DNA of 64,000 bases from Lachnospiraceae bacterium (lineage in GTDB: Bacteria > Bacillota > Clostridia > Lachnospirales > Lachnospiraceae): positions 124,001 through 188,000 of the forward strand of contig JAFLTE010000003.1 of assembly GCA_022510565.1 (NCBI GenBank), read 5' to 3'. The notes under the pieces were generated by a model that had not been told where the DNA came from, searched no databases, and worked only from the letters and a program-made list of their open reading frames with translations. Positions 1 to 64,000 of this stretch are shown piece after piece. Within the stretch, counting starts at the first letter, position 1. Every line of letters begins with the position of its first letter. The position numbers and the translations under genes were made by a program.

Positions 1-284
1 ATCCAGCACCAGAAGATGGCACCCGGTCCCCCTAAAGCCACGGCGGTGGAGACACCGATAATATTGCCGGTTCCCAGAGTGGCGGCAAGCGTAGTGGCCA
101 GAGCGGAGAAAGGCGAGATATTATTTCCTTTATTATCCTCCTTGCCGAAAGAAAGTTTCAGAGCATAGAGAAGATTTCTCTGGGGGACATGCAGTTTTAC
201 GGTAAAATAGATGTGTGTTCCCATCAGCAGAATCAGCAGTGGGAATCCCCAGAGAAGATCATTGAATCGTTCCAGTACAGCCAT
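1..284 (-). CDS. Sodium:alanine/glycine symporter (AGCS family), N-terminal part only
   Basis: The minus strand reads as an open frame from an ATG at 284 to the window edge, giving about 94 N-terminal residues of a longer protein. It shows a first hydrophobic segment (residues about 8-28), then the stretch GTGNIIGV and the following glycine/alanine-rich ALGGPGA, which are hallmarks of the AGCS (AlsT/DagA) family of Na+-coupled alanine or glycine transporters in the cytoplasmic membrane. The rest of the roughly 450-residue protein lies outside the window. The family call is firm; the substrate is not determined. Confidence 0.85.
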   Translation of the reverse strand, partial: MAVLERFNDLLWGFPLLILLMGTHIYFTVKLHVPQRNLLYALKLSFGKEDNKGNNISPFSALATTLAATLGTGNIIGVSTAVALGGPGAIFWCW

Positions 285-300
285 AGATTATTCGCATTCT

Positions 301-324
301 GTTCACACGGAGTTTTGTGTGAAC
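301..324. repeat. Perfect 8-bp inverted repeat between divergent genes
   Basis: GTTCACAC (301-308) and GTGTGAAC (317-324) form a perfect inverted repeat with an 8-bp spacer. It lies in the 148-bp gap between the minus-strand symporter start and the plus-strand gene at 433. It could be an operator for the symporter or a hairpin in its leader. No clear promoter was placed next to it. Confidence 0.35.
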
Positions 325-432
325 TGTCGTGTTTTACCATAATTATATAAAGACGCAGAGGCAAAAAGAACCGAAATGTGGTAAGATAATATATGCGCAA
401 GCATGTGAGTCTATATGATAGGGGACAAAAAT

Positions 433-807
433 ATGGAGGAAAGAGCTTATCGGTGGGCGCAGGAGTTGTGCCGTTATGCGGGAGAGGGCGAAGCGTTCTT
501 CATGGATTTCTGGAAACGCCTGCGGCAGTCGCAGAATATTTATAAGGAATTTACTTATTATTTGGAACATCAGACCTTCCTGTGTGAGTATAAGGTTCAG
601 GGATATGGCGTGGTGGATATCATGGTGTGGCAGATGGACCATTTTAAGGCGCAGCTGGACCGTGGCAAGGATGATATGAAAAACAATGGTGACAAGATGC
701 TTTTGATGGCGTTTGACACTCTGCTTAAGATGGAGCGTGAGCCTGCGCGGTATGTGGAGCTGATGCAAACCGAGACGGGCACGGATTATCAGGACAAATA
801 TGTATAG
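433..807 (+). CDS. Small acidic protein of unknown function, upstream of the NdpA-like gene
   Basis: A 124-residue soluble protein that I do not recognise. The frame could open 18 bases earlier at 415, but the ATG at 433 has a purine-rich AGGGGAC six bases upstream, whereas the earlier ATG has none. The sequence is rich in aromatic and charged residues (Trp-Ala-Gln-Glu near the start, a DFWKRL segment) and looks mostly helical, with no signal peptide or membrane segment. It ends 14 bp before the nucleoid-associated protein gene, so the two are probably co-transcribed. Confidence 0.7.
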   Translation: MEERAYRWAQELCRYAGEGEAFFMDFWKRLRQSQNIYKEFTYYLEHQTFLCEYKVQGYGVVDIMVWQMDHFKAQLDRGKDDMKNNGDKMLLMAFDTLLKMEREPARYVELMQTETGTDYQDKYV

Positions 808-821
808 AGGAGATACAGACG

Positions 822-1847
822 ATGAACAAAGAAGATATCAGAATTAAACATGTGATTGTACACATTCTGGATTCCACCATCGGCATGCCGGTATTGTCGG
901 ATACAGAACTGGAATACGGCTCTGAGGTGGCAGAATTCCTTAAGGAGCATATCGCCAAGATTGCTTCCGGAGATGATGCCAAGGAATGCCGTTTTTACAA
1001 GGAGCAGTCCGAGGTTTATCGGATGCTTGATTCCTATGCGGACGAGAACTTCGTGGAAATCAGCAAGGATATTGCGACCATATTATATGAGATTATGAAC
1101 AGTAATATTGATATACCGGCAGCGGATTTGATGGTGGTTCGTTTCAGGGAAGGTGAAGATGAGTATCTGGCGTTCCTTAAGATGAACTATAAGTCACTTT
1201 ACACACACAGAACGATGGCATTGGAGGACGGAGAAGGCAACAGTAATGAGATTATAAGACATAAGTCCATCCTGCCGTCGGAGAGTCAGAGACTTACGGA
1301 GGCCGCGATCATCCGTCTGGATGATTTGGCATTGCGGGTGATTGAGAAGAAGTATGAAGTGAACGGAGAGAAGACCGATTATTTCTCTTTCCTCTTCCTC
1401 AAATGTAATGCTCATCTGTCCCACAAGTCCAAGCTGTCCATTGTCAGCCGTGCCGTGGAGAACATACAGAAAGAAGGATTTGACGAGACAGAGCGGTTCG
1501 AGAAACAGATGCGCGCCAAGAGCATTATACAGGAGGAAATCCAGGAAAACGGCGGTTTCGTGGTGGAAGAGCTGGCAGAGAAAATATTTGATGAGCAGCC
1601 TGAATTAAAAACAGCCTTTCAGGATAAGATGGAAAAGTATAATATGGTAAAAGAGGAGATACAGCCCAGGAGCGAGAACACGGTGCGCAAGTATCAGAGT
1701 CAGCATTTGTACACGGACACGGGAATCGAAATCAAGATTCCGATGGAGCAATATAAGAATCCGAGGTGCGTGGAATTTATCACCAACTCCGACGGAACAG
1801 TCTCAGTGCTGATTAAGAATATTGAGCATTTGGAAGCAAAGATATAG
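822..1847 (+). CDS. Nucleoid-associated protein, NdpA/YejK family
   Basis: A 341-residue soluble protein matching the 37-kDa nucleoid-associated family (NdpA/YejK type). The N-terminal DIRIKHVIVHILD opening, the SILPSESQRLTEAAII stretch near residue 150 and the acidic, helical C-terminal half are as expected, and the length is typical. Family members bind the nucleoid; in Firmicutes the role is poorly defined. The start ATG has a GAGGAGAT ribosome site upstream. It follows the unknown gene at 433 closely and precedes the DUF2974 gene by 56 bp, all on the same strand. Confidence 0.8.
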   Translation: MNKEDIRIKHVIVHILDSTIGMPVLSDTELEYGSEVAEFLKEHIAKIASGDDAKECRFYKEQSEVYRMLDSYADENFVEISKDIATILYEIMNSNIDIPAADLMVVRFREGEDEYLAFLKMNYKSLYTHRTMALEDGEGNSNEIIRHKSILPSESQRLTEAAIIRLDDLALRVIEKKYEVNGEKTDYFSFLFLKCNAHLSHKSKLSIVSRAVENIQKEGFDETERFEKQMRAKSIIQEEIQENGGFVVEELAEKIFDEQPELKTAFQDKMEKYNMVKEEIQPRSENTVRKYQSQHLYTDTGIEIKIPMEQYKNPRCVEFITNSDGTVSVLIKNIEHLEAKI

Positions 1848-1903
1848 CGAACCTGTCTATCGGGCATAACTTAAATAAGGCAGGATACTGAGCGAGGCAT
1901 AAA

Positions 1904-3007
1904 ATGGGAACGATTTTGGATTATCTGAAAGAATACGGAGATTATACATTGGCGGAAAAGCCATTCGATGAAGTGGATAGTCTGGTACTGAGTCAGTTCG
2001 CATATTTGAAATTTGACGGTTTAGCTCCGTCACCGGGCGAAGAAGAACCTGCCGTGAGTCTGCAGGAATTGATGGAGCATGCGGATTATGATCATCTGTA
2101 CGCGGATGAACGCTACCGGGAGGACAACACTGCGCTTTTTCATGGCTTATATAACAGCAAACGTTTTCGGGAACTTCGGGTTAATAATTATGTAAACCAA
2201 ATAAATTTGGATACTGAGACACAGTTTTCTGCAGTGACATTCCACCTGCCAAACGGTGTCTGCTATGTGGCATACAGAGGTACAGACGAGACGATAGTGG
2301 GATGGAAAGAGGACTTGAACCTTGCTTTTTCCGAGCCGGTAGAAGGACAGAGCTTGAGTGTTCGATACTTAAATCGGGCGGCTGCAAGCATTGAAGGAAA
2401 ATTCTATGTGGGAGGACACTCCAAAGGCGGTAATTTTGCAACATACGCCTGCATGAACTGTGAGCCGGAGGTAAGAGAGCGCATTAAGGCAATCTATGAC
2501 CATGACGGACCGGGCTTCAGACCTGAGGTAAAGGCGAGAGGTGCATATGATGAAATCAAGGACAGAATCCACAAGACGATACCGCATTCCTCTTTGGTCG
2601 GAATGCTGTTGTATACGGACGGTACTTACAGCGTAGTGGAGAGTAAGACTATCGGTCTTGCGCAGCACAATCCCTACACGTGGCTTGTGGAGGATGACCA
2701 TTTTCAAACGGTGGATGAACTGTATGCGGGGCGCAAGTTCCTGGACGAATCCTTGAATCGGTGGATTCTGTCGCTTACACAAGAGCAGATGCATACCTTT
2801 GTGGATACATTCTATCAGGTTATTCTTGCCTCCGAAACCGATAACCTCATTGATTTTACGGCTAATTGGTTTCAGAGCATGCAGAAAATCGGCATGGCAC
2901 TTAAAGAGATAGACCCGGAGACAGGCAAGGTTATCATGCAGATTTTAAAATCTCTTTTTGAGATTACCACGCTTAATGTCAAAGAGAAAATAAAAAATAA
3001 TGAATAA
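1904..3007 (+). CDS. DUF2974 (Mbeg1-like) alpha/beta-hydrolase-fold protein
   Basis: A 367-residue protein of the DUF2974/Mbeg1-like family, which is distantly related to class 3 lipases. The centre carries VAYRGTDET followed by GGHSKGGN near residue 168, a G-x-S-x-G nucleophile elbow with serine as the expected nucleophile, and an acidic DHDGPGF segment downstream, typical of the family. No signal peptide is visible, so a cytoplasmic serine hydrolase is likely; the substrate is unknown. Its last 29 bases overlap tail to tail with the convergent glutamine amidotransferase gene. Confidence 0.75.
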   Translation: MGTILDYLKEYGDYTLAEKPFDEVDSLVLSQFAYLKFDGLAPSPGEEEPAVSLQELMEHADYDHLYADERYREDNTALFHGLYNSKRFRELRVNNYVNQINLDTETQFSAVTFHLPNGVCYVAYRGTDETIVGWKEDLNLAFSEPVEGQSLSVRYLNRAAASIEGKFYVGGHSKGGNFATYACMNCEPEVRERIKAIYDHDGPGFRPEVKARGAYDEIKDRIHKTIPHSSLVGMLLYTDGTYSVVESKTIGLAQHNPYTWLVEDDHFQTVDELYAGRKFLDESLNRWILSLTQEQMHTFVDTFYQVILASETDNLIDFTANWFQSMQKIGMALKEIDPETGKVIMQILKSLFEITTLNVKEKIKNNE

Positions 3008-3614
3008 GCTGATAACCGCCGTCATCCATGATACGCTCCGGATGCCATTGAACGGCTATCACAGGCATCGTTCGGTGAACAAGGCCCTCTATTACGTTGT
3101 CTGAAGCGCGGCAGACCGGAACCAGGTCCCGCCCGATCTTATCCACTGCCTGATGATGGGCAGAATTAACTAAAGTTCCTGTGCCGTACAACTGATAAAA
3201 GAAATCGCTGCGGTCCACGCCGCTGTGATAGACGTAGTGCTGCCTATCCTGTCCTTTCCACTCATGTGCGTCGGCGGTATCAATATGCTGAATGATTGTG
3301 CCACCCAGATGTACGTTGATTATCTGCATGCCCTTACATATGCCCAGTATGGGTTTTTTTTGTGCCATAAACAGGGAGAGCACCTCAATCTGCAAAATAT
3401 CCAGCTCGGTGTCTATGTTACGAGAACCATGATTGCGCTGGCCGAAGAAAACGGGAGTGATATCTCCGCCGCCGGGCAGAAGAAGATGCGTTGCCTGCAT
3501 GGCTTCCTGCGCATTAAGCGTGGTGATATAGGAAACACCTAATGTGCGTAAAGCATTTTCGTAATTGTGCGTATCTTGTGAACGACCGACGATAGCGATA
3601 TGTGGAGAAGGCAT
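2979..3614 (-). CDS. Class I glutamine amidotransferase, gamma-glutamyl-GABA hydrolase-like (peptidase C26)
   Basis: A 211-residue protein with the glutamine-amidotransferase fold of the PuuD/C26 family. LLPGGGDITP marks the oxyanion region, GICKGMQ holds the nucleophilic cysteine, and QWHPE near the C-terminus supplies the catalytic histidine and glutamate. Members hydrolyse gamma-glutamyl amides such as gamma-glutamyl-GABA in the cytoplasm. The ATG at 3614 is preferred over an upstream TTG (3623) because GAGG sits nine bases before it. The protein is somewhat short for the family (usually 230-260). The substrate is not shown by the sequence. Confidence 0.8.
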   Translation of the reverse strand: MPSPHIAIVGRSQDTHNYENALRTLGVSYITTLNAQEAMQATHLLLPGGGDITPVFFGQRNHGSRNIDTELDILQIEVLSLFMAQKKPILGICKGMQIINVHLGGTIIQHIDTADAHEWKGQDRQHYVYHSGVDRSDFFYQLYGTGTLVNSAHHQAVDKIGRDLVPVCRASDNVIEGLVHRTMPVIAVQWHPERIMDDGGYQLIHYFLFSL

Positions 3615-3682
3615 AGGGAACAACCTCGCATAATAAAAGCTACTCTATTATATTATTATATGCATGAGCAGCGCGGGATGTG

Positions 3683-4495
3683 TCATAAGTCATCCAATAA
3701 AATCGGACCGCCGATTTCTTCCCTCGCTACGTACAGCAGACTGTCCGGCCTTGCCTGCATACTCCATTTTACCAGCGTCATCGCACCGTGTTCCACTTCA
3801 ATGCATGTGATACAACGTGGATGTACGCAGCTTCCGGTATTGTAGTAATAGGACGGTTCCTGAGGCATCACAGGGCGGTGGGTATGCCCCGTAATCAGAA
3901 TATGTCTGTTTTCGATGGCCCACTTTCGCAGTATATCCTCGCATTTTTCTTTGACATCGTAATTCTTGGCAGCGCTGGTAGGGTCCAGAATACCCAAGTT
4001 CTCCAGCGGATTCCAGAAATATCTTACCAGAAAACATGCCACTCTCCAGAGAGTGGAATTGAGCAGGCTTGCCTGATGCCCGTGCGTCAGGTATAACGAT
4101 TTTTCCGGTGCATCCTCACGGCGCAGAATAATCGCTTCATGGTAATTGGGAGCCTTTTTTCTGATGATGTCATGGTTCCCGTAAATCAGGTAAAGTCTGT
4201 GGTGCCTTTCAAACATGGCAAACATATTGTAAACATCGCTGTGAATTTCCGTAATATTGCGTATATTCCTGTTTTCCCACAGTTCCTCCCCGTCTCCCAG
4301 TTCAATATAAGTGAACCCCTTGCGGTAATAATGCTCTATTGCCGCAAAGTACAGATGCTGATTTTTGAGGAAGTTGTCGGAGGAGGTTCCTATGCCCCTG
4401 TGGCAGTCGCTCACAAGGACATATTTGGAACATTTGTTTAAAGGAAGGATAAGAGCCTGTGTAAAGGCACGATTTAAGCGGCTCGCGGCACTCAT
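3683..4495 (-). CDS. Calcineurin-like metallophosphoesterase
   Basis: A 270-residue metallophosphoesterase. The dimetal motifs are in order: SDCHRG (residues 29-34), GDGEE (67-71), GNHD (106-109) and GHTHRP near residue 210. This set resembles UDP-diacylglucosamine hydrolase-like and related bacterial phosphoesterases, but the substrate cannot be read. The true start is the ATG at 4495: AAGGAG lies eight bases upstream, and the ATG overlaps the stop of the upstream DUF4474 gene as ATGA, which indicates translational coupling. A longer reading from a TTG at 4516 is less likely. Confidence 0.85.
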   Translation of the reverse strand: MSAASRLNRAFTQALILPLNKCSKYVLVSDCHRGIGTSSDNFLKNQHLYFAAIEHYYRKGFTYIELGDGEELWENRNIRNITEIHSDVYNMFAMFERHHRLYLIYGNHDIIRKKAPNYHEAIILRREDAPEKSLYLTHGHQASLLNSTLWRVACFLVRYFWNPLENLGILDPTSAAKNYDVKEKCEDILRKWAIENRHILITGHTHRPVMPQEPSYYYNTGSCVHPRCITCIEVEHGAMTLVKWSMQARPDSLLYVAREEIGGPILLDDL

Positions 4496-5430
4496 AGGAA
4501 TTTCTCCTTGCGACAATACTTAGGTGGTGTGCTGCCGTTTTTCTTATGCAAACGCCTGTGGAATCTGTGGAGTCTGAGCAGCTTTCTGAACGCTGTAGGG
4601 AAATAGTAGTACAGATATAGGATACGGTCCTCCGTACACTTGAAAGGTCGGGTAACCCATAGATACAGTTTGCAGAATATCCGATTCAGACGTTGTGACC
4701 GACGACGGCGCAGGCGGGTCAGTATACCGAAATCTTCCTCGTTGGAGAGATGGTAAGTAAAGGACACACATAACCCCTGAACTGTGAGGTCTTCCACAGT
4801 GCAGCCCGTATCGCGCAATCCGCCGTAGAAAGCATCACGCATTTCTCCGTCGGGAAAACAGAGGGAAACTGTCAGATAAAGATCGGAAGGTTTGGAGAAA
4901 CGACCGGGCAGAAATGCCGTCAGCCACCAATGTCTGTCGGAATTCTGAACGCATTCCTCGGTCATATTGCACAGCCGCAGAGTACATGGGAGCATTTCCT
5001 CATCCTCCACAGCATGGAAAAGGGCTGTTTTGTATTCTGCCTTCGTCAAGAGCCTATCGGCATGGTAGATGCCGATTTCGGCGCCTGTGCTGATTCCGTA
5101 CTGACCTTTCCAGAATTCAATCAGCCAAGTTTTACCCTGATAATCAAAGTATACGGGCAGAGTATCAATGACCATCTGGAAACGGGATGCCATATAGTCG
5201 TAGAGCCAGGTATAACCGGCAGTTTTCTGCCATGCGTCCTGTGTAGATGAGAAGAAACCGCGGCGGCAGTGGTAAGTGTAGCCGAAGGGTCTTGCTAACT
5301 CACTGAGCAGCAAACATTTTCGGCATTTATCCATACAGCAGACACGGCAGATTATCTTCTTCCTGCGGCAATGAAAGAGAATCATGCACAGAAGAGCAAG
5401 AAATAATAAGATAAATAAAGCGTAATACAT
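4492..5430 (-). CDS. DUF4474 family membrane-anchored protein
   Basis: A 312-residue protein with one N-terminal membrane segment (residues about 3-19), then a Cys-rich patch (ICRVCCMDKCRKC) and a central domain with AWQKTAGYTWLYD and WLIEFWKGQYGISTGAEIG, which I recognise as typical of DUF4474, a family common in Lachnospiraceae. Its function is unknown. The C-terminal 90 residues are strongly basic (runs of Arg), suggesting interaction with membrane or nucleic acid. It is translationally coupled to the metallophosphoesterase downstream through an ATGA overlap. Confidence 0.75.
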   Translation of the reverse strand: MYYALFILLFLALLCMILFHCRRKKIICRVCCMDKCRKCLLLSELARPFGYTYHCRRGFFSSTQDAWQKTAGYTWLYDYMASRFQMVIDTLPVYFDYQGKTWLIEFWKGQYGISTGAEIGIYHADRLLTKAEYKTALFHAVEDEEMLPCTLRLCNMTEECVQNSDRHWWLTAFLPGRFSKPSDLYLTVSLCFPDGEMRDAFYGGLRDTGCTVEDLTVQGLCVSFTYHLSNEEDFGILTRLRRRRSQRLNRIFCKLYLWVTRPFKCTEDRILYLYYYFPTAFRKLLRLHRFHRRLHKKNGSTPPKYCRKEKFL

Positions 5431-5468
5431 AATCTATAACCTATCATATTATGTGGTTTTGCTTTATT

Positions 5469-6089
5469 TTATGTCGAAAATTGTAATAGGTGTGTGATTT
5501 TATCCTTATTTAGCTCGGAAAAGGGGATGACGGGCATGGGAGTAGGGCTGTGCTCACCAATCATTTTCTCCATCCATACCATATGATACCATGTGCCGAA
5601 CTTATATCCGCAGTTGTGGAAAGTTCCCACCATACGGTAGCCCATGTGCTCGTGGAATTGCACGCTGTTCAGGGTCAAGTGCTCGTCCGGGGTTTCCGGA
5701 TAGCCGATGCAGGCATTCAGGTTGAGAATGTTTTGGGACTGAGAAATTCGCTCCAACGCCTCATAAAGCATCCTGCCAACGCCCATTTTGACCTTGCTTT
5801 TATTCAGATATATGGTAGTTTCCGCCGACCAATCATATGCAGCGCGTCCCACAAACGCATGGGTGTAGGCGTAGCCTAAGATTTCTCCGTCATATTCCGC
5901 AACAAGATAGGGATATTTCTTTAAAATATTCGCAATTCGCGCTTCGAACTCTGTGAGACTCGGCACATCACATTCGAAGCTGATTGCCGTATCTGTCACA
6001 TAGGGCGCGTAGATATTCAATAGTTCTTTTGCATCGTCTATGGTGGCGATGCGGATTGCGGGTTTGGTTATTTGTTCTTGCGTCTGCAT
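5469..6089 (-). CDS. GNAT family N-acetyltransferase, phosphinothricin-acetyltransferase-like
   Basis: A 206-residue GNAT acetyltransferase. IRIATIDDAKELLNIYAPYV at the N-terminus, GYAYTHAFVGRAAYDWSAETTIYL in the middle and the acetyl-CoA-binding KMGVGRML segment are the pattern of the Pat/YwnH subgroup that acetylates phosphinothricin-like amino acids or related small amines. The C-terminal HEHMGYRMVGTFHNCGYK is also typical. The extra C-terminal tail of about 25 residues is not part of the domain. The protein stands alone, 38 bp before the DUF4474 gene on the same strand. Confidence 0.8.
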   Translation of the reverse strand: MQTQEQITKPAIRIATIDDAKELLNIYAPYVTDTAISFECDVPSLTEFEARIANILKKYPYLVAEYDGEILGYAYTHAFVGRAAYDWSAETTIYLNKSKVKMGVGRMLYEALERISQSQNILNLNACIGYPETPDEHLTLNSVQFHEHMGYRMVGTFHNCGYKFGTWYHMVWMEKMIGEHSPTPMPVIPFSELNKDKITHLLQFST

Positions 6090-6184
6090 TTGCTTTCATG
6101 TATTCTTTCTATAAGATGTTTCAAATATTATATCATAAGGCTCTGTCGGCTCACAACTTTTTATGATTTGAAGGAAGTGAGAAA

Positions 6185-7078
6185 ATGGTTGTAATGAACT
6201 GTCAGATAGAAAACGGAATACTTTCCTACAGCATAGTGGATAACGGCGTCTGCATCACAGGTTTTGAAGGAACAGACGCTTTATTGGTTATTCCGGAAAT
6301 CATAGACGGTAGAGTTGTCTGCGGAATCGGCAAGAAAGCTTTCCTCGGCAATCGCAGCTTACAACATATCATCCTGCCGGGAACAATAGAATGGATTGGT
6401 GACTGGGCATTTTGTAATTGTGCACAGTTACAGAGAATGGAGTTTCCCCGCCGCTTCCTCCGACTGGGTAAAGGACTGTTTGCCAAAGATGAAAGGCTTT
6501 ATGAGATAACCTGTGGCTCCGGCGATAAAGTAACTTTTTTCCCAAGCAGACTGCTGGCTGTGGCGGTCACCATGTTGGATGCGGAATATATGTTGGATAT
6601 GACACAGGCCGGATGTGCCGAGTGGTATGGCAGGTTAGATAACAGGATACTTACCGTGCTTATGGAACCGGCAGAGAATGCCCTTAAGAATCTCGTCTAT
6701 TGTGCGGAAGAAGATATGGGTGCCAAGCAGGAAGCCTGTCTGGAGGAGCAGAGGCGCAGGAAAGCATATATGGCACTGCTTCGTCTGGCATATCCGGAGC
6801 ATCTGGAAAGGGAGACAGAAGAAAAACTGACGGCATTTCTGTTGACTCCCGATGGCTTGCAAACGCAGTCTGCATGGGAAGCGGTAAAGGAAGCGGACGG
6901 CAAAGAGCAACTTCTTTTCTGTGATATCGTGCTCAAGTTAAACGGAATCCGTGAGGAAAATCTGCCGTTGGTTTTAGAAGACTTGGGAGATGCCTTCGTA
7001 GAGTTGAAAGCGCATTTACTTAGGGCATGGGAACAGCGAAAAGCGCAAGATTCCGTGTGGGAGAAGTTTGCGTTGTGA
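6185..7078 (+). CDS. BspA-type leucine-rich-repeat protein
   Basis: A 297-residue protein whose first 110 residues hold about two BspA-like (LRR_5) repeats: VIPEIIDGRVVCGIGKKAF and IILPGTIEWIGDWAFCNC. The rest is helical and charged, without a recognisable domain. There is no signal peptide, unlike secreted BspA proteins, so it probably works in the cytoplasm, perhaps in protein binding. AAGGAAGTG lies just upstream of the start ATG. Function unknown beyond the repeat class. Confidence 0.7.
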   Translation: MVVMNCQIENGILSYSIVDNGVCITGFEGTDALLVIPEIIDGRVVCGIGKKAFLGNRSLQHIILPGTIEWIGDWAFCNCAQLQRMEFPRRFLRLGKGLFAKDERLYEITCGSGDKVTFFPSRLLAVAVTMLDAEYMLDMTQAGCAEWYGRLDNRILTVLMEPAENALKNLVYCAEEDMGAKQEACLEEQRRRKAYMALLRLAYPEHLERETEEKLTAFLLTPDGLQTQSAWEAVKEADGKEQLLFCDIVLKLNGIREENLPLVLEDLGDAFVELKAHLLRAWEQRKAQDSVWEKFAL

Positions 7079-7153
7079 TCCTGAAAGGTATTAATTGTAG
7101 GAATATACAGAAGTATGATAAAATATCAAAAAAGCAAAGAGGAGAATTGAACT

Positions 7154-8578
7154 ATGAAAAAAATAGTTGCGTTGATACTTACGACTGCACTGCTACTTTC
7201 CCTTATGGGCTGTTCAAATACGAATACAGCGAATGAAAATGACATATCAGATTCCCAAACTGAAATAAATATAGACAATACTGTATCTGATTTCCAAGAG
7301 CCGTATGTCCTGGCGGTCAGCAACGCGGTCTATCCCGAGATGGCACCCGATCCCTACGGACCGTTATATGTCGAGGACACCGAAGATGATGACGCAATCT
7401 ATGATGCGTATGACGCATGGCGGAGTGATATCAGATCAAGATATCAGTTTTTTCAAGATTACTCAGGTGAATTGGATTCTTTTTTTACAGACAGTATGAG
7501 GCAGTTTCTCGCCGATTCGCAAGGGCAGAACAAGATATATTCTCCGATTAATGTCTATATGGCGCTCGGAATGCTCGCGGAAGTGACGGATGGCGAAAGC
7601 CGCAAGCAGATACTAGACCTGCTCGGGGCGGACAGCGTGGAAAGCCTGCGGGCTCAGGCGAATGCCATATGGAATGCTAATTATCGAAATGACGGTGCGA
7701 CTACGAGTATCTTTGCAAGTTCTCTTTGGCTTGATGAGGATGTAAAGTTTGTGCAGCCTACTTTGGATGTGCTTGCAGAAAATTACTATGCTTCCACGTT
7801 CCGGGGCGCTATGGGGTCGGAAGAATTGAACAATGCTTTACAGAACTGGCTGAATGAGCAGACAGGTGGTCTGTTGGAGGAGCAGGTATCCGATGTCGGT
7901 CTGAACGAGTATACGATTATGGCTCTGGCCACGACGGTCAATTTTCATGCAAGGTGGCGCGATGAGTTTTATGAGGGAGCAACGTATACGGGTGTCTTTC
8001 ATGGGGCAAACGGAGATTTGGAATCTGATTTCATGCGTCAGAGTAAGACACGTACCTATTATTGGGGAGAGAATTTTTCAGCGGTTAGTCAAAGCCTGGC
8101 AAACGTCGGTACTATGTGGCTGATTCTGCCTGATGAGGGCATTTCCGTGGATGAACTGATGGAAGATGATCAGACAATGCAATTTGTCATGGCACGGGAG
8201 TGGGAAGATCAGAAATCCCTTATTGTGCATTTGGCGGTTCCCAAATTTGATGTCTCTTCCGATATGGATTTGATTCCCGGTTTAAAAGCGCTGGGGGTGA
8301 CGGATGTGTTTGATTCACAAATATCCGATTTTACGCCGATGACAGCGGATATCGGACAAATCTGCCTATCACAGGCTGAACACGCTGCCCGCGTTCAAAT
8401 TGACGAGGAAGGGTGCACGGCAGTCGCTTATACTGTCTTTGCGGCAGAGGCTATGAGTGCTGAACCGGAGGAGCAGGAGGAAATTGACTTTACACTGGAT
8501 CGTCCGTTTCTATTTGTGATTACCGGCGTAGAAGGACTGCCCTTGTTTGCAGGGGTTGTGAATCAGCCGGTGGAGTGA
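7154..8578 (+). CDS. Serpin-family lipoprotein (serine protease inhibitor)
   Basis: A 474-residue protein with a lipoprotein signal (MKKIVALI through LMGC, lipidated Cys about residue 20), an acidic linker and a serpin domain from about residue 100 to the end. NVYMALGMLAEVTDG, TVNFHARW and the C-terminal DRPFLFVI are serpin signatures. The reactive-centre hinge reads DEEGCTAVA; counting from the hinge as in alpha-1-antitrypsin places P1-P1' at Met434-Ser435. The small residues at P14-P10 suggest an inhibitory, loop-inserting serpin. It would be anchored outside the cytoplasmic membrane, guarding against extracellular serine proteases. GAGGAG lies upstream of the start. Confidence 0.88.
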   Translation: MKKIVALILTTALLLSLMGCSNTNTANENDISDSQTEINIDNTVSDFQEPYVLAVSNAVYPEMAPDPYGPLYVEDTEDDDAIYDAYDAWRSDIRSRYQFFQDYSGELDSFFTDSMRQFLADSQGQNKIYSPINVYMALGMLAEVTDGESRKQILDLLGADSVESLRAQANAIWNANYRNDGATTSIFASSLWLDEDVKFVQPTLDVLAENYYASTFRGAMGSEELNNALQNWLNEQTGGLLEEQVSDVGLNEYTIMALATTVNFHARWRDEFYEGATYTGVFHGANGDLESDFMRQSKTRTYYWGENFSAVSQSLANVGTMWLILPDEGISVDELMEDDQTMQFVMAREWEDQKSLIVHLAVPKFDVSSDMDLIPGLKALGVTDVFDSQISDFTPMTADIGQICLSQAEHAARVQIDEEGCTAVAYTVFAAEAMSAEPEEQEEIDFTLDRPFLFVITGVEGLPLFAGVVNQPVE

Positions 8579-8644
8579 GAGTCTGTAATAGGCGAACTCG
8601 GCAGCAACGGAATCATTCATGAACGAATGGTAGTCAGGAGGCGT

Positions 8645-9655
8645 ATGGGTAAATATAAGAAAATGTTGTTATTATCAATTAAAATAGGAATCGGCACCTG
8701 TGCCGCCATATACATAGCCCAGTTAATGAATTTGGAATACCCGGTTTCGATAGGTACGGTCACATTGCTTACGCTTATGGAAACAAAGTGGGAGACGCTA
8801 AAGTTGTCCGTGAACAGGCTTGTAACCCTGTTCATGACTTTGGTGCTGTCGTGGTTGATTTTTTGGCATATCCACAATATTCCGATCTCATACGGCATGG
8901 TATTGGCGTTGATTGTTCTCATAGCGGAGTATTTTGGCTGGAGGACGACCGTGTCGGTAAATGCACTGGTCGTGTCACATCTGATCATGATTGATGATTT
9001 CAGTATTGAGGCTATCCGAAACGAATTCTGGCTGGTGATGATCGGAATTATTATTGCGGTTATCTTAAATCTTTTTAATCTAAATCTTACCCACCGAAGG
9101 GCAATTATTGCCAATATGCGTTATATAGAGCAGAAAATGCAGATGATTATGGAAGAATTGGCCGCATATTTGTCCGGTAAAGAGATGTCCCGGAGTGTCT
9201 GGGAGGATATCTGCGAGTTGGAAAAACAGATTCAGGTGTTTATAAGGGATGCAGAAGAATATAAGGAAAATACTTTTCAGTCACATCCCGAATACTATAT
9301 CAATTATTTTGAAATGCGCAACGAGCAATGCATGATTTTGAACAGCTTGCATTACGAGATGAAAAGAATTCGCAGCATGCCGAAACAGGCGAAGGTGGTT
9401 GCGGAGTTTCTGCAGTATCTAACGAAGTATATAACAGAAACAAACATTCCGAATCGACAGATAGAAAAACTGAAGACCATCTTTGCCGACATGAAAAAGG
9501 AAGCATTGCCGGAGACGATGGAAGAATTCGAGAACAGGGCGATGCTGTTCCATATTTTAATGGATATAGAAGATTTCATTTTCTGTAAGGAAAGATTTGT
9601 GGAAGATCTGTATGCCATGCAGCTTAAGGGAAACCGGAAAAAGGATGTGGATTGA
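8645..9655 (+). CDS. Aromatic acid exporter family protein (ArAE/DUF939-like)
   Basis: A 336-residue protein with a hydrophobic N-terminal half of about four to five membrane segments (residues 10-140) containing IKIGIGTCAAIYIAQL and GTVTLLTLMETKW, and a soluble helical C-terminal half. This is the layout of Gram-positive ArAE-type putative aromatic acid exporters (DUF939 plus its C-terminal domain). The start at 8645 follows AGGAGG closely; an upstream ATG at 8627 has no ribosome site. Substrate unknown. It may be co-transcribed with the ferritin-like gene 19 bp downstream. Confidence 0.8.
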   Translation: MGKYKKMLLLSIKIGIGTCAAIYIAQLMNLEYPVSIGTVTLLTLMETKWETLKLSVNRLVTLFMTLVLSWLIFWHIHNIPISYGMVLALIVLIAEYFGWRTTVSVNALVVSHLIMIDDFSIEAIRNEFWLVMIGIIIAVILNLFNLNLTHRRAIIANMRYIEQKMQMIMEELAAYLSGKEMSRSVWEDICELEKQIQVFIRDAEEYKENTFQSHPEYYINYFEMRNEQCMILNSLHYEMKRIRSMPKQAKVVAEFLQYLTKYITETNIPNRQIEKLKTIFADMKKEALPETMEEFENRAMLFHILMDIEDFIFCKERFVEDLYAMQLKGNRKKDVD

Positions 9656-9674
9656 GTGTGCCATGTGAGGGTTT

Positions 9675-10295
9675 ATGAATATACTGTATAAAAGTATATT
9701 TGGAGAAAAGCCTGTTATGGAAGAAAGAAGAAGCATACTTACAAACTCCTGCAGTTTTGTCGACGTGAAGCCTATTATGATTGAATGGCCTTATCCGCCG
9801 ATTCAGGTCAATGAGAGAAATCAGGACTATGCTAATCTACTCAGCATTGATTATTGCGGTTCCGTATCTGAATTGTCTGCTATCACACAGTATATTAACA
9901 ATGAAAACCGTCTATCCTGTGAAAAATGTACTATAGCCAAAACAATTTTGGGAATTGCAATGGCGGAAATGATACACTTACAGAAATTAGGAGAAATGAT
10001 TTTTCTGCTGGGCGGAAATGTTGATTATACGGCAAGAACACGCAATGGTCGCTCCCAAATGTGGACACCGAAATATCTCACGATTCCTGCAAATCCACAG
10101 GAAATGTTGATAGCCGATATAGAGTCTGAAGAGGATGCGATCCAGCAGTATAAAATGCATATGGAGATGATCCGTGATAATGCTGTGAATGCTGTGTTGG
10201 CAAGGATTATTAAAGATGAAGAGTATCATATAATAATGCTGCAGACTTTGATGAATGAATTAGAAGAATGCAGTAACAATCGAGCTTTTGATTGA
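9675..10295 (+). CDS. Ferritin-like domain protein
   Basis: A 206-residue protein with a four-helix ferritin-like pattern. Glu/His pairs typical of diiron or dimanganese sites appear as GSVSELSAITQY, AEMIHLQKLGE, ESEEDAIQQY and IIKDEEYHIIML, arranged like rubrerythrin or the manganese-catalase/CotJC group. There is no rubredoxin domain. A role in oxidative stress or metal storage is likely; the exact activity is open. The N-terminal 50 residues, with the proline-rich WPYPPIQV, resemble the spore-coat CotJC end but are not enough to assign it. Confidence 0.75.
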   Translation: MNILYKSIFGEKPVMEERRSILTNSCSFVDVKPIMIEWPYPPIQVNERNQDYANLLSIDYCGSVSELSAITQYINNENRLSCEKCTIAKTILGIAMAEMIHLQKLGEMIFLLGGNVDYTARTRNGRSQMWTPKYLTIPANPQEMLIADIESEEDAIQQYKMHMEMIRDNAVNAVLARIIKDEEYHIIMLQTLMNELEECSNNRAFD

Positions 10296-10348
10296 CATGT
10301 GATGTACATTCTAATACAATAGTTATGTATACTACGTTAATGTTGACC

Positions 10349-10377
10349 CCGAGTTTTTTCACTCGGAATGATATAAT
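10349..10377 (+). promoter_or_regulatory. Inverted repeat and -10-like hexamer upstream of the GGDEF gene
   Basis: CCGAGT (10349-10354) and ACTCGG (10361-10366) form a perfect 6-bp inverted repeat, immediately followed by TATAAT (10372-10377) 15 bp before the GGDEF start. A TTGACC at 10343-10348 is too far from this -10 (23 bp) to be a normal -35. The repeat could be an operator covering the promoter spacer. Weak evidence. Confidence 0.35.
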
Positions 10378-10392
10378 GAAGGGGAAGTATTA

Positions 10393-12117
10393 ATGAACAA
10401 AAACGTAAACGGGAAAACCGAACTGGGCGCATTTATTGAGAGCTCTCTGGTTGAGTGCTTTTACAGAATCTTCAGAGTCGATGTAAACACGGGTGAATTT
10501 GAGATCTATAAAGACAACGGACTTTTTGATGATGATGAGCTTCGGGCTATCCCTGATATTTATGCATATATGCAAAAGCTCATAAACGATAAGATCATTT
10601 TCCCCGAGTACACGACGATTTGTCGAAGATTTACAAATCCTGAATATGTGCGGAAAAGCGTTTTCTCGGGAGATAAGAGAATTGTGCAGAGCTATAAAGC
10701 CCGTACGACCAAAGGTATCCAGTGGGTCACCTTCACGATTATAATCGGGCACGACTGCAGTCCCGAGAATCCCTCAGTGCTTTTTACATGGCGTGAAGCC
10801 GATTCCGACGCCATGACACTTCTTGACACGCTTCCCACCATTTCTACGCTATATGACAAACTGCTCAGAATTAATCTTACAAACAACACGTATGAGCCTG
10901 TGATTGTGGACTCCGATGAGAAGGAACAGCTTGTCGGCGGTGTCATCAATATGTACGAATGGTGGGCAGGCTACTCACAAAGCGGAAATGTTGCCTCGGA
11001 GGACATGGGCGCTTTCAGTACGCTTTCCAAGACCGGAAGCCTGCAAAAGCGCTTTGCTGAGGATCCGACCCCGGTTAATTTCCGCTACCGCAGAAAGGTG
11101 GACGGCGAGTACCGTTGGGCACAGCTGGAACTGTCCCCAAGTGTTGAGTACAGCGAGGAAAATCAGGTTATGCTGCTCTCCCTCAGGGATGTGCACGAGG
11201 ATTACACAGAGCAGCTGCGCAGGCGTCAGGAACTGCTTGACACCATGAACCGCGACGCACTGACAAGTCTTTATAATCGCCTCAAATTCAAAGAGGATCT
11301 TGCAGAACTCGGCGGGAAAAGCAGTAGCAATAACTTCACCTGTCTGTATATCGACGTTAACGGTCTACACGAGCTGAATAACCTTCTCGGACATCAGAAG
11401 GGCGACGATATGCTTTGCAGTGTCGCGGACACGCTGAAAAAGTATTTCCCCGATGACAGAGTATACCGTATCGGCGGCGATGAATTTGTAGCCTTGAGCA
11501 CAAAATTATCGAAGAGCGAGGTAGAGCATGCTGTTGAGAAGGTACGCCGTGACCTTCGCAGGGACAACTACGAGATTTCGGTCGGCATTGAGAACGGAGC
11601 CTGCGGAGGGAATGCTGAGAAGATCGTTGGGGCAGCAGAGGTTGCCATGCGAAACGATAAGGAGAATTACTATAAGCACAACGGTGATCGCCGCAGAAAG
11701 CGTCAGATGAACGAAGAACTTGAGCAGATGCTTGTCGAAAAGCACGACAGTGAACGTTTCCTCGAGGCTATTGCGCATCAGTTTTCGGGGGTGTATCTGG
11801 TGGATCATGTAAGTGACACTCATCGCCATATCTATGCTTCCGATCGTTTCTCGGAACTTCTCGAGGAGACCGAGGAACGCTTCAGTGCGGCTATGCGGCT
11901 TTATGTTGAAAGACACGTCAAGCCGGAGTATCATGAGCGATTTGATGATATTCTTGACTATGATAAGCTCAATCAAAAGTTCGACGAGAACGGGAGCGTG
12001 CAGTTTACCTATCAGAAGACAGACGGCAGCTGGAGGAACGTCCGCATACTCGAGGCAGACAGGCAAGAGAGCGCTAGGCCTGAAACGATTTGGATCTTTG
12101 AGGAAGATAAGGCTTGA
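10393..12117 (+). CDS. Diguanylate cyclase (GGDEF) with PAS-like domains
   Basis: A 574-residue soluble protein. Two PAS-like sensory regions precede the cyclase (about residues 20-140 and 150-270), followed by a GGDEF domain (about 285-435) with an intact RIGGDEF at residues 359-365 and DVNGLHELNN for metal and GTP binding; a further PAS-like region fills residues 450-574. It should make cyclic di-GMP in response to a cytoplasmic signal. The usual RxxD product-inhibition site just before GGDEF is absent. There is no EAL domain or membrane segment. The gene stands alone, ending at a hairpin at 12165. Confidence 0.88.
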   Translation: MNKNVNGKTELGAFIESSLVECFYRIFRVDVNTGEFEIYKDNGLFDDDELRAIPDIYAYMQKLINDKIIFPEYTTICRRFTNPEYVRKSVFSGDKRIVQSYKARTTKGIQWVTFTIIIGHDCSPENPSVLFTWREADSDAMTLLDTLPTISTLYDKLLRINLTNNTYEPVIVDSDEKEQLVGGVINMYEWWAGYSQSGNVASEDMGAFSTLSKTGSLQKRFAEDPTPVNFRYRRKVDGEYRWAQLELSPSVEYSEENQVMLLSLRDVHEDYTEQLRRRQELLDTMNRDALTSLYNRLKFKEDLAELGGKSSSNNFTCLYIDVNGLHELNNLLGHQKGDDMLCSVADTLKKYFPDDRVYRIGGDEFVALSTKLSKSEVEHAVEKVRRDLRRDNYEISVGIENGACGGNAEKIVGAAEVAMRNDKENYYKHNGDRRRKRQMNEELEQMLVEKHDSERFLEAIAHQFSGVYLVDHVSDTHRHIYASDRFSELLEETEERFSAAMRLYVERHVKPEYHERFDDILDYDKLNQKFDENGSVQFTYQKTDGSWRNVRILEADRQESARPETIWIFEEDKA

Positions 12118-12164
12118 ACAGTTGAAATATTAAAACATATTTCTCTATAGAGATAAAATAAGAG

Positions 12165-12193
12165 AGGCGCTTTGCCCGGTGGGGCAACCGCCT
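12165..12193 (+). terminator. Hairpin terminator after the GGDEF gene
   Basis: AGGCG and TTGCCC pair with GGGCAA and CGCCT around a four-base loop, giving an almost continuous 11-bp stem. The trailing T-tract is poor (TTAATTTG), so termination may be weak. Confidence 0.5.
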
Positions 12194-12381
12194 TAATTTG
12201 TTGTGCGCCAATATAGAATATCATATAAGTTCTACAAATATTTATTACTATATAAAGACCGACTTAGTTACAGAGATTTTTATTGCCGACAGCTTTCTAT
12301 GTGTGTTATCATCTACTTGTAACAATGCGGTTGCATGCAGCGTCATGTTGCATAGGAATGATACGAGGGAAGCATAGGGAT

Positions 12382-13524
12382 TTGAGCACGATAATATATG
12401 AAGGAATCGATGTGTTTTATGAGGCTGTTATGTTGCTGGAGCTCATGGCATCAGATCAAAAGCCTCTGGAAGATAAAAAGAAAATAATGATGCAATATGA
12501 GTTTTCTCCGGAACTTCTGGATGAGCCTTTTGGTGTTTCTGCGAAGCTCTTAGAGGGAGTTAAAAATCGTCTGCGGACAAAGATGCCGCTGGTGAAAGAA
12601 TATTTTACTCATTATAGTGAGAAAGGAAGCCTCTGTAAAGGGACGGTGACATTACTCCCCCAGTGCAATGACTATGCCAAGCCGTTGGATCAACACAGGG
12701 AGTCTGCGCTGACAATGTCTGAGGAAAGACGCTGTTATCAGTTTTGCCAGATGATAGAGACCGACGGTAATATGGATGGGGATGCACTTTCCATGAACAG
12801 GAAGGACTATCGGACTCTTCGGGATTTGCTGAACTGTCTGGACAAATCTGACTATACGCCGGAGCAGAAGTGGCAGATGCAATGGGTGTTTACCCATCCA
12901 AAGGAAGCCTGGGAGGAGGTGGAGCCTCTGGTACGGACGGCCATGGAGGTCATTGAGGAAAACGAGGCATTGTGGCGTCCTTTGGCGGAGGAATTCTGTG
13001 CCTATTATCGTGAGAAACTGGCGGAGCAATCCTTCGAAGAATATATGATGTCAGAGTTAGGCTTTGACATAGGGGAGAATCCCAAAGGAAGAGTACTGAT
13101 GCCCGGTATCGTGGAATGCTGTGCTGTGTTTTTTGGTGAGGGAAGTCTTCAGAGCGGGCAAGACGAGGAACTGCTTCCGGACGTGTGCCATATAGGAATG
13201 GCACTAAAGCGCATGGGGCTTGCCGTTTTCCGAAATAATCCGGTGGACAATCGGAAGCGTCTCGTTTACTTATTGAAGGTTTTGGCCGATGAGAGCAAGC
13301 TGGAGATTCTTACCCTGTTGAAAGAGCGAAGGCGCTATGGCAGAGAGCTGGCGAAAGAGTTGAATCTCACGACGGCTACGATTTCCCATCATATGGATAT
13401 GCTGGTGGGATTCGGCCTGGTGACTTTGAATAAGGAAATGAACCGAATTTATTACGAGATAGATGAGAATGCCATACGGAAAATCTTAGAGCAGACATGG
13501 GAATTACTTCTGGGGAAGAAGTGA
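12382..13524 (+). CDS. Large ArsR-type winged-helix regulator
   Basis: A protein of about 380 residues whose last 85 residues are an ArsR-like winged helix: RLVYLLKVLADESKLEILTLL followed by the recognition region LAKELNLTTATISHHMDML and a wing ending RIYYEIDE. The 290-residue N-terminal part is helical and unlike a ligand domain I know, far longer than a classical ArsR (100-120 residues). There are no obvious metal-binding cysteine pairs. The start is uncertain: a TTG at 12382 begins the conserved-looking part, while the frame stays open back to 12283 without a good ribosome site. It may sense a cofactor or peptide through the N-terminal part; that is inference. Confidence 0.75.
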   Translation: MSTIIYEGIDVFYEAVMLLELMASDQKPLEDKKKIMMQYEFSPELLDEPFGVSAKLLEGVKNRLRTKMPLVKEYFTHYSEKGSLCKGTVTLLPQCNDYAKPLDQHRESALTMSEERRCYQFCQMIETDGNMDGDALSMNRKDYRTLRDLLNCLDKSDYTPEQKWQMQWVFTHPKEAWEEVEPLVRTAMEVIEENEALWRPLAEEFCAYYREKLAEQSFEEYMMSELGFDIGENPKGRVLMPGIVECCAVFFGEGSLQSGQDEELLPDVCHIGMALKRMGLAVFRNNPVDNRKRLVYLLKVLADESKLEILTLLKERRRYGRELAKELNLTTATISHHMDMLVGFGLVTLNKEMNRIYYEIDENAIRKILEQTWELLLGKK

Positions 13525-13587
13525 GCTTTTTGTTTTATTGGACATTATATGTGCAGTGTAACAGAACAATTTAATCCTTAAGAAACG

Positions 13588-13615
13588 AAAAAGCCTTGAA
13601 AAATCAAGGCTTTTT
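13588..13615 (+). terminator. Rho-independent terminator after the ArsR-type gene
   Basis: An 11-bp perfect stem, AAAAAGCCTTG paired with CAAGGCTTTTT, with a six-base loop and a T-run. The A and T arms make it usable in both directions. It lies just outside the integrated element. Confidence 0.85.
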
Positions 13616-13625
13616 CACATATAAT

Positions 13626-13649
13626 TACTGCGGAAGATGGGACTTGAAC
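13626..13649. repeat. att direct repeat, distal end of the element
   Basis: Identical over 24 bp to the 3' end of tRNA-Leu(AAG) at 20265-20288. The sequence beyond it diverges at once from the tRNA, so this is a duplicated tRNA end and not a second tRNA gene. Confidence 0.88.
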
Positions 13650-13740
13650 AGAGAACCGACACCGCAAACACGCATAGAAAGGAGATTTCCGGAGTGCTGG
13701 CTTGGGGTGTGTAAACAAAGTGTATATATGGTTGCATTAA

Positions 13741-14622
13741 TCACCATTCTATCCTTTTCCCGTTCAGATACACCTCATAACCTTTACGGCACCAAATCAT
13801 AATGTTATAATCCATTATTTGGCGATCATAAGAATCTTCAATAATTTTCTGTAAAAGAAATCCGTCATATGTAAATACAATATTTCCAATTTCTATTTTT
13901 CGTTTTCCAAAAACCTCGACACTGTTTTTGCTGTCTCGCAACTTTAGATGATCCTTATATACCACAAACTCTTTCTTAGAATCAACGTCAATCAAGCCTA
14001 AATGTTGTAATTCCAAAATTCCTCTATTAGTCAATCCCTGTGTTCCGTATCCTTTTGAACCCTTACTAAAGAAAATGACGGGGTAAATACTTATTACATC
14101 ATTATTATCTGGTGATATATCCATATTTACCAATCTAAATTTACAAATATTTTTAAAACATTCTGCCTGCTTTCGATTCATTAAAGATAATGTATTGAGC
14201 AACGTCTTTGAGCAAAATTCTGGATTGTCACAGGCTTCCGTTAAAATACGTCCCCATACATACTGCATCTGTTCGTTCGAGATGTAGGCAGCTTTATGCA
14301 TAAAAGAAAGAAGCCAGTCATCATCTATGTTTTCTGGTTTTGCTGTGTCACTCACATTATCAAGTGAAACATTAAGAATCTTTGCTTGATTTGCAAATTT
14401 AATAGTTGACTTGGATAAATTGGAAATGAGTACAGCTTTTGTATAGTCATCCATCACTGTATTATCCAGAATTTCTCTTTTGTACTTCTCATCGTATTCC
14501 CTTTCAAGTATTATTTTTGAAATCTTACTGTCAGTAAGTGCCTTGACAGTTGATGTGATGGGATAAAAAATACCTGTAACATTTCCTACTTTTTCTAATA
14601 GCTGTTTCCACGTTTCACTCAT
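13741..14622 (-). CDS. DUF2806-like protein, element cargo
   Basis: A 293-residue soluble protein. The central segment, DDDWLLSFMHKAAYISNEQMQYVWGRIL read in parts, followed by the LLNTLSLMNRKQAECF helix, resembles DUF2806, a family of unknown function. An N-terminal helical region (1-110) precedes it, and the C-terminal 100 residues look beta-rich. AAGGAGAG is placed eight bases before the start. It is transcribed with the two-TM protein gene upstream (78-bp gap), divergently from the small membrane peptide. The position inside the element suggests accessory function, possibly anti-phage; that is inference only. Confidence 0.65.
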   Translation of the reverse strand: MSETWKQLLEKVGNVTGIFYPITSTVKALTDSKISKIILEREYDEKYKREILDNTVMDDYTKAVLISNLSKSTIKFANQAKILNVSLDNVSDTAKPENIDDDWLLSFMHKAAYISNEQMQYVWGRILTEACDNPEFCSKTLLNTLSLMNRKQAECFKNICKFRLVNMDISPDNNDVISIYPVIFFSKGSKGYGTQGLTNRGILELQHLGLIDVDSKKEFVVYKDHLKLRDSKNSVEVFGKRKIEIGNIVFTYDGFLLQKIIEDSYDRQIMDYNIMIWCRKGYEVYLNGKRIEW

Positions 14623-14700
14623 AATAGTGTCTCTCCTTGTACGTTGATTTTATAATGGTTTAAAATTATAGTACAAGTACATAAGGATTATCTGTATATA

Positions 14701-15336
14701 TTAAAATTTAAAGAAAGAGAAAAAACCAAAAAAAATGGTAAGTATAATACCAACTATTGATATAACATTCGCACGTTGATTTTGTTTACTCTGCGTTATG
14801 AACAGCTTTTCTTTATTTTCAATTTCTTGTGAAAGATGTATTAATGCATTCGATCCTAGAGATTCATTATTACTAATTAATGCATTTTTTATCGATTGCA
14901 ATAAATCGGCTTCTTTTTTGGGAATCGAGATAAAGGGATTTACATCTTTAATATAAGTACATATATCAACCATAAATCGTCTAATATCTTTATTTTTTTC
15001 AACTTCAAATATATTCTTAAAGATTTTATCTGAACGAGTGTCATAATAATAAATAAGTGTTTGCAATAAATCTAGGATACTTGAATAAGAACTGTTGGGA
15101 TAAGACTGACAAAGTTTTTCATAATTTAGGTTAAGCTGCTCCAATATATCAGCCGGATTAGAACTTTTAATTTCGGAATTAGGATAAACTGAGTATATAT
15201 TACAAACTGCATTATAGTATCTTCGCATAATAATACTCTGTCGGTCTTTTTTTAATATTATAACGAAAAATGCCCAGATATATATAACTATAACAATAAA
15301 AAATAAAATGTACATAAAAGTTTCTAAATTTTGCAT
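14701..15336 (-). CDS. Unknown protein with N- and C-terminal membrane segments
   Basis: A 211-residue protein that I cannot assign. Residues about 9-29 form one hydrophobic segment (ILFFIVIVIYIWAFFVIIL), the middle 155 residues are soluble, helical and charged, and the last 20 residues form a second hydrophobic segment rich in Phe and Ile. The hairpin topology puts both ends on the same side with a large loop between them. An AAAGGAG site precedes the start. It is the first gene of the minus-strand pair with the DUF2806-like protein; a membrane effector and a cytoplasmic partner would fit, but nothing in the sequence proves it. Confidence 0.6.
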   Translation of the reverse strand: MQNLETFMYILFFIVIVIYIWAFFVIILKKDRQSIIMRRYYNAVCNIYSVYPNSEIKSSNPADILEQLNLNYEKLCQSYPNSSYSSILDLLQTLIYYYDTRSDKIFKNIFEVEKNKDIRRFMVDICTYIKDVNPFISIPKKEADLLQSIKNALISNNESLGSNALIHLSQEIENKEKLFITQSKQNQRANVISIVGIILTIFFGFFSFFKF

Positions 15337-15471
15337 CTTAAAATCTCCTTTGTAAATATTAAATATCCAAGTTGAATTATAACATTATTTCTTTTTTAAC
15401 GCTACATATTTAGTTTGTTTGACTGAGTTTTTTTTATTGAGATATATTATTATTACCTCTACATACAAATA

Positions 15472-15500
15472 TTGACAATATTGTACACATACTATATAAT
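15472..15500 (+). promoter_or_regulatory. Consensus sigma-A promoter for the 47-codon membrane peptide
   Basis: A perfect TTGACA (15472-15477) and a perfect TATAAT (15495-15500) are separated by exactly 17 bp. Transcription would begin near 15507, leaving a leader of about 190 nt before the start codon at 15695. It is the best promoter match I found in the element. Confidence 0.8.
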
Positions 15501-15537
15501 TCCTATAGCAAGCCTAAAGTAAAGCATAGCAAAGAAT

Positions 15538-15640
15538 AAAACTTTCATGAAGAGAAAAGCGTAGTCAAGAACACAAAAACTATCAAGAAAAGAAAAGCGT
15601 AGTCAAGAACAGAAAACTTTCAAATATAAAAACGTAGGAA
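15538..15640 (+). repeat. Imperfect tandem repeat, period about 38 bp, in the leader of the small membrane peptide gene
   Basis: AGAAAAGCGTAGTCAAGAAC recurs at 15553 and 15591, flanked each time by AAAACTTTC or AAAACTATC (15538, 15576, 15613). The unit is 37-38 bp. Two full copies are followed by a degraded third, and a weaker copy (AGTAAAGCATAGCAAAGAAT) lies before the first. No reading frame is kept across the units. The whole array is inside the predicted 5' untranslated leader, so it may act in RNA or bind a protein. Confidence 0.75.
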
Positions 15641-15694
15641 AATGTGAAATCAATTTAGGCTTGTGCAATTAATAATATTTGGAGGAATAATTAA

Positions 15695-15838
15695 ATGACA
15701 GAGTTTTTGATTACGGGTTCTATTGCGATAGTTGCAATATGTAGTGTTGTAGCTATCAAAGTTTTTACAAAAGATGAAAGACATGACGTCGAAATCAAAG
15801 CTGGAAAGTTTCATTTTTCGATTAGAAAACATGATTAA
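15695..15838 (+). CDS. 47-residue membrane peptide, element cargo
   Basis: A short frame starting at ATG 15695 with GGAGGA placed eight bases upstream. Residues about 4-24 form one hydrophobic helix (LITGSIAIVAICSVVAIKVF) and the remaining 23 residues are charged with several His, Lys and Arg, ending SIRKHD. A consensus promoter lies 195 bp upstream and a strong terminator 10 bp downstream, so it is an independent transcription unit. Size and topology fit a small toxin, holin-like or regulatory peptide; I recognise no family. Confidence 0.65.
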   Translation: MTEFLITGSIAIVAICSVVAIKVFTKDERHDVEIKAGKFHFSIRKHD

Positions 15839-15847
15839 CACAGCAAC

Positions 15848-15875
15848 AAAAGGAGCAATTAGTCTTGCTCCTTTT
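15848..15875 (+). terminator. Rho-independent terminator after the membrane peptide
   Basis: An 11-bp perfect stem, AAAAGGAGCAA paired with TTGCTCCTTTT, with a six-base loop and terminal T-run. It closes the short unit that begins at the promoter at 15472. Confidence 0.88.
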
Positions 15876-16010
15876 CAATTTAAAGAGAAAATAATATATG
15901 GGAAAAATAGTATGTAACCTTATTCGGTCATTACATCTACTGTAGAAATAAGGATGAAATGCAATTCAGTTATATACTTTGTTGTTTATCAATATTATCC
16001 ATAAAAGTGG

Positions 16011-17747
16011 GTGTATAGTTTGGGAAATTACATAGATTTAACAGGTAAAAGATTCGGTAATTGGCTAGTGCTGAGAAGAGATGAGGAAAATCTTAAGAAA
16101 AATATTCATTGGATATGTCAATGCGATTGTGGAACAATTCGAAGTGTATCAGGAACCAGTCTTAGGAGCGGGATATCGTTTTCTTGTGGATGTTTGAAAG
16201 ATAAAAAAACCTCAGAACGTACAAAAACTGCTGTAGATGATCTGGTAGGAAAGCACTTTGGGAGTTGGACTGTATTAGAACTGGATTTGTCAAATGATAA
16301 ATCATCCAAACGAGGTGCACGGTGGATATGTAGATGTGATTGTGGAACAACTCGTAGTGTACTTGGTTATGCAATGAAATATGGTCGTTCTCAATCGTGT
16401 GGATGTAATCACTCAACAAGTATTAAAGATTTAACTGGACAAAAATTCGGTAGATTGACAGTATTAAAGTTAGATTCTTCTCAATATGATGATAATAGAG
16501 GTGCACGGTGGATATGCCAATGTGATTGTGGCAATATAGCAACTGTATTAAGTGGTAGACTTGTTAGTGGACAAACGCGCTCTTGTGGTTGTTCAAGAAG
16601 TAATATTTACAGAGAAAATGATATTAACATTGGTGATAGATTTAATTATTGGACAGTAGTCAAAAAAGATTTGACTAAAAAAGGAAAAGGTTCATTTTAT
16701 ATTTGTAGATGTATGTGTGGAAATGAGCGAAGTATTCCTGCATATACACTTAGACAAGGTTTTTCACAATCTTGTGGCTGCAAACGATCGATTCCCAAAG
16801 AGGACTTAACTGGACAAAAATTTGGAGAATTATCTGTGCTTGGACAAGATTTAGATTACTTTGGTTCTGGTATTTATTGGAGATGTAAATGTAGTTGTGG
16901 AAGTATTAAGTCTTATCGTACTTTGCAGCTAGAAAAAGGAAAGGTAAAGTCATGTGGGTGCTTAAGTCGCAAAATGACATCCGAAAGAAGATTTGACGAT
17001 ATAACAGGTCAAAGGTTTGGCAAGCTTATTGCAATAAAGGTTGACCATGTAAAAAAAGATAATAACGGTAATAATAATATTTTTTGGTTATGTCATTGTG
17101 ACTGTGGAAATGATAAAGTAGTTCAAGGTGATGTTTTACGCCGAGGTGAAACTGTTTCATGTGGATGCTATCAATCGCAACAATCTAGTATACGAGCAGC
17201 AGAAAGAACAGTTGATTTATTAGGCAGACGGTTTGGAAAATTAACTGTGATAGAGCGTTCAATCCGTAAGGATAATTATGGACATACTATTGGAACTTGG
17301 CTTTGTCAATGTGATTGCGGAAACACTACTTTTACAGATGGTTACTATTTATGGCAAGGGATGGTTACATCATGCGGATGTGCTAATCAATCAAAATATG
17401 AAATGTATGTACTTCAGTATTTTCGTGAGAAAGAATATTTGAATAGTGTAGATTATGAATGCCAAAAGAGGTTTGATGATTTGAGAGGTTATGATAACGG
17501 AATGCTGTCGTTTGATTTTGCAGTTTACAAATCAAACAAATTATTGTATCTTATAGAGTGTCAAGGACAACAACATTATATGCCAGTTGAAATGTTTGGT
17601 GGAAAAGAACAGTTTGCTAAACAACAAATTCATGATGAATTGAAACGCAATTACGCAAAGAAGTTAAAAGTTCATTTGTTAGAAATCCCTTATACAGTAA
17701 AGACATATGAAGATGCAAAACAAATATTAGAAACAGCAGGTGTTTGA
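16011..17747 (+). CDS. Putative modular nuclease: seven tandem zinc-ribbon repeats plus Vsr/EDxHD-like endonuclease domain
   Basis: A 578-residue protein made of seven repeats (residues about 9-61, 76-132, 140-194, 206-257, 265-317, 329-386, 402-457) and a C-terminal domain (461-578). Each repeat opens with a DLTGQKFGxLTVL-like strand and carries CxCxCG and SCGC; in all seven the gap from third to fourth cysteine is 18 residues. Single such modules are common in phage proteins and are thought to bind DNA. The C-terminal domain has E464, D502, ECQGQQHY (516-523), HD (541-542) and LLEIPY, the order of Vsr-like EDxHD homing endonucleases. The start may be GTG 16011 or TTG 16020 (beginning MGNYIDL); neither has a strong ribosome site. 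Specificity and role (homing, defence or element competition) are unknown. Confidence 0.78.
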   Translation: MYSLGNYIDLTGKRFGNWLVLRRDEENLKKNIHWICQCDCGTIRSVSGTSLRSGISFSCGCLKDKKTSERTKTAVDDLVGKHFGSWTVLELDLSNDKSSKRGARWICRCDCGTTRSVLGYAMKYGRSQSCGCNHSTSIKDLTGQKFGRLTVLKLDSSQYDDNRGARWICQCDCGNIATVLSGRLVSGQTRSCGCSRSNIYRENDINIGDRFNYWTVVKKDLTKKGKGSFYICRCMCGNERSIPAYTLRQGFSQSCGCKRSIPKEDLTGQKFGELSVLGQDLDYFGSGIYWRCKCSCGSIKSYRTLQLEKGKVKSCGCLSRKMTSERRFDDITGQRFGKLIAIKVDHVKKDNNGNNNIFWLCHCDCGNDKVVQGDVLRRGETVSCGCYQSQQSSIRAAERTVDLLGRRFGKLTVIERSIRKDNYGHTIGTWLCQCDCGNTTFTDGYYLWQGMVTSCGCANQSKYEMYVLQYFREKEYLNSVDYECQKRFDDLRGYDNGMLSFDFAVYKSNKLLYLIECQGQQHYMPVEMFGGKEQFAKQQIHDELKRNYAKKLKVHLLEIPYTVKTYEDAKQILETAGV

Positions 17748-17761
17748 GAAGGGGGCTAAAA

Positions 17762-18004
17762 ATGTTAGCGTATAATGAAAATGGTGAACTAGCAGAATTC
17801 GAGGAACATGGTGGTGTTGCAGTTTGCAAATTTTGTAAGCAACCATATCATCGGTATGAAACAGAGCAAGTACCGGGGTTTAGAATCAAAGATTATGACA
17901 TATGCCCTTATTGCGGCAAAGAAAATGGCAGTAGTATGGAGTGGGAATATAGCAATCGAAAAATGACTGATGATGAAATTAAACAGTTAAAGGCAAAGCA
18001 ATAA
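17762..18004 (+). CDS. Small zinc-ribbon protein next to the modular nuclease
   Basis: An 80-residue protein with two CxxC pairs (CKFC at residues 22-25 and CPYC at about 53-56) that would bind one zinc ion, plus an acidic N-terminus and a Lys-rich C-terminal helix. It starts 14 bp after the nuclease stop, with AAGGGGG just before the ATG, so it is probably co-transcribed with it. It could be a partner or regulator of the nuclease; no family was recognised. Confidence 0.65.
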   Translation: MLAYNENGELAEFEEHGGVAVCKFCKQPYHRYETEQVPGFRIKDYDICPYCGKENGSSMEWEYSNRKMTDDEIKQLKAKQ

Positions 18005-18034
18005 CATTCGAATATGATGCTGTAATTATTTATA

Positions 18035-18063
18035 CTGACACAAAAGGTAATATGTGATATAAT
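18035..18063 (+). promoter_or_regulatory. Extended -10 promoter of a short transcript
   Basis: CTGACA (18035-18040) and TATAAT (18058-18063) are 17 bp apart, with TG one base before the -10. Transcription would begin near 18070, only 25 nt ahead of a strong terminator hairpin. Confidence 0.6.
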
Positions 18064-18069
18064 ATTTCT

Positions 18070-18146
18070 ATAAAACTGAACGACAAGGACATTTAAAATG
18101 ACAAACGGTGAATCCCGATAGGTTAGGATTCTCATTTGTCATTTTT
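18070..18146 (+). ncRNA. Candidate short RNA or attenuator leader with a 7-codon frame
   Basis: Between the promoter at 18035 and the terminator ending at 18146 there is room only for an RNA of about 77 nt. It contains AAGGA (18085-18089), eight bases before an ATG (18098) that opens the frame M-T-N-G-E-S-R-stop, and the ATG lies in the 5' arm of the terminator stem. This resembles a peptide-controlled attenuator for the HTH/integrase genes downstream, or a free small RNA. It could also be only the terminator of the gene ending at 18004. Confidence 0.4.
18095..18146 (+). terminator. Strong two-part terminator hairpin
   Basis: AAAATGACAAA (18095-18105) pairs with TTTGTCATTTT (18135-18145), and GAATCC pairs with GGATTC inside, followed by TTTTTGTTTTT. 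It ends transcription from the nuclease unit or from the short transcript. Confidence 0.82.
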
Positions 18147-18187
18147 GTTTTTAGGAAAAGTTACCGCGATTTGTTCCTGACATATTA

Positions 18188-18308
18188 GTTAATTTTGAAA
18201 AATATTCGGAGAGAAATTTTTTCAGTATATAAGAGATTTTGAATAAGATTTTCAAAATTTAGAGCTTAAAATTGATATCACAAATGCGCAAACAAATAGT
18301 TATCCACA
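18188..18308. promoter_or_regulatory. AT-rich leader of the HTH/integrase pair with inverted repeat and DnaA-box-like site
   Basis: The 196 bp between the terminator and the HTH gene hold an 11-bp inverted repeat (AATTTTGAAAA near 18191 and TTTTCAAAATT near 18250) and a perfect TTATCCACA (18300-18308), the DnaA-box consensus. A TATAAG lies between the repeat arms. This could be the operator region controlling integration genes. The nine-base DnaA match may be chance. Confidence 0.35.
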
Positions 18309-18342
18309 AAAATTAACTTTCAAAAAGGAGATAGTTACTACT

Positions 18343-18813
18343 ATGAATGTTACCGAAAATCAACTAATCAGTCAACAATCACAACCGTTATCCAAACCGC
18401 CGGTCAGACCGCAACTTTCAAATCTTGATACCTTTACTCAAGACAAATTGTTGCAGATTGCCAAAAGTGACAACTCCAATTCAGTTGCTTTTCAATGTTT
18501 GACGGAACTTGTTCATAGAACTTTAGAGAAAAACCAAGAATTAGGCGAAAAGGTTATCACGCTTGAACAAGAAATATCCAATCTTCAAGCAATGCTCAAT
18601 CCGCCCAAGAAGAAATGTGGGCGAAAAGCGGAAGAGTTTTTCGTCAACGGAAAGACGCTCGATGACGATTACCTCATGTATCTGATTGATGGTGGCTATT
18701 ATAAAATCCGAGAATTGGAAAAGGAAGTCGGGGCAAACAAGAATCAGCTCCGCAGACGTATTGAACGCTACAAAGAAAAGCAAGAAAGGACAGATAACAC
18801 ATGCCAATCATAA
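18343..18813 (+). CDS. Small HTH protein upstream of the integrase
   Basis: A 156-residue protein: a Gln/Pro-rich N-terminus, a helical middle with coiled-coil character (residues about 60-88, LEKNQELGEKVITLEQEI) and a C-terminal helix-turn-helix (about 105-150, IRELEKEVGANKNQLRRRIERY). AAAGGAG lies upstream of the start. Its end overlaps the integrase start by 13 bp, so the two are translated together. Position and size suggest an excisionase-like or regulatory partner of the integrase; that role is inferred. Confidence 0.65.
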   Translation: MNVTENQLISQQSQPLSKPPVRPQLSNLDTFTQDKLLQIAKSDNSNSVAFQCLTELVHRTLEKNQELGEKVITLEQEISNLQAMLNPPKKKCGRKAEEFFVNGKTLDDDYLMYLIDGGYYKIRELEKEVGANKNQLRRRIERYKEKQERTDNTCQS

Positions 18814-20159
18814 AACCAATCGTACAAGATTTTTTAATACCGCAAAACTACACTTCCTCACCCGAAATCATTAAAAACTGCTTGCAGGAAGTCCTAGAAG
18901 ATAGTATCCTAAAACCACAAGTCAGCGCTCCGGCTAATGATGAAAATATGACCAAGAAACAACGTGAATATATTCTAAAAAAGCACATGGAGCAATATAC
19001 AACTAAATATTATGAGTCAGATAACAGGTGGCATTCATTTCTGCCGGACGAAACACACCCACGAGGAATGAAACCCATTGCCAAAAGGAAATGGGAAGAT
19101 TTAGAGAATGTGATTGTGGAATTCTACCAACAGCAGGAACAGAGCGAAAAGCGCAAACGCATCACCTTAAGAAGACTTTATCCTGAATGGTTTGCTTACA
19201 AGTGGCAGGATACCAATAATTCAAGCTACATGAACCATATCAATTATGACTGGAAACGCTTTTATGATAATGACAGCATTGTTGACCGTCCGATTGTGGA
19301 ACTTACCACGCTTGAACTGAAGAACTGGGCAAGAAACAAAATCATTTCCGAAAAGCTCAACAAAAAGCAGTATTACAACATGTCAGTCATTATAAGGCAA
19401 AGTCTTGAATATCTTGTGGAGCTTGGGGAACTGTCTGCGAACCCGTTCAGCGCCTTTAAGATCAAGCATTCATTATTTACGCCCATAGTTGAGAAAGAAC
19501 CCGAATATGAGGTATTCAACGAGGTTGAGGAACAGCAGATTAAGGAATTTGCCTTAAAGGACTTTGAAAGAAACGTTGAGCTTACAACCGCGCTTGCGGT
19601 AGTTCTCAACTTTTCCCTCGGCTTAAGGGTGGGCGAGCTTGTAGCCCTCAAATGGAAAGACTTAAAAGACTCTTATCTGCATATCCGGCGCATGGAACAA
19701 AAGCAGTATGAACAGTTACCGGAAGGCAAGTGGCATTATCACATTGAAGTTGTGGAGCACACTAAGTCTTATGCAGGCTATCGCACCATTTATGTGGTTT
19801 CCAGTGCATTAGAGATATTTGAGCGGATAAAGCAAGCCAACTTGCAAAAGGGGTTTTCCTGCGGTGCAGAGGACTATATTTTCCTATATCGGGGCAAACG
19901 TATCACTTCACAAGCCATTGACAAGAAATATGAACGGTATTGCAGGGAATTGGGGTTTGTAAAGAAAGGCAATCACAAGACGAGAAAGACCTGTCTGACG
20001 AAAATAGCGGACAATCCTAACATTAACTTAAAGGACGCTATGCAGTTCAGTGGACACAGGGACGTACAGACGTATATTAAGCATTATTGTTTCTCCCGTT
20101 ATTCGGACGAACAGAAGCGAAACGAGCTTGAAAAGACGCTGAATTTCCGTCCCAAATGA
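18801..20159 (+). CDS. Tyrosine recombinase/integrase of the tRNA-Leu element
   Basis: A 452-residue phage-type integrase. The catalytic set is visible: R276 in SLGLRVGEL, HKTR (H392, R395), GHRD (H419) and the nucleophile Y429 in IKHYCF. The N-terminal 240 residues hold the arm-binding and core-binding regions, longer than in minimal recombinases. It should cut and rejoin DNA at the 24-bp tRNA-Leu att core to integrate and excise the element. AAAGGA lies nine bases before the start. The gene ends 105 bp from the tRNA-side att repeat, the usual place for the integrase of a tRNA-targeting island. Confidence 0.92.
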   Translation: MPIIKPIVQDFLIPQNYTSSPEIIKNCLQEVLEDSILKPQVSAPANDENMTKKQREYILKKHMEQYTTKYYESDNRWHSFLPDETHPRGMKPIAKRKWEDLENVIVEFYQQQEQSEKRKRITLRRLYPEWFAYKWQDTNNSSYMNHINYDWKRFYDNDSIVDRPIVELTTLELKNWARNKIISEKLNKKQYYNMSVIIRQSLEYLVELGELSANPFSAFKIKHSLFTPIVEKEPEYEVFNEVEEQQIKEFALKDFERNVELTTALAVVLNFSLGLRVGELVALKWKDLKDSYLHIRRMEQKQYEQLPEGKWHYHIEVVEHTKSYAGYRTIYVVSSALEIFERIKQANLQKGFSCGAEDYIFLYRGKRITSQAIDKKYERYCRELGFVKKGNHKTRKTCLTKIADNPNINLKDAMQFSGHRDVQTYIKHYCFSRYSDEQKRNELEKTLNFRPK

Positions 20160-20220
20160 GAGTGTAAAAAAGTGTAAACAATTTTACACCGCATTTTGTT
20201 ACACACCCAAACATAAAAAA

Positions 20221-20256
20221 TGCGATAAATACGGCGTTTCTGCCATATTTATCGCA
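20221..20256 (-). terminator. Terminator downstream of tRNA-Leu(AAG)
   Basis: TGCGATAAATA (20221-20231) pairs with TATTTATCGCA (20246-20256), extended by an inner GGC/GCC. On the minus strand it is followed by TTTTTT, so it would end the tRNA transcript; it also closes the integrase gene from the other side. Short repeats of GTGTAAA and TTTACAC at 20163-20188 may be integrase arm sites. Confidence 0.7.
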
Positions 20257-20264
20257 ATCACATC

Positions 20265-20288
20265 TACTGCGGAAGATGGGACTTGAAC
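20265..20288. repeat. att direct repeat, tRNA end of the element
   Basis: The 24-bp copy that coincides with the tRNA-Leu 3' end plus three bases beyond it; identical to 13626-13649. Confidence 0.88.
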
Positions 20289-20351
20289 CCACACGATGTA
20301 ACCATCACAAGATCCTTAGTCTTGCTCGTCTGCCAGTTCCGACACTTCCGC
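20268..20351 (-). tRNA. tRNA-Leu (anticodon AAG)
   Basis: The 84-nt cloverleaf reads GCGGAAG...CTTCCGC for the acceptor stem, with the D-arm GGCAGAC, anticodon stem CAAGA/TCTTG around the loop CTAAGGA (anticodon AAG), a long variable arm as expected of class II tRNA-Leu, and GGTTCAAGTCC for the T-arm. CCA is not encoded. The 3' end is shared with the att site of the integrated element, which has kept the gene intact. Confidence 0.93.
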
Positions 20352-20373
20352 ATATGTTCACAACGCAAATAAT

Positions 20374-20402
20374 ATCTTACTATTCAAGTGATTAAAAGTC
20401 AA
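20374..20402 (-). promoter_or_regulatory. Promoter of tRNA-Leu(AAG)
   Basis: On the minus strand TTGACT (20402-20397) and TAAGAT (20379-20374) are 17 bp apart, about 22 bp before the tRNA 5' end. Confidence 0.65.
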
Positions 20403-20440
20403 GATGTTTTGTAAAAAATGTTTCATGGTGGGAAAATCTA

Positions 20441-20449
20441 TGTTATACT
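20441..20449 (+). promoter_or_regulatory. Extended -10 element upstream of the first hemerythrin gene
   Basis: TGTTATACT (TG one base before TATACT at 20444-20449), with a weak TTTCAT 17 bp upstream. It lies about 54 bp before the hemerythrin start. Confidence 0.45.
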
Positions 20450-20502
20450 ATTTCATACTAGGATTGTGATCGGGCACATAGTGTAGGTGCAGGAGGCATA
20501 TT

Positions 20503-21315
20503 ATGTATTATTTTACGGATGACTGTTTAATCGGCGTTGAGCAGATTGATGATGAACATCGGGAATTATTTCGGATAATCGGGGAAACCAGAGAGTTACT
20601 GGATAACGAGATCCTGGATGACAAGTATGATAGGATTTGCGAGATGCTGGTACGCTTGGGAGAGTATGCGGAAGAGCATTTTCGTCATGAAGAAGAATAT
20701 ATGGAGGAAATCAATCATCCTGAGCTGGAACTGCAAAGGAAACAGCATCTTGCATTCTGCGAGAAAATGGACGAGATGGATGCCGTAGTCGGCGGACATG
20801 ATCAACAGGAGTTTCTCGATGATTTGCTGACCTATCTTGTTAGATGGCTGTACAGACATATCATCGGTTCCGATTTGATGATTGGTAGGATGAAGTCGGT
20901 GGATGAGCGGAAACAGATTGGCTATGATTTCACGGATGAATATCTGACAGGGGTCGAACTGGTTGATGAAGAACATAAAGAGCTGTTTCGCATTATAAGA
21001 CAGGTACACGAAATGATTGCGAATGAGTACTTGGCAGATAAATATGATGAGATTATCAGCTTGCTGGAGGAACTGAGGACCTACACGAAGGTTCATTTTA
21101 AGGACGAAGAAGAATATTTGGAGAGCATTCAATACGAAGGGTTGGAAGCACAGAGAGTGGCTCACGAGATGTTCGTTGCCAGACTGGAAGAAATCGATTT
21201 GAATGAGATCGATGCCCACCAGGAGGAGGTACTCCAAGAATTGATGGCTTTTTTGACGGAATGGCTTATCAATCATATCCTGCATATGGATAAGAAATTT
21301 GGTCAGGTGCATTGA
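20503..21315 (+). CDS. Double-domain bacteriohemerythrin
   Basis: A 270-residue soluble protein made of two hemerythrin domains (about 1-132 and 138-270). Each keeps the diiron ligands in order: DDEH or DEEH, then HFRHEEEY or HFKDEEEY (H and E), then KQH or VAH, and RHIIGSD or NHILHMD (H and D). Hemerythrins bind O2 reversibly at a non-haem diiron centre and in anaerobes serve in oxygen sensing or scavenging. A fusion of two intact domains is less common than the single-domain form. A close paralogue follows 48 bp downstream. Confidence 0.9.
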   Translation: MYYFTDDCLIGVEQIDDEHRELFRIIGETRELLDNEILDDKYDRICEMLVRLGEYAEEHFRHEEEYMEEINHPELELQRKQHLAFCEKMDEMDAVVGGHDQQEFLDDLLTYLVRWLYRHIIGSDLMIGRMKSVDERKQIGYDFTDEYLTGVELVDEEHKELFRIIRQVHEMIANEYLADKYDEIISLLEELRTYTKVHFKDEEEYLESIQYEGLEAQRVAHEMFVARLEEIDLNEIDAHQEEVLQELMAFLTEWLINHILHMDKKFGQVH

Positions 21316-21363
21316 GAAATTTTGTAATATTATAAATATATATTTAGGGATAGGGGGTATAAA

Positions 21364-22188
21364 ATGTACTACAGGTTTACTGATGAGTGTTTGATTGGTG
21401 TTGATCAGATTGACGATGAGCATAGAGAATTATTCCGATTGGTTGGAGAAGTACAGGATTTACTGAATGATAAATGGACACAGGACAAATATTTCGAGAT
21501 CTGTGATTTGATAGAACGCCTGAAAGAGTATGCTGCGGAGCATTTTCGGCATGAAGAGGAGTACATGGAGAAGATCGGACATCCGGAATTGGAGATGCAG
21601 AGACAACAGCACGCGGATTTTTGCGAGAAAGTTGATGAAGTGGATCCCAGGTCTGCCGAAGGTGAGCAGCAAGAACTGATTTCAGATTTGTTAAACTTTC
21701 TGGTAAAGTGGCTGTACAAACACATCATCGGCTCCGATTTGCTGATTGGCAAGTTAATGTCGGTAGAAGAGTGGAAACAGAAAGAGGATTATTCTTTTGA
21801 GGAGAAATATCTGACAGGTGTTGACAGCGTAGATGAAGAGCATAGGGAATTGTTCAAGATTCTCGATGAAATCCATTATATTGTGGTATATGACGATACA
21901 GATGAAAAATATGATAAGCTTGTAAATATGCTTAAACATTTTAAGAATACCATGCTGGCTCATCTTAAGAGCGAAGAGGAATACATGGAAAGCATTCAGT
22001 ATGAAGGACTGGAACTGCAGAGACTGGCACATGATGTGTTTTCTGCCAGACTGGAGCTGTTGAATCCGGATGAATTTGATGCGTCTCGCCAGACGGAATT
22101 GGAAGAATGGGTGGAAGTCCTGTCAGAGTGGGTTGTTACGCATGTTGCTAATATGGATGTCAATATTGGTCGGGCGCAGAAGAGCTGA
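21364..22188 (+). CDS. Double-domain bacteriohemerythrin, paralogue of the preceding gene
   Basis: A 274-residue protein with the same two-domain layout as its neighbour and clear sequence identity to it (opening FTDECLIGVDQIDDEHRELF). The first domain keeps all expected His/Glu/Asp ligands. In the second, DEEH, a His before SEEEY, LAH and THVANMD are also present, so both sites should bind iron. The pair arose by tandem duplication of an already doubled gene. GGGGGT precedes the start. Likely role: O2 binding or protection against oxygen in the cytoplasm. Confidence 0.9.
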   Translation: MYYRFTDECLIGVDQIDDEHRELFRLVGEVQDLLNDKWTQDKYFEICDLIERLKEYAAEHFRHEEEYMEKIGHPELEMQRQQHADFCEKVDEVDPRSAEGEQQELISDLLNFLVKWLYKHIIGSDLLIGKLMSVEEWKQKEDYSFEEKYLTGVDSVDEEHRELFKILDEIHYIVVYDDTDEKYDKLVNMLKHFKNTMLAHLKSEEEYMESIQYEGLELQRLAHDVFSARLELLNPDEFDASRQTELEEWVEVLSEWVVTHVANMDVNIGRAQKS

Positions 22189-22246
22189 AAGTGGGGGCTT
22201 ACAAACAGATATGATGTAAATTCTCATAGAAGATTCTAAAATAGAC

Positions 22247-22275
22247 TTGACATTCCCGCGAAAAGAAGATAGAAT
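22247..22275 (+). promoter_or_regulatory. Promoter of tRNA-Leu(CAG)
   Basis: TTGACA (22247-22252) and TAGAAT (22270-22275) are 17 bp apart; the tRNA begins 12 bp downstream of the -10. Confidence 0.8.
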
Positions 22276-22286
22276 ATCATTTGTTC

Positions 22287-22370
22287 GCAGGAATGGCGGA
22301 ATTGGCAGACGCGCACGGTTCAGGTCCGTGTGATAGCAATATCATGAGGGTTCAAGTCCCTTTTCCTGCA
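22287..22370 (+). tRNA. tRNA-Leu (anticodon CAG)
   Basis: An 84-nt class II tRNA: acceptor stem GCAGGAA/TTCCTGC, GGCAGACGCG D-arm, anticodon stem CACGG/CCGTG around TTCAGGT (anticodon CAG), a long variable arm and GGTTCAAGTCC T-arm. CCA is not encoded. Confidence 0.93.
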
Positions 22371-22391
22371 TTATATAATTGACATGAAGGT

Positions 22392-22418
22392 AAGACACTG
22401 CAATATGCGGTGTCTTTT
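22392..22418 (+). terminator. Terminator after tRNA-Leu(CAG)
   Basis: AAGACAC pairs with GTGTCTT, extended inside by GCA/TGC, followed by a short T-run. It falls inside an open frame that could be read as an N-terminal extension of NagA, which argues against that extension. Confidence 0.7.
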
Positions 22419-22455
22419 GCCGTATAGGAGTATTTTGGATGGAGCAGAGAAAGTG

Positions 22456-23607
22456 ATGAGACAGATGAAAGGGAAGCTGTATACGGAGGCATTTCGGTTT
22501 GAGACGGGTGTTCTTACTATAGAAGGTGATCGTATCATGTCTGTCAAGTTGTGCGCAGAGGATGAATTGACAGCGGAGGAGAGGGAGCGGTATATTTTAC
22601 CGGGGCTTGTAGATATCCATTTCCATGGCTGTGCGGGCTATGACTTATGTGATGGTACGGTAACGGCGCTGCGTGGCATGGCGTCCTATGAATTATCTCA
22701 TGGCATTACTTCCATATGTCCAGCCACAATGACACTTTCTGAGGAGCAGCTTACGGATATCTGCGCCGTGTGTGCATCAGCGTCGGAGACGGAAATGTTT
22801 CATAACAAAATCCCATTATATGATATATTGCGGGGGATTTATCTGGAAGGGCCTTTCCTATCCATGGAAAAAAAGGGTGCGCAGAATCAGAAATATATTC
22901 AAAAACCGGCTTTTGAGGTGCTTACAAGGCTGCAGAAGGCTGCCGGAGGGCTCATTAGAATTGTGACGATTGCACCGGAAGTGGAGGGCGCTATGGATTG
23001 CATCAGGGAAGGGAGAGAGGCATTTTGCTTCTCGGTCGCCCATACCGGTGCAGATTATGATACGGCATATACAGCATTCGAGGCAGGGGCGCGGCACGTA
23101 ACTCATCTGTATAATGCGATGCCGCCCTTTACCCACAGGGAGCCCGGAGTAGTGGGTGCTGCAGCGGAAAATAGCGATGTTACGGTAGAGTTAATCTGCG
23201 ACGGCATACATATTCATCCCAGCGTGGTGAGAAGTACCTTTAAGCTGTTCGGAGCAGAGCGCGTAGTCCTAATCAGCGACAGTATGAGGGCAACAGGCAT
23301 GGACGACGGAATATATACGCTTGGAGGGCAGGATGTCTGTGTAAAAGGAAATCTTGCCGCACTGGCTGACAGTACGATTGCGGGCAGTGTGACGAATCTC
23401 TACGACTGTATGCTGACGGCAATACGCATGGGCGTGCCACGGGAGGAGGCGGTTAGGGCTGCCACTCTTAATCCGGCAGCAGTAATCGGTATCGATACAG
23501 AGTGCGGTAGTCTGCAGGCGGGCAAGAAAGCGGACATTCTTGTCACGGACCAAGATTTTTGTCTAAAAGAAGTAATTAAGTCAGGAATTACCACGATAAT
23601 TGAATAA
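22456..23607 (+). CDS. nagA: N-acetylglucosamine-6-phosphate deacetylase
   Basis: A protein of about 383 residues of the amidohydrolase superfamily. The metal-site motifs are in order: DIHFHG, LEGPFLS (metal-binding Glu), VAHTGA, THLYNAMPP and the catalytic Asp in LISDSM. It converts N-acetylglucosamine-6-phosphate to glucosamine-6-phosphate plus acetate in amino-sugar breakdown or cell-wall recycling. The frame stays open back to 22384, but that part contains the tRNA terminator; a TTG at 22435 with AGGAG before it is an alternative start. No nagB is adjacent. Confidence 0.9.
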   Translation: MRQMKGKLYTEAFRFETGVLTIEGDRIMSVKLCAEDELTAEERERYILPGLVDIHFHGCAGYDLCDGTVTALRGMASYELSHGITSICPATMTLSEEQLTDICAVCASASETEMFHNKIPLYDILRGIYLEGPFLSMEKKGAQNQKYIQKPAFEVLTRLQKAAGGLIRIVTIAPEVEGAMDCIREGREAFCFSVAHTGADYDTAYTAFEAGARHVTHLYNAMPPFTHREPGVVGAAAENSDVTVELICDGIHIHPSVVRSTFKLFGAERVVLISDSMRATGMDDGIYTLGGQDVCVKGNLAALADSTIAGSVTNLYDCMLTAIRMGVPREEAVRAATLNPAAVIGIDTECGSLQAGKKADILVTDQDFCLKEVIKSGITTIIE

Positions 23608-23615
23608 AAGTTCTT

Positions 23616-23644
23616 TTGCTTTTTTTAAATGAGTATGATAGAAT
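23616..23644 (+). promoter_or_regulatory. Promoter of the GerMN lipoprotein gene
   Basis: TTGCTT (23616-23621) and TAGAAT (23639-23644) are 17 bp apart, with TG just before the -10. It lies 22 bp before the start codon at 23667. Confidence 0.55.
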
Positions 23645-23666
23645 AGACGCGATTGAGGAGAGGGTT

Positions 23667-24302
23667 ATGAAAATTAGGAAAAAAGCAGTATTTTTAATCA
23701 GTATAGCGGTAGTGTCTCTGGCAGCTTGCGGTATACGCTCCGACAGGAGTGTGTCTTCAGGTGAAATTATCGTGCCTGAAGTATCTTCTGAGGACTTGTT
23801 GGTCAGCTCTCTGGAATATCTTTTGTTGGAAGATACGGAGAATGATACGGAGTCTGATGAGCAGCAGGATGCGGAAGATGAGAAGACAAATCAGGATATT
23901 CAGGCAGTTATCTACTACGGTGACGGTGGTACTCTTGCCCTCATAGATGAAGCGGTAGCGGTTGAGGAATTGACACCGGAGGCTCTCATTGATGCGTTAG
24001 CGAGACATAATATCGTATCATTGGACACTAAGGTGCTTTCTTTTGAACAGACGCAGGAGAACGGCAGCACAGTGTTGTGTCTCGATTTGTCCAAGGCGTT
24101 CGGAGAGTATTTACGTACCATGTCCAAGGAGGCGGAGTGCATTATACTGAGTGCTGTCGTTGATACATATCTTGAGAATTATACCGGTGATGCGGTTTAC
24201 ATAACTGTTGAAGGTGGAGTAATTAGCACGTCCAACTACGAATTTACGGAACCGCTGGAGAGATGTACGCCGGCAGAATTATTGGAGATGATGGAGAAGT
24301 GA
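23667..24302 (+). CDS. GerMN-domain lipoprotein
   Basis: A 211-residue lipoprotein. A signal peptide ends at SLAAC (Cys about residue 21), a long acidic linker follows, and residues about 80-205 match the GerMN domain found in the spore-germination protein GerM and in Lpq[20 protein letters not shown] and [21 protein letters not shown] lies just before the start. In endospore formers such proteins sit outside the membrane and may take part in sporulation or germination; the exact role is not shown. It ends 4 bp before the DUF4125 gene. Confidence 0.82.
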
Positions 24303-24306
24303 TATT

Positions 24307-24930
24307 ATGGCGGAAGTAAGCGCACGTGAACAGCTAATTTTTGATATAGCGCAGACGGAGTGGGAGTTGTTTCAGAATGTTCGCAATACGGGAGGCAGAG
24401 CTTATTGTCAGGACAATCCGAACACTTTTTTTAAGATGCGCATGAGCCAGTGGATGGTCTATTCCGACGAGGTGCTTCACAGTTATTATAACGACTGTTA
24501 TGCTGCTCTTGAAGAAGGTAGAAATCTGGTTTTTGAGAAGTACGCGCGAATGATGGAGAGTACTTATCCGGAGGAGTACGAGGAACTGAAGGACATTCTT
24601 CCCGACGTGTCCGATAAGACTGACATCGTGGAGAAGATTGTGAAAATCAATCTGGAGTGGGACGCTGATATGCTGCGGGATTACCCGAACCTGCGAAACA
24701 GGGGCAGAGTAATGACCACAGAGGAGGACGGCGAGGAGGCAGGCTCATCCATGGAGAGTTATCTGCGCGGCGAGCTGCTTACATACTCCATGCATACGCT
24801 TGAGCTGATCTATCGTGAGACGGTACAGGCCTACGAAAAAGGCGAGAGCCTGTTAAAACAGACTATCGCCAATGAAACCTTATTCTATGGATATGCTTCT
24901 CTGGAAGAGGCAGAGAAAAAACACGGTTAA
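24307..24930 (+). CDS. DUF4125 family protein
   Basis: A 207-residue soluble protein, helical and acidic. The opening with [21 protein letters not shown], the [16 protein letters not shown] stretch and [12 protein letters not shown] are what I recall as DUF4125 signatures, a family of unknown function in gut Firmicutes and Actinobacteria. It follows the GerMN gene by 4 bp, so both share a transcript, and its stop overlaps the convergent zinc-ribbon gene by 4 bp. Confidence 0.72.
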
Positions 24931-25631
24931 ATGTGCAGACGCCTTCGCACTTCGTTGCGAAGGCGTTTTTTAGCGAGAATCGTCACCAGTGCAAAGTCAA
25001 TAATGACACATACGGTTAAAACCACGGCTGACCATGTAATCCGGTAGGGCTTGTTGAGCATATGCTTAATCAGCAGCTCAAGGATTACACAGAAAGCGGG
25101 AATCCCCACGAACAGGTAGAGTGCACAGGACAGTACTGTAAACGGGAAAAACCGGACGAGCAGCGCGAATATTTCCGCCATGACTGTGACAAGTGCCACG
25201 ACAGGGAGGCCCAAAAGCCAGAACCATAAGTCCGCATCTGTCACATAAGTAATCAGGTACAGGAATATTACAACCGACACACCATCCGAGAGCAGTATTA
25301 GGTAAACGGGCATCTTACTATAGAATATTGCCGGACAAGTAAATACGAAGAGGCACAGGCAGCTTCCGATTACAACCAATGACCAGAGCGAAGAATTAAA
25401 CACTAATAAATTCAAGAGCAGGCAGGTGCCCGCGGTAGCGGATAATACTACTGTGAGCAGAATACCTAAATCCTTTCTTTTTACCACTTCGACCTGTCCC
25501 TTATCGGTAGGATAGGGCGAAGATGTCACTTCAGGATGCGGCTTTGTCGGATTGATAACAGGTGTATTGCAAAGCGGACATGCCTTTAAAGAGGTTTCCA
25601 GTTCCACACCACAGTTTACACAGTAAGACAT
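24927..25631 (-). CDS. Zinc-ribbon multi-spanning membrane protein (DUF6320-like)
   Basis: A 234-residue protein: an N-terminal zinc ribbon (CVNC at residues 4-7, CPLC at about 19-22), a linker, and six or so hydrophobic segments from residue 50 to 220, with an Arg-rich C-terminus. I recognise it as the zinc-ribbon membrane family (DUF6320-like) that accompanies alcohol acetyltransferase-like proteins. The start ATG at 25631 has AAAGGA upstream; a longer GTG start lacks support. It follows the acyltransferase gene by 69 bp on the same strand. Confidence 0.7.
24939..24971 (+). terminator. Terminator for the GerMN-DUF4125 transcript, inside the convergent gene
   Basis: ACGCCTTCGCA pairs with TGCGAAGGCGT around a six-base loop and is followed by six Ts. 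It terminates the plus strand while coding for the C-terminus of the minus-strand zinc-ribbon protein. Confidence 0.85.
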
Positions 25632-25700
25632 AGTAGTTTCCTTTCTTATCCACAACGTTAAAACTTATTTTAATGTATTACGGATTATATCAACCTACAT

Positions 25701-27041
25701 TTAAACAATATCCATATCACGGTTGCTTTCAATTTTTACATGAATGCCGTCCTGCACCAGTTTGCGGAAAAAATAACGCTCCACATCTGCCTCCACGATA
25801 CTGCTGGCGAAGTTGATTGTCAGTATATCTTCGAAACTGATGATTGCACAGTTGGTGCGGGAGGAAAAGGGTTGTCCCATATAGATATCAAAACGCTCGA
25901 TATACGGTTTCATATCTTCAGGCACATACAAGGCACCCATGTTAGTCAGTCCGGCGGACGAATTTTTATCCTGCACTTTCGTGTAGAATGTGCGTACTAC
26001 GAAATCCTTGATAAAAAGTGGTACCACTCGGATCAAAGGATGTCGTTGAGTGGAGGCATTGGTGGTGATGTCGCCTCGGAGAAATTTCTCATTAATATAA
26101 TAACGCATGTAATTCCTAACGTGTTCCACGATTTCCGGGAAAGTGTAATCGCCCAGCCTGGGGTCCACGAAGGGATATACCATTGTGATGAAATTGCGCA
26201 GCGTTTTGGAAGGGAAGAAGCGGCGCAGGTTCACGGGCATCGCAATCCGCACCGGACGCAGCCGGATGTGGAAGTCGTGATTCTGCTTTTGAAGCAAAGC
26301 GTAGAGTAGTACTGAGTTGAGATATTCCGTGATGCTTGCATTGTATTTCTTCGCCACTGCCATAACTTCCTGTACGGACAGTATGCCGTCTATGATATTT
26401 AACGTATAGAAAGGTTCTTTCGTACCCCGCACACGATAAGTCTTCTCCGCAGGGCGGGGTGGACAAACCTTAGCATGGGCGTAGCGCATATAGGCGTCTT
26501 CCAGTTCCTCCGTATCCGGTTCCTTCGTGATGTCCAGAACAAATCGGTCCGGTTTTATGGGATGACCCAACAAATCTAAGTATGTTGCGGTTAATGTCTG
26601 CAGCAGGCACATACCGCCGGTACCGTCGCCTAGACAGTGGTGAGCTTCCAGGGAAATTCGGTTTTGGTAATAGTATACCCTAATTAGATAACGATTGTTA
26701 CCTTTAAAATACATGGGCATACAAGGGTTATTAATGTCTTCCCTGACATAGGGTCCCGGTCTGTTATTGGGTTCCAAGTAGCGCCAGAACAGTCCTTTGC
26801 GGATTGCTACCTTATAGGTTGGAAAGCGGGGCAGCGTCTTGTCGAGCGCCTGCTGTAATATATCGGGCTTGACAGCATCCTTCAATACAACAGACAGTCG
26901 GTAAACCGAGGAAAAGTCCCGGCGCTGCAGCGTCGGATAAACGATAGCTGACAAGTCCAACTTGTACCAGACATCCTTACGGTTTTTGCCGCCCTGCTTG
27001 GATATTTGATTGGACGTATTTTGATGTCTTGTTTTTTTCAT
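25701..27041 (-). CDS. Alcohol acetyltransferase-like / condensation-domain-fold protein
   Basis: A 446-residue protein with the chloramphenicol-acetyltransferase-like fold of acyltransferases. The active-site motif HHxxxDG appears as HHCLGDG near residue 134. RRDFSSVYRLSVVLKD at the start and AMPVNLRRFFPSKTLRNFITM in the second half are typical of this group. It probably transfers an acyl group to an unknown acceptor, perhaps a cell-envelope lipid. It is the first gene of a minus-strand pair with the zinc-ribbon membrane protein, divergent from an esterase. The substrate is unknown. Confidence 0.78.
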   Translation of the reverse strand: MKKTRHQNTSNQISKQGGKNRKDVWYKLDLSAIVYPTLQRRDFSSVYRLSVVLKDAVKPDILQQALDKTLPRFPTYKVAIRKGLFWRYLEPNNRPGPYVREDINNPCMPMYFKGNNRYLIRVYYYQNRISLEAHHCLGDGTGGMCLLQTLTATYLDLLGHPIKPDRFVLDITKEPDTEELEDAYMRYAHAKVCPPRPAEKTYRVRGTKEPFYTLNIIDGILSVQEVMAVAKKYNASITEYLNSVLLYALLQKQNHDFHIRLRPVRIAMPVNLRRFFPSKTLRNFITMVYPFVDPRLGDYTFPEIVEHVRNYMRYYINEKFLRGDITTNASTQRHPLIRVVPLFIKDFVVRTFYTKVQDKNSSAGLTNMGALYVPEDMKPYIERFDIYMGQPFSSRTNCAIISFEDILTINFASSIVEADVERYFFRKLVQDGIHVKIESNRDMDIV

Positions 27042-27144
27042 ATTATAGATATAATATCATAGTTAGCAGATTTTATGTTGAAGTATTTATATATTTTCAA
27101 AAGAAAAACCTTTTTTCTATTTTGTTGCAAGAGGGGGATTGGTT

Positions 27145-28062
27145 ATGGCAGTTACGAATAAGTCAAATGCGAATTTGATGCATTTGATTAAGAGAATGCA
27201 CGGAGTAGTGGAAAATACGGATATTGAGAAACATCGTCAATCTCAGGATCATTTCGGGGTGCTTCTCGGAAGCAATAAGGATGTACTGACGGAGGTTCTT
27301 GAGATCCCTGCGCAGTCTAAGGGAGAACATCCTCTGCATGCCGAATGGAATTATGTAAACCGAGCACACATGAAAAAGTATGTGATCCTATACTGTCACG
27401 GCGGCGGATATTCTACCGGGAGCAGCCTTTATGCCAGAACATTGACAGGGAAACTGGCCATGTCCACGTCTATGGACGTGTTGAGCTTTGATTACAGGCT
27501 GGCGCCCGAACACCCCTATCCGGCGGCGACGCAGGATGCCATGCGTGTATGGAATTATCTGATGCTTTTGGGGTACGGTGCGAGAGACATCATACTGGCG
27601 GGCGATTCCGCAGGAGGCAATCTGGCATTATCATTGACTTTGAAGCTGAAAGAAGAGGGAAGACTTCTGCCCCGCGGCTTGGTGTTAATGTCACCGTGGA
27701 CAGACCTTACATCTTCCGGGAAATCACATGTTTCTAAGGCAGAGATTGACCCTGTGCTGAATGCAGCGTATTTGGCGGACATGATTCGTAATTATGCCTC
27801 AGGACAGGAATTGAAAGATCCGCTGATTTCGCCGTTGTTTGGCAATTACAATGGGTTCCCGCCCACCTACATCCAAGTGGGAGGCAATGAAATCCTTCTG
27901 GATGATTCCGTGATACTCTATAAGAAGCTTTTGAAGGCAAATGTGTCTGTAAAACTGGATATATTTAAGGGAATGTGGCATGTTTTCCAGATGTCGCCAT
28001 TTAAGACTGCTCACGAGGCAATGGATAAGAATGCGGAGTTTATATACGATATTTGTCGTTAA
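27145..28062 (+). CDS. Alpha/beta hydrolase, hormone-sensitive-lipase-type esterase
   Basis: A 305-residue esterase of the HSL (bacterial family IV) class. It shows the oxyanion motif HGGGY at about residue 88, the nucleophile GDSAGGN near 155, the acidic residue in the DPVLNAAYL-to-DPLISPLFG region, and a C-terminal WHVFQ with the catalytic histidine. The start ATG has GAGGGGG six bases upstream. It faces the acyltransferase-like gene across about 100 bp; esterase and acyltransferase may act on the same acylated compound. Confidence 0.87.
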   Translation: MAVTNKSNANLMHLIKRMHGVVENTDIEKHRQSQDHFGVLLGSNKDVLTEVLEIPAQSKGEHPLHAEWNYVNRAHMKKYVILYCHGGGYSTGSSLYARTLTGKLAMSTSMDVLSFDYRLAPEHPYPAATQDAMRVWNYLMLLGYGARDIILAGDSAGGNLALSLTLKLKEEGRLLPRGLVLMSPWTDLTSSGKSHVSKAEIDPVLNAAYLADMIRNYASGQELKDPLISPLFGNYNGFPPTYIQVGGNEILLDDSVILYKKLLKANVSVKLDIFKGMWHVFQMSPFKTAHEAMDKNAEFIYDICR

Positions 28063-28186
28063 AATAAATTGTTTTTGCAGATAACGCTGTAATTCTCGAC
28101 GATTGCATAAAAATTGCCGAATAAAAAAAGGATTTTGCCAACAAATATAGAATAATAGGAAATAGAACGATAAGAAAGGCAGCGCC

Positions 28187-29191
28187 ATGAATATACGGGA
28201 AAGTTTGGAGCAGTGGGAGAAAGAATACTTAAGTCCCTATGCGATGCTCAGTATGAATTCCAAAGGGAGACTAAGAGCCGAAGAACAGTGCGATATCCGA
28301 CCGGTTTTTCAGCGGGACAGGGACAGAATCATACATAGCAAGTCTTTCAGAAGACTGAAGGACAAGACACAGGTTTTTCTGACGCCGGAGGGCGATCATT
28401 ACAGAACCCGTCTGACTCACACGCTGGAAGTCAGCCAGACGGCGCGGACGATTGCCAAGGCGCTGCAATTAAACGAAGATTTGGTGGAGGCAATTGCCTT
28501 AGGACATGATTTGGGGCACACGCCTTTCGGACATGCCGGGGAACGGGCATTAAACCGCGTGTGTCCGTACGGGTTTAAACATAACGAGCAGAGCGTCAGA
28601 ACAATTGATTTGTTGGAAAAAGACGGACAGGGTATCAACCTGACGCTCGAGGTGCGGGACGGCATTATGAATCATCAGACGTCCGGTATGCCGTCTACCT
28701 TAGAGGGTAAAGTCGTGCGTCTTGCCGATAAGATTGCCTACATACATCACGATATGGACGATGCCATCCGCGGCGGAATCCTGACTGAGGAGGAGGTACC
28801 CGAAGAAATCAGCTCTGTGATCGGATACAGCTGTGGGCAGCGGTTAGACTTTTTTATTCATAATATTGTCACCAACAGCAAGGGCAAGGACGATGTCTCT
28901 ATGTCGCCTGAGGCTGCGGAGGCCATGAAGAAGATGCGTGAGTTTATGTTCCGCAGTGTCTATAAGAACCCTATTGCCAAGGGGGAGGAAAATAAGGCGG
29001 AGAACCTGATTGTCACGCTATATGAGTACTATATGAACCATACGAAGAGACTGCCGGAATTTCTGTATAAGCTTCTGGACGTGGGTGAACCGCTTGAGAA
29101 AATCGTGTGTGATTATATTGGGTCCATGACGGACCGATTTGCCATTGCTCAGTATCAGGAAATCTATATTCCGAAGACATGGCACAGATAG
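28187..29191 (+). CDS. dgt: Deoxyguanosinetriphosphate triphosphohydrolase-like dNTPase
   Basis: A 334-residue HD-domain dNTPase. DRDRIIHSKSFRRLKDKTQV, RLTHTLEVSQTAR and the metal site ALGHDLGHTPFGHAGE are signatures of the family, which removes the triphosphate from dGTP or other dNTPs. The length fits the short Gram-positive form. It is followed after 13 bp by dnaG; the dgt-dnaG-rpoD order is common in Clostridia, joining nucleotide-pool control, replication priming and the main sigma factor. Confidence 0.92.
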   Translation: MNIRESLEQWEKEYLSPYAMLSMNSKGRLRAEEQCDIRPVFQRDRDRIIHSKSFRRLKDKTQVFLTPEGDHYRTRLTHTLEVSQTARTIAKALQLNEDLVEAIALGHDLGHTPFGHAGERALNRVCPYGFKHNEQSVRTIDLLEKDGQGINLTLEVRDGIMNHQTSGMPSTLEGKVVRLADKIAYIHHDMDDAIRGGILTEEEVPEEISSVIGYSCGQRLDFFIHNIVTNSKGKDDVSMSPEAAEAMKKMREFMFRSVYKNPIAKGEENKAENLIVTLYEYYMNHTKRLPEFLYKLLDVGEPLEKIVCDYIGSMTDRFAIAQYQEIYIPKTWHR

Positions 29192-29204
29192 GGATGGGAG
29201 TACA

Positions 29205-30974
29205 ATGTATTATCCGGATGAACTGATTGAAGAAGTCAGAATGAAAAATGATATCGTGAACGTGATTTCGGGATATGTTCGTATCCAGAAGAAAGGGAGC
29301 AGCTATTTCGGCTTGTGCCCGTTTCACAATGAAAAATCCCCTTCCTTTTCGGTGTCTCCCACCAAGCAGATGTATTACTGTTTTGGCTGTGGTGCCGGTG
29401 GCAATGTAATAACATTTGTTATGGAATATGAGAACGCCACCTTTCAGGAAGCAGTCAAGATGCTGGCGGAGAAGGCCGGTGTCAGTCTTCCCGAGATGGA
29501 ATACTCTGAGGAGGTAAAGCGCAAGGAGAGCAGACGCGCTACACTCCTGGAGATTCAGAAGGAGGCCGCCAAGTATTATTATTATATGCTTCGCTCCCCC
29601 AGAGGAAAGACAGGATTTCAATATTTATCGGGCAGACAGTTGTCCGAGGAGACTATGAAGAAGTTCGGGCTGGGTTATGCGGACGGTGCGGCTTCCGATT
29701 TGACCGCTTATCTAAGGTCTAAGGGATACGCCGATGAGTTGATCAACGAGTCGGGACTTATTGCCTTTGATGAAAAAAGAGGGATGCATGACAAGTTCTG
29801 GAACAGGGTCATGTTTCCGATTCAGGACAGCAACCACCGCGTAATCGGATTCGGCGGACGGGTCATGGGGGACGCTAAGCCTAAGTATCTTAATTCGCCG
29901 GAAACCATGATTTTTGATAAGAGCCGCAACCTGTACGGGCTGAATTTTGCCAGAACTTCGCGTAAAGGCAACTTTATCCTATGTGAGGGGTATATGGATG
30001 TAATCGCCATGCACCAGGCCGGTTTCACACAGGCGGTGGCCTCTCTCGGAACCGCTTTTACAGCGGGACAAGCCGCGCTTCTCAAACGCTATACCGAGGA
30101 AGTGTTGCTTGCATACGACAGTGACGGAGCCGGCGTGAATGCCGCGCTGCGTGCCATAGGAATCTTAAGGGAGGCGGGACTGCGGGGTAAAGTAATTGAC
30201 ATGCAGCCCTACAAAGACCCTGATGAGTTTGTGAAGAACATGGGTGCGGAGGCTTTTCAGGAGCGGATTGAGCAGGCACAGAACAGCTTTTTCTTCGAGC
30301 TGAAGATATTGGAGCGGGATTTTCGTATGGACGACCCTGAATCCAAGACGGCCTTTCACAGGGAAATCGCCAAGAAGCTGTGCAGTTTCGAGGAAGAGGT
30401 GGAGCGGGAGAACTACATTGAATCCGTTGCCGGGAAGTACAATATCGGTTATGAGAATCTGCGAAAACTGGTGAGCAGCTATGCGGCGAGAACGGGACTG
30501 GTACAGCCGGTGGCGCGGCCGAAGAGTACTGTGACGAAGAAGAACACGCCGGAGGAGAATGTCAAGAAATCTCAGCGGCTTCTGCTTACATGGATTACAG
30601 AGGAGCCGGAGATATATCCGAAGATTAAGGCATATATCACAGCGCAGGATTTTACGGAGCCGCTGTATGAGCAGGTGGCGGACAAGCTTTTTGCAGACTT
30701 AGAGCAGGGCAGTTACAATCCGGCGGCAATCATCAGTGCTTTCGAGGAAGAGCAGGAGCAGCGAGCTGTAGCGGAGATTTTCAATACCAAGCTTGAGGAA
30801 CTCGATACGCCCAAGGATCGGGAGAAGGCTTTCAATGACATCATCTATGCCGTGAAGGAGAACAGTTTCGAGTATTATTCCGGCAGGATGGGGGCCGATA
30901 TGAATGCCCTAAATCAGGTGATTTCCGGTAAAAAGGCGCTGGAAGAACTTAGAAAAACGCATATTTCCCTGTAA
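29205..30974 (+). CDS. dnaG: DNA primase
   Basis: A 589-residue DnaG. The N-terminal zinc finger of CHC2 type has C38, H41, C59 and C62 (CPFH and CFGC). The RNA-polymerase core with its Toprim domain follows: EGYMDVIAMHQAG and the acidic AYDSDGAG metal site. The C-terminal helical region (about 440-589) is for DnaB helicase binding. The ATG at 29205 (MYYPDEL) follows a GGGAG; a longer frame back to 29139 overlaps dgt and lacks a ribosome site. Confidence 0.95.
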   Translation: MYYPDELIEEVRMKNDIVNVISGYVRIQKKGSSYFGLCPFHNEKSPSFSVSPTKQMYYCFGCGAGGNVITFVMEYENATFQEAVKMLAEKAGVSLPEMEYSEEVKRKESRRATLLEIQKEAAKYYYYMLRSPRGKTGFQYLSGRQLSEETMKKFGLGYADGAASDLTAYLRSKGYADELINESGLIAFDEKRGMHDKFWNRVMFPIQDSNHRVIGFGGRVMGDAKPKYLNSPETMIFDKSRNLYGLNFARTSRKGNFILCEGYMDVIAMHQAGFTQAVASLGTAFTAGQAALLKRYTEEVLLAYDSDGAGVNAALRAIGILREAGLRGKVIDMQPYKDPDEFVKNMGAEAFQERIEQAQNSFFFELKILERDFRMDDPESKTAFHREIAKKLCSFEEEVERENYIESVAGKYNIGYENLRKLVSSYAARTGLVQPVARPKSTVTKKNTPEENVKKSQRLLLTWITEEPEIYPKIKAYITAQDFTEPLYEQVADKLFADLEQGSYNPAAIISAFEEEQEQRAVAEIFNTKLEELDTPKDREKAFNDIIYAVKENSFEYYSGRMGADMNALNQVISGKKALEELRKTHISL

Positions 30975-31068
30975 TCAGGGCAAGCTATTCGCAGAAGTCT
31001 GTCAATGGCTGCCTTATATACGGCGGATAGAATATAGAACTTGAAACATAGGAAGGATGGGCCAAGTA

Positions 31069-32181
31069 ATGGACGAAAATGTACAGGCAAAGTTTGAAGA
31101 GCGTCTCAAAGAGCTCTTGACGACTGCAAAGAAGAAAAGAAATGTCTTAGAGTATCAGGAAATCAATGATTTCTTCTCGGATCTGACGTTGGAAGAGGAT
31201 CAGTTTGATAAGATACTGGAGACATTGGAGCAGAACAGCATAGATGTGCTTCGCATTACCGAGGAGGACGAGGTGGATGATGAGGAAATCATTCTGACCG
31301 AGGAGGATGAGGTGGATGTGGAGAATATCGACTTGTCCGTTCCGGATGGCATCAGCATCGAGGATCCTGTCAGAATGTATTTAAAAGAGATCGGTAAAGT
31401 GCCGCTTCTCAGTGCGGAGGAGGAAATTGAGCTTGCCAAGAAGATGGAAATGGGAGATCAGGAAGCGAAGAAACGCTTAGCAGAGGCAAATCTTCGTCTT
31501 GTGGTCAGCATTGCCAAGCGGTACGTGGGTCGAGGTATGCTCTTTTTGGATTTGATTCAGGAAGGAAACCTGGGTCTGATTAAAGCAGTGGAAAAATTTG
31601 ATTATCGCAAAGGATATAAGTTCTCCACTTATGCTACATGGTGGATTCGTCAGGCAATTACAAGAGCAATCGCGGATCAGGCGAGAACGATTCGTATTCC
31701 CGTGCATATGGTGGAAACTATCAATAAACTGATTCGTGTCAGCAGGCAGTTATTGCAGGAATTGGGCAGGGAACCTACCCCCGAGGAGATTGCGGAGCAG
31801 ATGAACATGCCTGTGGAACGTGTGCGAGAGATTCTCAAGATTTCTCAGGAACCGGTGTCTCTGGAGACACCCATCGGCGAGGAGGAAGACAGCCACTTGG
31901 GCGATTTCATACAGGATGACAATGTGCCCGTTCCGGCGGATGCAGCAGCTTTTACCCTGTTAAAAGAGCAGCTGGTGGAGGTGCTCGGAACGCTGACGGA
32001 GAGAGAGCAGAAAGTGCTTAAACTGCGTTTCGGTCTGGATGACGGACGTGCCAGAACCTTAGAGGAAGTGGGCAAGGAGTTCAATGTAACCCGTGAGCGT
32101 ATCCGTCAGATAGAGGCGAAGGCGCTGCGTAAGCTGCGTCATCCCAGCAGAAGCCGCAAATTAAAGGATTATCTGGACTAA
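31069..32181 (+). CDS. rpoD: RNA polymerase primary sigma factor (sigma-A/RpoD)
   Basis: A 370-residue primary sigma factor. An N-terminal region 1.1 remnant with an acidic linker (repeated TEEDEVD) is followed by region 1.2 ([11 protein letters not shown]), region 2 ([37 protein letters not shown]), region 3 and region 4 ([21 protein letters not shown]). It directs core RNA polymerase to housekeeping promoters, such as the TTGACA/TATAAT sites in this window. The start is set at 31069 because AAGGATGGG stands eight bases before it; an ATG at 31057 lies inside that site. The stop shares a base with the trmK start. Confidence 0.96.
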
Positions 32182-32933
32182 TGCGACCTGTGGTGTTGTC
32201 GGACAGGCTGCGGGCGGCAGTACATATGGTTACGGCAGGAAACCGAGTCTGCGACGTGGGATGTGACCACGGATTTGTGCCTATTTATCTGATAGAGCAG
32301 GGCATCAGTCCCCAAGTGCTGGCCATGGATGTAGGAAGCGGGCCCCTTGCTGCTGCGAAGCAACATATATCAGAGCGTGGACTGGATGCTAAAATAGAGA
32401 CAAGATTGTCGGATGGTTTACATAACTATAGTATTGGAGAGGCGGACACCCTCATCTGCGCCGGTATGGGCGGCAGATTGATGATGCGGATTCTGACGGA
32501 TGACTCGGATAAGACAGAGTCCTTTCAAGAGTTAATCTTGCAGCCGCAGTCCGAACTAGAACAGTTCCGTGCTTGGCTGCGCGGTCGGGGATATCGGATT
32601 ACCCACGAGAATATGATAGAAGAGGAGGGTAAGTTCTATCCCATGATGCGGGTGGAGACACACTCGCGCGACATGCTTAAATATAACGGATGTAATTCAA
32701 TGAATGACGCGGAATTATGTAAACTTGCTGACAGATATGGACCCTTATTACTGGCACACAGAAACAGCACGCTGGCAGTTTATCTCAAACGCGAGGAAAG
32801 AATCTACGAAGAGATTCTGGATAATCTGAAAGCGCAGGGGTTGTCGGATGAAAAGCGTAAGAACAGATATGAGGAAGTTCATGTTTTGCTGGAAGACTGC
32901 CGGAAGGCATTAGATATGGTGACATTAAAGTAA
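32181..32933 (+). CDS. trmK: tRNA (adenine(22)-N(1))-methyltransferase, TrmK family
   Basis: A 250-residue SAM-dependent methyltransferase. VCDVGCDHGFVPIYLIEQG is the SAM site, CAGMGGRLM is the family motif, and the C-terminal 70 residues form the helical coiled-coil typical of TrmK/YqfN. The family methylates N1 of A22 in tRNA. It overlaps the rpoD stop by one base, as in many Firmicutes where trmK follows sigA. Confidence 0.9.
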   Translation: MRPVVLSDRLRAAVHMVTAGNRVCDVGCDHGFVPIYLIEQGISPQVLAMDVGSGPLAAAKQHISERGLDAKIETRLSDGLHNYSIGEADTLICAGMGGRLMMRILTDDSDKTESFQELILQPQSELEQFRAWLRGRGYRITHENMIEEEGKFYPMMRVETHSRDMLKYNGCNSMNDAELCKLADRYGPLLLAHRNSTLAVYLKREERIYEEILDNLKAQGLSDEKRKNRYEEVHVLLEDCRKALDMVTLK

Positions 32934-32984
32934 CATGATTAGGGGAACAGGTCTAAACTTAAGAAAAGAAAGGAGAGCATTCTC

Positions 32985-34640
32985 ATGGTTACGGTTAAGA
33001 TTAACGGTGAAGACAGATTATTTGAGGAAGGTATTCAATATCAGCTTATAGCCGAGCAGTATCAGAGGGATTATGACAGCCAGATTGCGCTTGTTATAGT
33101 GAACGGCAAGATACGGGAGCTGATGAAACGGCTTGAGAAGGATTGTGAACTGGAATTTGTTACATATGCGGATTTAATCGGACATAAAACCTACGTGCGC
33201 TCTGCCGTCATGCTGATGATGAAGGCCATTAAGGATATCGCGGGCATGGAAGCCGCGGTCAATGTGAAAGTGGAGTTCACCATCGGTGCAGGATATTATT
33301 GCAGTTTTAAGAATGGTTTGAAATTGGACAGTGATACAATAGGGCGTATCAAAGACCGTATGCTGGAGCTGGTTGACAATCATATCCCCGTGACTAAGAA
33401 GGCTTACCATGCAGATGATGCTGTAGCGCTTTTTGAGGAACTCGGTATGAAAGACAAAGTGTCTCTTTTCAGATACCGGAGGAGTTCTAACATCAATGTG
33501 TATTGCCTTGGCGACTATTATGACTATTATTACGGTTATATGCTGCCCAACACGGGATATGTAAAGTATTTTGATCTTTTCCCTTATGAGGAGGGCATGA
33601 TACTTCTTCTGCCGGAGATAGATGCGCCGGAGACTCTGCCTGAGTTCGTGCCGAAGCCAAAGTTGTTCCGGACGCTTATGACTACCGGTGAGTGGGGCGA
33701 GGAAATGGGAATCGACACGGTAGGCGATCTGAATGACTGGATTTGCGAGGGAAGTATCAACGATTTAATTCTTGTACAGGAGGCATTGCAGGAGCGAAGA
33801 ATCGGTGAGATTGCCAGAGACATCGCCAGACGCGAGGGAGTGAAGTTTGTCATGATCGCGGGACCTTCCTCATCCGGTAAGACAACTTTCTCACACAGAC
33901 TGTCCATACAGCTTCGAAGTTACGGATTAAAACCGCATCCGATCGGACTGGATAATTACTACCTCAATCATGACCAGACACCGCTCGACGAGCAGGGAAA
34001 GCCGGATTATGAGTGCTTGGAAGCACTGGATGTGGAGCAGTTTAACAAGGATATGAGTGAGCTTTTGGCAGGTAAGGAAGTGCAGCTTCCGACCTTCAAC
34101 TTCAAGACCGGCAAGAGAGAGTACAGCGGCAAGGTTACGAAGCTTGAGGAGGGCGATATTCTTGTCATCGAGGGTATTCATGGATTGAATGAGAAGATGT
34201 CACACTCGCTGCCCGCTGAGAGCAAGTTCAAGATCTATATCAGTGCACTCACATGCCTGAATATTGATGAACACAACAGAATCCCCACCACGGACGGCAG
34301 ACTTCTGCGCCGTATGGTCAGGGATGCCAGAACCAGAGGTGCTTCCGCCAAGAAGACGATTGATATGTGGCCGTCCGTCAGACGAGGGGAGGAGAAGTAT
34401 ATTTTCCCTTATCAGGAGGAGGCGGACGCTATGTTTAACTCCGCCATGATTTATGAACTCTCGGTAATCAAACAGTATGCGGAACCGTTGCTGTTCAGCA
34501 TCAAGAAGGGCGAGCCGGAGTATCATGAGGCGAAGAGACTTCTTAAATTCTTAGAGTATTTCCTGGGTGTCAGCAGTGAAGAACTGCCGAACAACTCGCT
34601 GTGTAGGGAGTTTGTGGGCGGAAGCTGCTTTGATGTGTAA
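32985..34640 (+). CDS. Nucleoside kinase with threonyl-tRNA-synthetase-like N-terminal domains
   Basis: A 551-residue protein: an N-terminal TGS-like domain (1-65), a second synthetase-like region (about 100-200, containing GAGYYCSF), and a C-terminal uridine-kinase-like P-loop domain with GPSSSGKTT near residue 293, LDNYYLNHDQTP and IEGIHGLN. The combination is a Firmicutes nucleoside kinase, annotated as uridine kinase family, that phosphorylates a nucleoside with ATP or GTP. GAAAGGAGAG precedes the start. The synthetase-like part lacks the aminoacylation core and is probably regulatory or RNA-binding. Confidence 0.88.
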   Translation: MVTVKINGEDRLFEEGIQYQLIAEQYQRDYDSQIALVIVNGKIRELMKRLEKDCELEFVTYADLIGHKTYVRSAVMLMMKAIKDIAGMEAAVNVKVEFTIGAGYYCSFKNGLKLDSDTIGRIKDRMLELVDNHIPVTKKAYHADDAVALFEELGMKDKVSLFRYRRSSNINVYCLGDYYDYYYGYMLPNTGYVKYFDLFPYEEGMILLLPEIDAPETLPEFVPKPKLFRTLMTTGEWGEEMGIDTVGDLNDWICEGSINDLILVQEALQERRIGEIARDIARREGVKFVMIAGPSSSGKTTFSHRLSIQLRSYGLKPHPIGLDNYYLNHDQTPLDEQGKPDYECLEALDVEQFNKDMSELLAGKEVQLPTFNFKTGKREYSGKVTKLEEGDILVIEGIHGLNEKMSHSLPAESKFKIYISALTCLNIDEHNRIPTTDGRLLRRMVRDARTRGASAKKTIDMWPSVRRGEEKYIFPYQEEADAMFNSAMIYELSVIKQYAEPLLFSIKKGEPEYHEAKRLLKFLEYFLGVSSEELPNNSLCREFVGGSCFDV

Positions 34641-34687
34641 AGCATAGTTGTGCAGTGAAATACCAATAATATATATAATGTTAACAA

Positions 34688-35034
34688 AACCAAGTAGAAC
34701 AAATGATCGCGGCTGTTCCGTATGGAACAGGTGAGGAAAGTCCGGGCTCCGTAGGGCAGGATGCCGGATAACGTCCGGTGGAGGTGACTCCAAGGCTAGT
34801 GCAACAGAAATAATACCGCCGCTTATGCGGTAAGGGTGGAATGGCAGTGTAAGAGACTACCGCCTGCCTGGTAACAGGCGGGGCATATGTAAACCCCGTC
34901 CGAAGCAAGACCGAAACAAAGCGATGACGTGGCCCGCCAGCTTTAGGTAGGTCGCTTGAGATAACTGGCGACAGTTATCCTAGATAGATGATCATTCACG
35001 ACATAACCCGGCTTATCGTTCTGCTTGGTTTTTT
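34688..35034 (+). ncRNA. rnpB: RNase P RNA (class A)
   Basis: The conserved GAGGAAAGTCCGGGCTCC is at 34733, followed by the P-stem series and the CR-IV/CR-V blocks (GAAGCAAGACCGAAAC region is poorly conserved; the 3' end reads ACCCGGCTTATCG). The terminal P1 helix is clear: AACCAAGTAGAAC (34688-34700) pairs with GTTCTGCTTGGTT (35018-35030) with one G-U pair, and TTTTTT follows, so P1 also ends the transcript. About 345 nt. It is the catalytic RNA that matures tRNA 5' ends. Confidence 0.92.
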
Positions 35035-35076
35035 AGTTTACATAAAATTACAGAATTTCCAGTGTAGTTTACATAA
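35034..35076 (+). promoter_or_regulatory. 12-bp direct repeat ahead of the GH2 gene, possible operator
   Basis: TAGTTTACATAA occurs at 35034-35045 and 35065-35076, exactly 31 bp apart or three helical turns. Both are followed by ACAG within a few bases. They lie between the RNase P RNA and the GH2 start and could bind an activator or repressor of the sugar locus. No regulator gene is next to the operon. Confidence 0.45.
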
Positions 35077-35095
35077 CTACAGAAAGGTTGTCGGC

Positions 35096-38000
35096 ATGAA
35101 ATACTTATTTAACGACGGATTTCGCTTCCTGCGAACACCGCTTGGAACTACATATCAGCAGGCATCTGAGCGTCTGGAGGAATTTCGGAATGTAGACATT
35201 CCCCACGACTGGCTGATTTACGATTCAAACAAACTCTATGAAGACGGCATCGGATGGTATGAGAAGCGCTTTTTCTGGAAGGAACCGGAAGGGAAAAGGG
35301 CTTTTTTGACCTTTGAGGGAATATATATGGACAGTACCGTATATGTCAACGGCAGTAAGGTGGGAGAGTGGAAATATGGCTATTCTTCTTTTACGTTGGA
35401 GATTACGGACTATTTAAAACAGGGAGAAAATCAGCTTTTTGTCAGTGCGTGCTTTCAAAGTCCCAACAGTCGCTGGTATTCCGGAGCGGGAATTTATCGG
35501 AACGTCTATCTGCGGGTGACGGAATCGGTGTGCCTGAAGACGGATGGTATCTACGTCAGCACAAGGAAGCAGGGGGATGATTTCCTGCTGCGTGTAGAGA
35601 CGCAGGTACTTGGTGGTACGGACATTGTTCTGAAACACCGCCTGTATGAGAAGAATTTAGACAACAGTGACGGCAGAGGAGCGGAAGTTACGCTGACACC
35701 TGTTTCTGCTGAGGGGAATGTATTAACTTATATGGTCAAAACTCCGCAGCTTTGGGATGTGGATAATCCATGTCTCTATACGATTAATACACGACTATAT
35801 GATAAAGATCAGCTTCTGGAGGAGGAAGATACCACTGTCGGTTTCCGCACGGTAGAGTTGTCGCCGGAACATGGATTTTACTTAAACGGCAGAAATATGA
35901 AGTTAAACGGTGTGTGTGAGCACCATGATTTAGGCGCGGTCGGAGCGGCTTTCAATCGCTCGGCGATGAAACGCAAATTCCGTATTCTAAAGGAAATGGG
36001 TGTCAATGCGGTGCGCAGTGCCCACAATATGATGGCACCGGATGCCCTTGATTTGGCGGATGAGATGGGAATCCTTTTGATTTCCGAGGCTTTTGATATG
36101 TGGGAGCGTCCCAAAACCACTTACGATTACGGCAGATTTTTTGGTGAGTGGTGGCAGAAGGACGTGGAAAGCTGGGTTTGTCGCGACAGAAACCATCCCA
36201 GTGTGATTTTCTGGAGCATCGGCAACGAAATCTATGATACTCATGCAGGTGAGAGGGGACAGGAAATTACCCGTATGTTGTCCGATGCGGTGCATGCTTA
36301 CGATCCCGAAGGAAACGCCGCGGTCACTATCGGTTCCAATTATATGCCGTGGGAGAATGCACAGAAATGTGCGGATATTATTAAAATCGCAGGATACAAT
36401 TATTCCGAGAAATATTATCGGGAGCACCACGAGAAACATCCTGACTGGATTATTTATGGAAGTGAGACTTCTTCTCTCGTGCAGAGCAGAGGTATCTATC
36501 ATTTCCCGCTGAAGGAAGGAATACTGGGGGAGGACGACGAGCAGTGTTCCGCACTCGGCAACAGCCCTGCCAGCTGGGGAGCGCGCTCTATGGAGGACTG
36601 CATTACGATTGACCGGGATATGGAATTTTCCATGGGACAGTTCATCTGGAGCGGTTTTGACTATATCGGAGAGCCCACTCCGTATCACACCAAGAACTCT
36701 TATTTCGGTCAGATTGATACAGCCGGCTTCCCCAAGGATTCATACTATGTCTGGCAGTCGGCATGGACGGATTACAGAGAAAAGCCCATGGTACATATTT
36801 TCCCTTATTGGGATTTCAATGTCGGTCAGATGATTGATGTACGGGTATGTTCTAACTGTCCGTATGTAGAGTTGTATTTGAACGGAAAAAGCCTGGGACG
36901 TAAGAAGATAAGCCATGGCGCGGGCAGCGGTCGTGACGTGATTGCGGATTATCAGGTTCTCTACGAGGAAGGCGTTCTGGAGGCGGTGGCACTGGACGAA
37001 GAGGGGAAAGAAGTTACAAGACAGAGCAGACACTCCTTCGGTGACTCTTACAGACTGGTTATTATTCCTGAAAATACGGAGGTTTGGGCGGACGGCAGAG
37101 AAATGCTGTTCTTACAGATTGGAGCACAGGATGTCAACGGCAACACTGTGGAAAACGCCTGTGACCGTGTCACGGTGGAAGTGTCGGGAGCAGGAAGGCT
37201 TGTGGGTCTGGATAACGGCGACAGTACTGATTTTGACAGCTATAAAGGTGTCAGCCGCAGGCTTTTTAACGGAAAATTATTGGCTATGATACAGGCAGGC
37301 TTTACTGCGGGCGATGTGCAGGTGCGTGTAAGTGCCGAGGGGTTACAACCGGCGGAAATTACGCTGCATGTGATGACATCTGAAAGAACTGTACCGGAGG
37401 CATACGGCAGGCGGGACGATGACGGTAATTTAAGTGGAGGTGCAGAAAAGCACGGTTATGCACTGACCGCGCAGGAAGCATGTGCGAAACGACCCATTGT
37501 GTTGGGACATGAGAAGGAGATTCCGGTGCGTAAGGTTGCGATTGTAGTTGACGGAGAGCGTATTTTTACACCGGACAGACAAACGATAGAGGCAAGGGCC
37601 GTCATCCTGCCGCAGAACGCAGAAGACAAGGAAGTAATTTTTAAAGCGGTAAACGATAGTGGTGTTTCCTCCAATCTGGTTACGGTAACGCAGGAAGGTG
37701 ATAAAGTAACCATGACGGCCTTGGGGGACGGTGAATTTAGACTGCGCTGTATGTCTAAGAGCGGATCGGACAAAATACGTGTGATTTCCCAACTGGAATT
37801 TAGTATACAGGGACTGGGGCAGGCGTACTATAACCCGTATGACTTCATAGCGGGAAGCCTATATTCATCTTATATAGGAGAAGTCGGCAACGGCAACGAG
37901 AAGGGGGTTGCAACTGCCAGAGACGGCGAGTCTGTGGTGTCCTATTCCAACATTGATTTCGGAAAGACGGGAAGTGATGAGATTACTGTTCCGATTTTTG

Positions 38001-38581
38001 CATTGAGTGATGCCAAGTTCCCCATTCAAATCTGGCGAGGCATTCCGGGAGAAGCGGACAGTGAGCTGGTGGCGGATGTCATATATCAAAAGCCCATGAT
38101 TTGGAATGTGTACCAGCCGGAAACATGGAAACTTGATAGAAAACTGACCGGTATTAACACAATTAGCTTCCTGCTTCGCGATAAGGTTCATATCAAGGGA
38201 TTTTCCTTTACGCCGAAGGCATGGCAGACTCTGCGCGCGGGAGAGGCGGATACTATATACGGGGACAGCTTCACCTTGAACGGGCAGACGGTGGAGGACA
38301 TCGGCAACAACGTATCATTGCAGTTTAACGGTATGGATTTCGGTGACGACGGCACCACAAGTCTCACCATAACGGGAAGATGCAGGACGCGGGATAACAC
38401 CATCCATGTACGGTTTATCGGGGGTGGCGAAGAGATGAAACAGATTGTGGAATTTCCCCGGTGTGAAGAATGGGAAGAGCGCCGCTTCACACTGGATAAA
38501 ATAACGGGCGTTTGGGATGTAACTTTTGTATTCCTGCCCGGCAGTCAGTTTGATTTTGACAGCTTCCGGTTTGAGAAGTAA
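35096..38581 (+). CDS. Glycoside hydrolase family 2 enzyme (beta-galactosidase or related)
   Basis: An 1161-residue GH2 enzyme. A sugar-binding jelly roll (about 1-170), an Ig-like domain, and a TIM barrel follow, with the acid/base in SIGNEIYD (E378) and nucleophile in YGSETSS (E457); SGFDYIGEPTPY and QSAWTDYREKPMVHIFPYWDF are typical of the DUF4982-containing subgroup. Further Ig-like domains and a C-terminal beta-rich region, perhaps carbohydrate-binding, fill 680-1161. No signal peptide, so it acts inside on imported oligosaccharides. AAAGG lies eight bases before the ATG at 35096. A longer frame to 34988 overlaps RNase P RNA. Specificity could be galactoside, xyloside or glucuronide. Confidence 0.85.
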   Translation: MKYLFNDGFRFLRTPLGTTYQQASERLEEFRNVDIPHDWLIYDSNKLYEDGIGWYEKRFFWKEPEGKRAFLTFEGIYMDSTVYVNGSKVGEWKYGYSSFTLEITDYLKQGENQLFVSACFQSPNSRWYSGAGIYRNVYLRVTESVCLKTDGIYVSTRKQGDDFLLRVETQVLGGTDIVLKHRLYEKNLDNSDGRGAEVTLTPVSAEGNVLTYMVKTPQLWDVDNPCLYTINTRLYDKDQLLEEEDTTVGFRTVELSPEHGFYLNGRNMKLNGVCEHHDLGAVGAAFNRSAMKRKFRILKEMGVNAVRSAHNMMAPDALDLADEMGILLISEAFDMWERPKTTYDYGRFFGEWWQKDVESWVCRDRNHPSVIFWSIGNEIYDTHAGERGQEITRMLSDAVHAYDPEGNAAVTIGSNYMPWENAQKCADIIKIAGYNYSEKYYREHHEKHPDWIIYGSETSSLVQSRGIYHFPLKEGILGEDDEQCSALGNSPASWGARSMEDCITIDRDMEFSMGQFIWSGFDYIGEPTPYHTKNSYFGQIDTAGFPKDSYYVWQSAWTDYREKPMVHIFPYWDFNVGQMIDVRVCSNCPYVELYLNGKSLGRKKISHGAGSGRDVIADYQVLYEEGVLEAVALDEEGKEVTRQSRHSFGDSYRLVIIPENTEVWADGREMLFLQIGAQDVNGNTVENACDRVTVEVSGAGRLVGLDNGDSTDFDSYKGVSRRLFNGKLLAMIQAGFTAGDVQVRVSAEGLQPAEITLHVMTSERTVPEAYGRRDDDGNLSGGAEKHGYALTAQEACAKRPIVLGHEKEIPVRKVAIVVDGERIFTPDRQTIEARAVILPQNAEDKEVIFKAVNDSGVSSNLVTVTQEGDKVTMTALGDGEFRLRCMSKSGSDKIRVISQLEFSIQGLGQAYYNPYDFIAGSLYSSYIGEVGNGNEKGVATARDGESVVSYSNIDFGKTGSDEITVPIFALSDAKFPIQIWRGIPGEADSELVADVIYQKPMIWNVYQPETWKLDRKLTGINTISFLLRDKVHIKGFSFTPKAWQTLRAGEADTIYGDSFTLNGQTVEDIGNNVSLQFNGMDFGDDGTTSLTITGRCRTRDNTIHVRFIGGGEEMKQIVEFPRCEEWEERRFTLDKITGVWDVTFVFLPGSQFDFDSFRFEK

Positions 38582-38641
38582 TTATATACAGAGGAGTTTG
38601 ACAGTGCGAGTAATCGCATCTACTCCGGAATGGAGATGAAT

Positions 38642-40681
38642 ATGGATAAAGAAAAGAAATGGACACAGTTATGGCTGACCTACAGCCCCAGACAGGATAT
38701 GGGAAACGGCGAACTGGTAAAATACGTGAGCTTCAGCGGGTTTGACAGAAAACATCCGATTATAGAAAATGCATGGGCAGAGCTCGTAAAAGGTGTGGAG
38801 GGGATGTTGGGAATAACACCTGATATTTATGAGGAACTTTCGTCGGATGATATAATTTCCTCTGAAGGCGGCACGCAATTGTGTGGAGGGCTTAAGGTAC
38901 TCAGACAGGCACAGGGAATAAAGCCCGAGGGCTATCGCCTGACGGAGAAAGACGGAATACTGACATTAAATGCGGCGGATGAGAAGGGGTTGCTGTACGG
39001 ATTTTTCCATATACTGCGGCAGATTGCTCTGGAAAAGACCTTGAGAAACACAGATATTTTGTGTGAGCCCGACAATCCCTTGCGGATGATGAATCACTGG
39101 GATAATATGGACGGCAGTATCGAGCGCGGCTATTCGGGCAACTCTTTCTTTTTCGATAAGGGAGAGGTGCTGGTGGACGAGCGGACACGCGATTACGCAA
39201 GACTGGCAGCCAGTGTGGGAATTAACGGGGCAGTGCTTAACAACGTGAATGTGAAGGATCAGGCGACATGGCTGATTACGGAGCGCTATTTTGACAAGGT
39301 GGCTGAGATTGCCCGTATTTTTGAGGGATATGGCATTAAGTTGTTCTTAAGCTTGAATTACGCCGCACCTTTGGAGCTTGGAGGTCCCGACAGCGCAGAC
39401 CCCTTAAATGAAGATGTTATCTCCTGGTGGAAGGACAAATTCAGCGAGGTGTTCGCGAAAATTCCCAATCTGGGAGGTTTTCTGGTTAAGGCGGACTCGG
39501 AGGGAAGACCCGGGCCCTTCACATACGGCAGGACGCAGGCGGATGGCGCCAATATGCTGGCAGACCTTGTAAAGCCTTACGGCGGAATTATTATCTGGCG
39601 CTGCTTCGTGTACAATTGTACGCAGGACTGGAGAGATACGAAGACGGACAGGGCGAGAGCCGGATATGATAATTTTATCGAGATGGACGGAGATTACCAT
39701 GACAACGTCATCTTACAGATTAAGAACGGTCCCATGGACTTTCAGATACGTGAAGCGGTATCGCCGCTTCTGGGAGGACTTACCAGAACCAACCAGATGT
39801 TGGAGGTTCAGGTGGCGCAGGAATACACGGGGCAGCAGATTGATTTGTGCTATTTGATTCCTTTGTTTAAAGAAGTACTTGATTTTAGAACTTACTGCAG
39901 CCCCGATACGGATACCGTTGCGGACGTAGTCAGCGGACGGACTTTCGGCAATAAGCTGTGCGGCATGGCTGCGGTGAGCAATACCGGCAATGATGCCAAC
40001 TGGACGGGAAATGATTTGGCGGCTGCCAATTTCTACGGGTTCGGACGGCTTGCTTATGCGACAAGTCTCTCCTCGGAAGAAATTGCACAGGAGTGGGTGG
40101 GCATGACCTATTCCAACGACAGAGAGGTGAAAGAGACTGTCGTGCGGCTGCTTATGGGCTCCCGAAACACTTATGAGAAATATACCAGCCCACTGGGAAT
40201 TGGCTGGATGGTGACACCGAATACACACTACGGTCCCAGTGTGGACGGATACGAGTATTCCAGATGGGGCACCTATCATCGCGCGGATCATATGGGACTG
40301 GGCGTGGACCGTACAGACTCCGGCACAGGCTATGTGCGGCAGTATCACGAGCCCAATGCATCCCGCTATAACAGTGTGGAGGAGTGTCCGGAGGAATTGC
40401 TGTTATTTTTCCATCATCTGCCTTACACGCATATGCTTAAATCAGGCAAAACGTTGATTCAGCACATCTACGACAGCCATTTCGAGGGTGTGGAAGAGGT
40501 AGAGGAGATGATTCGGCTCTGGGATGGCTTGCGGGGATGTATCCCGGAAGACTCCTATCAACTGGTGCGGGAGCGGTTTGAAAGACAGTTGTACAATGCC
40601 AAAGAATGGCGGGATCAGGTGAATTCATATTTTTATCGAAAAAGTGGCATTGTCGACGAGAAAAACAGAGCAATTTTTTGA
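38642..40681 (+). CDS. aguA: Alpha-glucuronidase, GH67
   Basis: A 679-residue cytoplasmic GH67 enzyme. The N-terminal beta domain is followed by the TIM barrel with ADSEGRPGP (E287), GPMDF (D366) and QEYTGQ (E394), corresponding to the catalytic carboxylates of characterised GH67 enzymes, and by GIGWMVTPNTHYGP and NRYNSVEE-like segments near the end. It removes 4-O-methylglucuronic acid from the non-reducing end of short aldouronic acids from xylan. The start at 38642 has GGAG six bases upstream. It sits between the GH2 gene and the ABC importer, placing the locus in glucuronoxylan use. Confidence 0.9.
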   Translation: MDKEKKWTQLWLTYSPRQDMGNGELVKYVSFSGFDRKHPIIENAWAELVKGVEGMLGITPDIYEELSSDDIISSEGGTQLCGGLKVLRQAQGIKPEGYRLTEKDGILTLNAADEKGLLYGFFHILRQIALEKTLRNTDILCEPDNPLRMMNHWDNMDGSIERGYSGNSFFFDKGEVLVDERTRDYARLAASVGINGAVLNNVNVKDQATWLITERYFDKVAEIARIFEGYGIKLFLSLNYAAPLELGGPDSADPLNEDVISWWKDKFSEVFAKIPNLGGFLVKADSEGRPGPFTYGRTQADGANMLADLVKPYGGIIIWRCFVYNCTQDWRDTKTDRARAGYDNFIEMDGDYHDNVILQIKNGPMDFQIREAVSPLLGGLTRTNQMLEVQVAQEYTGQQIDLCYLIPLFKEVLDFRTYCSPDTDTVADVVSGRTFGNKLCGMAAVSNTGNDANWTGNDLAAANFYGFGRLAYATSLSSEEIAQEWVGMTYSNDREVKETVVRLLMGSRNTYEKYTSPLGIGWMVTPNTHYGPSVDGYEYSRWGTYHRADHMGLGVDRTDSGTGYVRQYHEPNASRYNSVEECPEELLLFFHHLPYTHMLKSGKTLIQHIYDSHFEGVEEVEEMIRLWDGLRGCIPEDSYQLVRERFERQLYNAKEWRDQVNSYFYRKSGIVDEKNRAIF

Positions 40682-40706
40682 CATCTTGCTTATAAATCGA
40701 TAAATT
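40678..40706 (+). promoter_or_regulatory. Possible internal promoter for the ABC importer
   Basis: TTGACA (40678-40683, overlapping the GH67 stop) and TAAATT (40701-40706) are 17 bp apart. The 134 bp from there to the permease start also hold two ATAGCAA direct repeats and an AAATCT/AGATTT inverted repeat (40750-40775). Confidence 0.45.
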
Positions 40707-40840
40707 AATTAGAAAAAAAGTGCCAAACTGCACAAATAAGATAGCAATAATTAAAATCTAAATAGCAAGATTTGATAAGAACAAAAGGAGAAACACATTT
40801 ACAATAATTAATAGAATGATTTAAACGGAGGTATAAGACG

Positions 40841-41791
40841 ATGGCTAAAGAAAACAAACCTGTTGTTCCGAAGGCGAAAGTTGACTGGCAGGTATACATG
40901 AAGCGTTACTGGCAGTTGTATGCACTTCTTGCGCTGCCGCTTCTTTACCTATTGATTTTTAAGTATATTCCGATGATGTATATGCTGGTTGCTTTTAAGA
41001 AATACAGTATCGTACAGAGTGTATGGGAGATGCCGTGGGCTAAGAATCATGGCTTTGAGTATTTTATCAAGGCCTTTCAGAACAAGAACTTCATCAATGC
41101 CCTGCGCAATACATTGGTTCTGAACCTTCTGGATTTGGTTATAGGCTTTCCGGCTCCGATTATTTTTGCGTTGATATTGAACGAGTTGGTGTTTAGGAAA
41201 TTCAAGAGAGTGGTGCAGACCATTGCCTATATGCCTCACTTCTTATCATGGGTCATTATTTACGGCTTGGCTCTGCAGTTGTTTGCACCGTCCACAGGTC
41301 TGATCAATATGTTGATAACGAAAATAGGATTTGATACGATACCTTTCCTGAACAGTCCGAACCATTGGATCGGTACATATATAGGATTGGGTGTATGGCA
41401 GAGCTTCGGCTGGAACTCCATTATTTATCTGGCTGCCATTGCGGGCATTAACTCTGAGCTGTATGAGGCTGCCTCCGTGGATGGAGCAAGCCGATTCAGG
41501 AAAATATGGCATATTACCCTGCCGGGTATCAGACCTACTATCGTGGTTATTCTGATTATGAATATGGGTAATATTCTGGGAAGCGGCTTCGACAGGCCGT
41601 TCGCACTACAAAATAATCTGGTCATGGATGTTGCGGAGGTTATCTCCACTTTCGTGTACAAGAACGGTATCCGAGGATTACAGTTCTCGCTGACTACAGC
41701 GGTAGGCTTCTTCCAGTCCGTGATTTGTCTTGTATTCCTGTTACTGTCAAACTGGATTTCCCGCAGGCTCGGGGAACGTGGTATCTGGTAA
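40841..41791 (+). CDS. Sugar ABC transporter permease, LplB type
   Basis: A 316-residue membrane permease with six segments. The EAA loop reads YEAASVDGASRFRKIWHITLPGI at about 205-228, the coupling site for the ATPase. PLLYLLIFKYIPMMYMLVAFKKY near the N-terminus is typical of the LplB/YtcP-associated class that imports oligosaccharides. GGAGG precedes the start. It pairs with the permease 18 bp downstream and the binding protein; no ATPase gene is in the locus, so a shared MsmX-like ATPase probably energises it. Confidence 0.9.
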   Translation: MAKENKPVVPKAKVDWQVYMKRYWQLYALLALPLLYLLIFKYIPMMYMLVAFKKYSIVQSVWEMPWAKNHGFEYFIKAFQNKNFINALRNTLVLNLLDLVIGFPAPIIFALILNELVFRKFKRVVQTIAYMPHFLSWVIIYGLALQLFAPSTGLINMLITKIGFDTIPFLNSPNHWIGTYIGLGVWQSFGWNSIIYLAAIAGINSELYEAASVDGASRFRKIWHITLPGIRPTIVVILIMNMGNILGSGFDRPFALQNNLVMDVAEVISTFVYKNGIRGLQFSLTTAVGFFQSVICLVFLLLSNWISRRLGERGIW

Positions 41792-41809
41792 GAGAGGGGA
41801 GGAATTGGT

Positions 41810-42685
41810 ATGAGAACGGTTAAGTCAAACAGCACAAAAGTAGGCGATTGGGTTTTTGTTATTATATGTATATTTGTCAGCATTATCTGTCTTGTACCTA
41901 TGCTGAACCTGCTGGCCAGGTCTGTCAGTGCTACGGACGCACTGATCAAGCGCGAGGTATATCTGTGGCCGAAAGGTTTTAACCTTGGTGCATACTCAAT
42001 GGTACTCGGAGATTCCACTTATGTCAGGGCATTCTTCTGGACGGCATTCCTTACGGTTGTATGTACACTGCTTTCCCTGACGATGACGATGCTATGTGCC
42101 TATCCGCTTATTTTTGAAAAGCTCAAAGGACGGCAGTACATCAATATATTTATCATTATTACAATGTTCTTCAATGCAGGTACGATACCCAACTACCTGC
42201 TGATGAACAGAATGGGTCTCTTAAATACGGCATGGGTTTTGATTATACCCAGCTGTATGAGTGTCTATAATATGATTATCATGCGAAGCTTTTTCTACGG
42301 AATTCCGGACAGCTTAAGGGAGTCCGCGGAAATCGACGGGGCAAGCTATTTCAAGATATTGATTAGCATCTATGTGCCGCTGTCAAAACCGGTGTTTGCG
42401 ACATTGGCGCTGTTCTATGCGGTGGGAAGATGGAACGGATATTCCGATGCGCTTATGTATGTGAGCGATAAGAAATTATTTCCGCTGCAGCTTTTCCTGT
42501 ACAATATATTGAATTCCATTAACAGCGTGGAGGTTGCTACACAGGAAGGCTTCTCGACCCCGGGACTTTCGGAGTCCCTAAAGGCAGCCATCGTTATGTT
42601 TTCCACGGTGCCGATTCTGTGCATCTATCCGTGGTTGCAGAAGTATTTCATCCATGGCGTGACCATGGGAGCGGTAAAGGAATAG
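41810..42685 (+). CDS. Sugar ABC transporter permease, LplC/YtcP type
   Basis: A 291-residue permease with six membrane segments and the EAA loop ESAEIDGASYFKILISIYVPLS. It forms the channel with the preceding LplB-type permease. The N-terminal KLGDW-like opening and the C-terminal KYFIHGVTMGAVKE end are typical of the YtcP/LplC class. GAGGGGAGG precedes the start. Confidence 0.9.
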   Translation: MRTVKSNSTKVGDWVFVIICIFVSIICLVPMLNLLARSVSATDALIKREVYLWPKGFNLGAYSMVLGDSTYVRAFFWTAFLTVVCTLLSLTMTMLCAYPLIFEKLKGRQYINIFIIITMFFNAGTIPNYLLMNRMGLLNTAWVLIIPSCMSVYNMIIMRSFFYGIPDSLRESAEIDGASYFKILISIYVPLSKPVFATLALFYAVGRWNGYSDALMYVSDKKLFPLQLFLYNILNSINSVEVATQEGFSTPGLSESLKAAIVMFSTVPILCIYPWLQKYFIHGVTMGAVKE

Positions 42686-42760
42686 TCGGATTATCTGATA
42701 AGGTAATTCGTTTATTCAAATAAATGAAACCAATTTCTAATAAGAAAGGGAGGTATTCAA

Positions 42761-44506
42761 GTGAAAAAGAAAATGTTCAAAAAAGTAACTGCAGCTATAC
42801 TTGCAGCCTGCTTGATGATGTCACTGACAGCTTGCGGCGGCAATGATGCGCAGAACTCCGGAACACCTGCTACTGATGCGGGAACGACGGACACAGGTTC
42901 TTCATCCGGCGATGCAGGAACGGATAACTCCGGTGATGTGGCAGCAGACCCCACCAACGGAGAACTGGTTGACGGCAAGTTCCTTGAGACCAGACACATT
43001 TCTGTTGAGGTTTATGACCGTGGTAACGACGGCGGTTCCGACCCTACCAACAATATGTACACACAGTGGATTCAGCAACAGATGCTTGAAAAACACAATG
43101 TGGAAGTTGAGTTCGTAGCGGTTCCTCGTTGGACAGAGGTTGAGCAGATTAACAACCTTCTGGCTGCAGGTAATGCGCCGGATATCTGTCTGACCTATGA
43201 CTATCCTACCATTCAGACCTATGCTAACATGGGCGGTGTGCTGGATCTGTCCTCTTATGTAGATGATTACAAGTCCGTGCTTCCTAATATGTGGAACTGG
43301 CTGACAGAGACTAACATCTACTGGGATAAGAGCCCGACCACCGGTGAACTCTGGGCAATCGAGACCAAGCTGGCAACTACCAATCGTATCAATACTTTTG
43401 TACGTAAGGACTGGTTGGATGCTTTGGGATTGTCTGAGCCTACAACCAAGCAGGAATTTGAGGATATGCTGATTGCATTCAGAGACAATGCGGATACATT
43501 GCTCGGCGCTGATGCAGACAAAATGATTCCTTATTCCGTAAGCTTTGACGTAGGTTGGAGAGCAGCTACACTGATTGAGTCCTTTATCGACCCTAATATT
43601 TCCGATTATGAGTACTATATCAATGGTTTTGACGACAGAAAGTACACAGAGAACGGAACCAAGGAAGCTGTAAGACTTCTGAATAAGTGGTATAACGACG
43701 GACTTATGTGGGATGACTTCGCGCTGTACGGAAGCGGTGACAGCACGGAGGATGATATGATGAAAGCCGGCTATGTCGGTGCATTCACACACAACTGGGA
43801 TTATCCTTACAGAAACGGTGAAGACAGTATTATGGCTAACCTGAAGAGACTGGTAGGCGAAGATGCAACCTATGTTGTAGTTGATCCTTTCGAGGACAGC
43901 AAGGGAACACACACGAAATTCGTGTCCGGTCCTATCGACCGTAAGATTTTCTTCCCTTCTACCAACGACGAGCCTCTTGCATGTTTACTGTATATCGATT
44001 TCATCAGTGAGCCTGAGACGATTCAGTATCTGCAGCTTGGTGATGAGGGTGTAACTCACAATGTACTGGATGACGGTGCAGTTGAAGTGATTGCAGCCAC
44101 CGGCGATGCTATTCAGAACTCCGGTTTCAACATCGACATGACCATTACCTGTAACGGTCTGAATCTGATTGACCCTGAGCAGACAGCTAAGTCTATCGCA
44201 CACAGCTATGCGAGCGTTGATCCTGCATTGGTTGAGGACGCTAACAAGGTAGCTCAGACTGATATCCGTATCGGTAAGAACGTAAACGTTGGCGCTATCG
44301 AGGCAGAAGAAGGTATGGGACCTCAGCTTTCCGACTTGAGAGACAGAGCATACGACCTTTCCGTATCCGCACCGGTAGATCAGTTTGATGCTGTATGGGA
44401 TCAAAATATGGCAGATTATTTAAGTGCCGGCGGTCAGGCAATTATCGATGAGCGTATCGAGAAATGGCAGGCAACATTCGGCAACAGCGATTCACTTCCC
44501 GAATAA
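42761..44506 (+). CDS. Oligosaccharide-binding lipoprotein of the ABC importer
   Basis: A 581-residue extracellular solute-binding protein. A lipoprotein signal (KKMFKKVTAAIL to LTAC) and a Ser/Thr/Gly/Asp linker precede the two-lobed binding domain. It begins at GTG 42761, with GGGAGGT seven bases upstream. The size and the DPTNNMYTQWIQQQMLEKHNVEVE and DICLTYDYPTIQTYANMGG segments fit the large LplA/LipO-type binding proteins for complex sugars. With the two permeases and cytoplasmic GH2/GH67 enzymes it probably imports aldouronic or xylo-oligosaccharides. Confidence 0.9.
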   Translation: MKKKMFKKVTAAILAACLMMSLTACGGNDAQNSGTPATDAGTTDTGSSSGDAGTDNSGDVAADPTNGELVDGKFLETRHISVEVYDRGNDGGSDPTNNMYTQWIQQQMLEKHNVEVEFVAVPRWTEVEQINNLLAAGNAPDICLTYDYPTIQTYANMGGVLDLSSYVDDYKSVLPNMWNWLTETNIYWDKSPTTGELWAIETKLATTNRINTFVRKDWLDALGLSEPTTKQEFEDMLIAFRDNADTLLGADADKMIPYSVSFDVGWRAATLIESFIDPNISDYEYYINGFDDRKYTENGTKEAVRLLNKWYNDGLMWDDFALYGSGDSTEDDMMKAGYVGAFTHNWDYPYRNGEDSIMANLKRLVGEDATYVVVDPFEDSKGTHTKFVSGPIDRKIFFPSTNDEPLACLLYIDFISEPETIQYLQLGDEGVTHNVLDDGAVEVIAATGDAIQNSGFNIDMTITCNGLNLIDPEQTAKSIAHSYASVDPALVEDANKVAQTDIRIGKNVNVGAIEAEEGMGPQLSDLRDRAYDLSVSAPVDQFDAVWDQNMADYLSAGGQAIIDERIEKWQATFGNSDSLPE

Positions 44507-44528
44507 GTAATATTTTAGCATTATTTAG

Positions 44529-44553
44529 GGCCGGCGCACATGCGTCGGCCTTA
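44529..44553 (+). terminator. Terminator of the sugar locus
   Basis: GGCCGGCGCA (44529-44538) pairs with TGCGTCGGCC (44541-44550) with one mismatch, followed by TTATT. Confidence 0.75.
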
Positions 44554-44657
44554 TTCGTGTGTAGACATTGATTTTATCAAATACATATGATATTATCAAA
44601 AGTTGGAAAACAGACAGTATGCTGATTTTATTATGTTATAAATGAAAGGGAATTTAT

Positions 44658-45491
44658 ATGAAAGAGAAGTTGAAGAGAATATTGATCAGCCTGATGGTAA
44701 TGGCTCTTGTTATGGGCGGTATTGCGCCTATGCAGGCCGAGGCGAAGAAAAAGACAGATTATTCTGCCGTATTTGATGCGGATTATTACTATAGCGTATA
44801 CGCTGATTTAAGATCAGTGATCGGAGACAATCCGAAGAAGCTTTTGCAGCATTTTATCACATTCGGAATGCAGGAAGGCAGGCGCGGAAATGATGAGTTT
44901 GATGTGAAAGCATATATGGAGAACAATCCCGATTTGGTACAGATGTTCGGTACAGAGGATTTGGAAAGTTATTATCTCCATTATATAAACTACGGGAAAA
45001 AGGAAGGACGCAGCGCCCAATCCGCCAATGAAAGTGCTGCCGCACCCGAGAAGACCCTGATTTCTTCTTATACGACAGCTTTCGACCCGAAACAGAGCAG
45101 GGCGATCAATATAGCATTGGCTGCATCTAAGATTAACGGAACGGTGATACAGCCCGGTCAGCAGTTCTCTTTCAGTGATACCGTCGGACCGAGAACTGCC
45201 GAAAACGGATTCGTGATGGCGCCGACTTTTTTGAATAAGGAAGTGGTTCCCGGTATGGGTGGTGGTATCTGTCAGGTTTCGTCTACCATGTATGCGGCAA
45301 TGCTGCAGGGTGACATCAAGGCGACGCAGAGACATGCGCACTCTTTGCCGGTCAGCTATATACCGGAAGGAATGGATGCCACAATCTCAGCGGGGAAAAA
45401 GGATCTGACTTTTACCAATAATTTTACATTTCCGATTGTTATCAATGCGGTAGTCGATGACGGAACGGTGACGGTGAGTTTCGGTAAATAA
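44658..45491 (+). CDS. Secreted VanW-family protein
   Basis: A 277-residue protein with a signal peptide (1-29, ending AEAKK). Residues 40-120 hold two short repeats, each with FDADYYYSVYADLR or FDVKAYMENNPDLV and a FGMQEGRR or YGKKEGRS end, which look like cell-surface repeats. The VanW domain follows (about 135-277), with IQPGQQFSFSDTVGPRTAENGF and GGGICQVSSTMYAA. VanW domains occur in vancomycin-resistance clusters and many surface proteins; their function is unclear. No van genes are nearby. It stands alone with its own terminator. Confidence 0.87.
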   Translation: MKEKLKRILISLMVMALVMGGIAPMQAEAKKKTDYSAVFDADYYYSVYADLRSVIGDNPKKLLQHFITFGMQEGRRGNDEFDVKAYMENNPDLVQMFGTEDLESYYLHYINYGKKEGRSAQSANESAAAPEKTLISSYTTAFDPKQSRAINIALAASKINGTVIQPGQQFSFSDTVGPRTAENGFVMAPTFLNKEVVPGMGGGICQVSSTMYAAMLQGDIKATQRHAHSLPVSYIPEGMDATISAGKKDLTFTNNFTFPIVINAVVDDGTVTVSFGK

Positions 45492-45495
45492 TATT

Positions 45496-45519
45496 TCTCC
45501 CCCATAGTGGGGAGATTTT
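45496..45519 (+). terminator. Terminator after the VanW gene
   Basis: TCTCCCC pairs with GGGGAGA around a six-base loop and is followed by TTTT. Confidence 0.78.
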
Positions 45520-45597
45520 GTATATGTATTAGTATATTTATAGTATACGCATATAATTACATGTGTTATGATATAGTGGGAAAGGTTAATAATTTGA

Positions 45598-46392
45598 ATG
45601 AGACGCACAACACTATCCGCCATGATTGGCTCCATAGTCGTATCACTCACAGTCGCTTTCACAGCGTCTGTTTCGGTGTGTGCGCAAGAACTGCCGCCGC
45701 ATTTGATCCAAACGGTGACGGAGCAGGATATCTTCGAGGGTATGTTAGCTCTTGGTTATCTGGAAACACCCGTGCTTGATACAGAGGACTGTGGCGAAGC
45801 GTATGAAAAGGTTAAGAATTGTGTTGTGAGGATTCAAATGGGGAATGCTCATGGCAGCGGTATTATATGGGAAATATCGTCTGAGAGGATTGTGATTGTC
45901 ACCAATAAGCATGTGCTTGATTATTGGAGCGAGGAGAACGGTTACGTGCATTTTCCGCAGGGGTTTGACATGGACGCACAGCTCTTGGGAACTTCGGAGC
46001 ATTATGATGTAGGATTTGTTGCTGTGTACAATAGTCAGTTTACCTACGAAGAATTGCAAAAGCTTCGCTGTGCCCGTGTGAGTCAGAATGTCTGTGAGGG
46101 GCTCAAACAGGGTGATATGATGTTTCTTGTAGATTCCGGCTCCATGGAAGAGGATGCAAAGTATTATGTAGGAACCGTAGGGGAACCATATCAATATATT
46201 GAAGATTTGGATGCATATATGCTGTACGCGCATTGTTTTGCCAAAACGGGAATGTCCGGCGGAGGTACTTTCGACGGCCATGGCTTTCTGATTGGCATGA
46301 CCACGGCGGGAACGGCGCAGAATGAGTCTGCCAGCGTGCCGGTGCAGCATATTAATTTGGCATATGAAGAAGTCGTGGAAGACACCTTTTAA
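45598..46392 (+). CDS. Secreted trypsin-like serine protease
   Basis: A 264-residue protein with a signal peptide (1-30, SVSVCAQ) and a chymotrypsin-fold domain. The triad is visible as His in VTNKHVLD (about 103), Asp in HYDVGFVAV (about 141) and Ser in AKTGMSGGGTF (about 220). The fold resembles the Trypsin_2/HtrA core without a PDZ domain. Its function may be processing of surface or extracellular proteins. A ribosome site (AAAGG) is rather far from the ATG. Confidence 0.83.
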   Translation: MRRTTLSAMIGSIVVSLTVAFTASVSVCAQELPPHLIQTVTEQDIFEGMLALGYLETPVLDTEDCGEAYEKVKNCVVRIQMGNAHGSGIIWEISSERIVIVTNKHVLDYWSEENGYVHFPQGFDMDAQLLGTSEHYDVGFVAVYNSQFTYEELQKLRCARVSQNVCEGLKQGDMMFLVDSGSMEEDAKYYVGTVGEPYQYIEDLDAYMLYAHCFAKTGMSGGGTFDGHGFLIGMTTAGTAQNESASVPVQHINLAYEEVVEDTF

Positions 46393-46430
46393 TTGATGTA
46401 GAGAAACATAAGCGTATGTTGGAGAGTGGA

Positions 46431-47465
46431 ATGAGTACGTATTTTGAGTGGGAAGACGAAATTCGATTTCAGGTGAGAGAAAATAAGACGGCACTTGTGT
46501 GCGGTGTACTTGCCGTTGGAGTTGCTGTCTTTATTATGATAATGCGCTTCCTTCATCCGTCCGCTAAAGGGGGAGGCACTTTGTTGTATCTGCCCATATT
46601 ATGTATGCTCCTTGGCGGTGTGGCGTGTTTTATGATGTATTATAACAGGAAGCTCACCGTAGAGCAAATGGACATATGTTATGTTAACTGGATGGGTAAA
46701 GCCAAGCAATTTACGCTGGATGAGATTGGCTATTGTAAAATAGGAACGGCCGGAGATATGAATCAGGTCGTACTGTACGATTTACTTGGGAAAAAGTTAT
46801 GTAAACTTGAAATCGGAATGCGGGGGTTGGCGGAATTATATCAGTATCTGATTGACAATGGGATTCGCATTGAGCGAGCGAAGTCTAAGACTCATCAGTT
46901 GTCGGGATTTGTAAGCCTGATTGATGTAATCGGTAAGGAGACGGCAGTCTGTGAGGAGGAGATATGTAAGTGCTCGGAGAGCTTCTATGAGGATATAGCG
47001 CAGGTTTTCCGTGATTGGGAAAAACGCAACAAGCATTTTGGAGCCGTATGGGAGATTGGATTTGCGGAATATACGGCGGATGACTTAGAGAGAAAATGTC
47101 CCTTGCATATGTATCCTTCTTCCGTGGAGGAACCTTTGGAGCACATACCGGACTCCTATGAATGTGTGCTGGAAGCGTATTTGAAGACGGAAGACGGGTA
47201 TGTTGTGAATAAGCGGGGTGAGACGGTCAGCATTATGCTGCCTTATCTGTCTCAGACGAAGTCTTATCAGATCGGTGAGAAGACGCGAATCCGAAAGACG
47301 GATGAGGAGTGGATGAAGGAGTGGCTGAGGTGGCATCTGTGTATGTTTGATAAGGAACTTCCGAAGCATAAGTATCACACGGAATACTTAAATCTGGGAC
47401 ACAAGCTGCGTCCTTCGGCGGGCATTGCCGCTAAACCGCTTTCACTTGAAAAGAACCAGGCATGA
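46431..47465 (+). CDS. Unknown membrane protein, two N-terminal membrane segments
   Basis: A 344-residue protein I cannot assign. Two hydrophobic segments (about 21-42 and 52-75) are followed by a domain of about 80 residues resembling a PH-like immunity or YcxB-like fold (LTVEQMDICYVNWMGKAKQFTLDEIGYCKIG), then a charged C-terminal part with a recurring cysteine patch (VCEEEICKCSESF). GGAGAG precedes the start at 46431; an upstream ATG at 46416 overlaps it. It follows the trypsin-like protease gene by 38 bp and could be its partner. Confidence 0.6.
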   Translation: MSTYFEWEDEIRFQVRENKTALVCGVLAVGVAVFIMIMRFLHPSAKGGGTLLYLPILCMLLGGVACFMMYYNRKLTVEQMDICYVNWMGKAKQFTLDEIGYCKIGTAGDMNQVVLYDLLGKKLCKLEIGMRGLAELYQYLIDNGIRIERAKSKTHQLSGFVSLIDVIGKETAVCEEEICKCSESFYEDIAQVFRDWEKRNKHFGAVWEIGFAEYTADDLERKCPLHMYPSSVEEPLEHIPDSYECVLEAYLKTEDGYVVNKRGETVSIMLPYLSQTKSYQIGEKTRIRKTDEEWMKEWLRWHLCMFDKELPKHKYHTEYLNLGHKLRPSAGIAAKPLSLEKNQA

Positions 47466-47548
47466 TGCAAGACCGGCGGAAAATTTGGGTTTATGATATT
47501 CGGAAAATATGGTAGGATATAATGCAGGGGGGGATGAGGAGGATTGCT

Positions 47549-48427
47549 ATGGCACTTTTTCAAATCAGCAACGATAAAATTACCATACAGGTTGACAGTA
47601 TGGGAGCGGAGCTTAAGTCACTTAAGGAAGTCGCTTCGGGCAGGGAATATATGTGGAACGGCGACCCAAAGTACTGGAAAAGAACTTCGCCGGTACTGTT
47701 TCCGCTTGTAGGAGGCGTCAAAGACGGTGTCTATCGTGTGGACGGCCGGGAGTATCCCATGGGACAGCACGGTTTTGCCAGGGATATGGAGTTTCAGTTG
47801 AAGAGTCAGGTGGCGCATGAGATTTGGTTTGTGTTGGAATCGAATGAGGATACTCTTGATAAATATCCATATCCTTTTGTGTTGGAGATAGGCTATGAAC
47901 TTGTGGACGCGACAGTGATTGTCAAATGGAGAGTTCATAATCCGGAGAAAGAACGCATGTATTTTTCAATTGGCGGGCATCCGGCATTTCTGTGTCCCAT
48001 TGAGGAGGGCACGAAGCAGAGTGATTATGGGCTTCGCTTTGATACCAAGGATGAGGTGGTGTCATCCTGTCTGGAAAATGGGCTTATAAGCGGCAGACAG
48101 GTGACTTATAAATTACATAACGGTACATATTCGATAACGGAGGATTTGTTCGACGGGGATGCACTGGTTATTGAGCATGATCAGGCGCATAGTGTAGCGC
48201 TTGTGACACCTGACGGCGCCCCTTACCTGACGGTGGATTTTGATGCGCCTCTGTTCGGTATCTGGTCACCTCCGAAGAAGAATGCACCTTTTATCTGTAT
48301 AGAGCCGTGGTACGGCAGGTGTGACAGAGCGGATTATACAGGAGAATGGAGAGAGCGCGAGTGGATGCAGTCGCTCGATGCGGACGGTACATTTGCGACG
48401 GACTATAAAATAACAGTCGGAATTTAA
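47549..48427 (+). CDS. Aldose 1-epimerase-like protein
   Basis: A 292-residue protein of the galactose-mutarotase-like fold, LacX type. FPLVGGVKDGVYRVDGREYPMGQHGFARDMEF is the active-site entry, SIGGHPAF carries the catalytic histidine, and TPDGAPYLTVDFDAPLFGIWSPP with the downstream ICIEPW glutamate completes it. It probably interconverts sugar anomers or handles a sugar phosphate. The ATG at 47549 has AGGAGG seven bases upstream; two earlier in-frame ATGs have no such site. Confidence 0.85.
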   Translation: MALFQISNDKITIQVDSMGAELKSLKEVASGREYMWNGDPKYWKRTSPVLFPLVGGVKDGVYRVDGREYPMGQHGFARDMEFQLKSQVAHEIWFVLESNEDTLDKYPYPFVLEIGYELVDATVIVKWRVHNPEKERMYFSIGGHPAFLCPIEEGTKQSDYGLRFDTKDEVVSSCLENGLISGRQVTYKLHNGTYSITEDLFDGDALVIEHDQAHSVALVTPDGAPYLTVDFDAPLFGIWSPPKKNAPFICIEPWYGRCDRADYTGEWREREWMQSLDADGTFATDYKITVGI

Positions 48428-48444
48428 TTAAAGGAGGAATGGCA

Positions 48445-49143
48445 ATGGCACCTATTGTACGGTGTGTGGGTCTGACCAAGAATTACGGCAGGAAAACTGC
48501 GCTCAATCAGATCTATCTAAATCTTGACAGAGGCAAGATTATCGGACTGCTGGGACCTAACGGCAGCGGTAAGACGACATTGATTAAGATCATGAACGGG
48601 TTGTTAGAGCCTTCGTCAGGGGAAATTCTGATTAATGGACAAAGACCGGGGGTGGAGACGAAATCTAAAATATCCTATCTGCCTGAGAGGACTTATCTGC
48701 AGCCCGGCATGAAGGTCTTGGAGGTTGTGGAATATTTCCATGATTTCTATCCGGACTTTCAGGTTGACAGGGCATACGATATGCTTGCACGTTTGCAGAT
48801 TCAGCCTTATGAGCGGCTTAAGAATCTGTCCAAAGGAACTAAGGAGAAGGTGCAGCTTATTCTGGTGATGAGCAGAGATGCGGATTTGTATGTGTTAGAC
48901 GAGCCTATAGCAGGAGTAGATCCTGCATCCAGGGATTATATTCTGCACACGATTGTGGGAAACTATAACAGAAATGCGACGATCCTTCTGTCCACGCACC
49001 TGATTTCCGATGTGGAAAATATTTTGGATGAGGTAGTGTTTATCAGACAGGGCAATATTATACTGCAGGCGGGAGCCGAAGAAATCAGGCGTAACGAAGG
49101 CAAGTCTGTGGACCGTTTCTTCAGGGAGGTGTTCGTATGCTAG
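48445..49143 (+). CDS. ABC transporter ATP-binding protein
   Basis: A 232-residue ATPase with Walker A GPNGSGKTT, signature LSKGTKEKVQL, Walker B LYVLDEPIAGVDP and the switch histidine in LSTHLIS. The start at 48445 has AAGGAGG at seven bases. The partner permease overlaps its end by 7 bp, so this is a two-gene exporter or bacitracin-like ABC system without a binding protein. Substrate unknown. Confidence 0.9.
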   Translation: MAPIVRCVGLTKNYGRKTALNQIYLNLDRGKIIGLLGPNGSGKTTLIKIMNGLLEPSSGEILINGQRPGVETKSKISYLPERTYLQPGMKVLEVVEYFHDFYPDFQVDRAYDMLARLQIQPYERLKNLSKGTKEKVQLILVMSRDADLYVLDEPIAGVDPASRDYILHTIVGNYNRNATILLSTHLISDVENILDEVVFIRQGNIILQAGAEEIRRNEGKSVDRFFREVFVC

Positions 49144-49919
49144 GTAAATTGATGAAATATGAGTGGAGCGGCACATGGAAACTGCTGCTTCCCGCCAATC
49201 TGCTCATTGTGGTGACGTCATTTTTTGCGTGCATTATGGTGAGGCAGACAATATTTGACTATGATGACGGCGCTGTAATGCTCACGATTTTAGTTACGCT
49301 GACGTATATTGTAAGTATGATTTTGGTATTTGTGGGTACGGCAATCTATCTGATTTATCATTTCTACACTACCACCTACGGAGATCAGGGTTATCTTTTA
49401 CACACGCTGCCCGTGGACAAACATCAGATTATTATTGCCAAGGCTCTGGTAAGCGCTGCATGGATATTAATCAGCTCTTTTATCATGTATATGTCGGTTG
49501 TCTTTCTGCTAAATTTTGAAGGAAACATTTATGAAGACTTTATGGAAGCGTTAGACCTCATAATAGTGACAAGAACAGACAGCGGAGCTGTTTCGGTATT
49601 CGCGACAATGATGACGCTGATTGCCCTGATTGTGGGCATTTTTGTGCGGGTGCTTAAGGCGGCGGCGTGTATTTCTCTGGGGCAGCTTTCTTCCAATCAT
49701 AAGCTGTTGGTTTCTTTTGCATACTACTTTGCAATCTATATCATACAACAGTTGGTGAACACTTGTTATATTATGCTCTTGGGTGTCGTGGGAAGAAAGA
49801 GAGGGACATGGAGCCTGGATACTTCTTGGGAGTTCGCGTTGATTTCGGGATTAATCTATGTTGTGGTTTTCTATTTGCTTACATGGCATGTGATGGACAA
49901 AAGACTGAATTTGGATTAA
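49137..49919 (+). CDS. ABC transporter permease, ABC-2-like
   Basis: A 260-residue membrane protein with about six hydrophobic segments (residues 17-38, 55-80, 98-125, 152-172, 184-210, 230-250). It starts 7 bp inside the ATPase gene and must be its membrane partner. It has no EAA loop, which fits an exporter. The GDQGYLLHTLPVDKHQIIIAK segment resembles permeases next to GntR-type YtrB ABC systems. The ligand is unknown. Confidence 0.8.
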   Translation: MLGKLMKYEWSGTWKLLLPANLLIVVTSFFACIMVRQTIFDYDDGAVMLTILVTLTYIVSMILVFVGTAIYLIYHFYTTTYGDQGYLLHTLPVDKHQIIIAKALVSAAWILISSFIMYMSVVFLLNFEGNIYEDFMEALDLIIVTRTDSGAVSVFATMMTLIALIVGIFVRVLKAAACISLGQLSSNHKLLVSFAYYFAIYIIQQLVNTCYIMLLGVVGRKRGTWSLDTSWEFALISGLIYVVVFYLLTWHVMDKRLNLD

Positions 49920-50011
49920 GGAAATGTAAGTAACATTTCTTGACAGACGTATAAAAAAGGAAGAGAATAGTAAGGTGCGTAATGCAGACAGGAAAGGCTG
50001 GTGTTATAGTA

Positions 50012-51163
50012 ATGACGAAGATTGATATTGTTTCCGGGTTTCTCGGTGCCGGAAAGACCACATTGATTAAGAAGCTGTTAAAAGAGGCTTTGGCAGATAC
50101 AAAAGTTGTGCTGATTGAGAACGAGTTCGGTGAAATCGGCATTGACGGAGGATTCTTAAAAGAGGCGGGAATTGAGATTAAAGAGATGAATTCCGGCTGT
50201 ATATGCTGCTCCTTGGTAGGAGATTTCGGAACGTCCCTGCGGGAGGTGTTGGATACTTATACGCCTGAACGTGTTTTGATCGAGCCCTCCGGCGTGGGTA
50301 AGCTGTCCGATGTTATGAAAGCGGTGCAGGAGGCTATGGCGGATAGGGATGTGGAATTGAACAGTGCCGTAGCGGTTGTAGATGCATGTAAATGTAAGAT
50401 GTATATTAAGAATTTCGGCGAATTTTTCATCAACCAGATTGAACATGCCGGAACTATTGTTTTAAGTCGGACCGACAAGTTGAGTGAGGACAAGTTGGCT
50501 GTCTGTGTGGAGATGATTCGGGAGCATAATGCGAAGGCCACAATCATCACAACACCGTGGGACTCACTTGAGGGCAAGGATATTTTAGAAACTATCGAGG
50601 GAGCTAAGGATCTCGAGGCGGAGCTGATGCGGGAGGTGATGGAGCACCACGAGGAACATGACCATGAGCACGGACCGGACTGCACATGCGGATGCCACGA
50701 TCATGAGCACCATCACCATCACGAGCATGATGAGCATGAGCACCATCACCATCACGAGCATGATGAGCACGAGCACCATCACCATCACGAGCATGATGAG
50801 CACGAGCACCATCACCATCACGAGCATGATGAACATGAGCATCATCACCACGATCATCACGACCATGATCATCATCACCATCATGCGGACGAAATCTTCA
50901 CAAGCTGGGGACTGGAAACACCGTCAGCTTATACAAAGGAAGAAATTAACCATATTCTTGCGGAACTTGACAAGGAAGAAGTGTATGGTCTTGTTCTGCG
51001 TGCTAAGGGTATGGTGCCTGCAGCGGACGGCGGCTGGATTTATTTTGACTATGTACCTGAGGAGAGCAATGTCAGGGACGGTAAGCCGGATGTTACCGGC
51101 AAGTTCTGCGTGATTGGCTCTGAACTGAAAGAAGATAAATTGGCTGAATTATTTCGCAAATAG
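50012..51163 (+). CDS. COG0523 GTPase (CobW/ZigA-like metallochaperone) with histidine-rich insert
   Basis: A protein of about 383 residues of the G3E GTPase group. Walker A GFLGAGKTT, the metal motif SGCICCSLVGD (CxCC), and the G4-like SRTDK motif are present. Between the GTPase part and the C-terminal CobW domain (from about residue 290) lies a region of more than 40 histidines, built from four 11-residue repeats of E-H5-E-H-D-E-H. COG0523 proteins deliver zinc, cobalt or other metals to enzymes or report metal scarcity. The start at 50012 begins MTKIDIVSGF; an upstream ATG at 49982 is possible. Zinc is the likely metal but not proven. Confidence 0.87.
   Translation: MTKIDIVSGFLGAGKTTLIKKLLKEALADTKVVLIENEFGEIGIDGGFLKEAGIEIKEMNSGCICCSLVGDFGTSLREVLDTYTPERVLIEPSGVGKLSDVMKAVQEAMADRDVELNSAVAVVDACKCKMYIKNFGEFFINQIEHAGTIVLSRTDKLSEDKLAVCVEMIREHNAKATIITTPWDSLEGKDILETIEGAKDLEAELMREVMEHHEEHDHEHGPDCTCGCHDHEHHHHHEHDEHEHHHHHEHDEHEHHHHHEHDEHEHHHHHEHDEHEHHHHDHHDHDHHHHHADEIFTSWGLETPSAYTKEEINHILAELDKEEVYGLVLRAKGMVPAADGGWIYFDYVPEESNVRDGKPDVTGKFCVIGSELKEDKLAELFRK
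50705..50836 (+). repeat. 33-bp tandem repeat, four units, coding for E-H5-E-H-D-E-H
   Basis: The unit GAGCACCATCACCATCACGA plus 13 bases (33 bp) recurs four times with only wobble changes and is followed by a more diverged histidine-coding tail to 50884. It is in frame within the COG0523 GTPase gene, so unit-number changes would keep the protein in frame. Confidence 0.9.
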
Positions 51164-51187
51164 AGCATAGAAAGGTGTGGATATTGT

Positions 51188-52117
51188 ATGAAACCGGTCT
51201 ACGTAATCAACGGTTTTTTAGAGAGCGGTAAAACTGAGTTTATCACCTATACATTGGCACAGCCTTATTTTCAAATCGGAGGCAGGACACTGCTTATTGT
51301 ATGCGAGGAAGGCGAGAATGAGTATGATGCACAGTTACTGAAACTGAGCAGGACGGTTCTGGAACTGATAGAGGATGAATCGCAATTTCAGCCTGCTAAG
51401 CTGATTGAACTGGAGAAGAAGCATAAACCGGAGCGTATCATCATCGAGTACAATGGAATGTGGAACTATAAAGAGATGAAATTGCCGTGGCACTGGAAGA
51501 TTGAGCAGCAGATTACGACCATAGATGCTTCCACGTTTCCCATGTACTTCACCAATATGAAATCGCTGCTTGCAGAGCAGATTCGTTCCTCTGAGTTGAT
51601 TATCTTCAATCGCTGTGACGGTGTGGAGGACTTAAGCAGTTACAAGCGCAATGTCAAGGCGATCAACCAGAAGGCTGAGATTGTTTTTGAGGATGCCAAC
51701 GGGGAAATCAATGAAATCATGGAAGAAGATTTGCCTTACGATTTGAAAACGGATGTTATAGAATTGAACAATGACAGCTACGGAATCTGGTATTTGGACT
51801 CGTTGGATCACTTGGAGCGTTATGAGGGTAAGACCGTCAGATTTACGGCGATGGTATTAAAGCCTAAAGATTTCCCCACAGGATATTTTGTGCCCGGAAG
51901 GATGGCTATGACCTGCTGCGCGGACGATATGGCCTTCTTAGGTTTCGCCTGTGAGTATGAACGGGCGGATTCACTGAGTGATAAACAGTGGGTGAAAGTA
52001 ACTGCCAAGGTTTCCAAGGAGTATTTTGCGGATTATCAGGGAGAAGGGCCGGTTCTTCACGCGCTTGGTGTGGAGCAGACTAAGGCACCGAAAGAAACTG
52101 TTATCAGTTTTGTTTAG
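51188..52117 (+). CDS. CobW-like GTPase fused to a YcgQ/TIGR03943-type C-terminal domain
   Basis: A 309-residue protein. The N-terminal part has a Walker A GFLESGKTE and the G4-like NRCD, as in the CobW family, but the CxCC metal motif is missing. From about residue 215 the C-terminal part, with KPKDFPTGYFVPGRMAMTCCADDMAFLGF and WVKVTAKVS, looks like the periplasm-facing part of YcgQ/TIGR03943 proteins, which sit in zinc-regulated operons with YcgR permeases. It is 24 bp downstream of the His-rich GTPase. A joint role in metal handling is likely; the fusion is unusual. Confidence 0.78.
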   Translation: MKPVYVINGFLESGKTEFITYTLAQPYFQIGGRTLLIVCEEGENEYDAQLLKLSRTVLELIEDESQFQPAKLIELEKKHKPERIIIEYNGMWNYKEMKLPWHWKIEQQITTIDASTFPMYFTNMKSLLAEQIRSSELIIFNRCDGVEDLSSYKRNVKAINQKAEIVFEDANGEINEIMEEDLPYDLKTDVIELNNDSYGIWYLDSLDHLERYEGKTVRFTAMVLKPKDFPTGYFVPGRMAMTCCADDMAFLGFACEYERADSLSDKQWVKVTAKVSKEYFADYQGEGPVLHALGVEQTKAPKETVISFV

Positions 52118-52134
52118 GAAAATTACGATGAAGT

Positions 52135-52899
52135 ATGGCGGACGATAAGGATTTACAACTTTTAAAAAAGAGACTGCTGGAGCTGGCGGAACGCTCGTAC
52201 AACCATGGGATTTATACCTTCACACCTTTTCTCGGGCTGTCGGAACAGCAGGCGTTTTACGAGATAGAGCGGGATTTGGCATATGCAGGTTACGCCATGG
52301 AAGGTGGTAGTCCTTTATGCGAGCGCAAGATGATACGATTCGGTGCGCCGGAGCAGTTGGGCTATGAGGAAGAATACCCCATTCAATGCATTATGGCAGA
52401 GCCTCTGGCACCTAAATTCGCAGAACATCTGACGCACCGGGATTTTCTCGGTGCAATCATGCATCTGGGGGCCACGCGCAGCACTGTAGGTGATATTTTT
52501 GTTCAGGACCAAAGGGCAATTATATTTTGTCAGGACAGTATTGCTTCTTATCTGATGGAAAATCTGCTTCAAGTTAGGCATACCCATGTCAAGTGCAGCG
52601 TAACCGAAGCGGAGGAACAGCTTCGGTCACCGGTCACAGAGGCACTCTCATTGTCAGTATCTTCCGCCAGAATTGATGCGGTTATATCGAAAATATATAA
52701 TCTTGCGAGAAGCCGGAGTCTGGAATTATTCAAGGCAGGGCGTGTCTATGTCAACGGAAGATTAACGGAGAACAACAGTTATACGCTTAAGGACGGCGAT
52801 GTTGTGACGGCGAGAGGATTCGGAAGATTTACTTATATCGCTGAGCAGGGTGAGAGCCGTAAAGGAAAAAAACGCATTGGGGTGGAAGTGTACAGATGA
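52135..52899 (+). CDS. ylmH: YlmH family S4-domain RNA-binding protein
   Basis: A 254-residue protein with an N-terminal YlmH region (DFLGAIMHLGATRSTVGDIF) and a C-terminal S4 RNA-binding domain (about 180-240: SSARIDAVISKIYNLARSRSLELFKAGRVYVNG). YlmH binds ribosomal RNA and in Bacillus acts in ribosome rescue or in cell-division-cluster roles. Here it lies 17 bp after the CobW-YcgQ fusion, away from ftsZ and sepF. Confidence 0.87.
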   Translation: MADDKDLQLLKKRLLELAERSYNHGIYTFTPFLGLSEQQAFYEIERDLAYAGYAMEGGSPLCERKMIRFGAPEQLGYEEEYPIQCIMAEPLAPKFAEHLTHRDFLGAIMHLGATRSTVGDIFVQDQRAIIFCQDSIASYLMENLLQVRHTHVKCSVTEAEEQLRSPVTEALSLSVSSARIDAVISKIYNLARSRSLELFKAGRVYVNGRLTENNSYTLKDGDVVTARGFGRFTYIAEQGESRKGKKRIGVEVYR

Positions 52900-52974
52900 C
52901 AGGGACCCTGATATGAAATGCGTGGTTTACATAAGTATATAAAATACAATACTGATAAACGGAGATAGTAATTT

Positions 52975-53886
52975 ATGTTTCACTATAAAGCATTTCAATG
53001 GTTATTTATAATCTATATATACAGCTTTCTCGGATGGTGTTTCGAATCTGCATTTGTCTCACTTAAATCAAAAAAGTGGATTAACAGGGGGTTTATGAGA
53101 GGACCGTTCCTGCCCTTGTACGGGAGCGGAGCGACTATGATGTTGGTCGTATCTATGCCCTTTGCGGACAATATTGTGCTCACATATATAGCAGGTTGTC
53201 TCGGTGCCACGGCACTGGAATACGTAACAGGTGTTACCATGGAGGCTCTTTTCAATGTGAGATATTGGGATTACTCCAACAGACCATTTAACTTTCAAGG
53301 GCAGATTTGCCTTCGCTCAACGTTGACGTGGGGTTTCTTTACAGTGCTTATGACGAGAGTGCTGCACTATCCTATCGACTGGTTTATACATTATGTACCG
53401 ACGCGGTGGTTGTACTATGCAACGGTACTTCTCACGGTCTATATTTTGATTGATTTTACATTATCTTTCAAAGCCGCGCTGGATATCCGAGATATTCTGG
53501 TTAAGATGCAGAGGGTCAAGGAAGAAATGGTGCGTATGCAGCGTCGGCTGGATGTCATCATAGCTTTTAATAATGAGGATAAAGACCAGAGAAGACAAGA
53601 GAGAGAGCCTAGCTTATCCGAGTTGAGAACCGGTCTGAAACAACGTTTTGCCGATTTAAAGGAGAGTATCCAGTCTAAACCGTCGGCATACGCCGAGGCA
53701 ATTAAGGAGGAAATCGCAGAACTGCGGGGCAGGTTCAGCAACTATCCCGATCCTCAGGATAATTACAAGGAATTGTTGGATTTCTACAAGCGTGATATGC
53801 TTCGCAATAATCCAACCATGGCCTCCGATAAATTCAAAGACTCTCTTGATGAATTAAAGCACATTGTTGACGAGAAAGAACAATAA
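52975..53886 (+). CDS. CmpB-type putative ABC transporter permease
   Basis: A 303-residue protein. The N-terminal 170 residues hold five membrane segments with YSFLGWCFES, RGFMRGPFLPLYGSG and ALEYVTG...RYWDYSNRPFNFQGQICL, the signature of the CmpB-like family (annotated as putative ABC transporter permease, though no ATPase partner is known). The remaining 130 residues are cytoplasmic, helical and strongly charged. Function unknown. GGAGAT precedes the start. Confidence 0.83.
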   Translation: MFHYKAFQWLFIIYIYSFLGWCFESAFVSLKSKKWINRGFMRGPFLPLYGSGATMMLVVSMPFADNIVLTYIAGCLGATALEYVTGVTMEALFNVRYWDYSNRPFNFQGQICLRSTLTWGFFTVLMTRVLHYPIDWFIHYVPTRWLYYATVLLTVYILIDFTLSFKAALDIRDILVKMQRVKEEMVRMQRRLDVIIAFNNEDKDQRRQEREPSLSELRTGLKQRFADLKESIQSKPSAYAEAIKEEIAELRGRFSNYPDPQDNYKELLDFYKRDMLRNNPTMASDKFKDSLDELKHIVDEKEQ

Positions 53887-53901
53887 CATAAGTTATTTAA
53901 A

Positions 53902-53940
53902 AACAATTGACCGCATGCCTACTCGGCGCCGCGGTCAATT
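53902..53940 (-). terminator. Terminator of the PHP gene
   Basis: AATTGACCGC (53905-53914) pairs with GCGGTCAATT (53931-53940). On the minus strand it is followed by a T-run (TTGTTTTTAAA), and the PHP gene stops inside the hairpin. It may also act on the plus strand. Confidence 0.7.
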
Positions 53941-54755
53941 ATAATATATTTGGATTTTTTTCCGCTGTTCATATGGAAAGATTCGAGAATTTGGTTTTCC
54001 ACCAGCTCTAAATTCCTCGCTTTACGACGAAGCAGTGCAGTAAACTTGTTGTAGAACCAGAAAGAATACACAAGTACCTTGTTGACTCTTCCAAGTTTGG
54101 CTTTGGTCGTATGCTCGTAATGAATACCGCCTGCCATGGTGCTCTTGCCGGAACGGATGTAGTTAATTAAATCTGTTTCGTTTTGTATATTTTCCTGTAA
54201 AATCGTGTAGCCGAAACCGGCACCGTCCGGCTTGTGGGAATCACTGCCGCCGAAGCAGGGAAGGTCATACTGCTCGGCAAGCTGCATGGCACGTATATTG
54301 GAATCCGCATCCTCGCATGCATTGTACCCTTCTATAAAGTCAAATTTTTTATAGATTTTTCCGGCAATTTTACTGCGTAAAGTGCCGCATATACTCAAAA
54401 ATTTCTCACCGCATGGATGTGCGGGACCTATAATTCCGCCATAGTGGTGTACAATCTCGATTAATAATATAACAGGCAGACCGCGCAGTTCCAGTATAGG
54501 AAGCTTCACATCGGTGGGCATGATAATCAGCATATGCCCGGCATCGATGGTATCGTATTCTATACCCTTTAAAACGACGAAATCTTTGGGTTTATCCGAT
54601 AATTTCTGATAGAATCGGTATGCTTTATACGAGTCATGGTCCGAAATCAGCATACCTTGATAGCCTCTTTTTTTCAGAAGTTCTATGTTTTCTAAAAGAC
54701 TGACTTTGCTGTCAGGTGATCCTTCTTTTGTATGACAATGCATATCCAGTTTCAT
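53919..54755 (-). CDS. PHP-domain phosphoesterase
   Basis: A 278-residue PHP protein: MKLDMHCHT, the ISDHDSYKAY metal motif, HPCGEKF and GGSDSHKP. These are the metal ligands of the family that includes histidinol phosphatase and RNase AM/3',5'-nucleotide phosphatases. The start ATG at 54755 fits the domain opening; a second ATG eight codons upstream (54779) has AAAGG before it and cannot be excluded. Substrate unknown. No operon partner. Confidence 0.83.
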   Translation of the reverse strand: MKLDMHCHTKEGSPDSKVSLLENIELLKKRGYQGMLISDHDSYKAYRFYQKLSDKPKDFVVLKGIEYDTIDAGHMLIIMPTDVKLPILELRGLPVILLIEIVHHYGGIIGPAHPCGEKFLSICGTLRSKIAGKIYKKFDFIEGYNACEDADSNIRAMQLAEQYDLPCFGGSDSHKPDGAGFGYTILQENIQNETDLINYIRSGKSTMAGGIHYEHTTKAKLGRVNKVLVYSFWFYNKFTALLRRKARNLELVENQILESFHMNSGKKSKYIIIDRGAE

Positions 54756-54852
54756 ATACTCACATCCCTCATACTGCATTTTAACCTTTTTTTGAGGAAA
54801 ATGCTATATAATTTTTATGGAAACATTAGCATTTTTTTGCATAAATTTAATA

Positions 54853-54881
54853 TTGACAATTTTTCTTATATGAATTATTGT
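54853..54881 (+). promoter_or_regulatory. Promoter of the Trp T-box transcript
   Basis: TTGACA (54853-54858) with TATTGT (54876-54881) 17 bp downstream. The T-box leader starts about 50 bp later. Confidence 0.6.
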
Positions 54882-54929
54882 ATAGAAAATGTAATATTTC
54901 AATGATATTTGAATTATGCACGAAACCTG

Positions 54930-55203
54930 TGAGAAAGATTAGTAGGAACAGGATGACTGTCACAGAGAGCCGCAGTTGGTGGGATGCGGTACAGAGACTG
55001 TTTTGAATGGACTTTTGAGGCTGACCTGAAATAACAGTAGGAGTCGGCGGGAACCGCGCCCGTTATCCATGCGGCATATATTTACCGTTACCGGTATGTA
55101 TGTGAAGAGAGGTGGACGTATTCTTGGAAACGTCAAATTGAGTGGTACCGCGATAATAAATTTGTTTATTACCGTCTCAGATTATATCTGGGGCGGTTTT
55201 TTT
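54930..55203 (+). promoter_or_regulatory. T-box riboswitch, tryptophan-specific
   Basis: The leader has the Stem I pieces (AGAGAGCC with GCAGTTGGTGGGATGCGG), a specifier region GAATGGACTTT in which TGG (55008-55010) is the Trp codon, the T-box itself with TGGTACCGCG (55143-55152) for pairing to the uncharged tRNA acceptor end, and a terminator (CCGTCTCAGAT/ATCTGGGGCGG, 55172-55196) followed by seven Ts. Uncharged tRNA-Trp would stabilise the antiterminator and switch on the importer downstream when tryptophan is scarce. Confidence 0.92.
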
Positions 55204-55310
55204 ACGCGAATAAGCAGAGTCATAAGTTGTTCAAGCGGCACGTCATGCTTGCATATTCGCTGTAAAACAATAAAGGTTAAGAGGCTTAGACCTCGGAATG
55301 GAGGAAAATT

Positions 55311-56363
55311 ATGAAAAATAAAACAGCAGCATTACTTATGACAGTCGTAATGACAGCGGCGGCACTTAGCGGCTGCGGCAATGCGGACGGCACGACAGGA
55401 AGCGGCACGGAAGGAAATGAAGCAGGTGGCAAGACGTATAAAGTGGGTATCGTACAGTTTGTAGACGATGCATCCTTAAATCAGATCGAGGCGGCAATTG
55501 AAAAAGAATTGGATGCCAAGGCGGCGGAGTTAGGTGTTACTTTTAATTACAGCGATTATACCTATAACGGGCAGGCAGACTCTACGACACTGAATCAGAT
55601 TGCAACCGAACTGATTGCGTCCGAAGTAGATGTGATTATACCGATTGCAACGCCTGCAGCGATGATTATGCAGAATGCCACGGAGGACAATCAGATTCCC
55701 GTTGTGTTCTCGGCAGTATCGGATCCTGAGGGATCGGGATTGGTAGCGAGCAATAATGCACCCGGTTCAAACATTACGGGGACATCCGATGCGCTAAATA
55801 CTGAGGCAGTTATGGATCTGATCTTTGCGGCAAATCCGGGTATTTCCAAGGTGGGCCTACTGTACAGCAAGAGCGAAGATTCTTCCAGACTTCCGGTAGA
55901 GGCGGCAAAAGCTTACTGTGAAGCTAAAGGAGTGGAAGTGGTGGAGAAGACAGGAACCACTAACGATGAGGTCTCTCTGGCAGCGGATGCGTTGATCGCA
56001 GAAGGTGTAGAGGCTGTCTTCACACCTACGGATAACACGGTTATGACGGCAGAACTGGCAATCTACGAGAAGTTTATCGAGGCCGGTGTACCGCATTACT
56101 GCGGAGCGGATTCTTTTGCTCTGAACGGAGCGTTCTTAGGATACGGTGTAAACTATGAGGAACTGGGAACCGCAACAGCGGACTTGGTAGTGGAGATTCT
56201 GGTGAATGGTGCTGACCCGGCAGTAACCGCAGTGGTTACACTGGATAACGGTATTGCGACGGTAAACACGGAGACTGCACAGGCAATCGGTCTGGACTAC
56301 AGTATATTTGCAGATATGTGCGCTGAATTAAAAGAAATTACCACGGCGGAAGAATTTGAATAA
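55311..56363 (+). CDS. trpX: Tryptophan ABC transporter substrate-binding lipoprotein
   Basis: A 350-residue lipoprotein (signal ends LSGC, Cys about residue 22) of the ABC_sub_bind family (TrpX/YtxS type), with YKVGIVQFVDDASLNQIE at the start of the binding domain and the SAVSDPEGSGLV and GTSDALNTEAVMDL stretches of this family. The T-box with a TGG specifier directly upstream makes tryptophan the likely substrate, as does the gene order with a permease and ATPase of the TrpXYZ type. GGAGG lies upstream of the start. Confidence 0.88.
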   Translation: MKNKTAALLMTVVMTAAALSGCGNADGTTGSGTEGNEAGGKTYKVGIVQFVDDASLNQIEAAIEKELDAKAAELGVTFNYSDYTYNGQADSTTLNQIATELIASEVDVIIPIATPAAMIMQNATEDNQIPVVFSAVSDPEGSGLVASNNAPGSNITGTSDALNTEAVMDLIFAANPGISKVGLLYSKSEDSSRLPVEAAKAYCEAKGVEVVEKTGTTNDEVSLAADALIAEGVEAVFTPTDNTVMTAELAIYEKFIEAGVPHYCGADSFALNGAFLGYGVNYEELGTATADLVVEILVNGADPAVTAVVTLDNGIATVNTETAQAIGLDYSIFADMCAELKEITTAEEFE

Positions 56364-56385
56364 GAACGAATAGAAAGAGGTTTTC

Positions 56386-57333
56386 ATGGGATCTATATTC
56401 ACATTATCGATTGTGCAGAGCGCACTGGAATTGGGATGTATCTATTCTCTGGTGGCGCTGGCGCTGTTTATATCGTTCAGTATTTTAAATATTGCGGATT
56501 TGTCCACGGACGGTTGTTTTACACTGGGGTGCTCCGTAGGCGCGATTGTAACCATATCGGGCCATCCGTTTCTGGCATTTCCGGCAGCTATGGCGGCCGG
56601 TATCTGTTCCGGATTTGTGACCGCATTTTTGCAGACAAGGATGGGCGTGCCGTCCATCCTTGCCGGCATTATTGTCAATACGGGACTATACACCGTTAAC
56701 ATTGCGGTTATGGGCTTTTCGTCCAACGTAAATCTCTTCGGTTGTGATACGTTATTCAGTCTGGCAAAGAATGTGTCCGATGCGTCGTGGTATACCAATT
56801 GGTATAAAATAATGATTGTGGCGCTTATTGTATTGGTAATAGGTGTTATTTTATCGTGGTTTCTCAACACAAGGTTGGGATTATCTATCCGCGCCACGGG
56901 AGACAACGAGCATATGGTAAGAGCTTCCAGCATTAATCCTGTTTTTACTATCACGGTAGGATTATGTGTAGCCAATTCTCTGACAGCATTGTCAGGAGCG
57001 GTTTTGGCACAGTATCAGAAGTCCTGCGACATCAATTTGGGCACCGGCATGGTGACCATTGCACTGGCGAGCCTGATTATCGGTGAGACATTGATTGGCA
57101 AGGGCGGTATGTTCAAAAAAGTAGTGGGTGTTATTTTGGGCAGCTGTCTGTATCGTTTTATTGTGGCAATAGCGCTGCGCATGAGCGTACCGGCTGAATG
57201 TCTGAAGCTCGTTTCCGCACTGATTGTAGCGTTTGCCATCGCTTTTCCTTATCTGAAGGGAAAGGCAGCGTTCTACAAGGTGCGCAGGATGCCGGTTCGC
57301 ATCGACGGAGAGGACGGTGAAGACGCATGCTGA
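56386..57333 (+). CDS. trpY: Tryptophan ABC transporter permease
   Basis: A 315-residue membrane protein with eight or nine hydrophobic segments, of the branched-chain-like/BPL_LpqB-type permease class, with NIADLSTDGCFTLG near the start and TRLGLSIRATGDNEHMVRASSI in the coupling region. It starts 22 bp after trpX and overlaps trpZ by 7 bp, so all three are translated from the T-box transcript. Confidence 0.88.
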   Translation: MGSIFTLSIVQSALELGCIYSLVALALFISFSILNIADLSTDGCFTLGCSVGAIVTISGHPFLAFPAAMAAGICSGFVTAFLQTRMGVPSILAGIIVNTGLYTVNIAVMGFSSNVNLFGCDTLFSLAKNVSDASWYTNWYKIMIVALIVLVIGVILSWFLNTRLGLSIRATGDNEHMVRASSINPVFTITVGLCVANSLTALSGAVLAQYQKSCDINLGTGMVTIALASLIIGETLIGKGGMFKKVVGVILGSCLYRFIVAIALRMSVPAECLKLVSALIVAFAIAFPYLKGKAAFYKVRRMPVRIDGEDGEDAC

Positions 57334-58130
57334 CATTGAAAAAAATATCCAAGACATTCAATCCCGGTACCGTGAACGAGAAGAAAGCGTTAGATCGTGT
57401 GAGTCTGGAGCTGGCGGACGGGGATTTTGCCACAATCGTGGGAAGCAACGGTGCGGGTAAGAGCACTTTGTTTAATGCAATCACCGGGGCCTTCTATGTG
57501 GATGAGGGACGAATTATACTGGCGGGAGAGGACATTACCTATCGCAAAGAATATATCAGAAGTAAGGAGATAGGGCATCTTTTTCAAGACCCTTTAAAAG
57601 GTACGGCACCTCATATGACAATCGAGGAGAATATGGCGCTTGCTTATCTGCGTGCATCCACTGCATCGCATGCTTTTTTCAGCCGTATAAGCGGTAAGGA
57701 GAAGCAGATGTTCAGAGAACAGCTTGCCCAGCTTGATATGGGACTGGAAGACCGTATGAAGCAGCCGGTAGGACTTCTTTCCGGCGGACAGAGGCAGGCA
57801 TTGACGCTGCTGATGGCGACGATGGTAACTCCGAAAATCCTGTTACTGGATGAGCACACGGCGGCACTTGATCCCGCCACAGCTGAAAAAGTTCTGGACT
57901 TGACCCGCAGAATCATTGCGGAACGAAAAATCACCTGTCTGATGGTTACCCATAATATGCATCAAGCTTTGGAACTGGGCAATCGTACCCTGATGATGGA
58001 CGGAGGAAATATTGTTTTCGACGTACAGGGAGAGGAAAGAGACAGGTTGACCATTGACGATTTGCTTAGGCAGTTTCAGGATAGTGCGGGTAAGCGGTTG
58101 GATAATGACAGAATCCTTTTATCCAAATAA
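57327..58130 (+). CDS. trpZ: Tryptophan ABC transporter ATP-binding protein
   Basis: A 267-residue ATPase with Walker A GSNGAGKST, signature LSGGQRQAL, Walker B ILLLDEHTAALDP and switch histidine in VTHNMHQA. It overlaps the trpY end by 7 bp and completes the importer. A terminator follows within 80 bp. Confidence 0.9.
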   Translation: MLTLKKISKTFNPGTVNEKKALDRVSLELADGDFATIVGSNGAGKSTLFNAITGAFYVDEGRIILAGEDITYRKEYIRSKEIGHLFQDPLKGTAPHMTIEENMALAYLRASTASHAFFSRISGKEKQMFREQLAQLDMGLEDRMKQPVGLLSGGQRQALTLLMATMVTPKILLLDEHTAALDPATAEKVLDLTRRIIAERKITCLMVTHNMHQALELGNRTLMMDGGNIVFDVQGEERDRLTIDDLLRQFQDSAGKRLDNDRILLSK

Positions 58131-58160
58131 AGAAATTATAAAACATAACAAATATAGATT

Positions 58161-58206
58161 GGAAGCGGATGCACAGTACATAGGAAGCGCAGCCGCTTCT
58201 TTTTTT
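58161..58206 (+). terminator. Terminator of the trpXYZ operon
   Basis: GGAAGCGG (58161) can pair with CCGCTTC (58193-58199); alternatively GAAGCG (58184-58189) pairs with CGCTTC (58194-58199) in a short hairpin. Both lead into a run of eight Ts. Confidence 0.82.
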
Positions 58207-58233
58207 ATGTAATGAGAAATAGAAAAGAAATCA

Positions 58234-58262
58234 GTCATAACTTGGACAACATCTCATATATT
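58234..58262 (+). promoter_or_regulatory. Sigma-E-like promoter of the spoIIIA operon
   Basis: GTCATAA (58234-58240) and CATATATT (58255-58262) are 14 bp apart and fit the sigma-E consensus (-35 GTCATAWW, -10 CATACANT), about 45 bp before spoIIIAA. Sigma E controls spoIIIA in Bacillus. Confidence 0.55.
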
Positions 58263-58306
58263 GAGATAAGGGGGCGAGGGACACGAGGAGAGAAGAAATT
58301 TTACAT

Positions 58307-59227
58307 ATGTTTCCGGAACAGATGCGCGGCAGATGGAACGTGGTGGCAGACTCTGCCGACAGTCTGCAGGAAATTAGAATGCGGGTGGGAAGACCTGCGA
58401 CAGTGTTGATTGCCGGAAAGGAATGGTTTGTGGGTGCGGACGGCGGATTGGTGGACATGCCGCCGCGGACGACAAAGAGTACACCGGAAGAGTTGGAGTC
58501 TGTTTTAAAGCATCTGTGTCAATATTCTCTCTATGCGTTTGCGGACGAGATTCGTCAAGGGTTTCTGACCATTCAGGGCGGGCATCGGATAGGGCTGGCA
58601 GGACAGGTTGTTCTGGAGGACGACAATAAGGTACGAAATATAAAATACATACGTTATTTAAATATACGCATTGCCCATGAAATAAAGGGAGTGTCAGACG
58701 TGCTGCTCTCTAGGTTGTATAACGACAAGGGCCTGTTTTATAATACGCTGCTGATATCGCCGCCGGGATGCGGTAAGACGACTATGCTGCGGGATTTGGT
58801 CAGAAATGTATCTGATGGCAATGCCTATGGAAAAGGAATGAATGTCAGTGTGGTGGACGAGCGTTCAGAAATTGCGGGCAGCTATCTCGGTGTGGCACAG
58901 AATGATGTGGGAATTCGTACCGATGTGTTGGACGGATGTCCTAAGAGAGAAGGCATGATGATGCTTATACGCTCCATGGCACCGCAGGTACTGGCGGTGG
59001 ATGAACTGGGCAGCGACGAAGATGTACAGGCCTTACAGATGGCGAGCGGATGCGGATGCAAATTGATTGCAACGGTTCACGGGAATTCATTGGATGACAT
59101 CAGACATAAAAATTACATGCGTAATGTTATTTCAAGCAGACTGTTCGAACGGTATTTGGTACTCACGAGAAAGAACGGACGCTGTGAGGTTGAAGGATGC
59201 TATGATAGGGACGGCTCAGATGTTTAA
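58307..59227 (+). CDS. spoIIIAA: Stage III sporulation protein AA
   Basis: A 306-residue ATPase, the cytoplasmic motor of the SpoIIIA-SpoIIQ channel (feeding tube) between mother cell and forespore. It has IRMRVGRPATV and TIQGGHRIGLAGQVV in the N-domain, and Walker A PPGCGKTT near residue 153, VDERSEIAGSYLG, and a Walker B-like VLAVDELGSDEDVQAL. The first gene of the eight-gene operon; it overlaps spoIIIAB by 26 bp. The ribosome site is not clear. Confidence 0.93.
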   Translation: MFPEQMRGRWNVVADSADSLQEIRMRVGRPATVLIAGKEWFVGADGGLVDMPPRTTKSTPEELESVLKHLCQYSLYAFADEIRQGFLTIQGGHRIGLAGQVVLEDDNKVRNIKYIRYLNIRIAHEIKGVSDVLLSRLYNDKGLFYNTLLISPPGCGKTTMLRDLVRNVSDGNAYGKGMNVSVVDERSEIAGSYLGVAQNDVGIRTDVLDGCPKREGMMMLIRSMAPQVLAVDELGSDEDVQALQMASGCGCKLIATVHGNSLDDIRHKNYMRNVISSRLFERYLVLTRKNGRCEVEGCYDRDGSDV

Positions 59228-59738
59228 AATAGCGGGAATATTATGTGTTTTGGCAGGATGTGTCGGATGGGGAGCAAACCGAATCGGAGAGGAGCATAGA
59301 AGAATCGAGCATCTTCGAGAGATGCTTTGTATTATCAGACGAATTCAGGACGAGATTGGTTACGGTAAGCATACATTGCCTGAAATATGCCTGATTTTAG
59401 CTGAATGCTGCGGCCCGTTATATCGTGTGCACTTCCGGCAGATTTATGGGCAAATGAATCAGGAAAACGGAGTGGCTCTGGACCAAATATGGGCGAGGCA
59501 GATAGAGCAATGCCAGAAAGATGCGCCGTTATCCGATGAGGAGAAAGATATTCTTAGGAATCTGCCGCAGAATCTGGGAATGCAGGAAGAAAAACTTCAG
59601 GCCAGGAGTGTCGGCAGATACGAAGAACTCCTTGTCAGGAATTGCAGAAAGACAGAAGAAGCCTATGAGAACAAAGCAAAAATGATATTTAGTGTGAGCG
59701 TTCTGACAGGAGTGTTTTTAACGATTCTGCTGCTATAG
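59202..59738 (+). CDS. spoIIIAB: Stage III sporulation protein AB
   Basis: A 178-residue protein with an N-terminal membrane segment (KIAGILCVLAGCVGWG), a soluble helical middle (LREMLCIIRRIQDEI) and a C-terminal membrane segment, as in SpoIIIAB. It overlaps spoIIIAA by 26 bp, with AAGGATG upstream of the ATG at 59202. A longer frame open to 59067 is inside spoIIIAA and unsupported. Confidence 0.92.
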   Translation: MIGTAQMFKIAGILCVLAGCVGWGANRIGEEHRRIEHLREMLCIIRRIQDEIGYGKHTLPEICLILAECCGPLYRVHFRQIYGQMNQENGVALDQIWARQIEQCQKDAPLSDEEKDILRNLPQNLGMQEEKLQARSVGRYEELLVRNCRKTEEAYENKAKMIFSVSVLTGVFLTILLL

Positions 59739-59759
59739 CAAGGCATATAAGGAGGACAA

Positions 59760-59954
59760 ATGGAGATTAGTCTTATTTTCAAGATAGCAGCTGTTGGTAT
59801 CTTGGTAACAATATTAAATCAAGTTTTAAAACATAGTGGAAGGGAAGAACATGCCTTTCTAATCAGCCTTGCTGGATTAATTCTTGTTTTAACATGGATT
59901 ATTCCTTACATCTATGATTTGTTTGTGATGATGCAGGATTTATTTAATTTGTAG
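59760..59954 (+). CDS. spoIIIAC: Stage III sporulation protein AC
   Basis: A 64-residue protein with two membrane segments, SLIFKIAAVGILVTILNQVL and the C-terminal half (AFLISLAGLILVLTWIIPYIYDL), matching SpoIIIAC in length and sequence. GGAGGAC directly precedes the start. Confidence 0.93.
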   Translation: MEISLIFKIAAVGILVTILNQVLKHSGREEHAFLISLAGLILVLTWIIPYIYDLFVMMQDLFNL

Positions 59955-59972
59955 CGAATGCGAGGGTCAGCC

Positions 59973-60359
59973 ATGGAGATAATGAAGCTTGCAATGATGG
60001 GCATTGTGGGAATATTGTTCGCCGCCATGTTTAAAAGCTATAAGGCTGAGTACGGAATCTATATGGGAATTGCCGTATGTCTGATAATTTTAGGATACGG
60101 AATGCAGTATTTTGCCGGAATTCTGTCATCGATGGAGCAGCTCAGAGGTTATTTAAATGATAACTACAGTTATATTGCGCTGCTCTTAAAGGCGGTAGGC
60201 GCTACCTATGCTTGTGAATTTTGTGCGGGAGTGTGCAAGGATGCGGGATATGCCGGTATTGCGGGTCAAGTAGAGATAATCGGAAAACTCTATATTCTGT
60301 TGACGGGAATGCCTATTCTCCTGGCATTGCTTGAGAGTATACAGGCACTTGCGGGATGA
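59973..60359 (+). CDS. spoIIIAD: Stage III sporulation protein AD
   Basis: A 128-residue membrane protein with four hydrophobic segments, opening MEIMKLAMMGIVGILFAAMFK and with SYIALLLKAVGATYACEFCAGVCKDAGY, typical of SpoIIIAD. The start at 59973 has GAGGGT six bases upstream; a frame extension to 59958 has no ribosome site. Confidence 0.92.
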   Translation: MEIMKLAMMGIVGILFAAMFKSYKAEYGIYMGIAVCLIILGYGMQYFAGILSSMEQLRGYLNDNYSYIALLLKAVGATYACEFCAGVCKDAGYAGIAGQVEIIGKLYILLTGMPILLALLESIQALAG

Positions 60360-60394
60360 AAGTGTGGAAACAGTGAAAGGGGTGAGGTTCAGAA

Positions 60395-61456
60395 GTGGAG
60401 GATAACGGTCTGTTTTGGGAACAAATGGGGATGGATACTGCAGCGCTCGATTTCGGACGGTTGTTTCCGGAGTATACGTTTGACGGTAAGACGGTAATGA
60501 ATCTCATTTTGCAGGGGAGATTATGGGAGGCTTTCCGGGAATTAGGGAATGGAATAACGGGTGTAATACATTCTCAAACCGGAGAAATTAAAACGCTTTT
60601 CCTGACGATTCTCGTGCTTGGAATCATCGCTGCATTATTTGTCAATTTTGCTGACCTTTTTCAGAATCATCAGGTGTCAGATATTGCATTTTATTTTGTC
60701 TATCTGCTTATGATTGCGATACTTCTCAAGGCCTTTTCCGGAGCAGTGTCCATTGTTCGGGAAATCCTGGAGACTGTGACTACTTTTATGAAATTGTATA
60801 TACCCACCTATATGGTTGCGGTGGGAAGCGCCTCGGGTATTGCGTCGGCATCCGTTTATTATCAGATACTACTGTTTATTGTCTACCTCATAGAATGGGG
60901 ATATCTTTCTGTTTTGCTGCCGGTGGTATACGGATATATGCTTTTGACAATTATCAACGGTATCTGGATGGAAGAAAAACTTACGCTGCTATTGGAACTT
61001 CTGAACAAATCAATCAGTGTCAGCATTAAGATTACGCTGGGAGTTATCACGGGATTCAGCCTGCTGCAGGCAATGATATCGCCCGTTATAGATTCTTTGC
61101 AGTCATCTGTGCTCAAAAAGGCTATGTCCGCGATTCCCGGGATCGGCGGGTTGACGGAAGGGATGTTTGAGATGGTGATTGGCTCGGCAGTGCTGATTAA
61201 AAACGGCATTGGTTTGTACATCACATTGGTGTTGATTGTGCTTTGCTGCATTCCGGTCGCCAAGCTGATATGTTATGCGGCGGCAATCAAAATCGGTGCG
61301 GCTCTGATCGGCATTGTCAGTGATAAGCGTATGACAAACTGTGCAAACAGGGTGGGGGACGGCAACATTATGCTGCTCAAAATTGCCTTGTCGTCCGTCA
61401 GCCTGTTTGTGATTCAGATTGCAGTTATCACATATACGACGAGTGGAGGAATGTGA
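60395..61456 (+). CDS. spoIIIAE: Stage III sporulation protein AE
   Basis: A 353-residue membrane protein beginning at GTG 60395 with GAGGT eight bases upstream. The N-terminal third is soluble; several membrane segments follow (about 65-350) in the SpoIIIAE pattern, with FADLFQNHQVSDIAFYFVYLLMIAILLKAF. It is part of the SpoIIIA channel. Its stop overlaps the spoIIIAF start as GTGA. Confidence 0.92.
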   Translation: MEDNGLFWEQMGMDTAALDFGRLFPEYTFDGKTVMNLILQGRLWEAFRELGNGITGVIHSQTGEIKTLFLTILVLGIIAALFVNFADLFQNHQVSDIAFYFVYLLMIAILLKAFSGAVSIVREILETVTTFMKLYIPTYMVAVGSASGIASASVYYQILLFIVYLIEWGYLSVLLPVVYGYMLLTIINGIWMEEKLTLLLELLNKSISVSIKITLGVITGFSLLQAMISPVIDSLQSSVLKKAMSAIPGIGGLTEGMFEMVIGSAVLIKNGIGLYITLVLIVLCCIPVAKLICYAAAIKIGAALIGIVSDKRMTNCANRVGDGNIMLLKIALSSVSLFVIQIAVITYTTSGGM

Positions 61457-62124
61457 CGGTGAATATGATGGAGAATATCAGACGCATCGGCATTTTTATG
61501 ATTGCGGCCCAGACGGTGATGCATTTTGCGGCAGGGAAACAATATGAAAAGTATATGAAAATAATAACAGGTATTATTGTTTTGCTGCTGTTTGTCACTC
61601 CGTTTGTATCGTTCTCCGACAGTCCTATCACTGATTGGCAGACAGAATTGGAGCGAATGGAACAGCAGATACAGAGCAATATGAAGACAGAAATGAATTA
61701 CATTGTAAGCCCGGCTCAGACAGTGGTATTAAGGCAGATAGAGGAAGAAATCAAAGAGAGAATGAACGATATGATATCGGAGCGAGCCGGTATTGTCACA
61801 GATGTAGAAATTGTGCTGAAAGAGACGTATGAAGGAATTGACGGGGGTGCAGAGGAGACAGGGCGCAGCTTTACTTTTGACAGTGTTAAGGTAATACTGC
61901 GGGATAAAGCGACGGATGATTCCGGAAATATACGGCAAAGCGGGATGATCCACATTGACGAGATTACGGTGGGACATGAGCCGCAGCCACGCGAAGATGC
62001 GGTGAGTCGGGAAGCGCAGGGGGTAAGCCGGGACGAAGAAATAGATGAATATCGGCAGCTTTTTGCACAAATACTGGGAATTACCGCAGACAAGGTGGAG
62101 GTGATATATCATGGAGGGTGGTAA
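61453..62124 (+). CDS. spoIIIAF: Stage III sporulation protein AF
   Basis: A 223-residue protein with two N-terminal membrane segments (about 9-26 and 32-52) and a soluble domain with the ring-forming pattern of SpoIIIAF. The GTG at 61453 overlaps the spoIIIAE stop as GTGA; a nearby in-frame GTG (61459) or ATG (61465) could also start translation. Its end overlaps spoIIIAG by 14 bp. Confidence 0.88.
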   Translation: MTVNMMENIRRIGIFMIAAQTVMHFAAGKQYEKYMKIITGIIVLLLFVTPFVSFSDSPITDWQTELERMEQQIQSNMKTEMNYIVSPAQTVVLRQIEEEIKERMNDMISERAGIVTDVEIVLKETYEGIDGGAEETGRSFTFDSVKVILRDKATDDSGNIRQSGMIHIDEITVGHEPQPREDAVSREAQGVSRDEEIDEYRQLFAQILGITADKVEVIYHGGW

Positions 62125-62743
62125 AAAGCTGATTGAGAAACTGACAAACGGGAAGAAATTGGAAAAAGACCAGTGCCTGATTCTGGTATTGGCAGGTATT
62201 CTGCTGTGCGTGATTGCTCTGCCGGCTCGAAAGGATGATTCAAAGTCCGATATACCGTACATATCGAGTGATACAATTGATAATCAAAGCGAGGGGAGTA
62301 CAGACGGTATATACGGGGAACCTATCGATAGCGCAGCCTCCTATGCGGGATATTGGGAGGAGCGGCTGGAGGATGCACTGCGATATGTGGATGGAGTCGG
62401 TAATGTCAGGGTATTGATTACGTTGAAAGAGTCCGAGCACAGAATCGTGGAGAAGGATGGAACCGAGCAGTATTCAAATACGACGGAGGAAGATGCTGCG
62501 GGAGGCAGCCGCACAATCGGGGAGAGCAGAGTGGAGAAAAGCACCATATATACGGTGGATGAGAAGGGGCAGGATGTGCCCTATGTGATTAAAACCATAT
62601 CACCTACGGTGGAGGGTGTGGTAGTGATTGCGCAGGGGGTGAAAGAGCAAGGAGTACAAGATAATATAATCGAAGCAATTCAGGTATTATTTGATATAGA
62701 TGCGAATAAGATAAAAATAGTAAAGATGAAAAATAATCAGTGA
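62111..62743 (+). CDS. spoIIIAG: Stage III sporulation protein AG
   Basis: A 210-residue protein with one N-terminal membrane segment (about 23-37) and an extracellular ring-building motif domain (YWEERLEDALRYVDGVGNVRVLITL, IKTISPTVEGVVVIAQG), as in the SpoIIIAG ring of the channel. It overlaps spoIIIAF by 14 bp. Confidence 0.9.
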   Translation: MEGGKKLIEKLTNGKKLEKDQCLILVLAGILLCVIALPARKDDSKSDIPYISSDTIDNQSEGSTDGIYGEPIDSAASYAGYWEERLEDALRYVDGVGNVRVLITLKESEHRIVEKDGTEQYSNTTEEDAAGGSRTIGESRVEKSTIYTVDEKGQDVPYVIKTISPTVEGVVVIAQGVKEQGVQDNIIEAIQVLFDIDANKIKIVKMKNNQ

Positions 62744-62756
62744 AGGGGAGAAAAAA

Positions 62757-63473
62757 TTGAAAAATATGATTAAGAAAAACCAGATGATGATTACGGCGCT
62801 TGCAATTATGATTGCCGTAGCGGGGTACTTGAATTTTGCGGGTACAAAAGTGACAGATGAGGAGATTGTGACCGTCAACGGAACCATCACTACAGATGAT
62901 ATGGGTAATCCGACCTTGAACGGAGATGATTACGATTATTCATCTTTCGCGGATATTTCGGAGGAAGATCTTGAACAGGCCTCCGGAGACATTCTCAGTC
63001 TGGATACGGATGTGACAATGTCGGAGAACGGTGGTGTGGACGAGGAACTGGCAGAGGCGCTTGCGGAAGAACAGATGGAAGAAGTGCCCGGAGAAGCGGT
63101 TTTCACATCGGCCAGTACGGTATCCGCACTGTCAGGTGCTAAATTACAGAAGGAGCAGACGCGTGCACAAAATAAGGCGACGCTTTTGGAAATCATTAAC
63201 AATGCCAACATCAGTGAGACGCAGAAACAAGAAGCAGTAAACAGCATGATTGCTATGACGGATATTGCCGAGAAGGAGACGGCTGCTGAGATACTGTTGG
63301 ACGCTAAGGGGTTTGAGGATGCCATTGTCAGCATAGACGGTGACAGCGTGGATGTGGTTGTCAACACGTCGGAATTGACGGAGGCACAGCGCGCCCAGAT
63401 TGAAGATATTGTGATCCGCAAGACGGGTGTCAGCGCAGAGTCTGTTATTATCAGTACGTTCAATTCTAACTAA
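62757..63473 (+). CDS. spoIIIAH: Stage III sporulation protein AH
   Basis: A 238-residue protein with one N-terminal membrane segment (about 10-25, MMITALAIMIAVAGYLNF), an acidic linker and a C-terminal ring-building domain that pairs with SpoIIQ in the intermembrane space. It begins at TTG 62757, where AAGGGGAG stands six bases upstream. It is the last gene of the operon; no clear terminator was found in the 116 bp before deoB. Confidence 0.9.
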   Translation: MKNMIKKNQMMITALAIMIAVAGYLNFAGTKVTDEEIVTVNGTITTDDMGNPTLNGDDYDYSSFADISEEDLEQASGDILSLDTDVTMSENGGVDEELAEALAEEQMEEVPGEAVFTSASTVSALSGAKLQKEQTRAQNKATLLEIINNANISETQKQEAVNSMIAMTDIAEKETAAEILLDAKGFEDAIVSIDGDSVDVVVNTSELTEAQRAQIEDIVIRKTGVSAESVIISTFNSN

Positions 63474-63589
63474 ACACAGTGCACACTCAAGATTTTTATG
63501 ATATACTTAGCGCAAAAGAAAAACAAGCGGCGCGAAGCGGCATTGGATTTGAAGTCGGAAGTTGTTTTTCTTGTATACGGAGGCTGAAC

Positions 63590-64000
63590 ATGAAAAGAGT
63601 ATTTTTAATTGTATTGGATAGTTTCGGAATCGGGGAGATGGAGGACGCGGCTGCTTACGGTGATTTTGGCACGAACACCTTAAGGTCTGTGGCTTCCAGC
63701 TCTGCGTTTAATATGCCTAACATGGGTGCAATGGGACTTTTTAATATTGACGGCGTGGATTGTGGAGAGAAAGTATCAGCACCCACCGCACGGATTGCAC
63801 GTATGAGAGAAGCTTCTAAAGGTAAAGATACCACTATAGGACATTGGGAGATTGCAGGTATCTATTCACCGAAGCCTCTTCCCACATATCCCAACGGATT
63901 TCCGGAGGAAGTGCTTGCACCTTTTCGGGAGAGGACAGGAAGGGGAATTCTCTGTAATCTGCCTTATTCGGGCACTCAGGTCATTCAGGAATACGGTGAT
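63590..64000 (+). CDS. deoB: Phosphopentomutase, N-terminal part
   Basis: The frame begins at ATG 63590 with GGAGG seven bases upstream and is open to the window edge (137 codons). KRVFLIVLDSFGIGEMEDA contains the first metal-binding Asp, and KGKDTTIGHWEIAG contains the phosphorylated Thr region of the alkaline-phosphatase-like DeoB family. It interconverts ribose or deoxyribose 1- and 5-phosphates in nucleoside salvage. The remaining two thirds lie outside the window. Confidence 0.93.
   Translation, partial: MKRVFLIVLDSFGIGEMEDAAAYGDFGTNTLRSVASSSAFNMPNMGAMGLFNIDGVDCGEKVSAPTARIARMREASKGKDTTIGHWEIAGIYSPKPLPTYPNGFPEEVLAPFRERTGRGILCNLPYSGTQVIQEYGD

Follow-up and report, generated by a model that had tools for sequence, protein, structure and literature searches.

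The window analysed here, a 64,000-nucleotide stretch of DNA from a Lachnospiraceae bacterium, carries a gene whose product is probably (we put the chance at about two in three) a homing-type endonuclease that acts on DNA at a specific site, in which an array of seven zinc-ribbon modules would bind a long target and a C-terminal domain would cut. The protein is real and intact, and among selfish nucleases of a kind already known it is unusually long. Its open reading frame lies on the forward strand at 16011..17747 and encodes 578 amino acid residues from a GTG codon; the TTG at 16020 (575 residues) is the likelier start, since the two closest relatives (L172 and L208) begin with MGT-IDL at the same point.

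All seven modules follow the pattern C.C.CG-17-CGC and have identical internal spacing, CG being separated from CGC by 17 residues in every one. The 26-residue cores are encoded, on the same strand, at 16116..16193 (module 1, residues 36-61), 16329..16406 (module 2, residues 107-132), 16515..16592 (module 3, residues 169-194), 16704..16781 (module 4, residues 232-257), 16884..16961 (module 5, residues 292-317), 17091..17168 (module 6, residues 361-386) and 17304..17381 (module 7, residues 432-457). The protein has 37 cysteines, of which 35 belong to the modules. Spacers of 34-45 residues with a motif of the type D-L-T-G-x-x-F-G-x-L-T-V separate the cores, and 19-23 residues lie between the FG of this motif (FN in module 4) and the first cysteine. 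The repeats are also detectable at the DNA level (repeat family D1). The PHROG profile phrog_374 matches seven separate stretches of the protein, with a whole-protein E-value of 2.9e-106, and judged from these patterns the seven-module array is far beyond chance. A sequence-only reading of this DNA had proposed seven tandem modules with identical cysteine spacing and 35 module cysteines, which the pattern scan and phrog_374 both bear out. Two of its measurements need correction: the gap that it gave as 18 residues followed by SCGC is 16 residues plus the serine before CGC, and the distance from FG to the first cysteine, given as 13-21 residues, falls in the range measured above. No Pfam family matched the window protein above the cut-off; the module is a frequent one of phage type.

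The last 121 residues (458-578; 17382..17744, forward strand) were assigned as a Vsr/EDxHD-like nuclease domain from the match to phrog_9084 and from conserved residues. This PHROG family, annotated as homing endonuclease, spans residues 457-575 with an E-value of 4.5e-23. Relatives for the nuclease alignments were drawn from 58 open reading frames picked by a loose motif, a few of which may be other nucleases; one alignment combined the window protein with the ends of 49 of these frames, and others combined it with 46 or 36 relatives. Among the 50 sequences of the first, S461, D502, F503, E516, G519, H522, D542 and Y561 are invariant, and E464, Q521, K545, I554, L556 and I559 are kept in at least 90%; the alignment of 37 full-length proteins (36 relatives and the window protein) agrees. 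Conservation of the acidic nuclease residues in homologues, on which the earlier assignment had been staked, thus holds for D502, E516, D542 and E464. The sequence-only reading had also placed E464, D502, E516, H541 and D542 correctly, but the histidine of its HD pair, present in the window protein, is replaced by various residues in the relatives.

Weak matches to Pfam DUF2726 were found in 33 of 47 members (46 relatives and the window protein), the best with an E-value of 9e-7, and matches to DUF559 in three of the 47; the window domain is not among the matching members in either case. We take both families to belong to the PD-(D/E)xK/Vsr group. Searched against Pfam, the window domain gave nothing above the cut-off, DUF5889 appearing at 0.028. 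Sequence searches of solved structures with the whole window protein returned no match at E <= 1. A profile of the nuclease domain returned four matches up to E 10, none of them an EDxHD chain, and its best nuclease lead was T7 endonuclease I (E 0.92), ranked below an antibody chain (0.57). A full-length profile matched only aIF1, at an E-value of 0.077, which was taken as noise. Since no solved EDxHD structure was among the matches up to E 10, we describe the C-terminal domain, on the evidence of its sequence, as EDxHD/Vsr-like and not as a proven EDxHD member.

The sequence-only reading knew of no described array of this kind. Tandem zinc-finger homing endonucleases are, in fact, already on record: tandem Zn-finger repeats in phage homing endonucleases were published in 2023 (PMC10448857), and enzymes with three to five domains of about 60 residues related to CapR/DUF4379/DUF723, together with an EDxHD/Vsr-like nuclease, were published in 2025 in NAR (PMC12350094). 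Both reports already propose modular or added DNA recognition. The window protein, too, has several zinc-type domains (zinc binding being putative) joined in tandem to a homing-type nuclease. According to PMC12350094, its enzymes have the same layout, with tandem domains of about 60 residues followed by a C-terminal domain of about 100 residues that is distantly related to EDxHD/Vsr; they reside in group II introns, their homologues mostly in group I introns, and profile searches gave thousands of UniProt hits. They differ from the window protein, which has seven CxCxCG-17-CGC modules in place of three to five CapR/DUF4379/DUF723-related domains and is encoded by a free-standing gene in an integrative element. 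The Pfam models for CapR, DUF723 and DUF4379 did not match the window protein at E <= 1, and they were not among the best 25 of the 29 Pfam families for 37 array nucleases.

The T5orf172 homing endonucleases with CapR/DUF723/DUF4397 Zn fingers, as described in PMC10448857, resemble the window protein and its relatives in their beads-on-a-string repeats, in-frame repeat loss, exchange of nuclease domains and proposed modular target recognition. They differ in having another nuclease domain, a CxxC...CxC zinc motif and six repeat regions across the enzymes of one phage; section 23 of that paper holds no analysis of module positions. In I-Bth0305I, an EDxHD enzyme, the nuclease is likewise linked to an extended DNA-binding region of several domains, and the target is long, according to PMC3943268; the counterpart of that region in the window protein is predicted. 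Unlike I-Bth0305I, the window domain has an HD histidine that varies among relatives, and no solved EDxHD chain is among the matches of its profile up to E 10. Phage HNH/AP2 proteins (phrog_374, phrog_559) carry one CxCxCG module, of the same kind as in the window protein; the weaker viral matches mostly have one module and differ in their tails. In open-licence literature we found no array of the CxCxCG-CGC module, no such enzyme with at least seven modules and no map of module-specific positions. Compared in sequence, the window protein is a longer variant of the published tandem zinc-finger homing endonucleases, with a different zinc module and with candidate recognition positions.

Relatives are widespread. 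Three scans of viral contigs yielded 66 loci, 83 stretches and 21 loci, respectively, and species genomes yielded 45 array stretches. Matches were found in 458 annotated phage records, seven of which had one place covering at least 80%, and in 144 plasmid records, none covering to 80%. Across 98 relatives, 397 family genomes and 392 order genomes (partly overlapping sets), the best other match had an E-value of 4.2e-46 and 35% identity; at E <= 1e-25, 17 of the family genomes and 11 of the order genomes matched, the window's own included.

Among distinct open reading frames with at least three strict modules, the first locus set contained 55 with three modules, five with four, two with five and one, that of the window, with seven; the species-genome loci contained 28 with three, 16 with four, two with five, one with seven (L172) and one with eight (L205). 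The 58 nuclease-tailed open reading frames with at least two modules (the window excluded) had three modules in 37 cases, four in 12, two in six, five in two and seven in one. The scans behind the 83 viral and the 45 species-genome stretches undercount arrays, since their pattern demanded three strict modules and TGT at one site. The sequence-only reading had suggested looking for homologues that differ in module number, and these exist, with two to five modules in viral contigs and bacterial genomes and with a second seven-module protein, L172.

Comparison of the window protein with its two closest relatives suggests how arrays change. L172, from a Clostridia MAG, is 61% identical over the whole protein (E 1.3e-245), and the best partner of each window module is the L172 module of the same number, at 54-78% identity (module 4 of L172 was taken incomplete in this comparison). 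The nuclease of L208 is 64% identical, and its five modules correspond best to modules 1, 2, 5, 6 and 7 of the window protein and L172. Assignment of the second L208 module leans on L172, where it scores 68% to module 2 versus 55% to module 3, because in the window protein the two values are close (65% versus 61%). Modules 3 and 4, by this alignment, are either missing in L208 or added in the window protein and L172. The same-numbered best partners in L172 and the five-module correspondence in L208 together indicate that modules come and go, yet otherwise keep their order. Inspected by eye, about 260 bases flanking each of the three genes had nothing obvious in common.

C2H2 zinc-finger and TALE arrays consist of tandem modules with a constant frame and few variable positions. 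Among 434 cores, the most variable of the 26 columns were 14, 12, 20, 10 and 15. In the group of the window protein, L172 and L208, columns 12, 14, 15 and 20 match in 0.04, 0.11, 0.07 and 0.02 of non-equivalent module pairs and in 0.53, 0.65, 0.71 and 0.59 of equivalent pairs, against 0.13-0.24 and 0.18-0.35, respectively, for control columns 2, 8, 17, 18 and 22 (17 equivalent and 102 non-equivalent pairs from three proteins; the pairs are not independent). A comparable excess (0.46-0.57) is present at columns 10, 11 and 21 in this group, so the list of four is not a sharp one.

When 13 groups of orthologous arrays, drawn from 118 proteins and giving 111 pairs, were compared, the excess among orthologues was greatest at columns 20, 14, 18, 12 and 17. 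In the 12 groups besides that of the window, columns 12, 14, 15 and 20 beat control columns in nine (sign test, 0.073; Wilcoxon, 0.013), a test that is only partly blind, as the four columns had been picked beforehand on the window group and the L204 group had already been examined. The control columns were chosen by the analyst in both tests (2, 7, 8, 9, 10 and 22 for the 12 groups). The pattern runs the opposite way in the remaining three groups (L148, L141 and L164). Four of the 12 groups have tails that, judged by eye, are plainly EDxHD-like; the pattern holds in two of them (L204, L159) and fails in two (L148, L141), and it is accordingly steadier in AP2-tailed arrays than in arrays of the window's kind. 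With all 19 free columns taken together, orthologue identity falls as variability rises (rho -0.61), as is ordinarily the case; it is 0.47 in the six most variable columns versus 0.52 in the other variable columns.

The locus L205, left out of both the 13-group comparison and the 12-group test, is a run of 16 tandem modules in adjacent open reading frames of a Clostridia MAG. Positions of its core frame change only silently; at L16, for example, 86 of 120 pairs have silent and none have replacing differences. In columns 12-15, 18 and 20, which were chosen after inspecting the L205 codon data, 462 of 560 codon differences are amino acid replacements, versus 349 of 1069 elsewhere, an excess reached by 302 of 20000 random six-column sets. 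The pN/pS ratio is 0.72 in these columns versus 0.13 elsewhere, with dS above 1. Positive selection was considered and is not shown by these values; the codon comparison indicates that the variable columns are relaxed or diversified.

Taken together, the comparisons support individual, conserved identities of modules at a few positions, though not in every group. Columns 12, 14, 15 and 20 differ among modules and persist in orthologues, and this suggests residues that behave as recognition residues would. Packing between modules, or protein partners, could produce such conservation instead. A candidate likeness to C2H2 and TALE arrays, a constant frame with few variable, module-specific positions, is seen in the window group and in nine of the 12 other groups and fails in three. 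It is a likeness of module layout; no relation in sequence was seen, and no C2H2 family is among the Pfam matches of the window protein.

It is quite unlikely, in our estimate, that the modules are structural or RNA- or protein-binding repeats, or that the enzyme is a selfish gene losing its function. Arrays with short tails and no nuclease do exist (L205, L143 and L176), and the failure of the column pattern in three of 12 groups fits such an explanation as well. Against it, the frame is intact, catalytic residues are kept, module order is maintained down to 61% identity, and modules of this type occur with tails of three kinds, EDxHD-like, HNH or AP2 (assigned by eye). Occurrence on such different tails points to a shared task in DNA targeting.

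The array gene is carried as cargo by an integrative element of 6.6 kb that sits at tRNA-Leu. The element is bounded by an exact 24-bp att-like direct repeat (repeat D4), with its left copy at 13626..13649 and its right copy at 20265..20288, within the 3' end of the presumed integration target, a tRNA-Leu(aag) on the reverse strand at 20267..20352. A tyrosine integrase is encoded at 18801..20159 on the forward strand (Phage_integrase, PF00589, E 2.2e-14; phrog_1, E 2.1e-30). Other cargo comprises, on the reverse strand, a DUF2806 protein (13741..14622; PF10987, E 2e-20) and a putative membrane protein that has a hydrophobic stretch at each terminus (14701..15336; no family above the cut-off). 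On the forward strand, a small CxxC-CxxC protein (17762..18004, from an ATG at 17762; the listed frame starts at TTG 17744) lies directly downstream of the nuclease gene, perhaps on the same transcript, and its zinc-finger matches are weak and below the cut-off. A further small forward-strand protein (18343..18813), coiled-coil or HTH-like by eye and without a family above the cut-off, overlaps the start of the integrase gene. G+C content is 0.29-0.39 in 14001-20000, compared with 0.43-0.47 before and 0.41-0.50 after. No structural or replication genes were recognised in the element, and an Rfam scan of the window placed the array gene inside no recognised intron.

Around related integrases, a tRNA was found near the integrase in six of seven loci scanned (L212-L216 and L218, not L217), drawn from 15 integrase loci. 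Besides that of the window, array nucleases lie near tRNA-Leu at L187 (0.9 kb) and L208 (1.6 kb), and other tRNAs lie beside L196. The DNA examined around L172, L173, L189, L191, L192, L194, L195, L204 and L206 contained no tRNA, and proximity to tRNA-Leu was thus not taken as a rule.

Could the nuclease serve the element directly, for instance in excision, transfer or replication? The gene does lie inside the element, on the same strand as the integrase, and an 18-bp stretch ahead of the gene (15930-15947) has 83% similarity to the att side at 20257 (repeat D10). Short matches of this sort recur often in that comparison (D9, D11-D14), and the stretch was dropped as chance-level. Relatives of the nuclease are located outside such elements, and two related integrase loci whose open reading frames were read (L212 and L213) have no array nuclease. 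We regard a direct service role as highly improbable.

A role in defence or competition, with the nuclease recognising and cutting phage or rival-element DNA and homing no longer involved, appears unlikely, though less so. The small element without recognised structural or replication genes, in which DUF2806 and putative membrane protein genes adjoin the nuclease, would fit it, as would the recruitment of homing-endonuclease parts in phage-satellite conflicts described in PMC10448857. Among relatives, L172 is near what by eye is a toxin-antitoxin-like pair and L208 is near a PIN7-domain gene (E 8.3e-30). PADLOC, however, gave nothing for the nuclease and three other proteins of the element, and only stray weak matches (E 0.029 and 0.0043) for two others; around L172, L208 and the L187 group, the neighbouring genes were judged by eye.

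Genomic settings of several relatives are those of mobile endonuclease genes. One of 11 loci scanned, L192 from Virgibacillus, has a four-module open reading frame between matches to group II D1D4-5 and Intron_gpII. This group II intron interrupts a gene for a type IV coupling protein: the upstream exon matches Pfam T4SS-DNA_transf (E 2.4e-6), and the downstream exon, which has no Pfam match, was assigned to the gene by eye. Group I introns adjoin array genes in two of 19 viral loci scanned (L108 and L131). In the L187 group (L297-L300), four genomes share a block of 2.3-2.7 kb at 84-96% identity (4.5 kb between L297 and L300), which carries an XRE regulator (HTH_3, E 6.7e-12 in L297), a nuclease with four strict modules and one degenerate module, and TnpV (E 1.5e-37 in L300). 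Flanks that can be compared differ; on one side, the blocks of L298 and L300 run up to the end of the contig. Both the intron and the TnpV-block settings match the behaviour of homing and transposon-riding endonuclease genes. For the relative L191, 61 genomes of its genus yielded scattered partial matches and no clean empty site.

In the favoured reading, that of a homing-type endonuclease, the seven modules would be strung like beads N-terminal to the nuclease and would bind a long DNA site in fixed order, with the Vsr/EDxHD-like domain cutting at one end of the bound site. The cysteines, the conserved L and G and the SCGC would form the frame of each module, and columns 12, 14, 15 and 20, which closely precede the conserved L or closely follow the conserved G, would make its module-specific contacts. 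Modules would be gained or lost as units. As free-standing cargo of the element, the gene may favour its own spread by cutting competing DNA or alleles that lack it. We infer DNA binding, cutting, the pairing of each module with a short piece of the site, and the advantage that the element would gain.

A stronger version takes the CxCxCG-17-CGC module for a genuine modular reader, colinear along the DNA, with columns 12, 14, 15 and 20 (and helpers 13, 17 and 18) setting a short and partly separable stretch for each module. We consider this rather doubtful. Were it true, the seven- and five-module orthologues and the 16-module run of L205 would be natural re-programmed arrays, and the module would be a zinc-based scaffold unrelated to C2H2 fingers and TALEs that is already joined to a nuclease. 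Should the modules read DNA, they would provide a new scaffold with directly testable candidate specificity positions, and they would shed light on site choice by many homing endonucleases and AP2/HNH proteins; the five- and seven-module orthologues, whose nucleases are much alike and whose arrays differ by two modules, would then be ready material for experiment.

Sixteen consecutive zinc-ribbon modules were found on the minus strand of L205, a locus from a Clostridia metagenome-assembled genome (positions 2-3067), where they are spread over four adjacent ORFs carrying 1, 8, 3 and 4 modules. At the DNA level, the repeat units are 174-183 bp long and match each other at 87-88%; because the sequence comes from a metagenome-assembled genome, the assembly of these repeats could be imperfect. 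The nuclease domain is absent from the module ORFs, some of which have lysine/proline-rich tails.

Relatives of the window nuclease gene occur in varied surroundings. The 8 kb of sequence available for the Virgibacillus locus contains two consecutive group II introns, located beside and within a coupling-protein gene, the upstream exon of the first falling outside this stretch. One intron carries an ORF read as reverse-transcriptase-like and the other carries the four-module array nuclease. The five-module nuclease gene of another relative, L208, is flanked by direct repeats of approximately 210 bp with 72% identity (6790-7004 and 8645-8848 in L295 coordinates). Among the four genomes sharing a block of XRE regulator, array nuclease and TnpV, one side of the block is closed in L297 by a conserved stretch (10391-10465) that has a counterpart in relatives, and the DNA directly past the block's conserved end in L298 resembles that directly following tRNA-Leu in L297 (5423-5507, 84%). 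The conserved stretch is a possible element end.

Within the window's genus, the L072 locus encodes a nuclease domain 42% identical to window residues 444-578 and fused to a different zinc-type N-terminal part with one CxCxCG-like segment; its gene adjoins one read as phage tape-measure-like. The window's own genome has a second, weak match on another contig (E = 4e-7); it spans residues 7-60 and falls within an open frame of 225 residues.

In the window itself, two 38-bp tandem repeats, 89% alike, occupy the AT-rich stretch preceding the nuclease gene (15538-15613). Two genes that both lie on the strand opposite to the nuclease gene (13741-15336), one encoding a DUF2806 protein and the other a protein whose ends are hydrophobic, could form a two-gene defence pair. 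Two neighbouring paralogous genes (20503-22188) each encode, by reading of the ORFs, two hemerythrin-like halves.

The window zinc-ribbon module also matched NCBIfam model NF035954 ("CA_C0660 family putative sactipeptide bacteriocin") with an E-value of 8.2e-9, falling short of the model's cut-off. Matches of the L187 and Virgibacillus proteins were weaker, and none was obtained for the seven-module Clostridia relative (L172) or two L205 ORFs. The CA_C0660 sactipeptide bacteriocin family may in reality represent a zinc-ribbon module.
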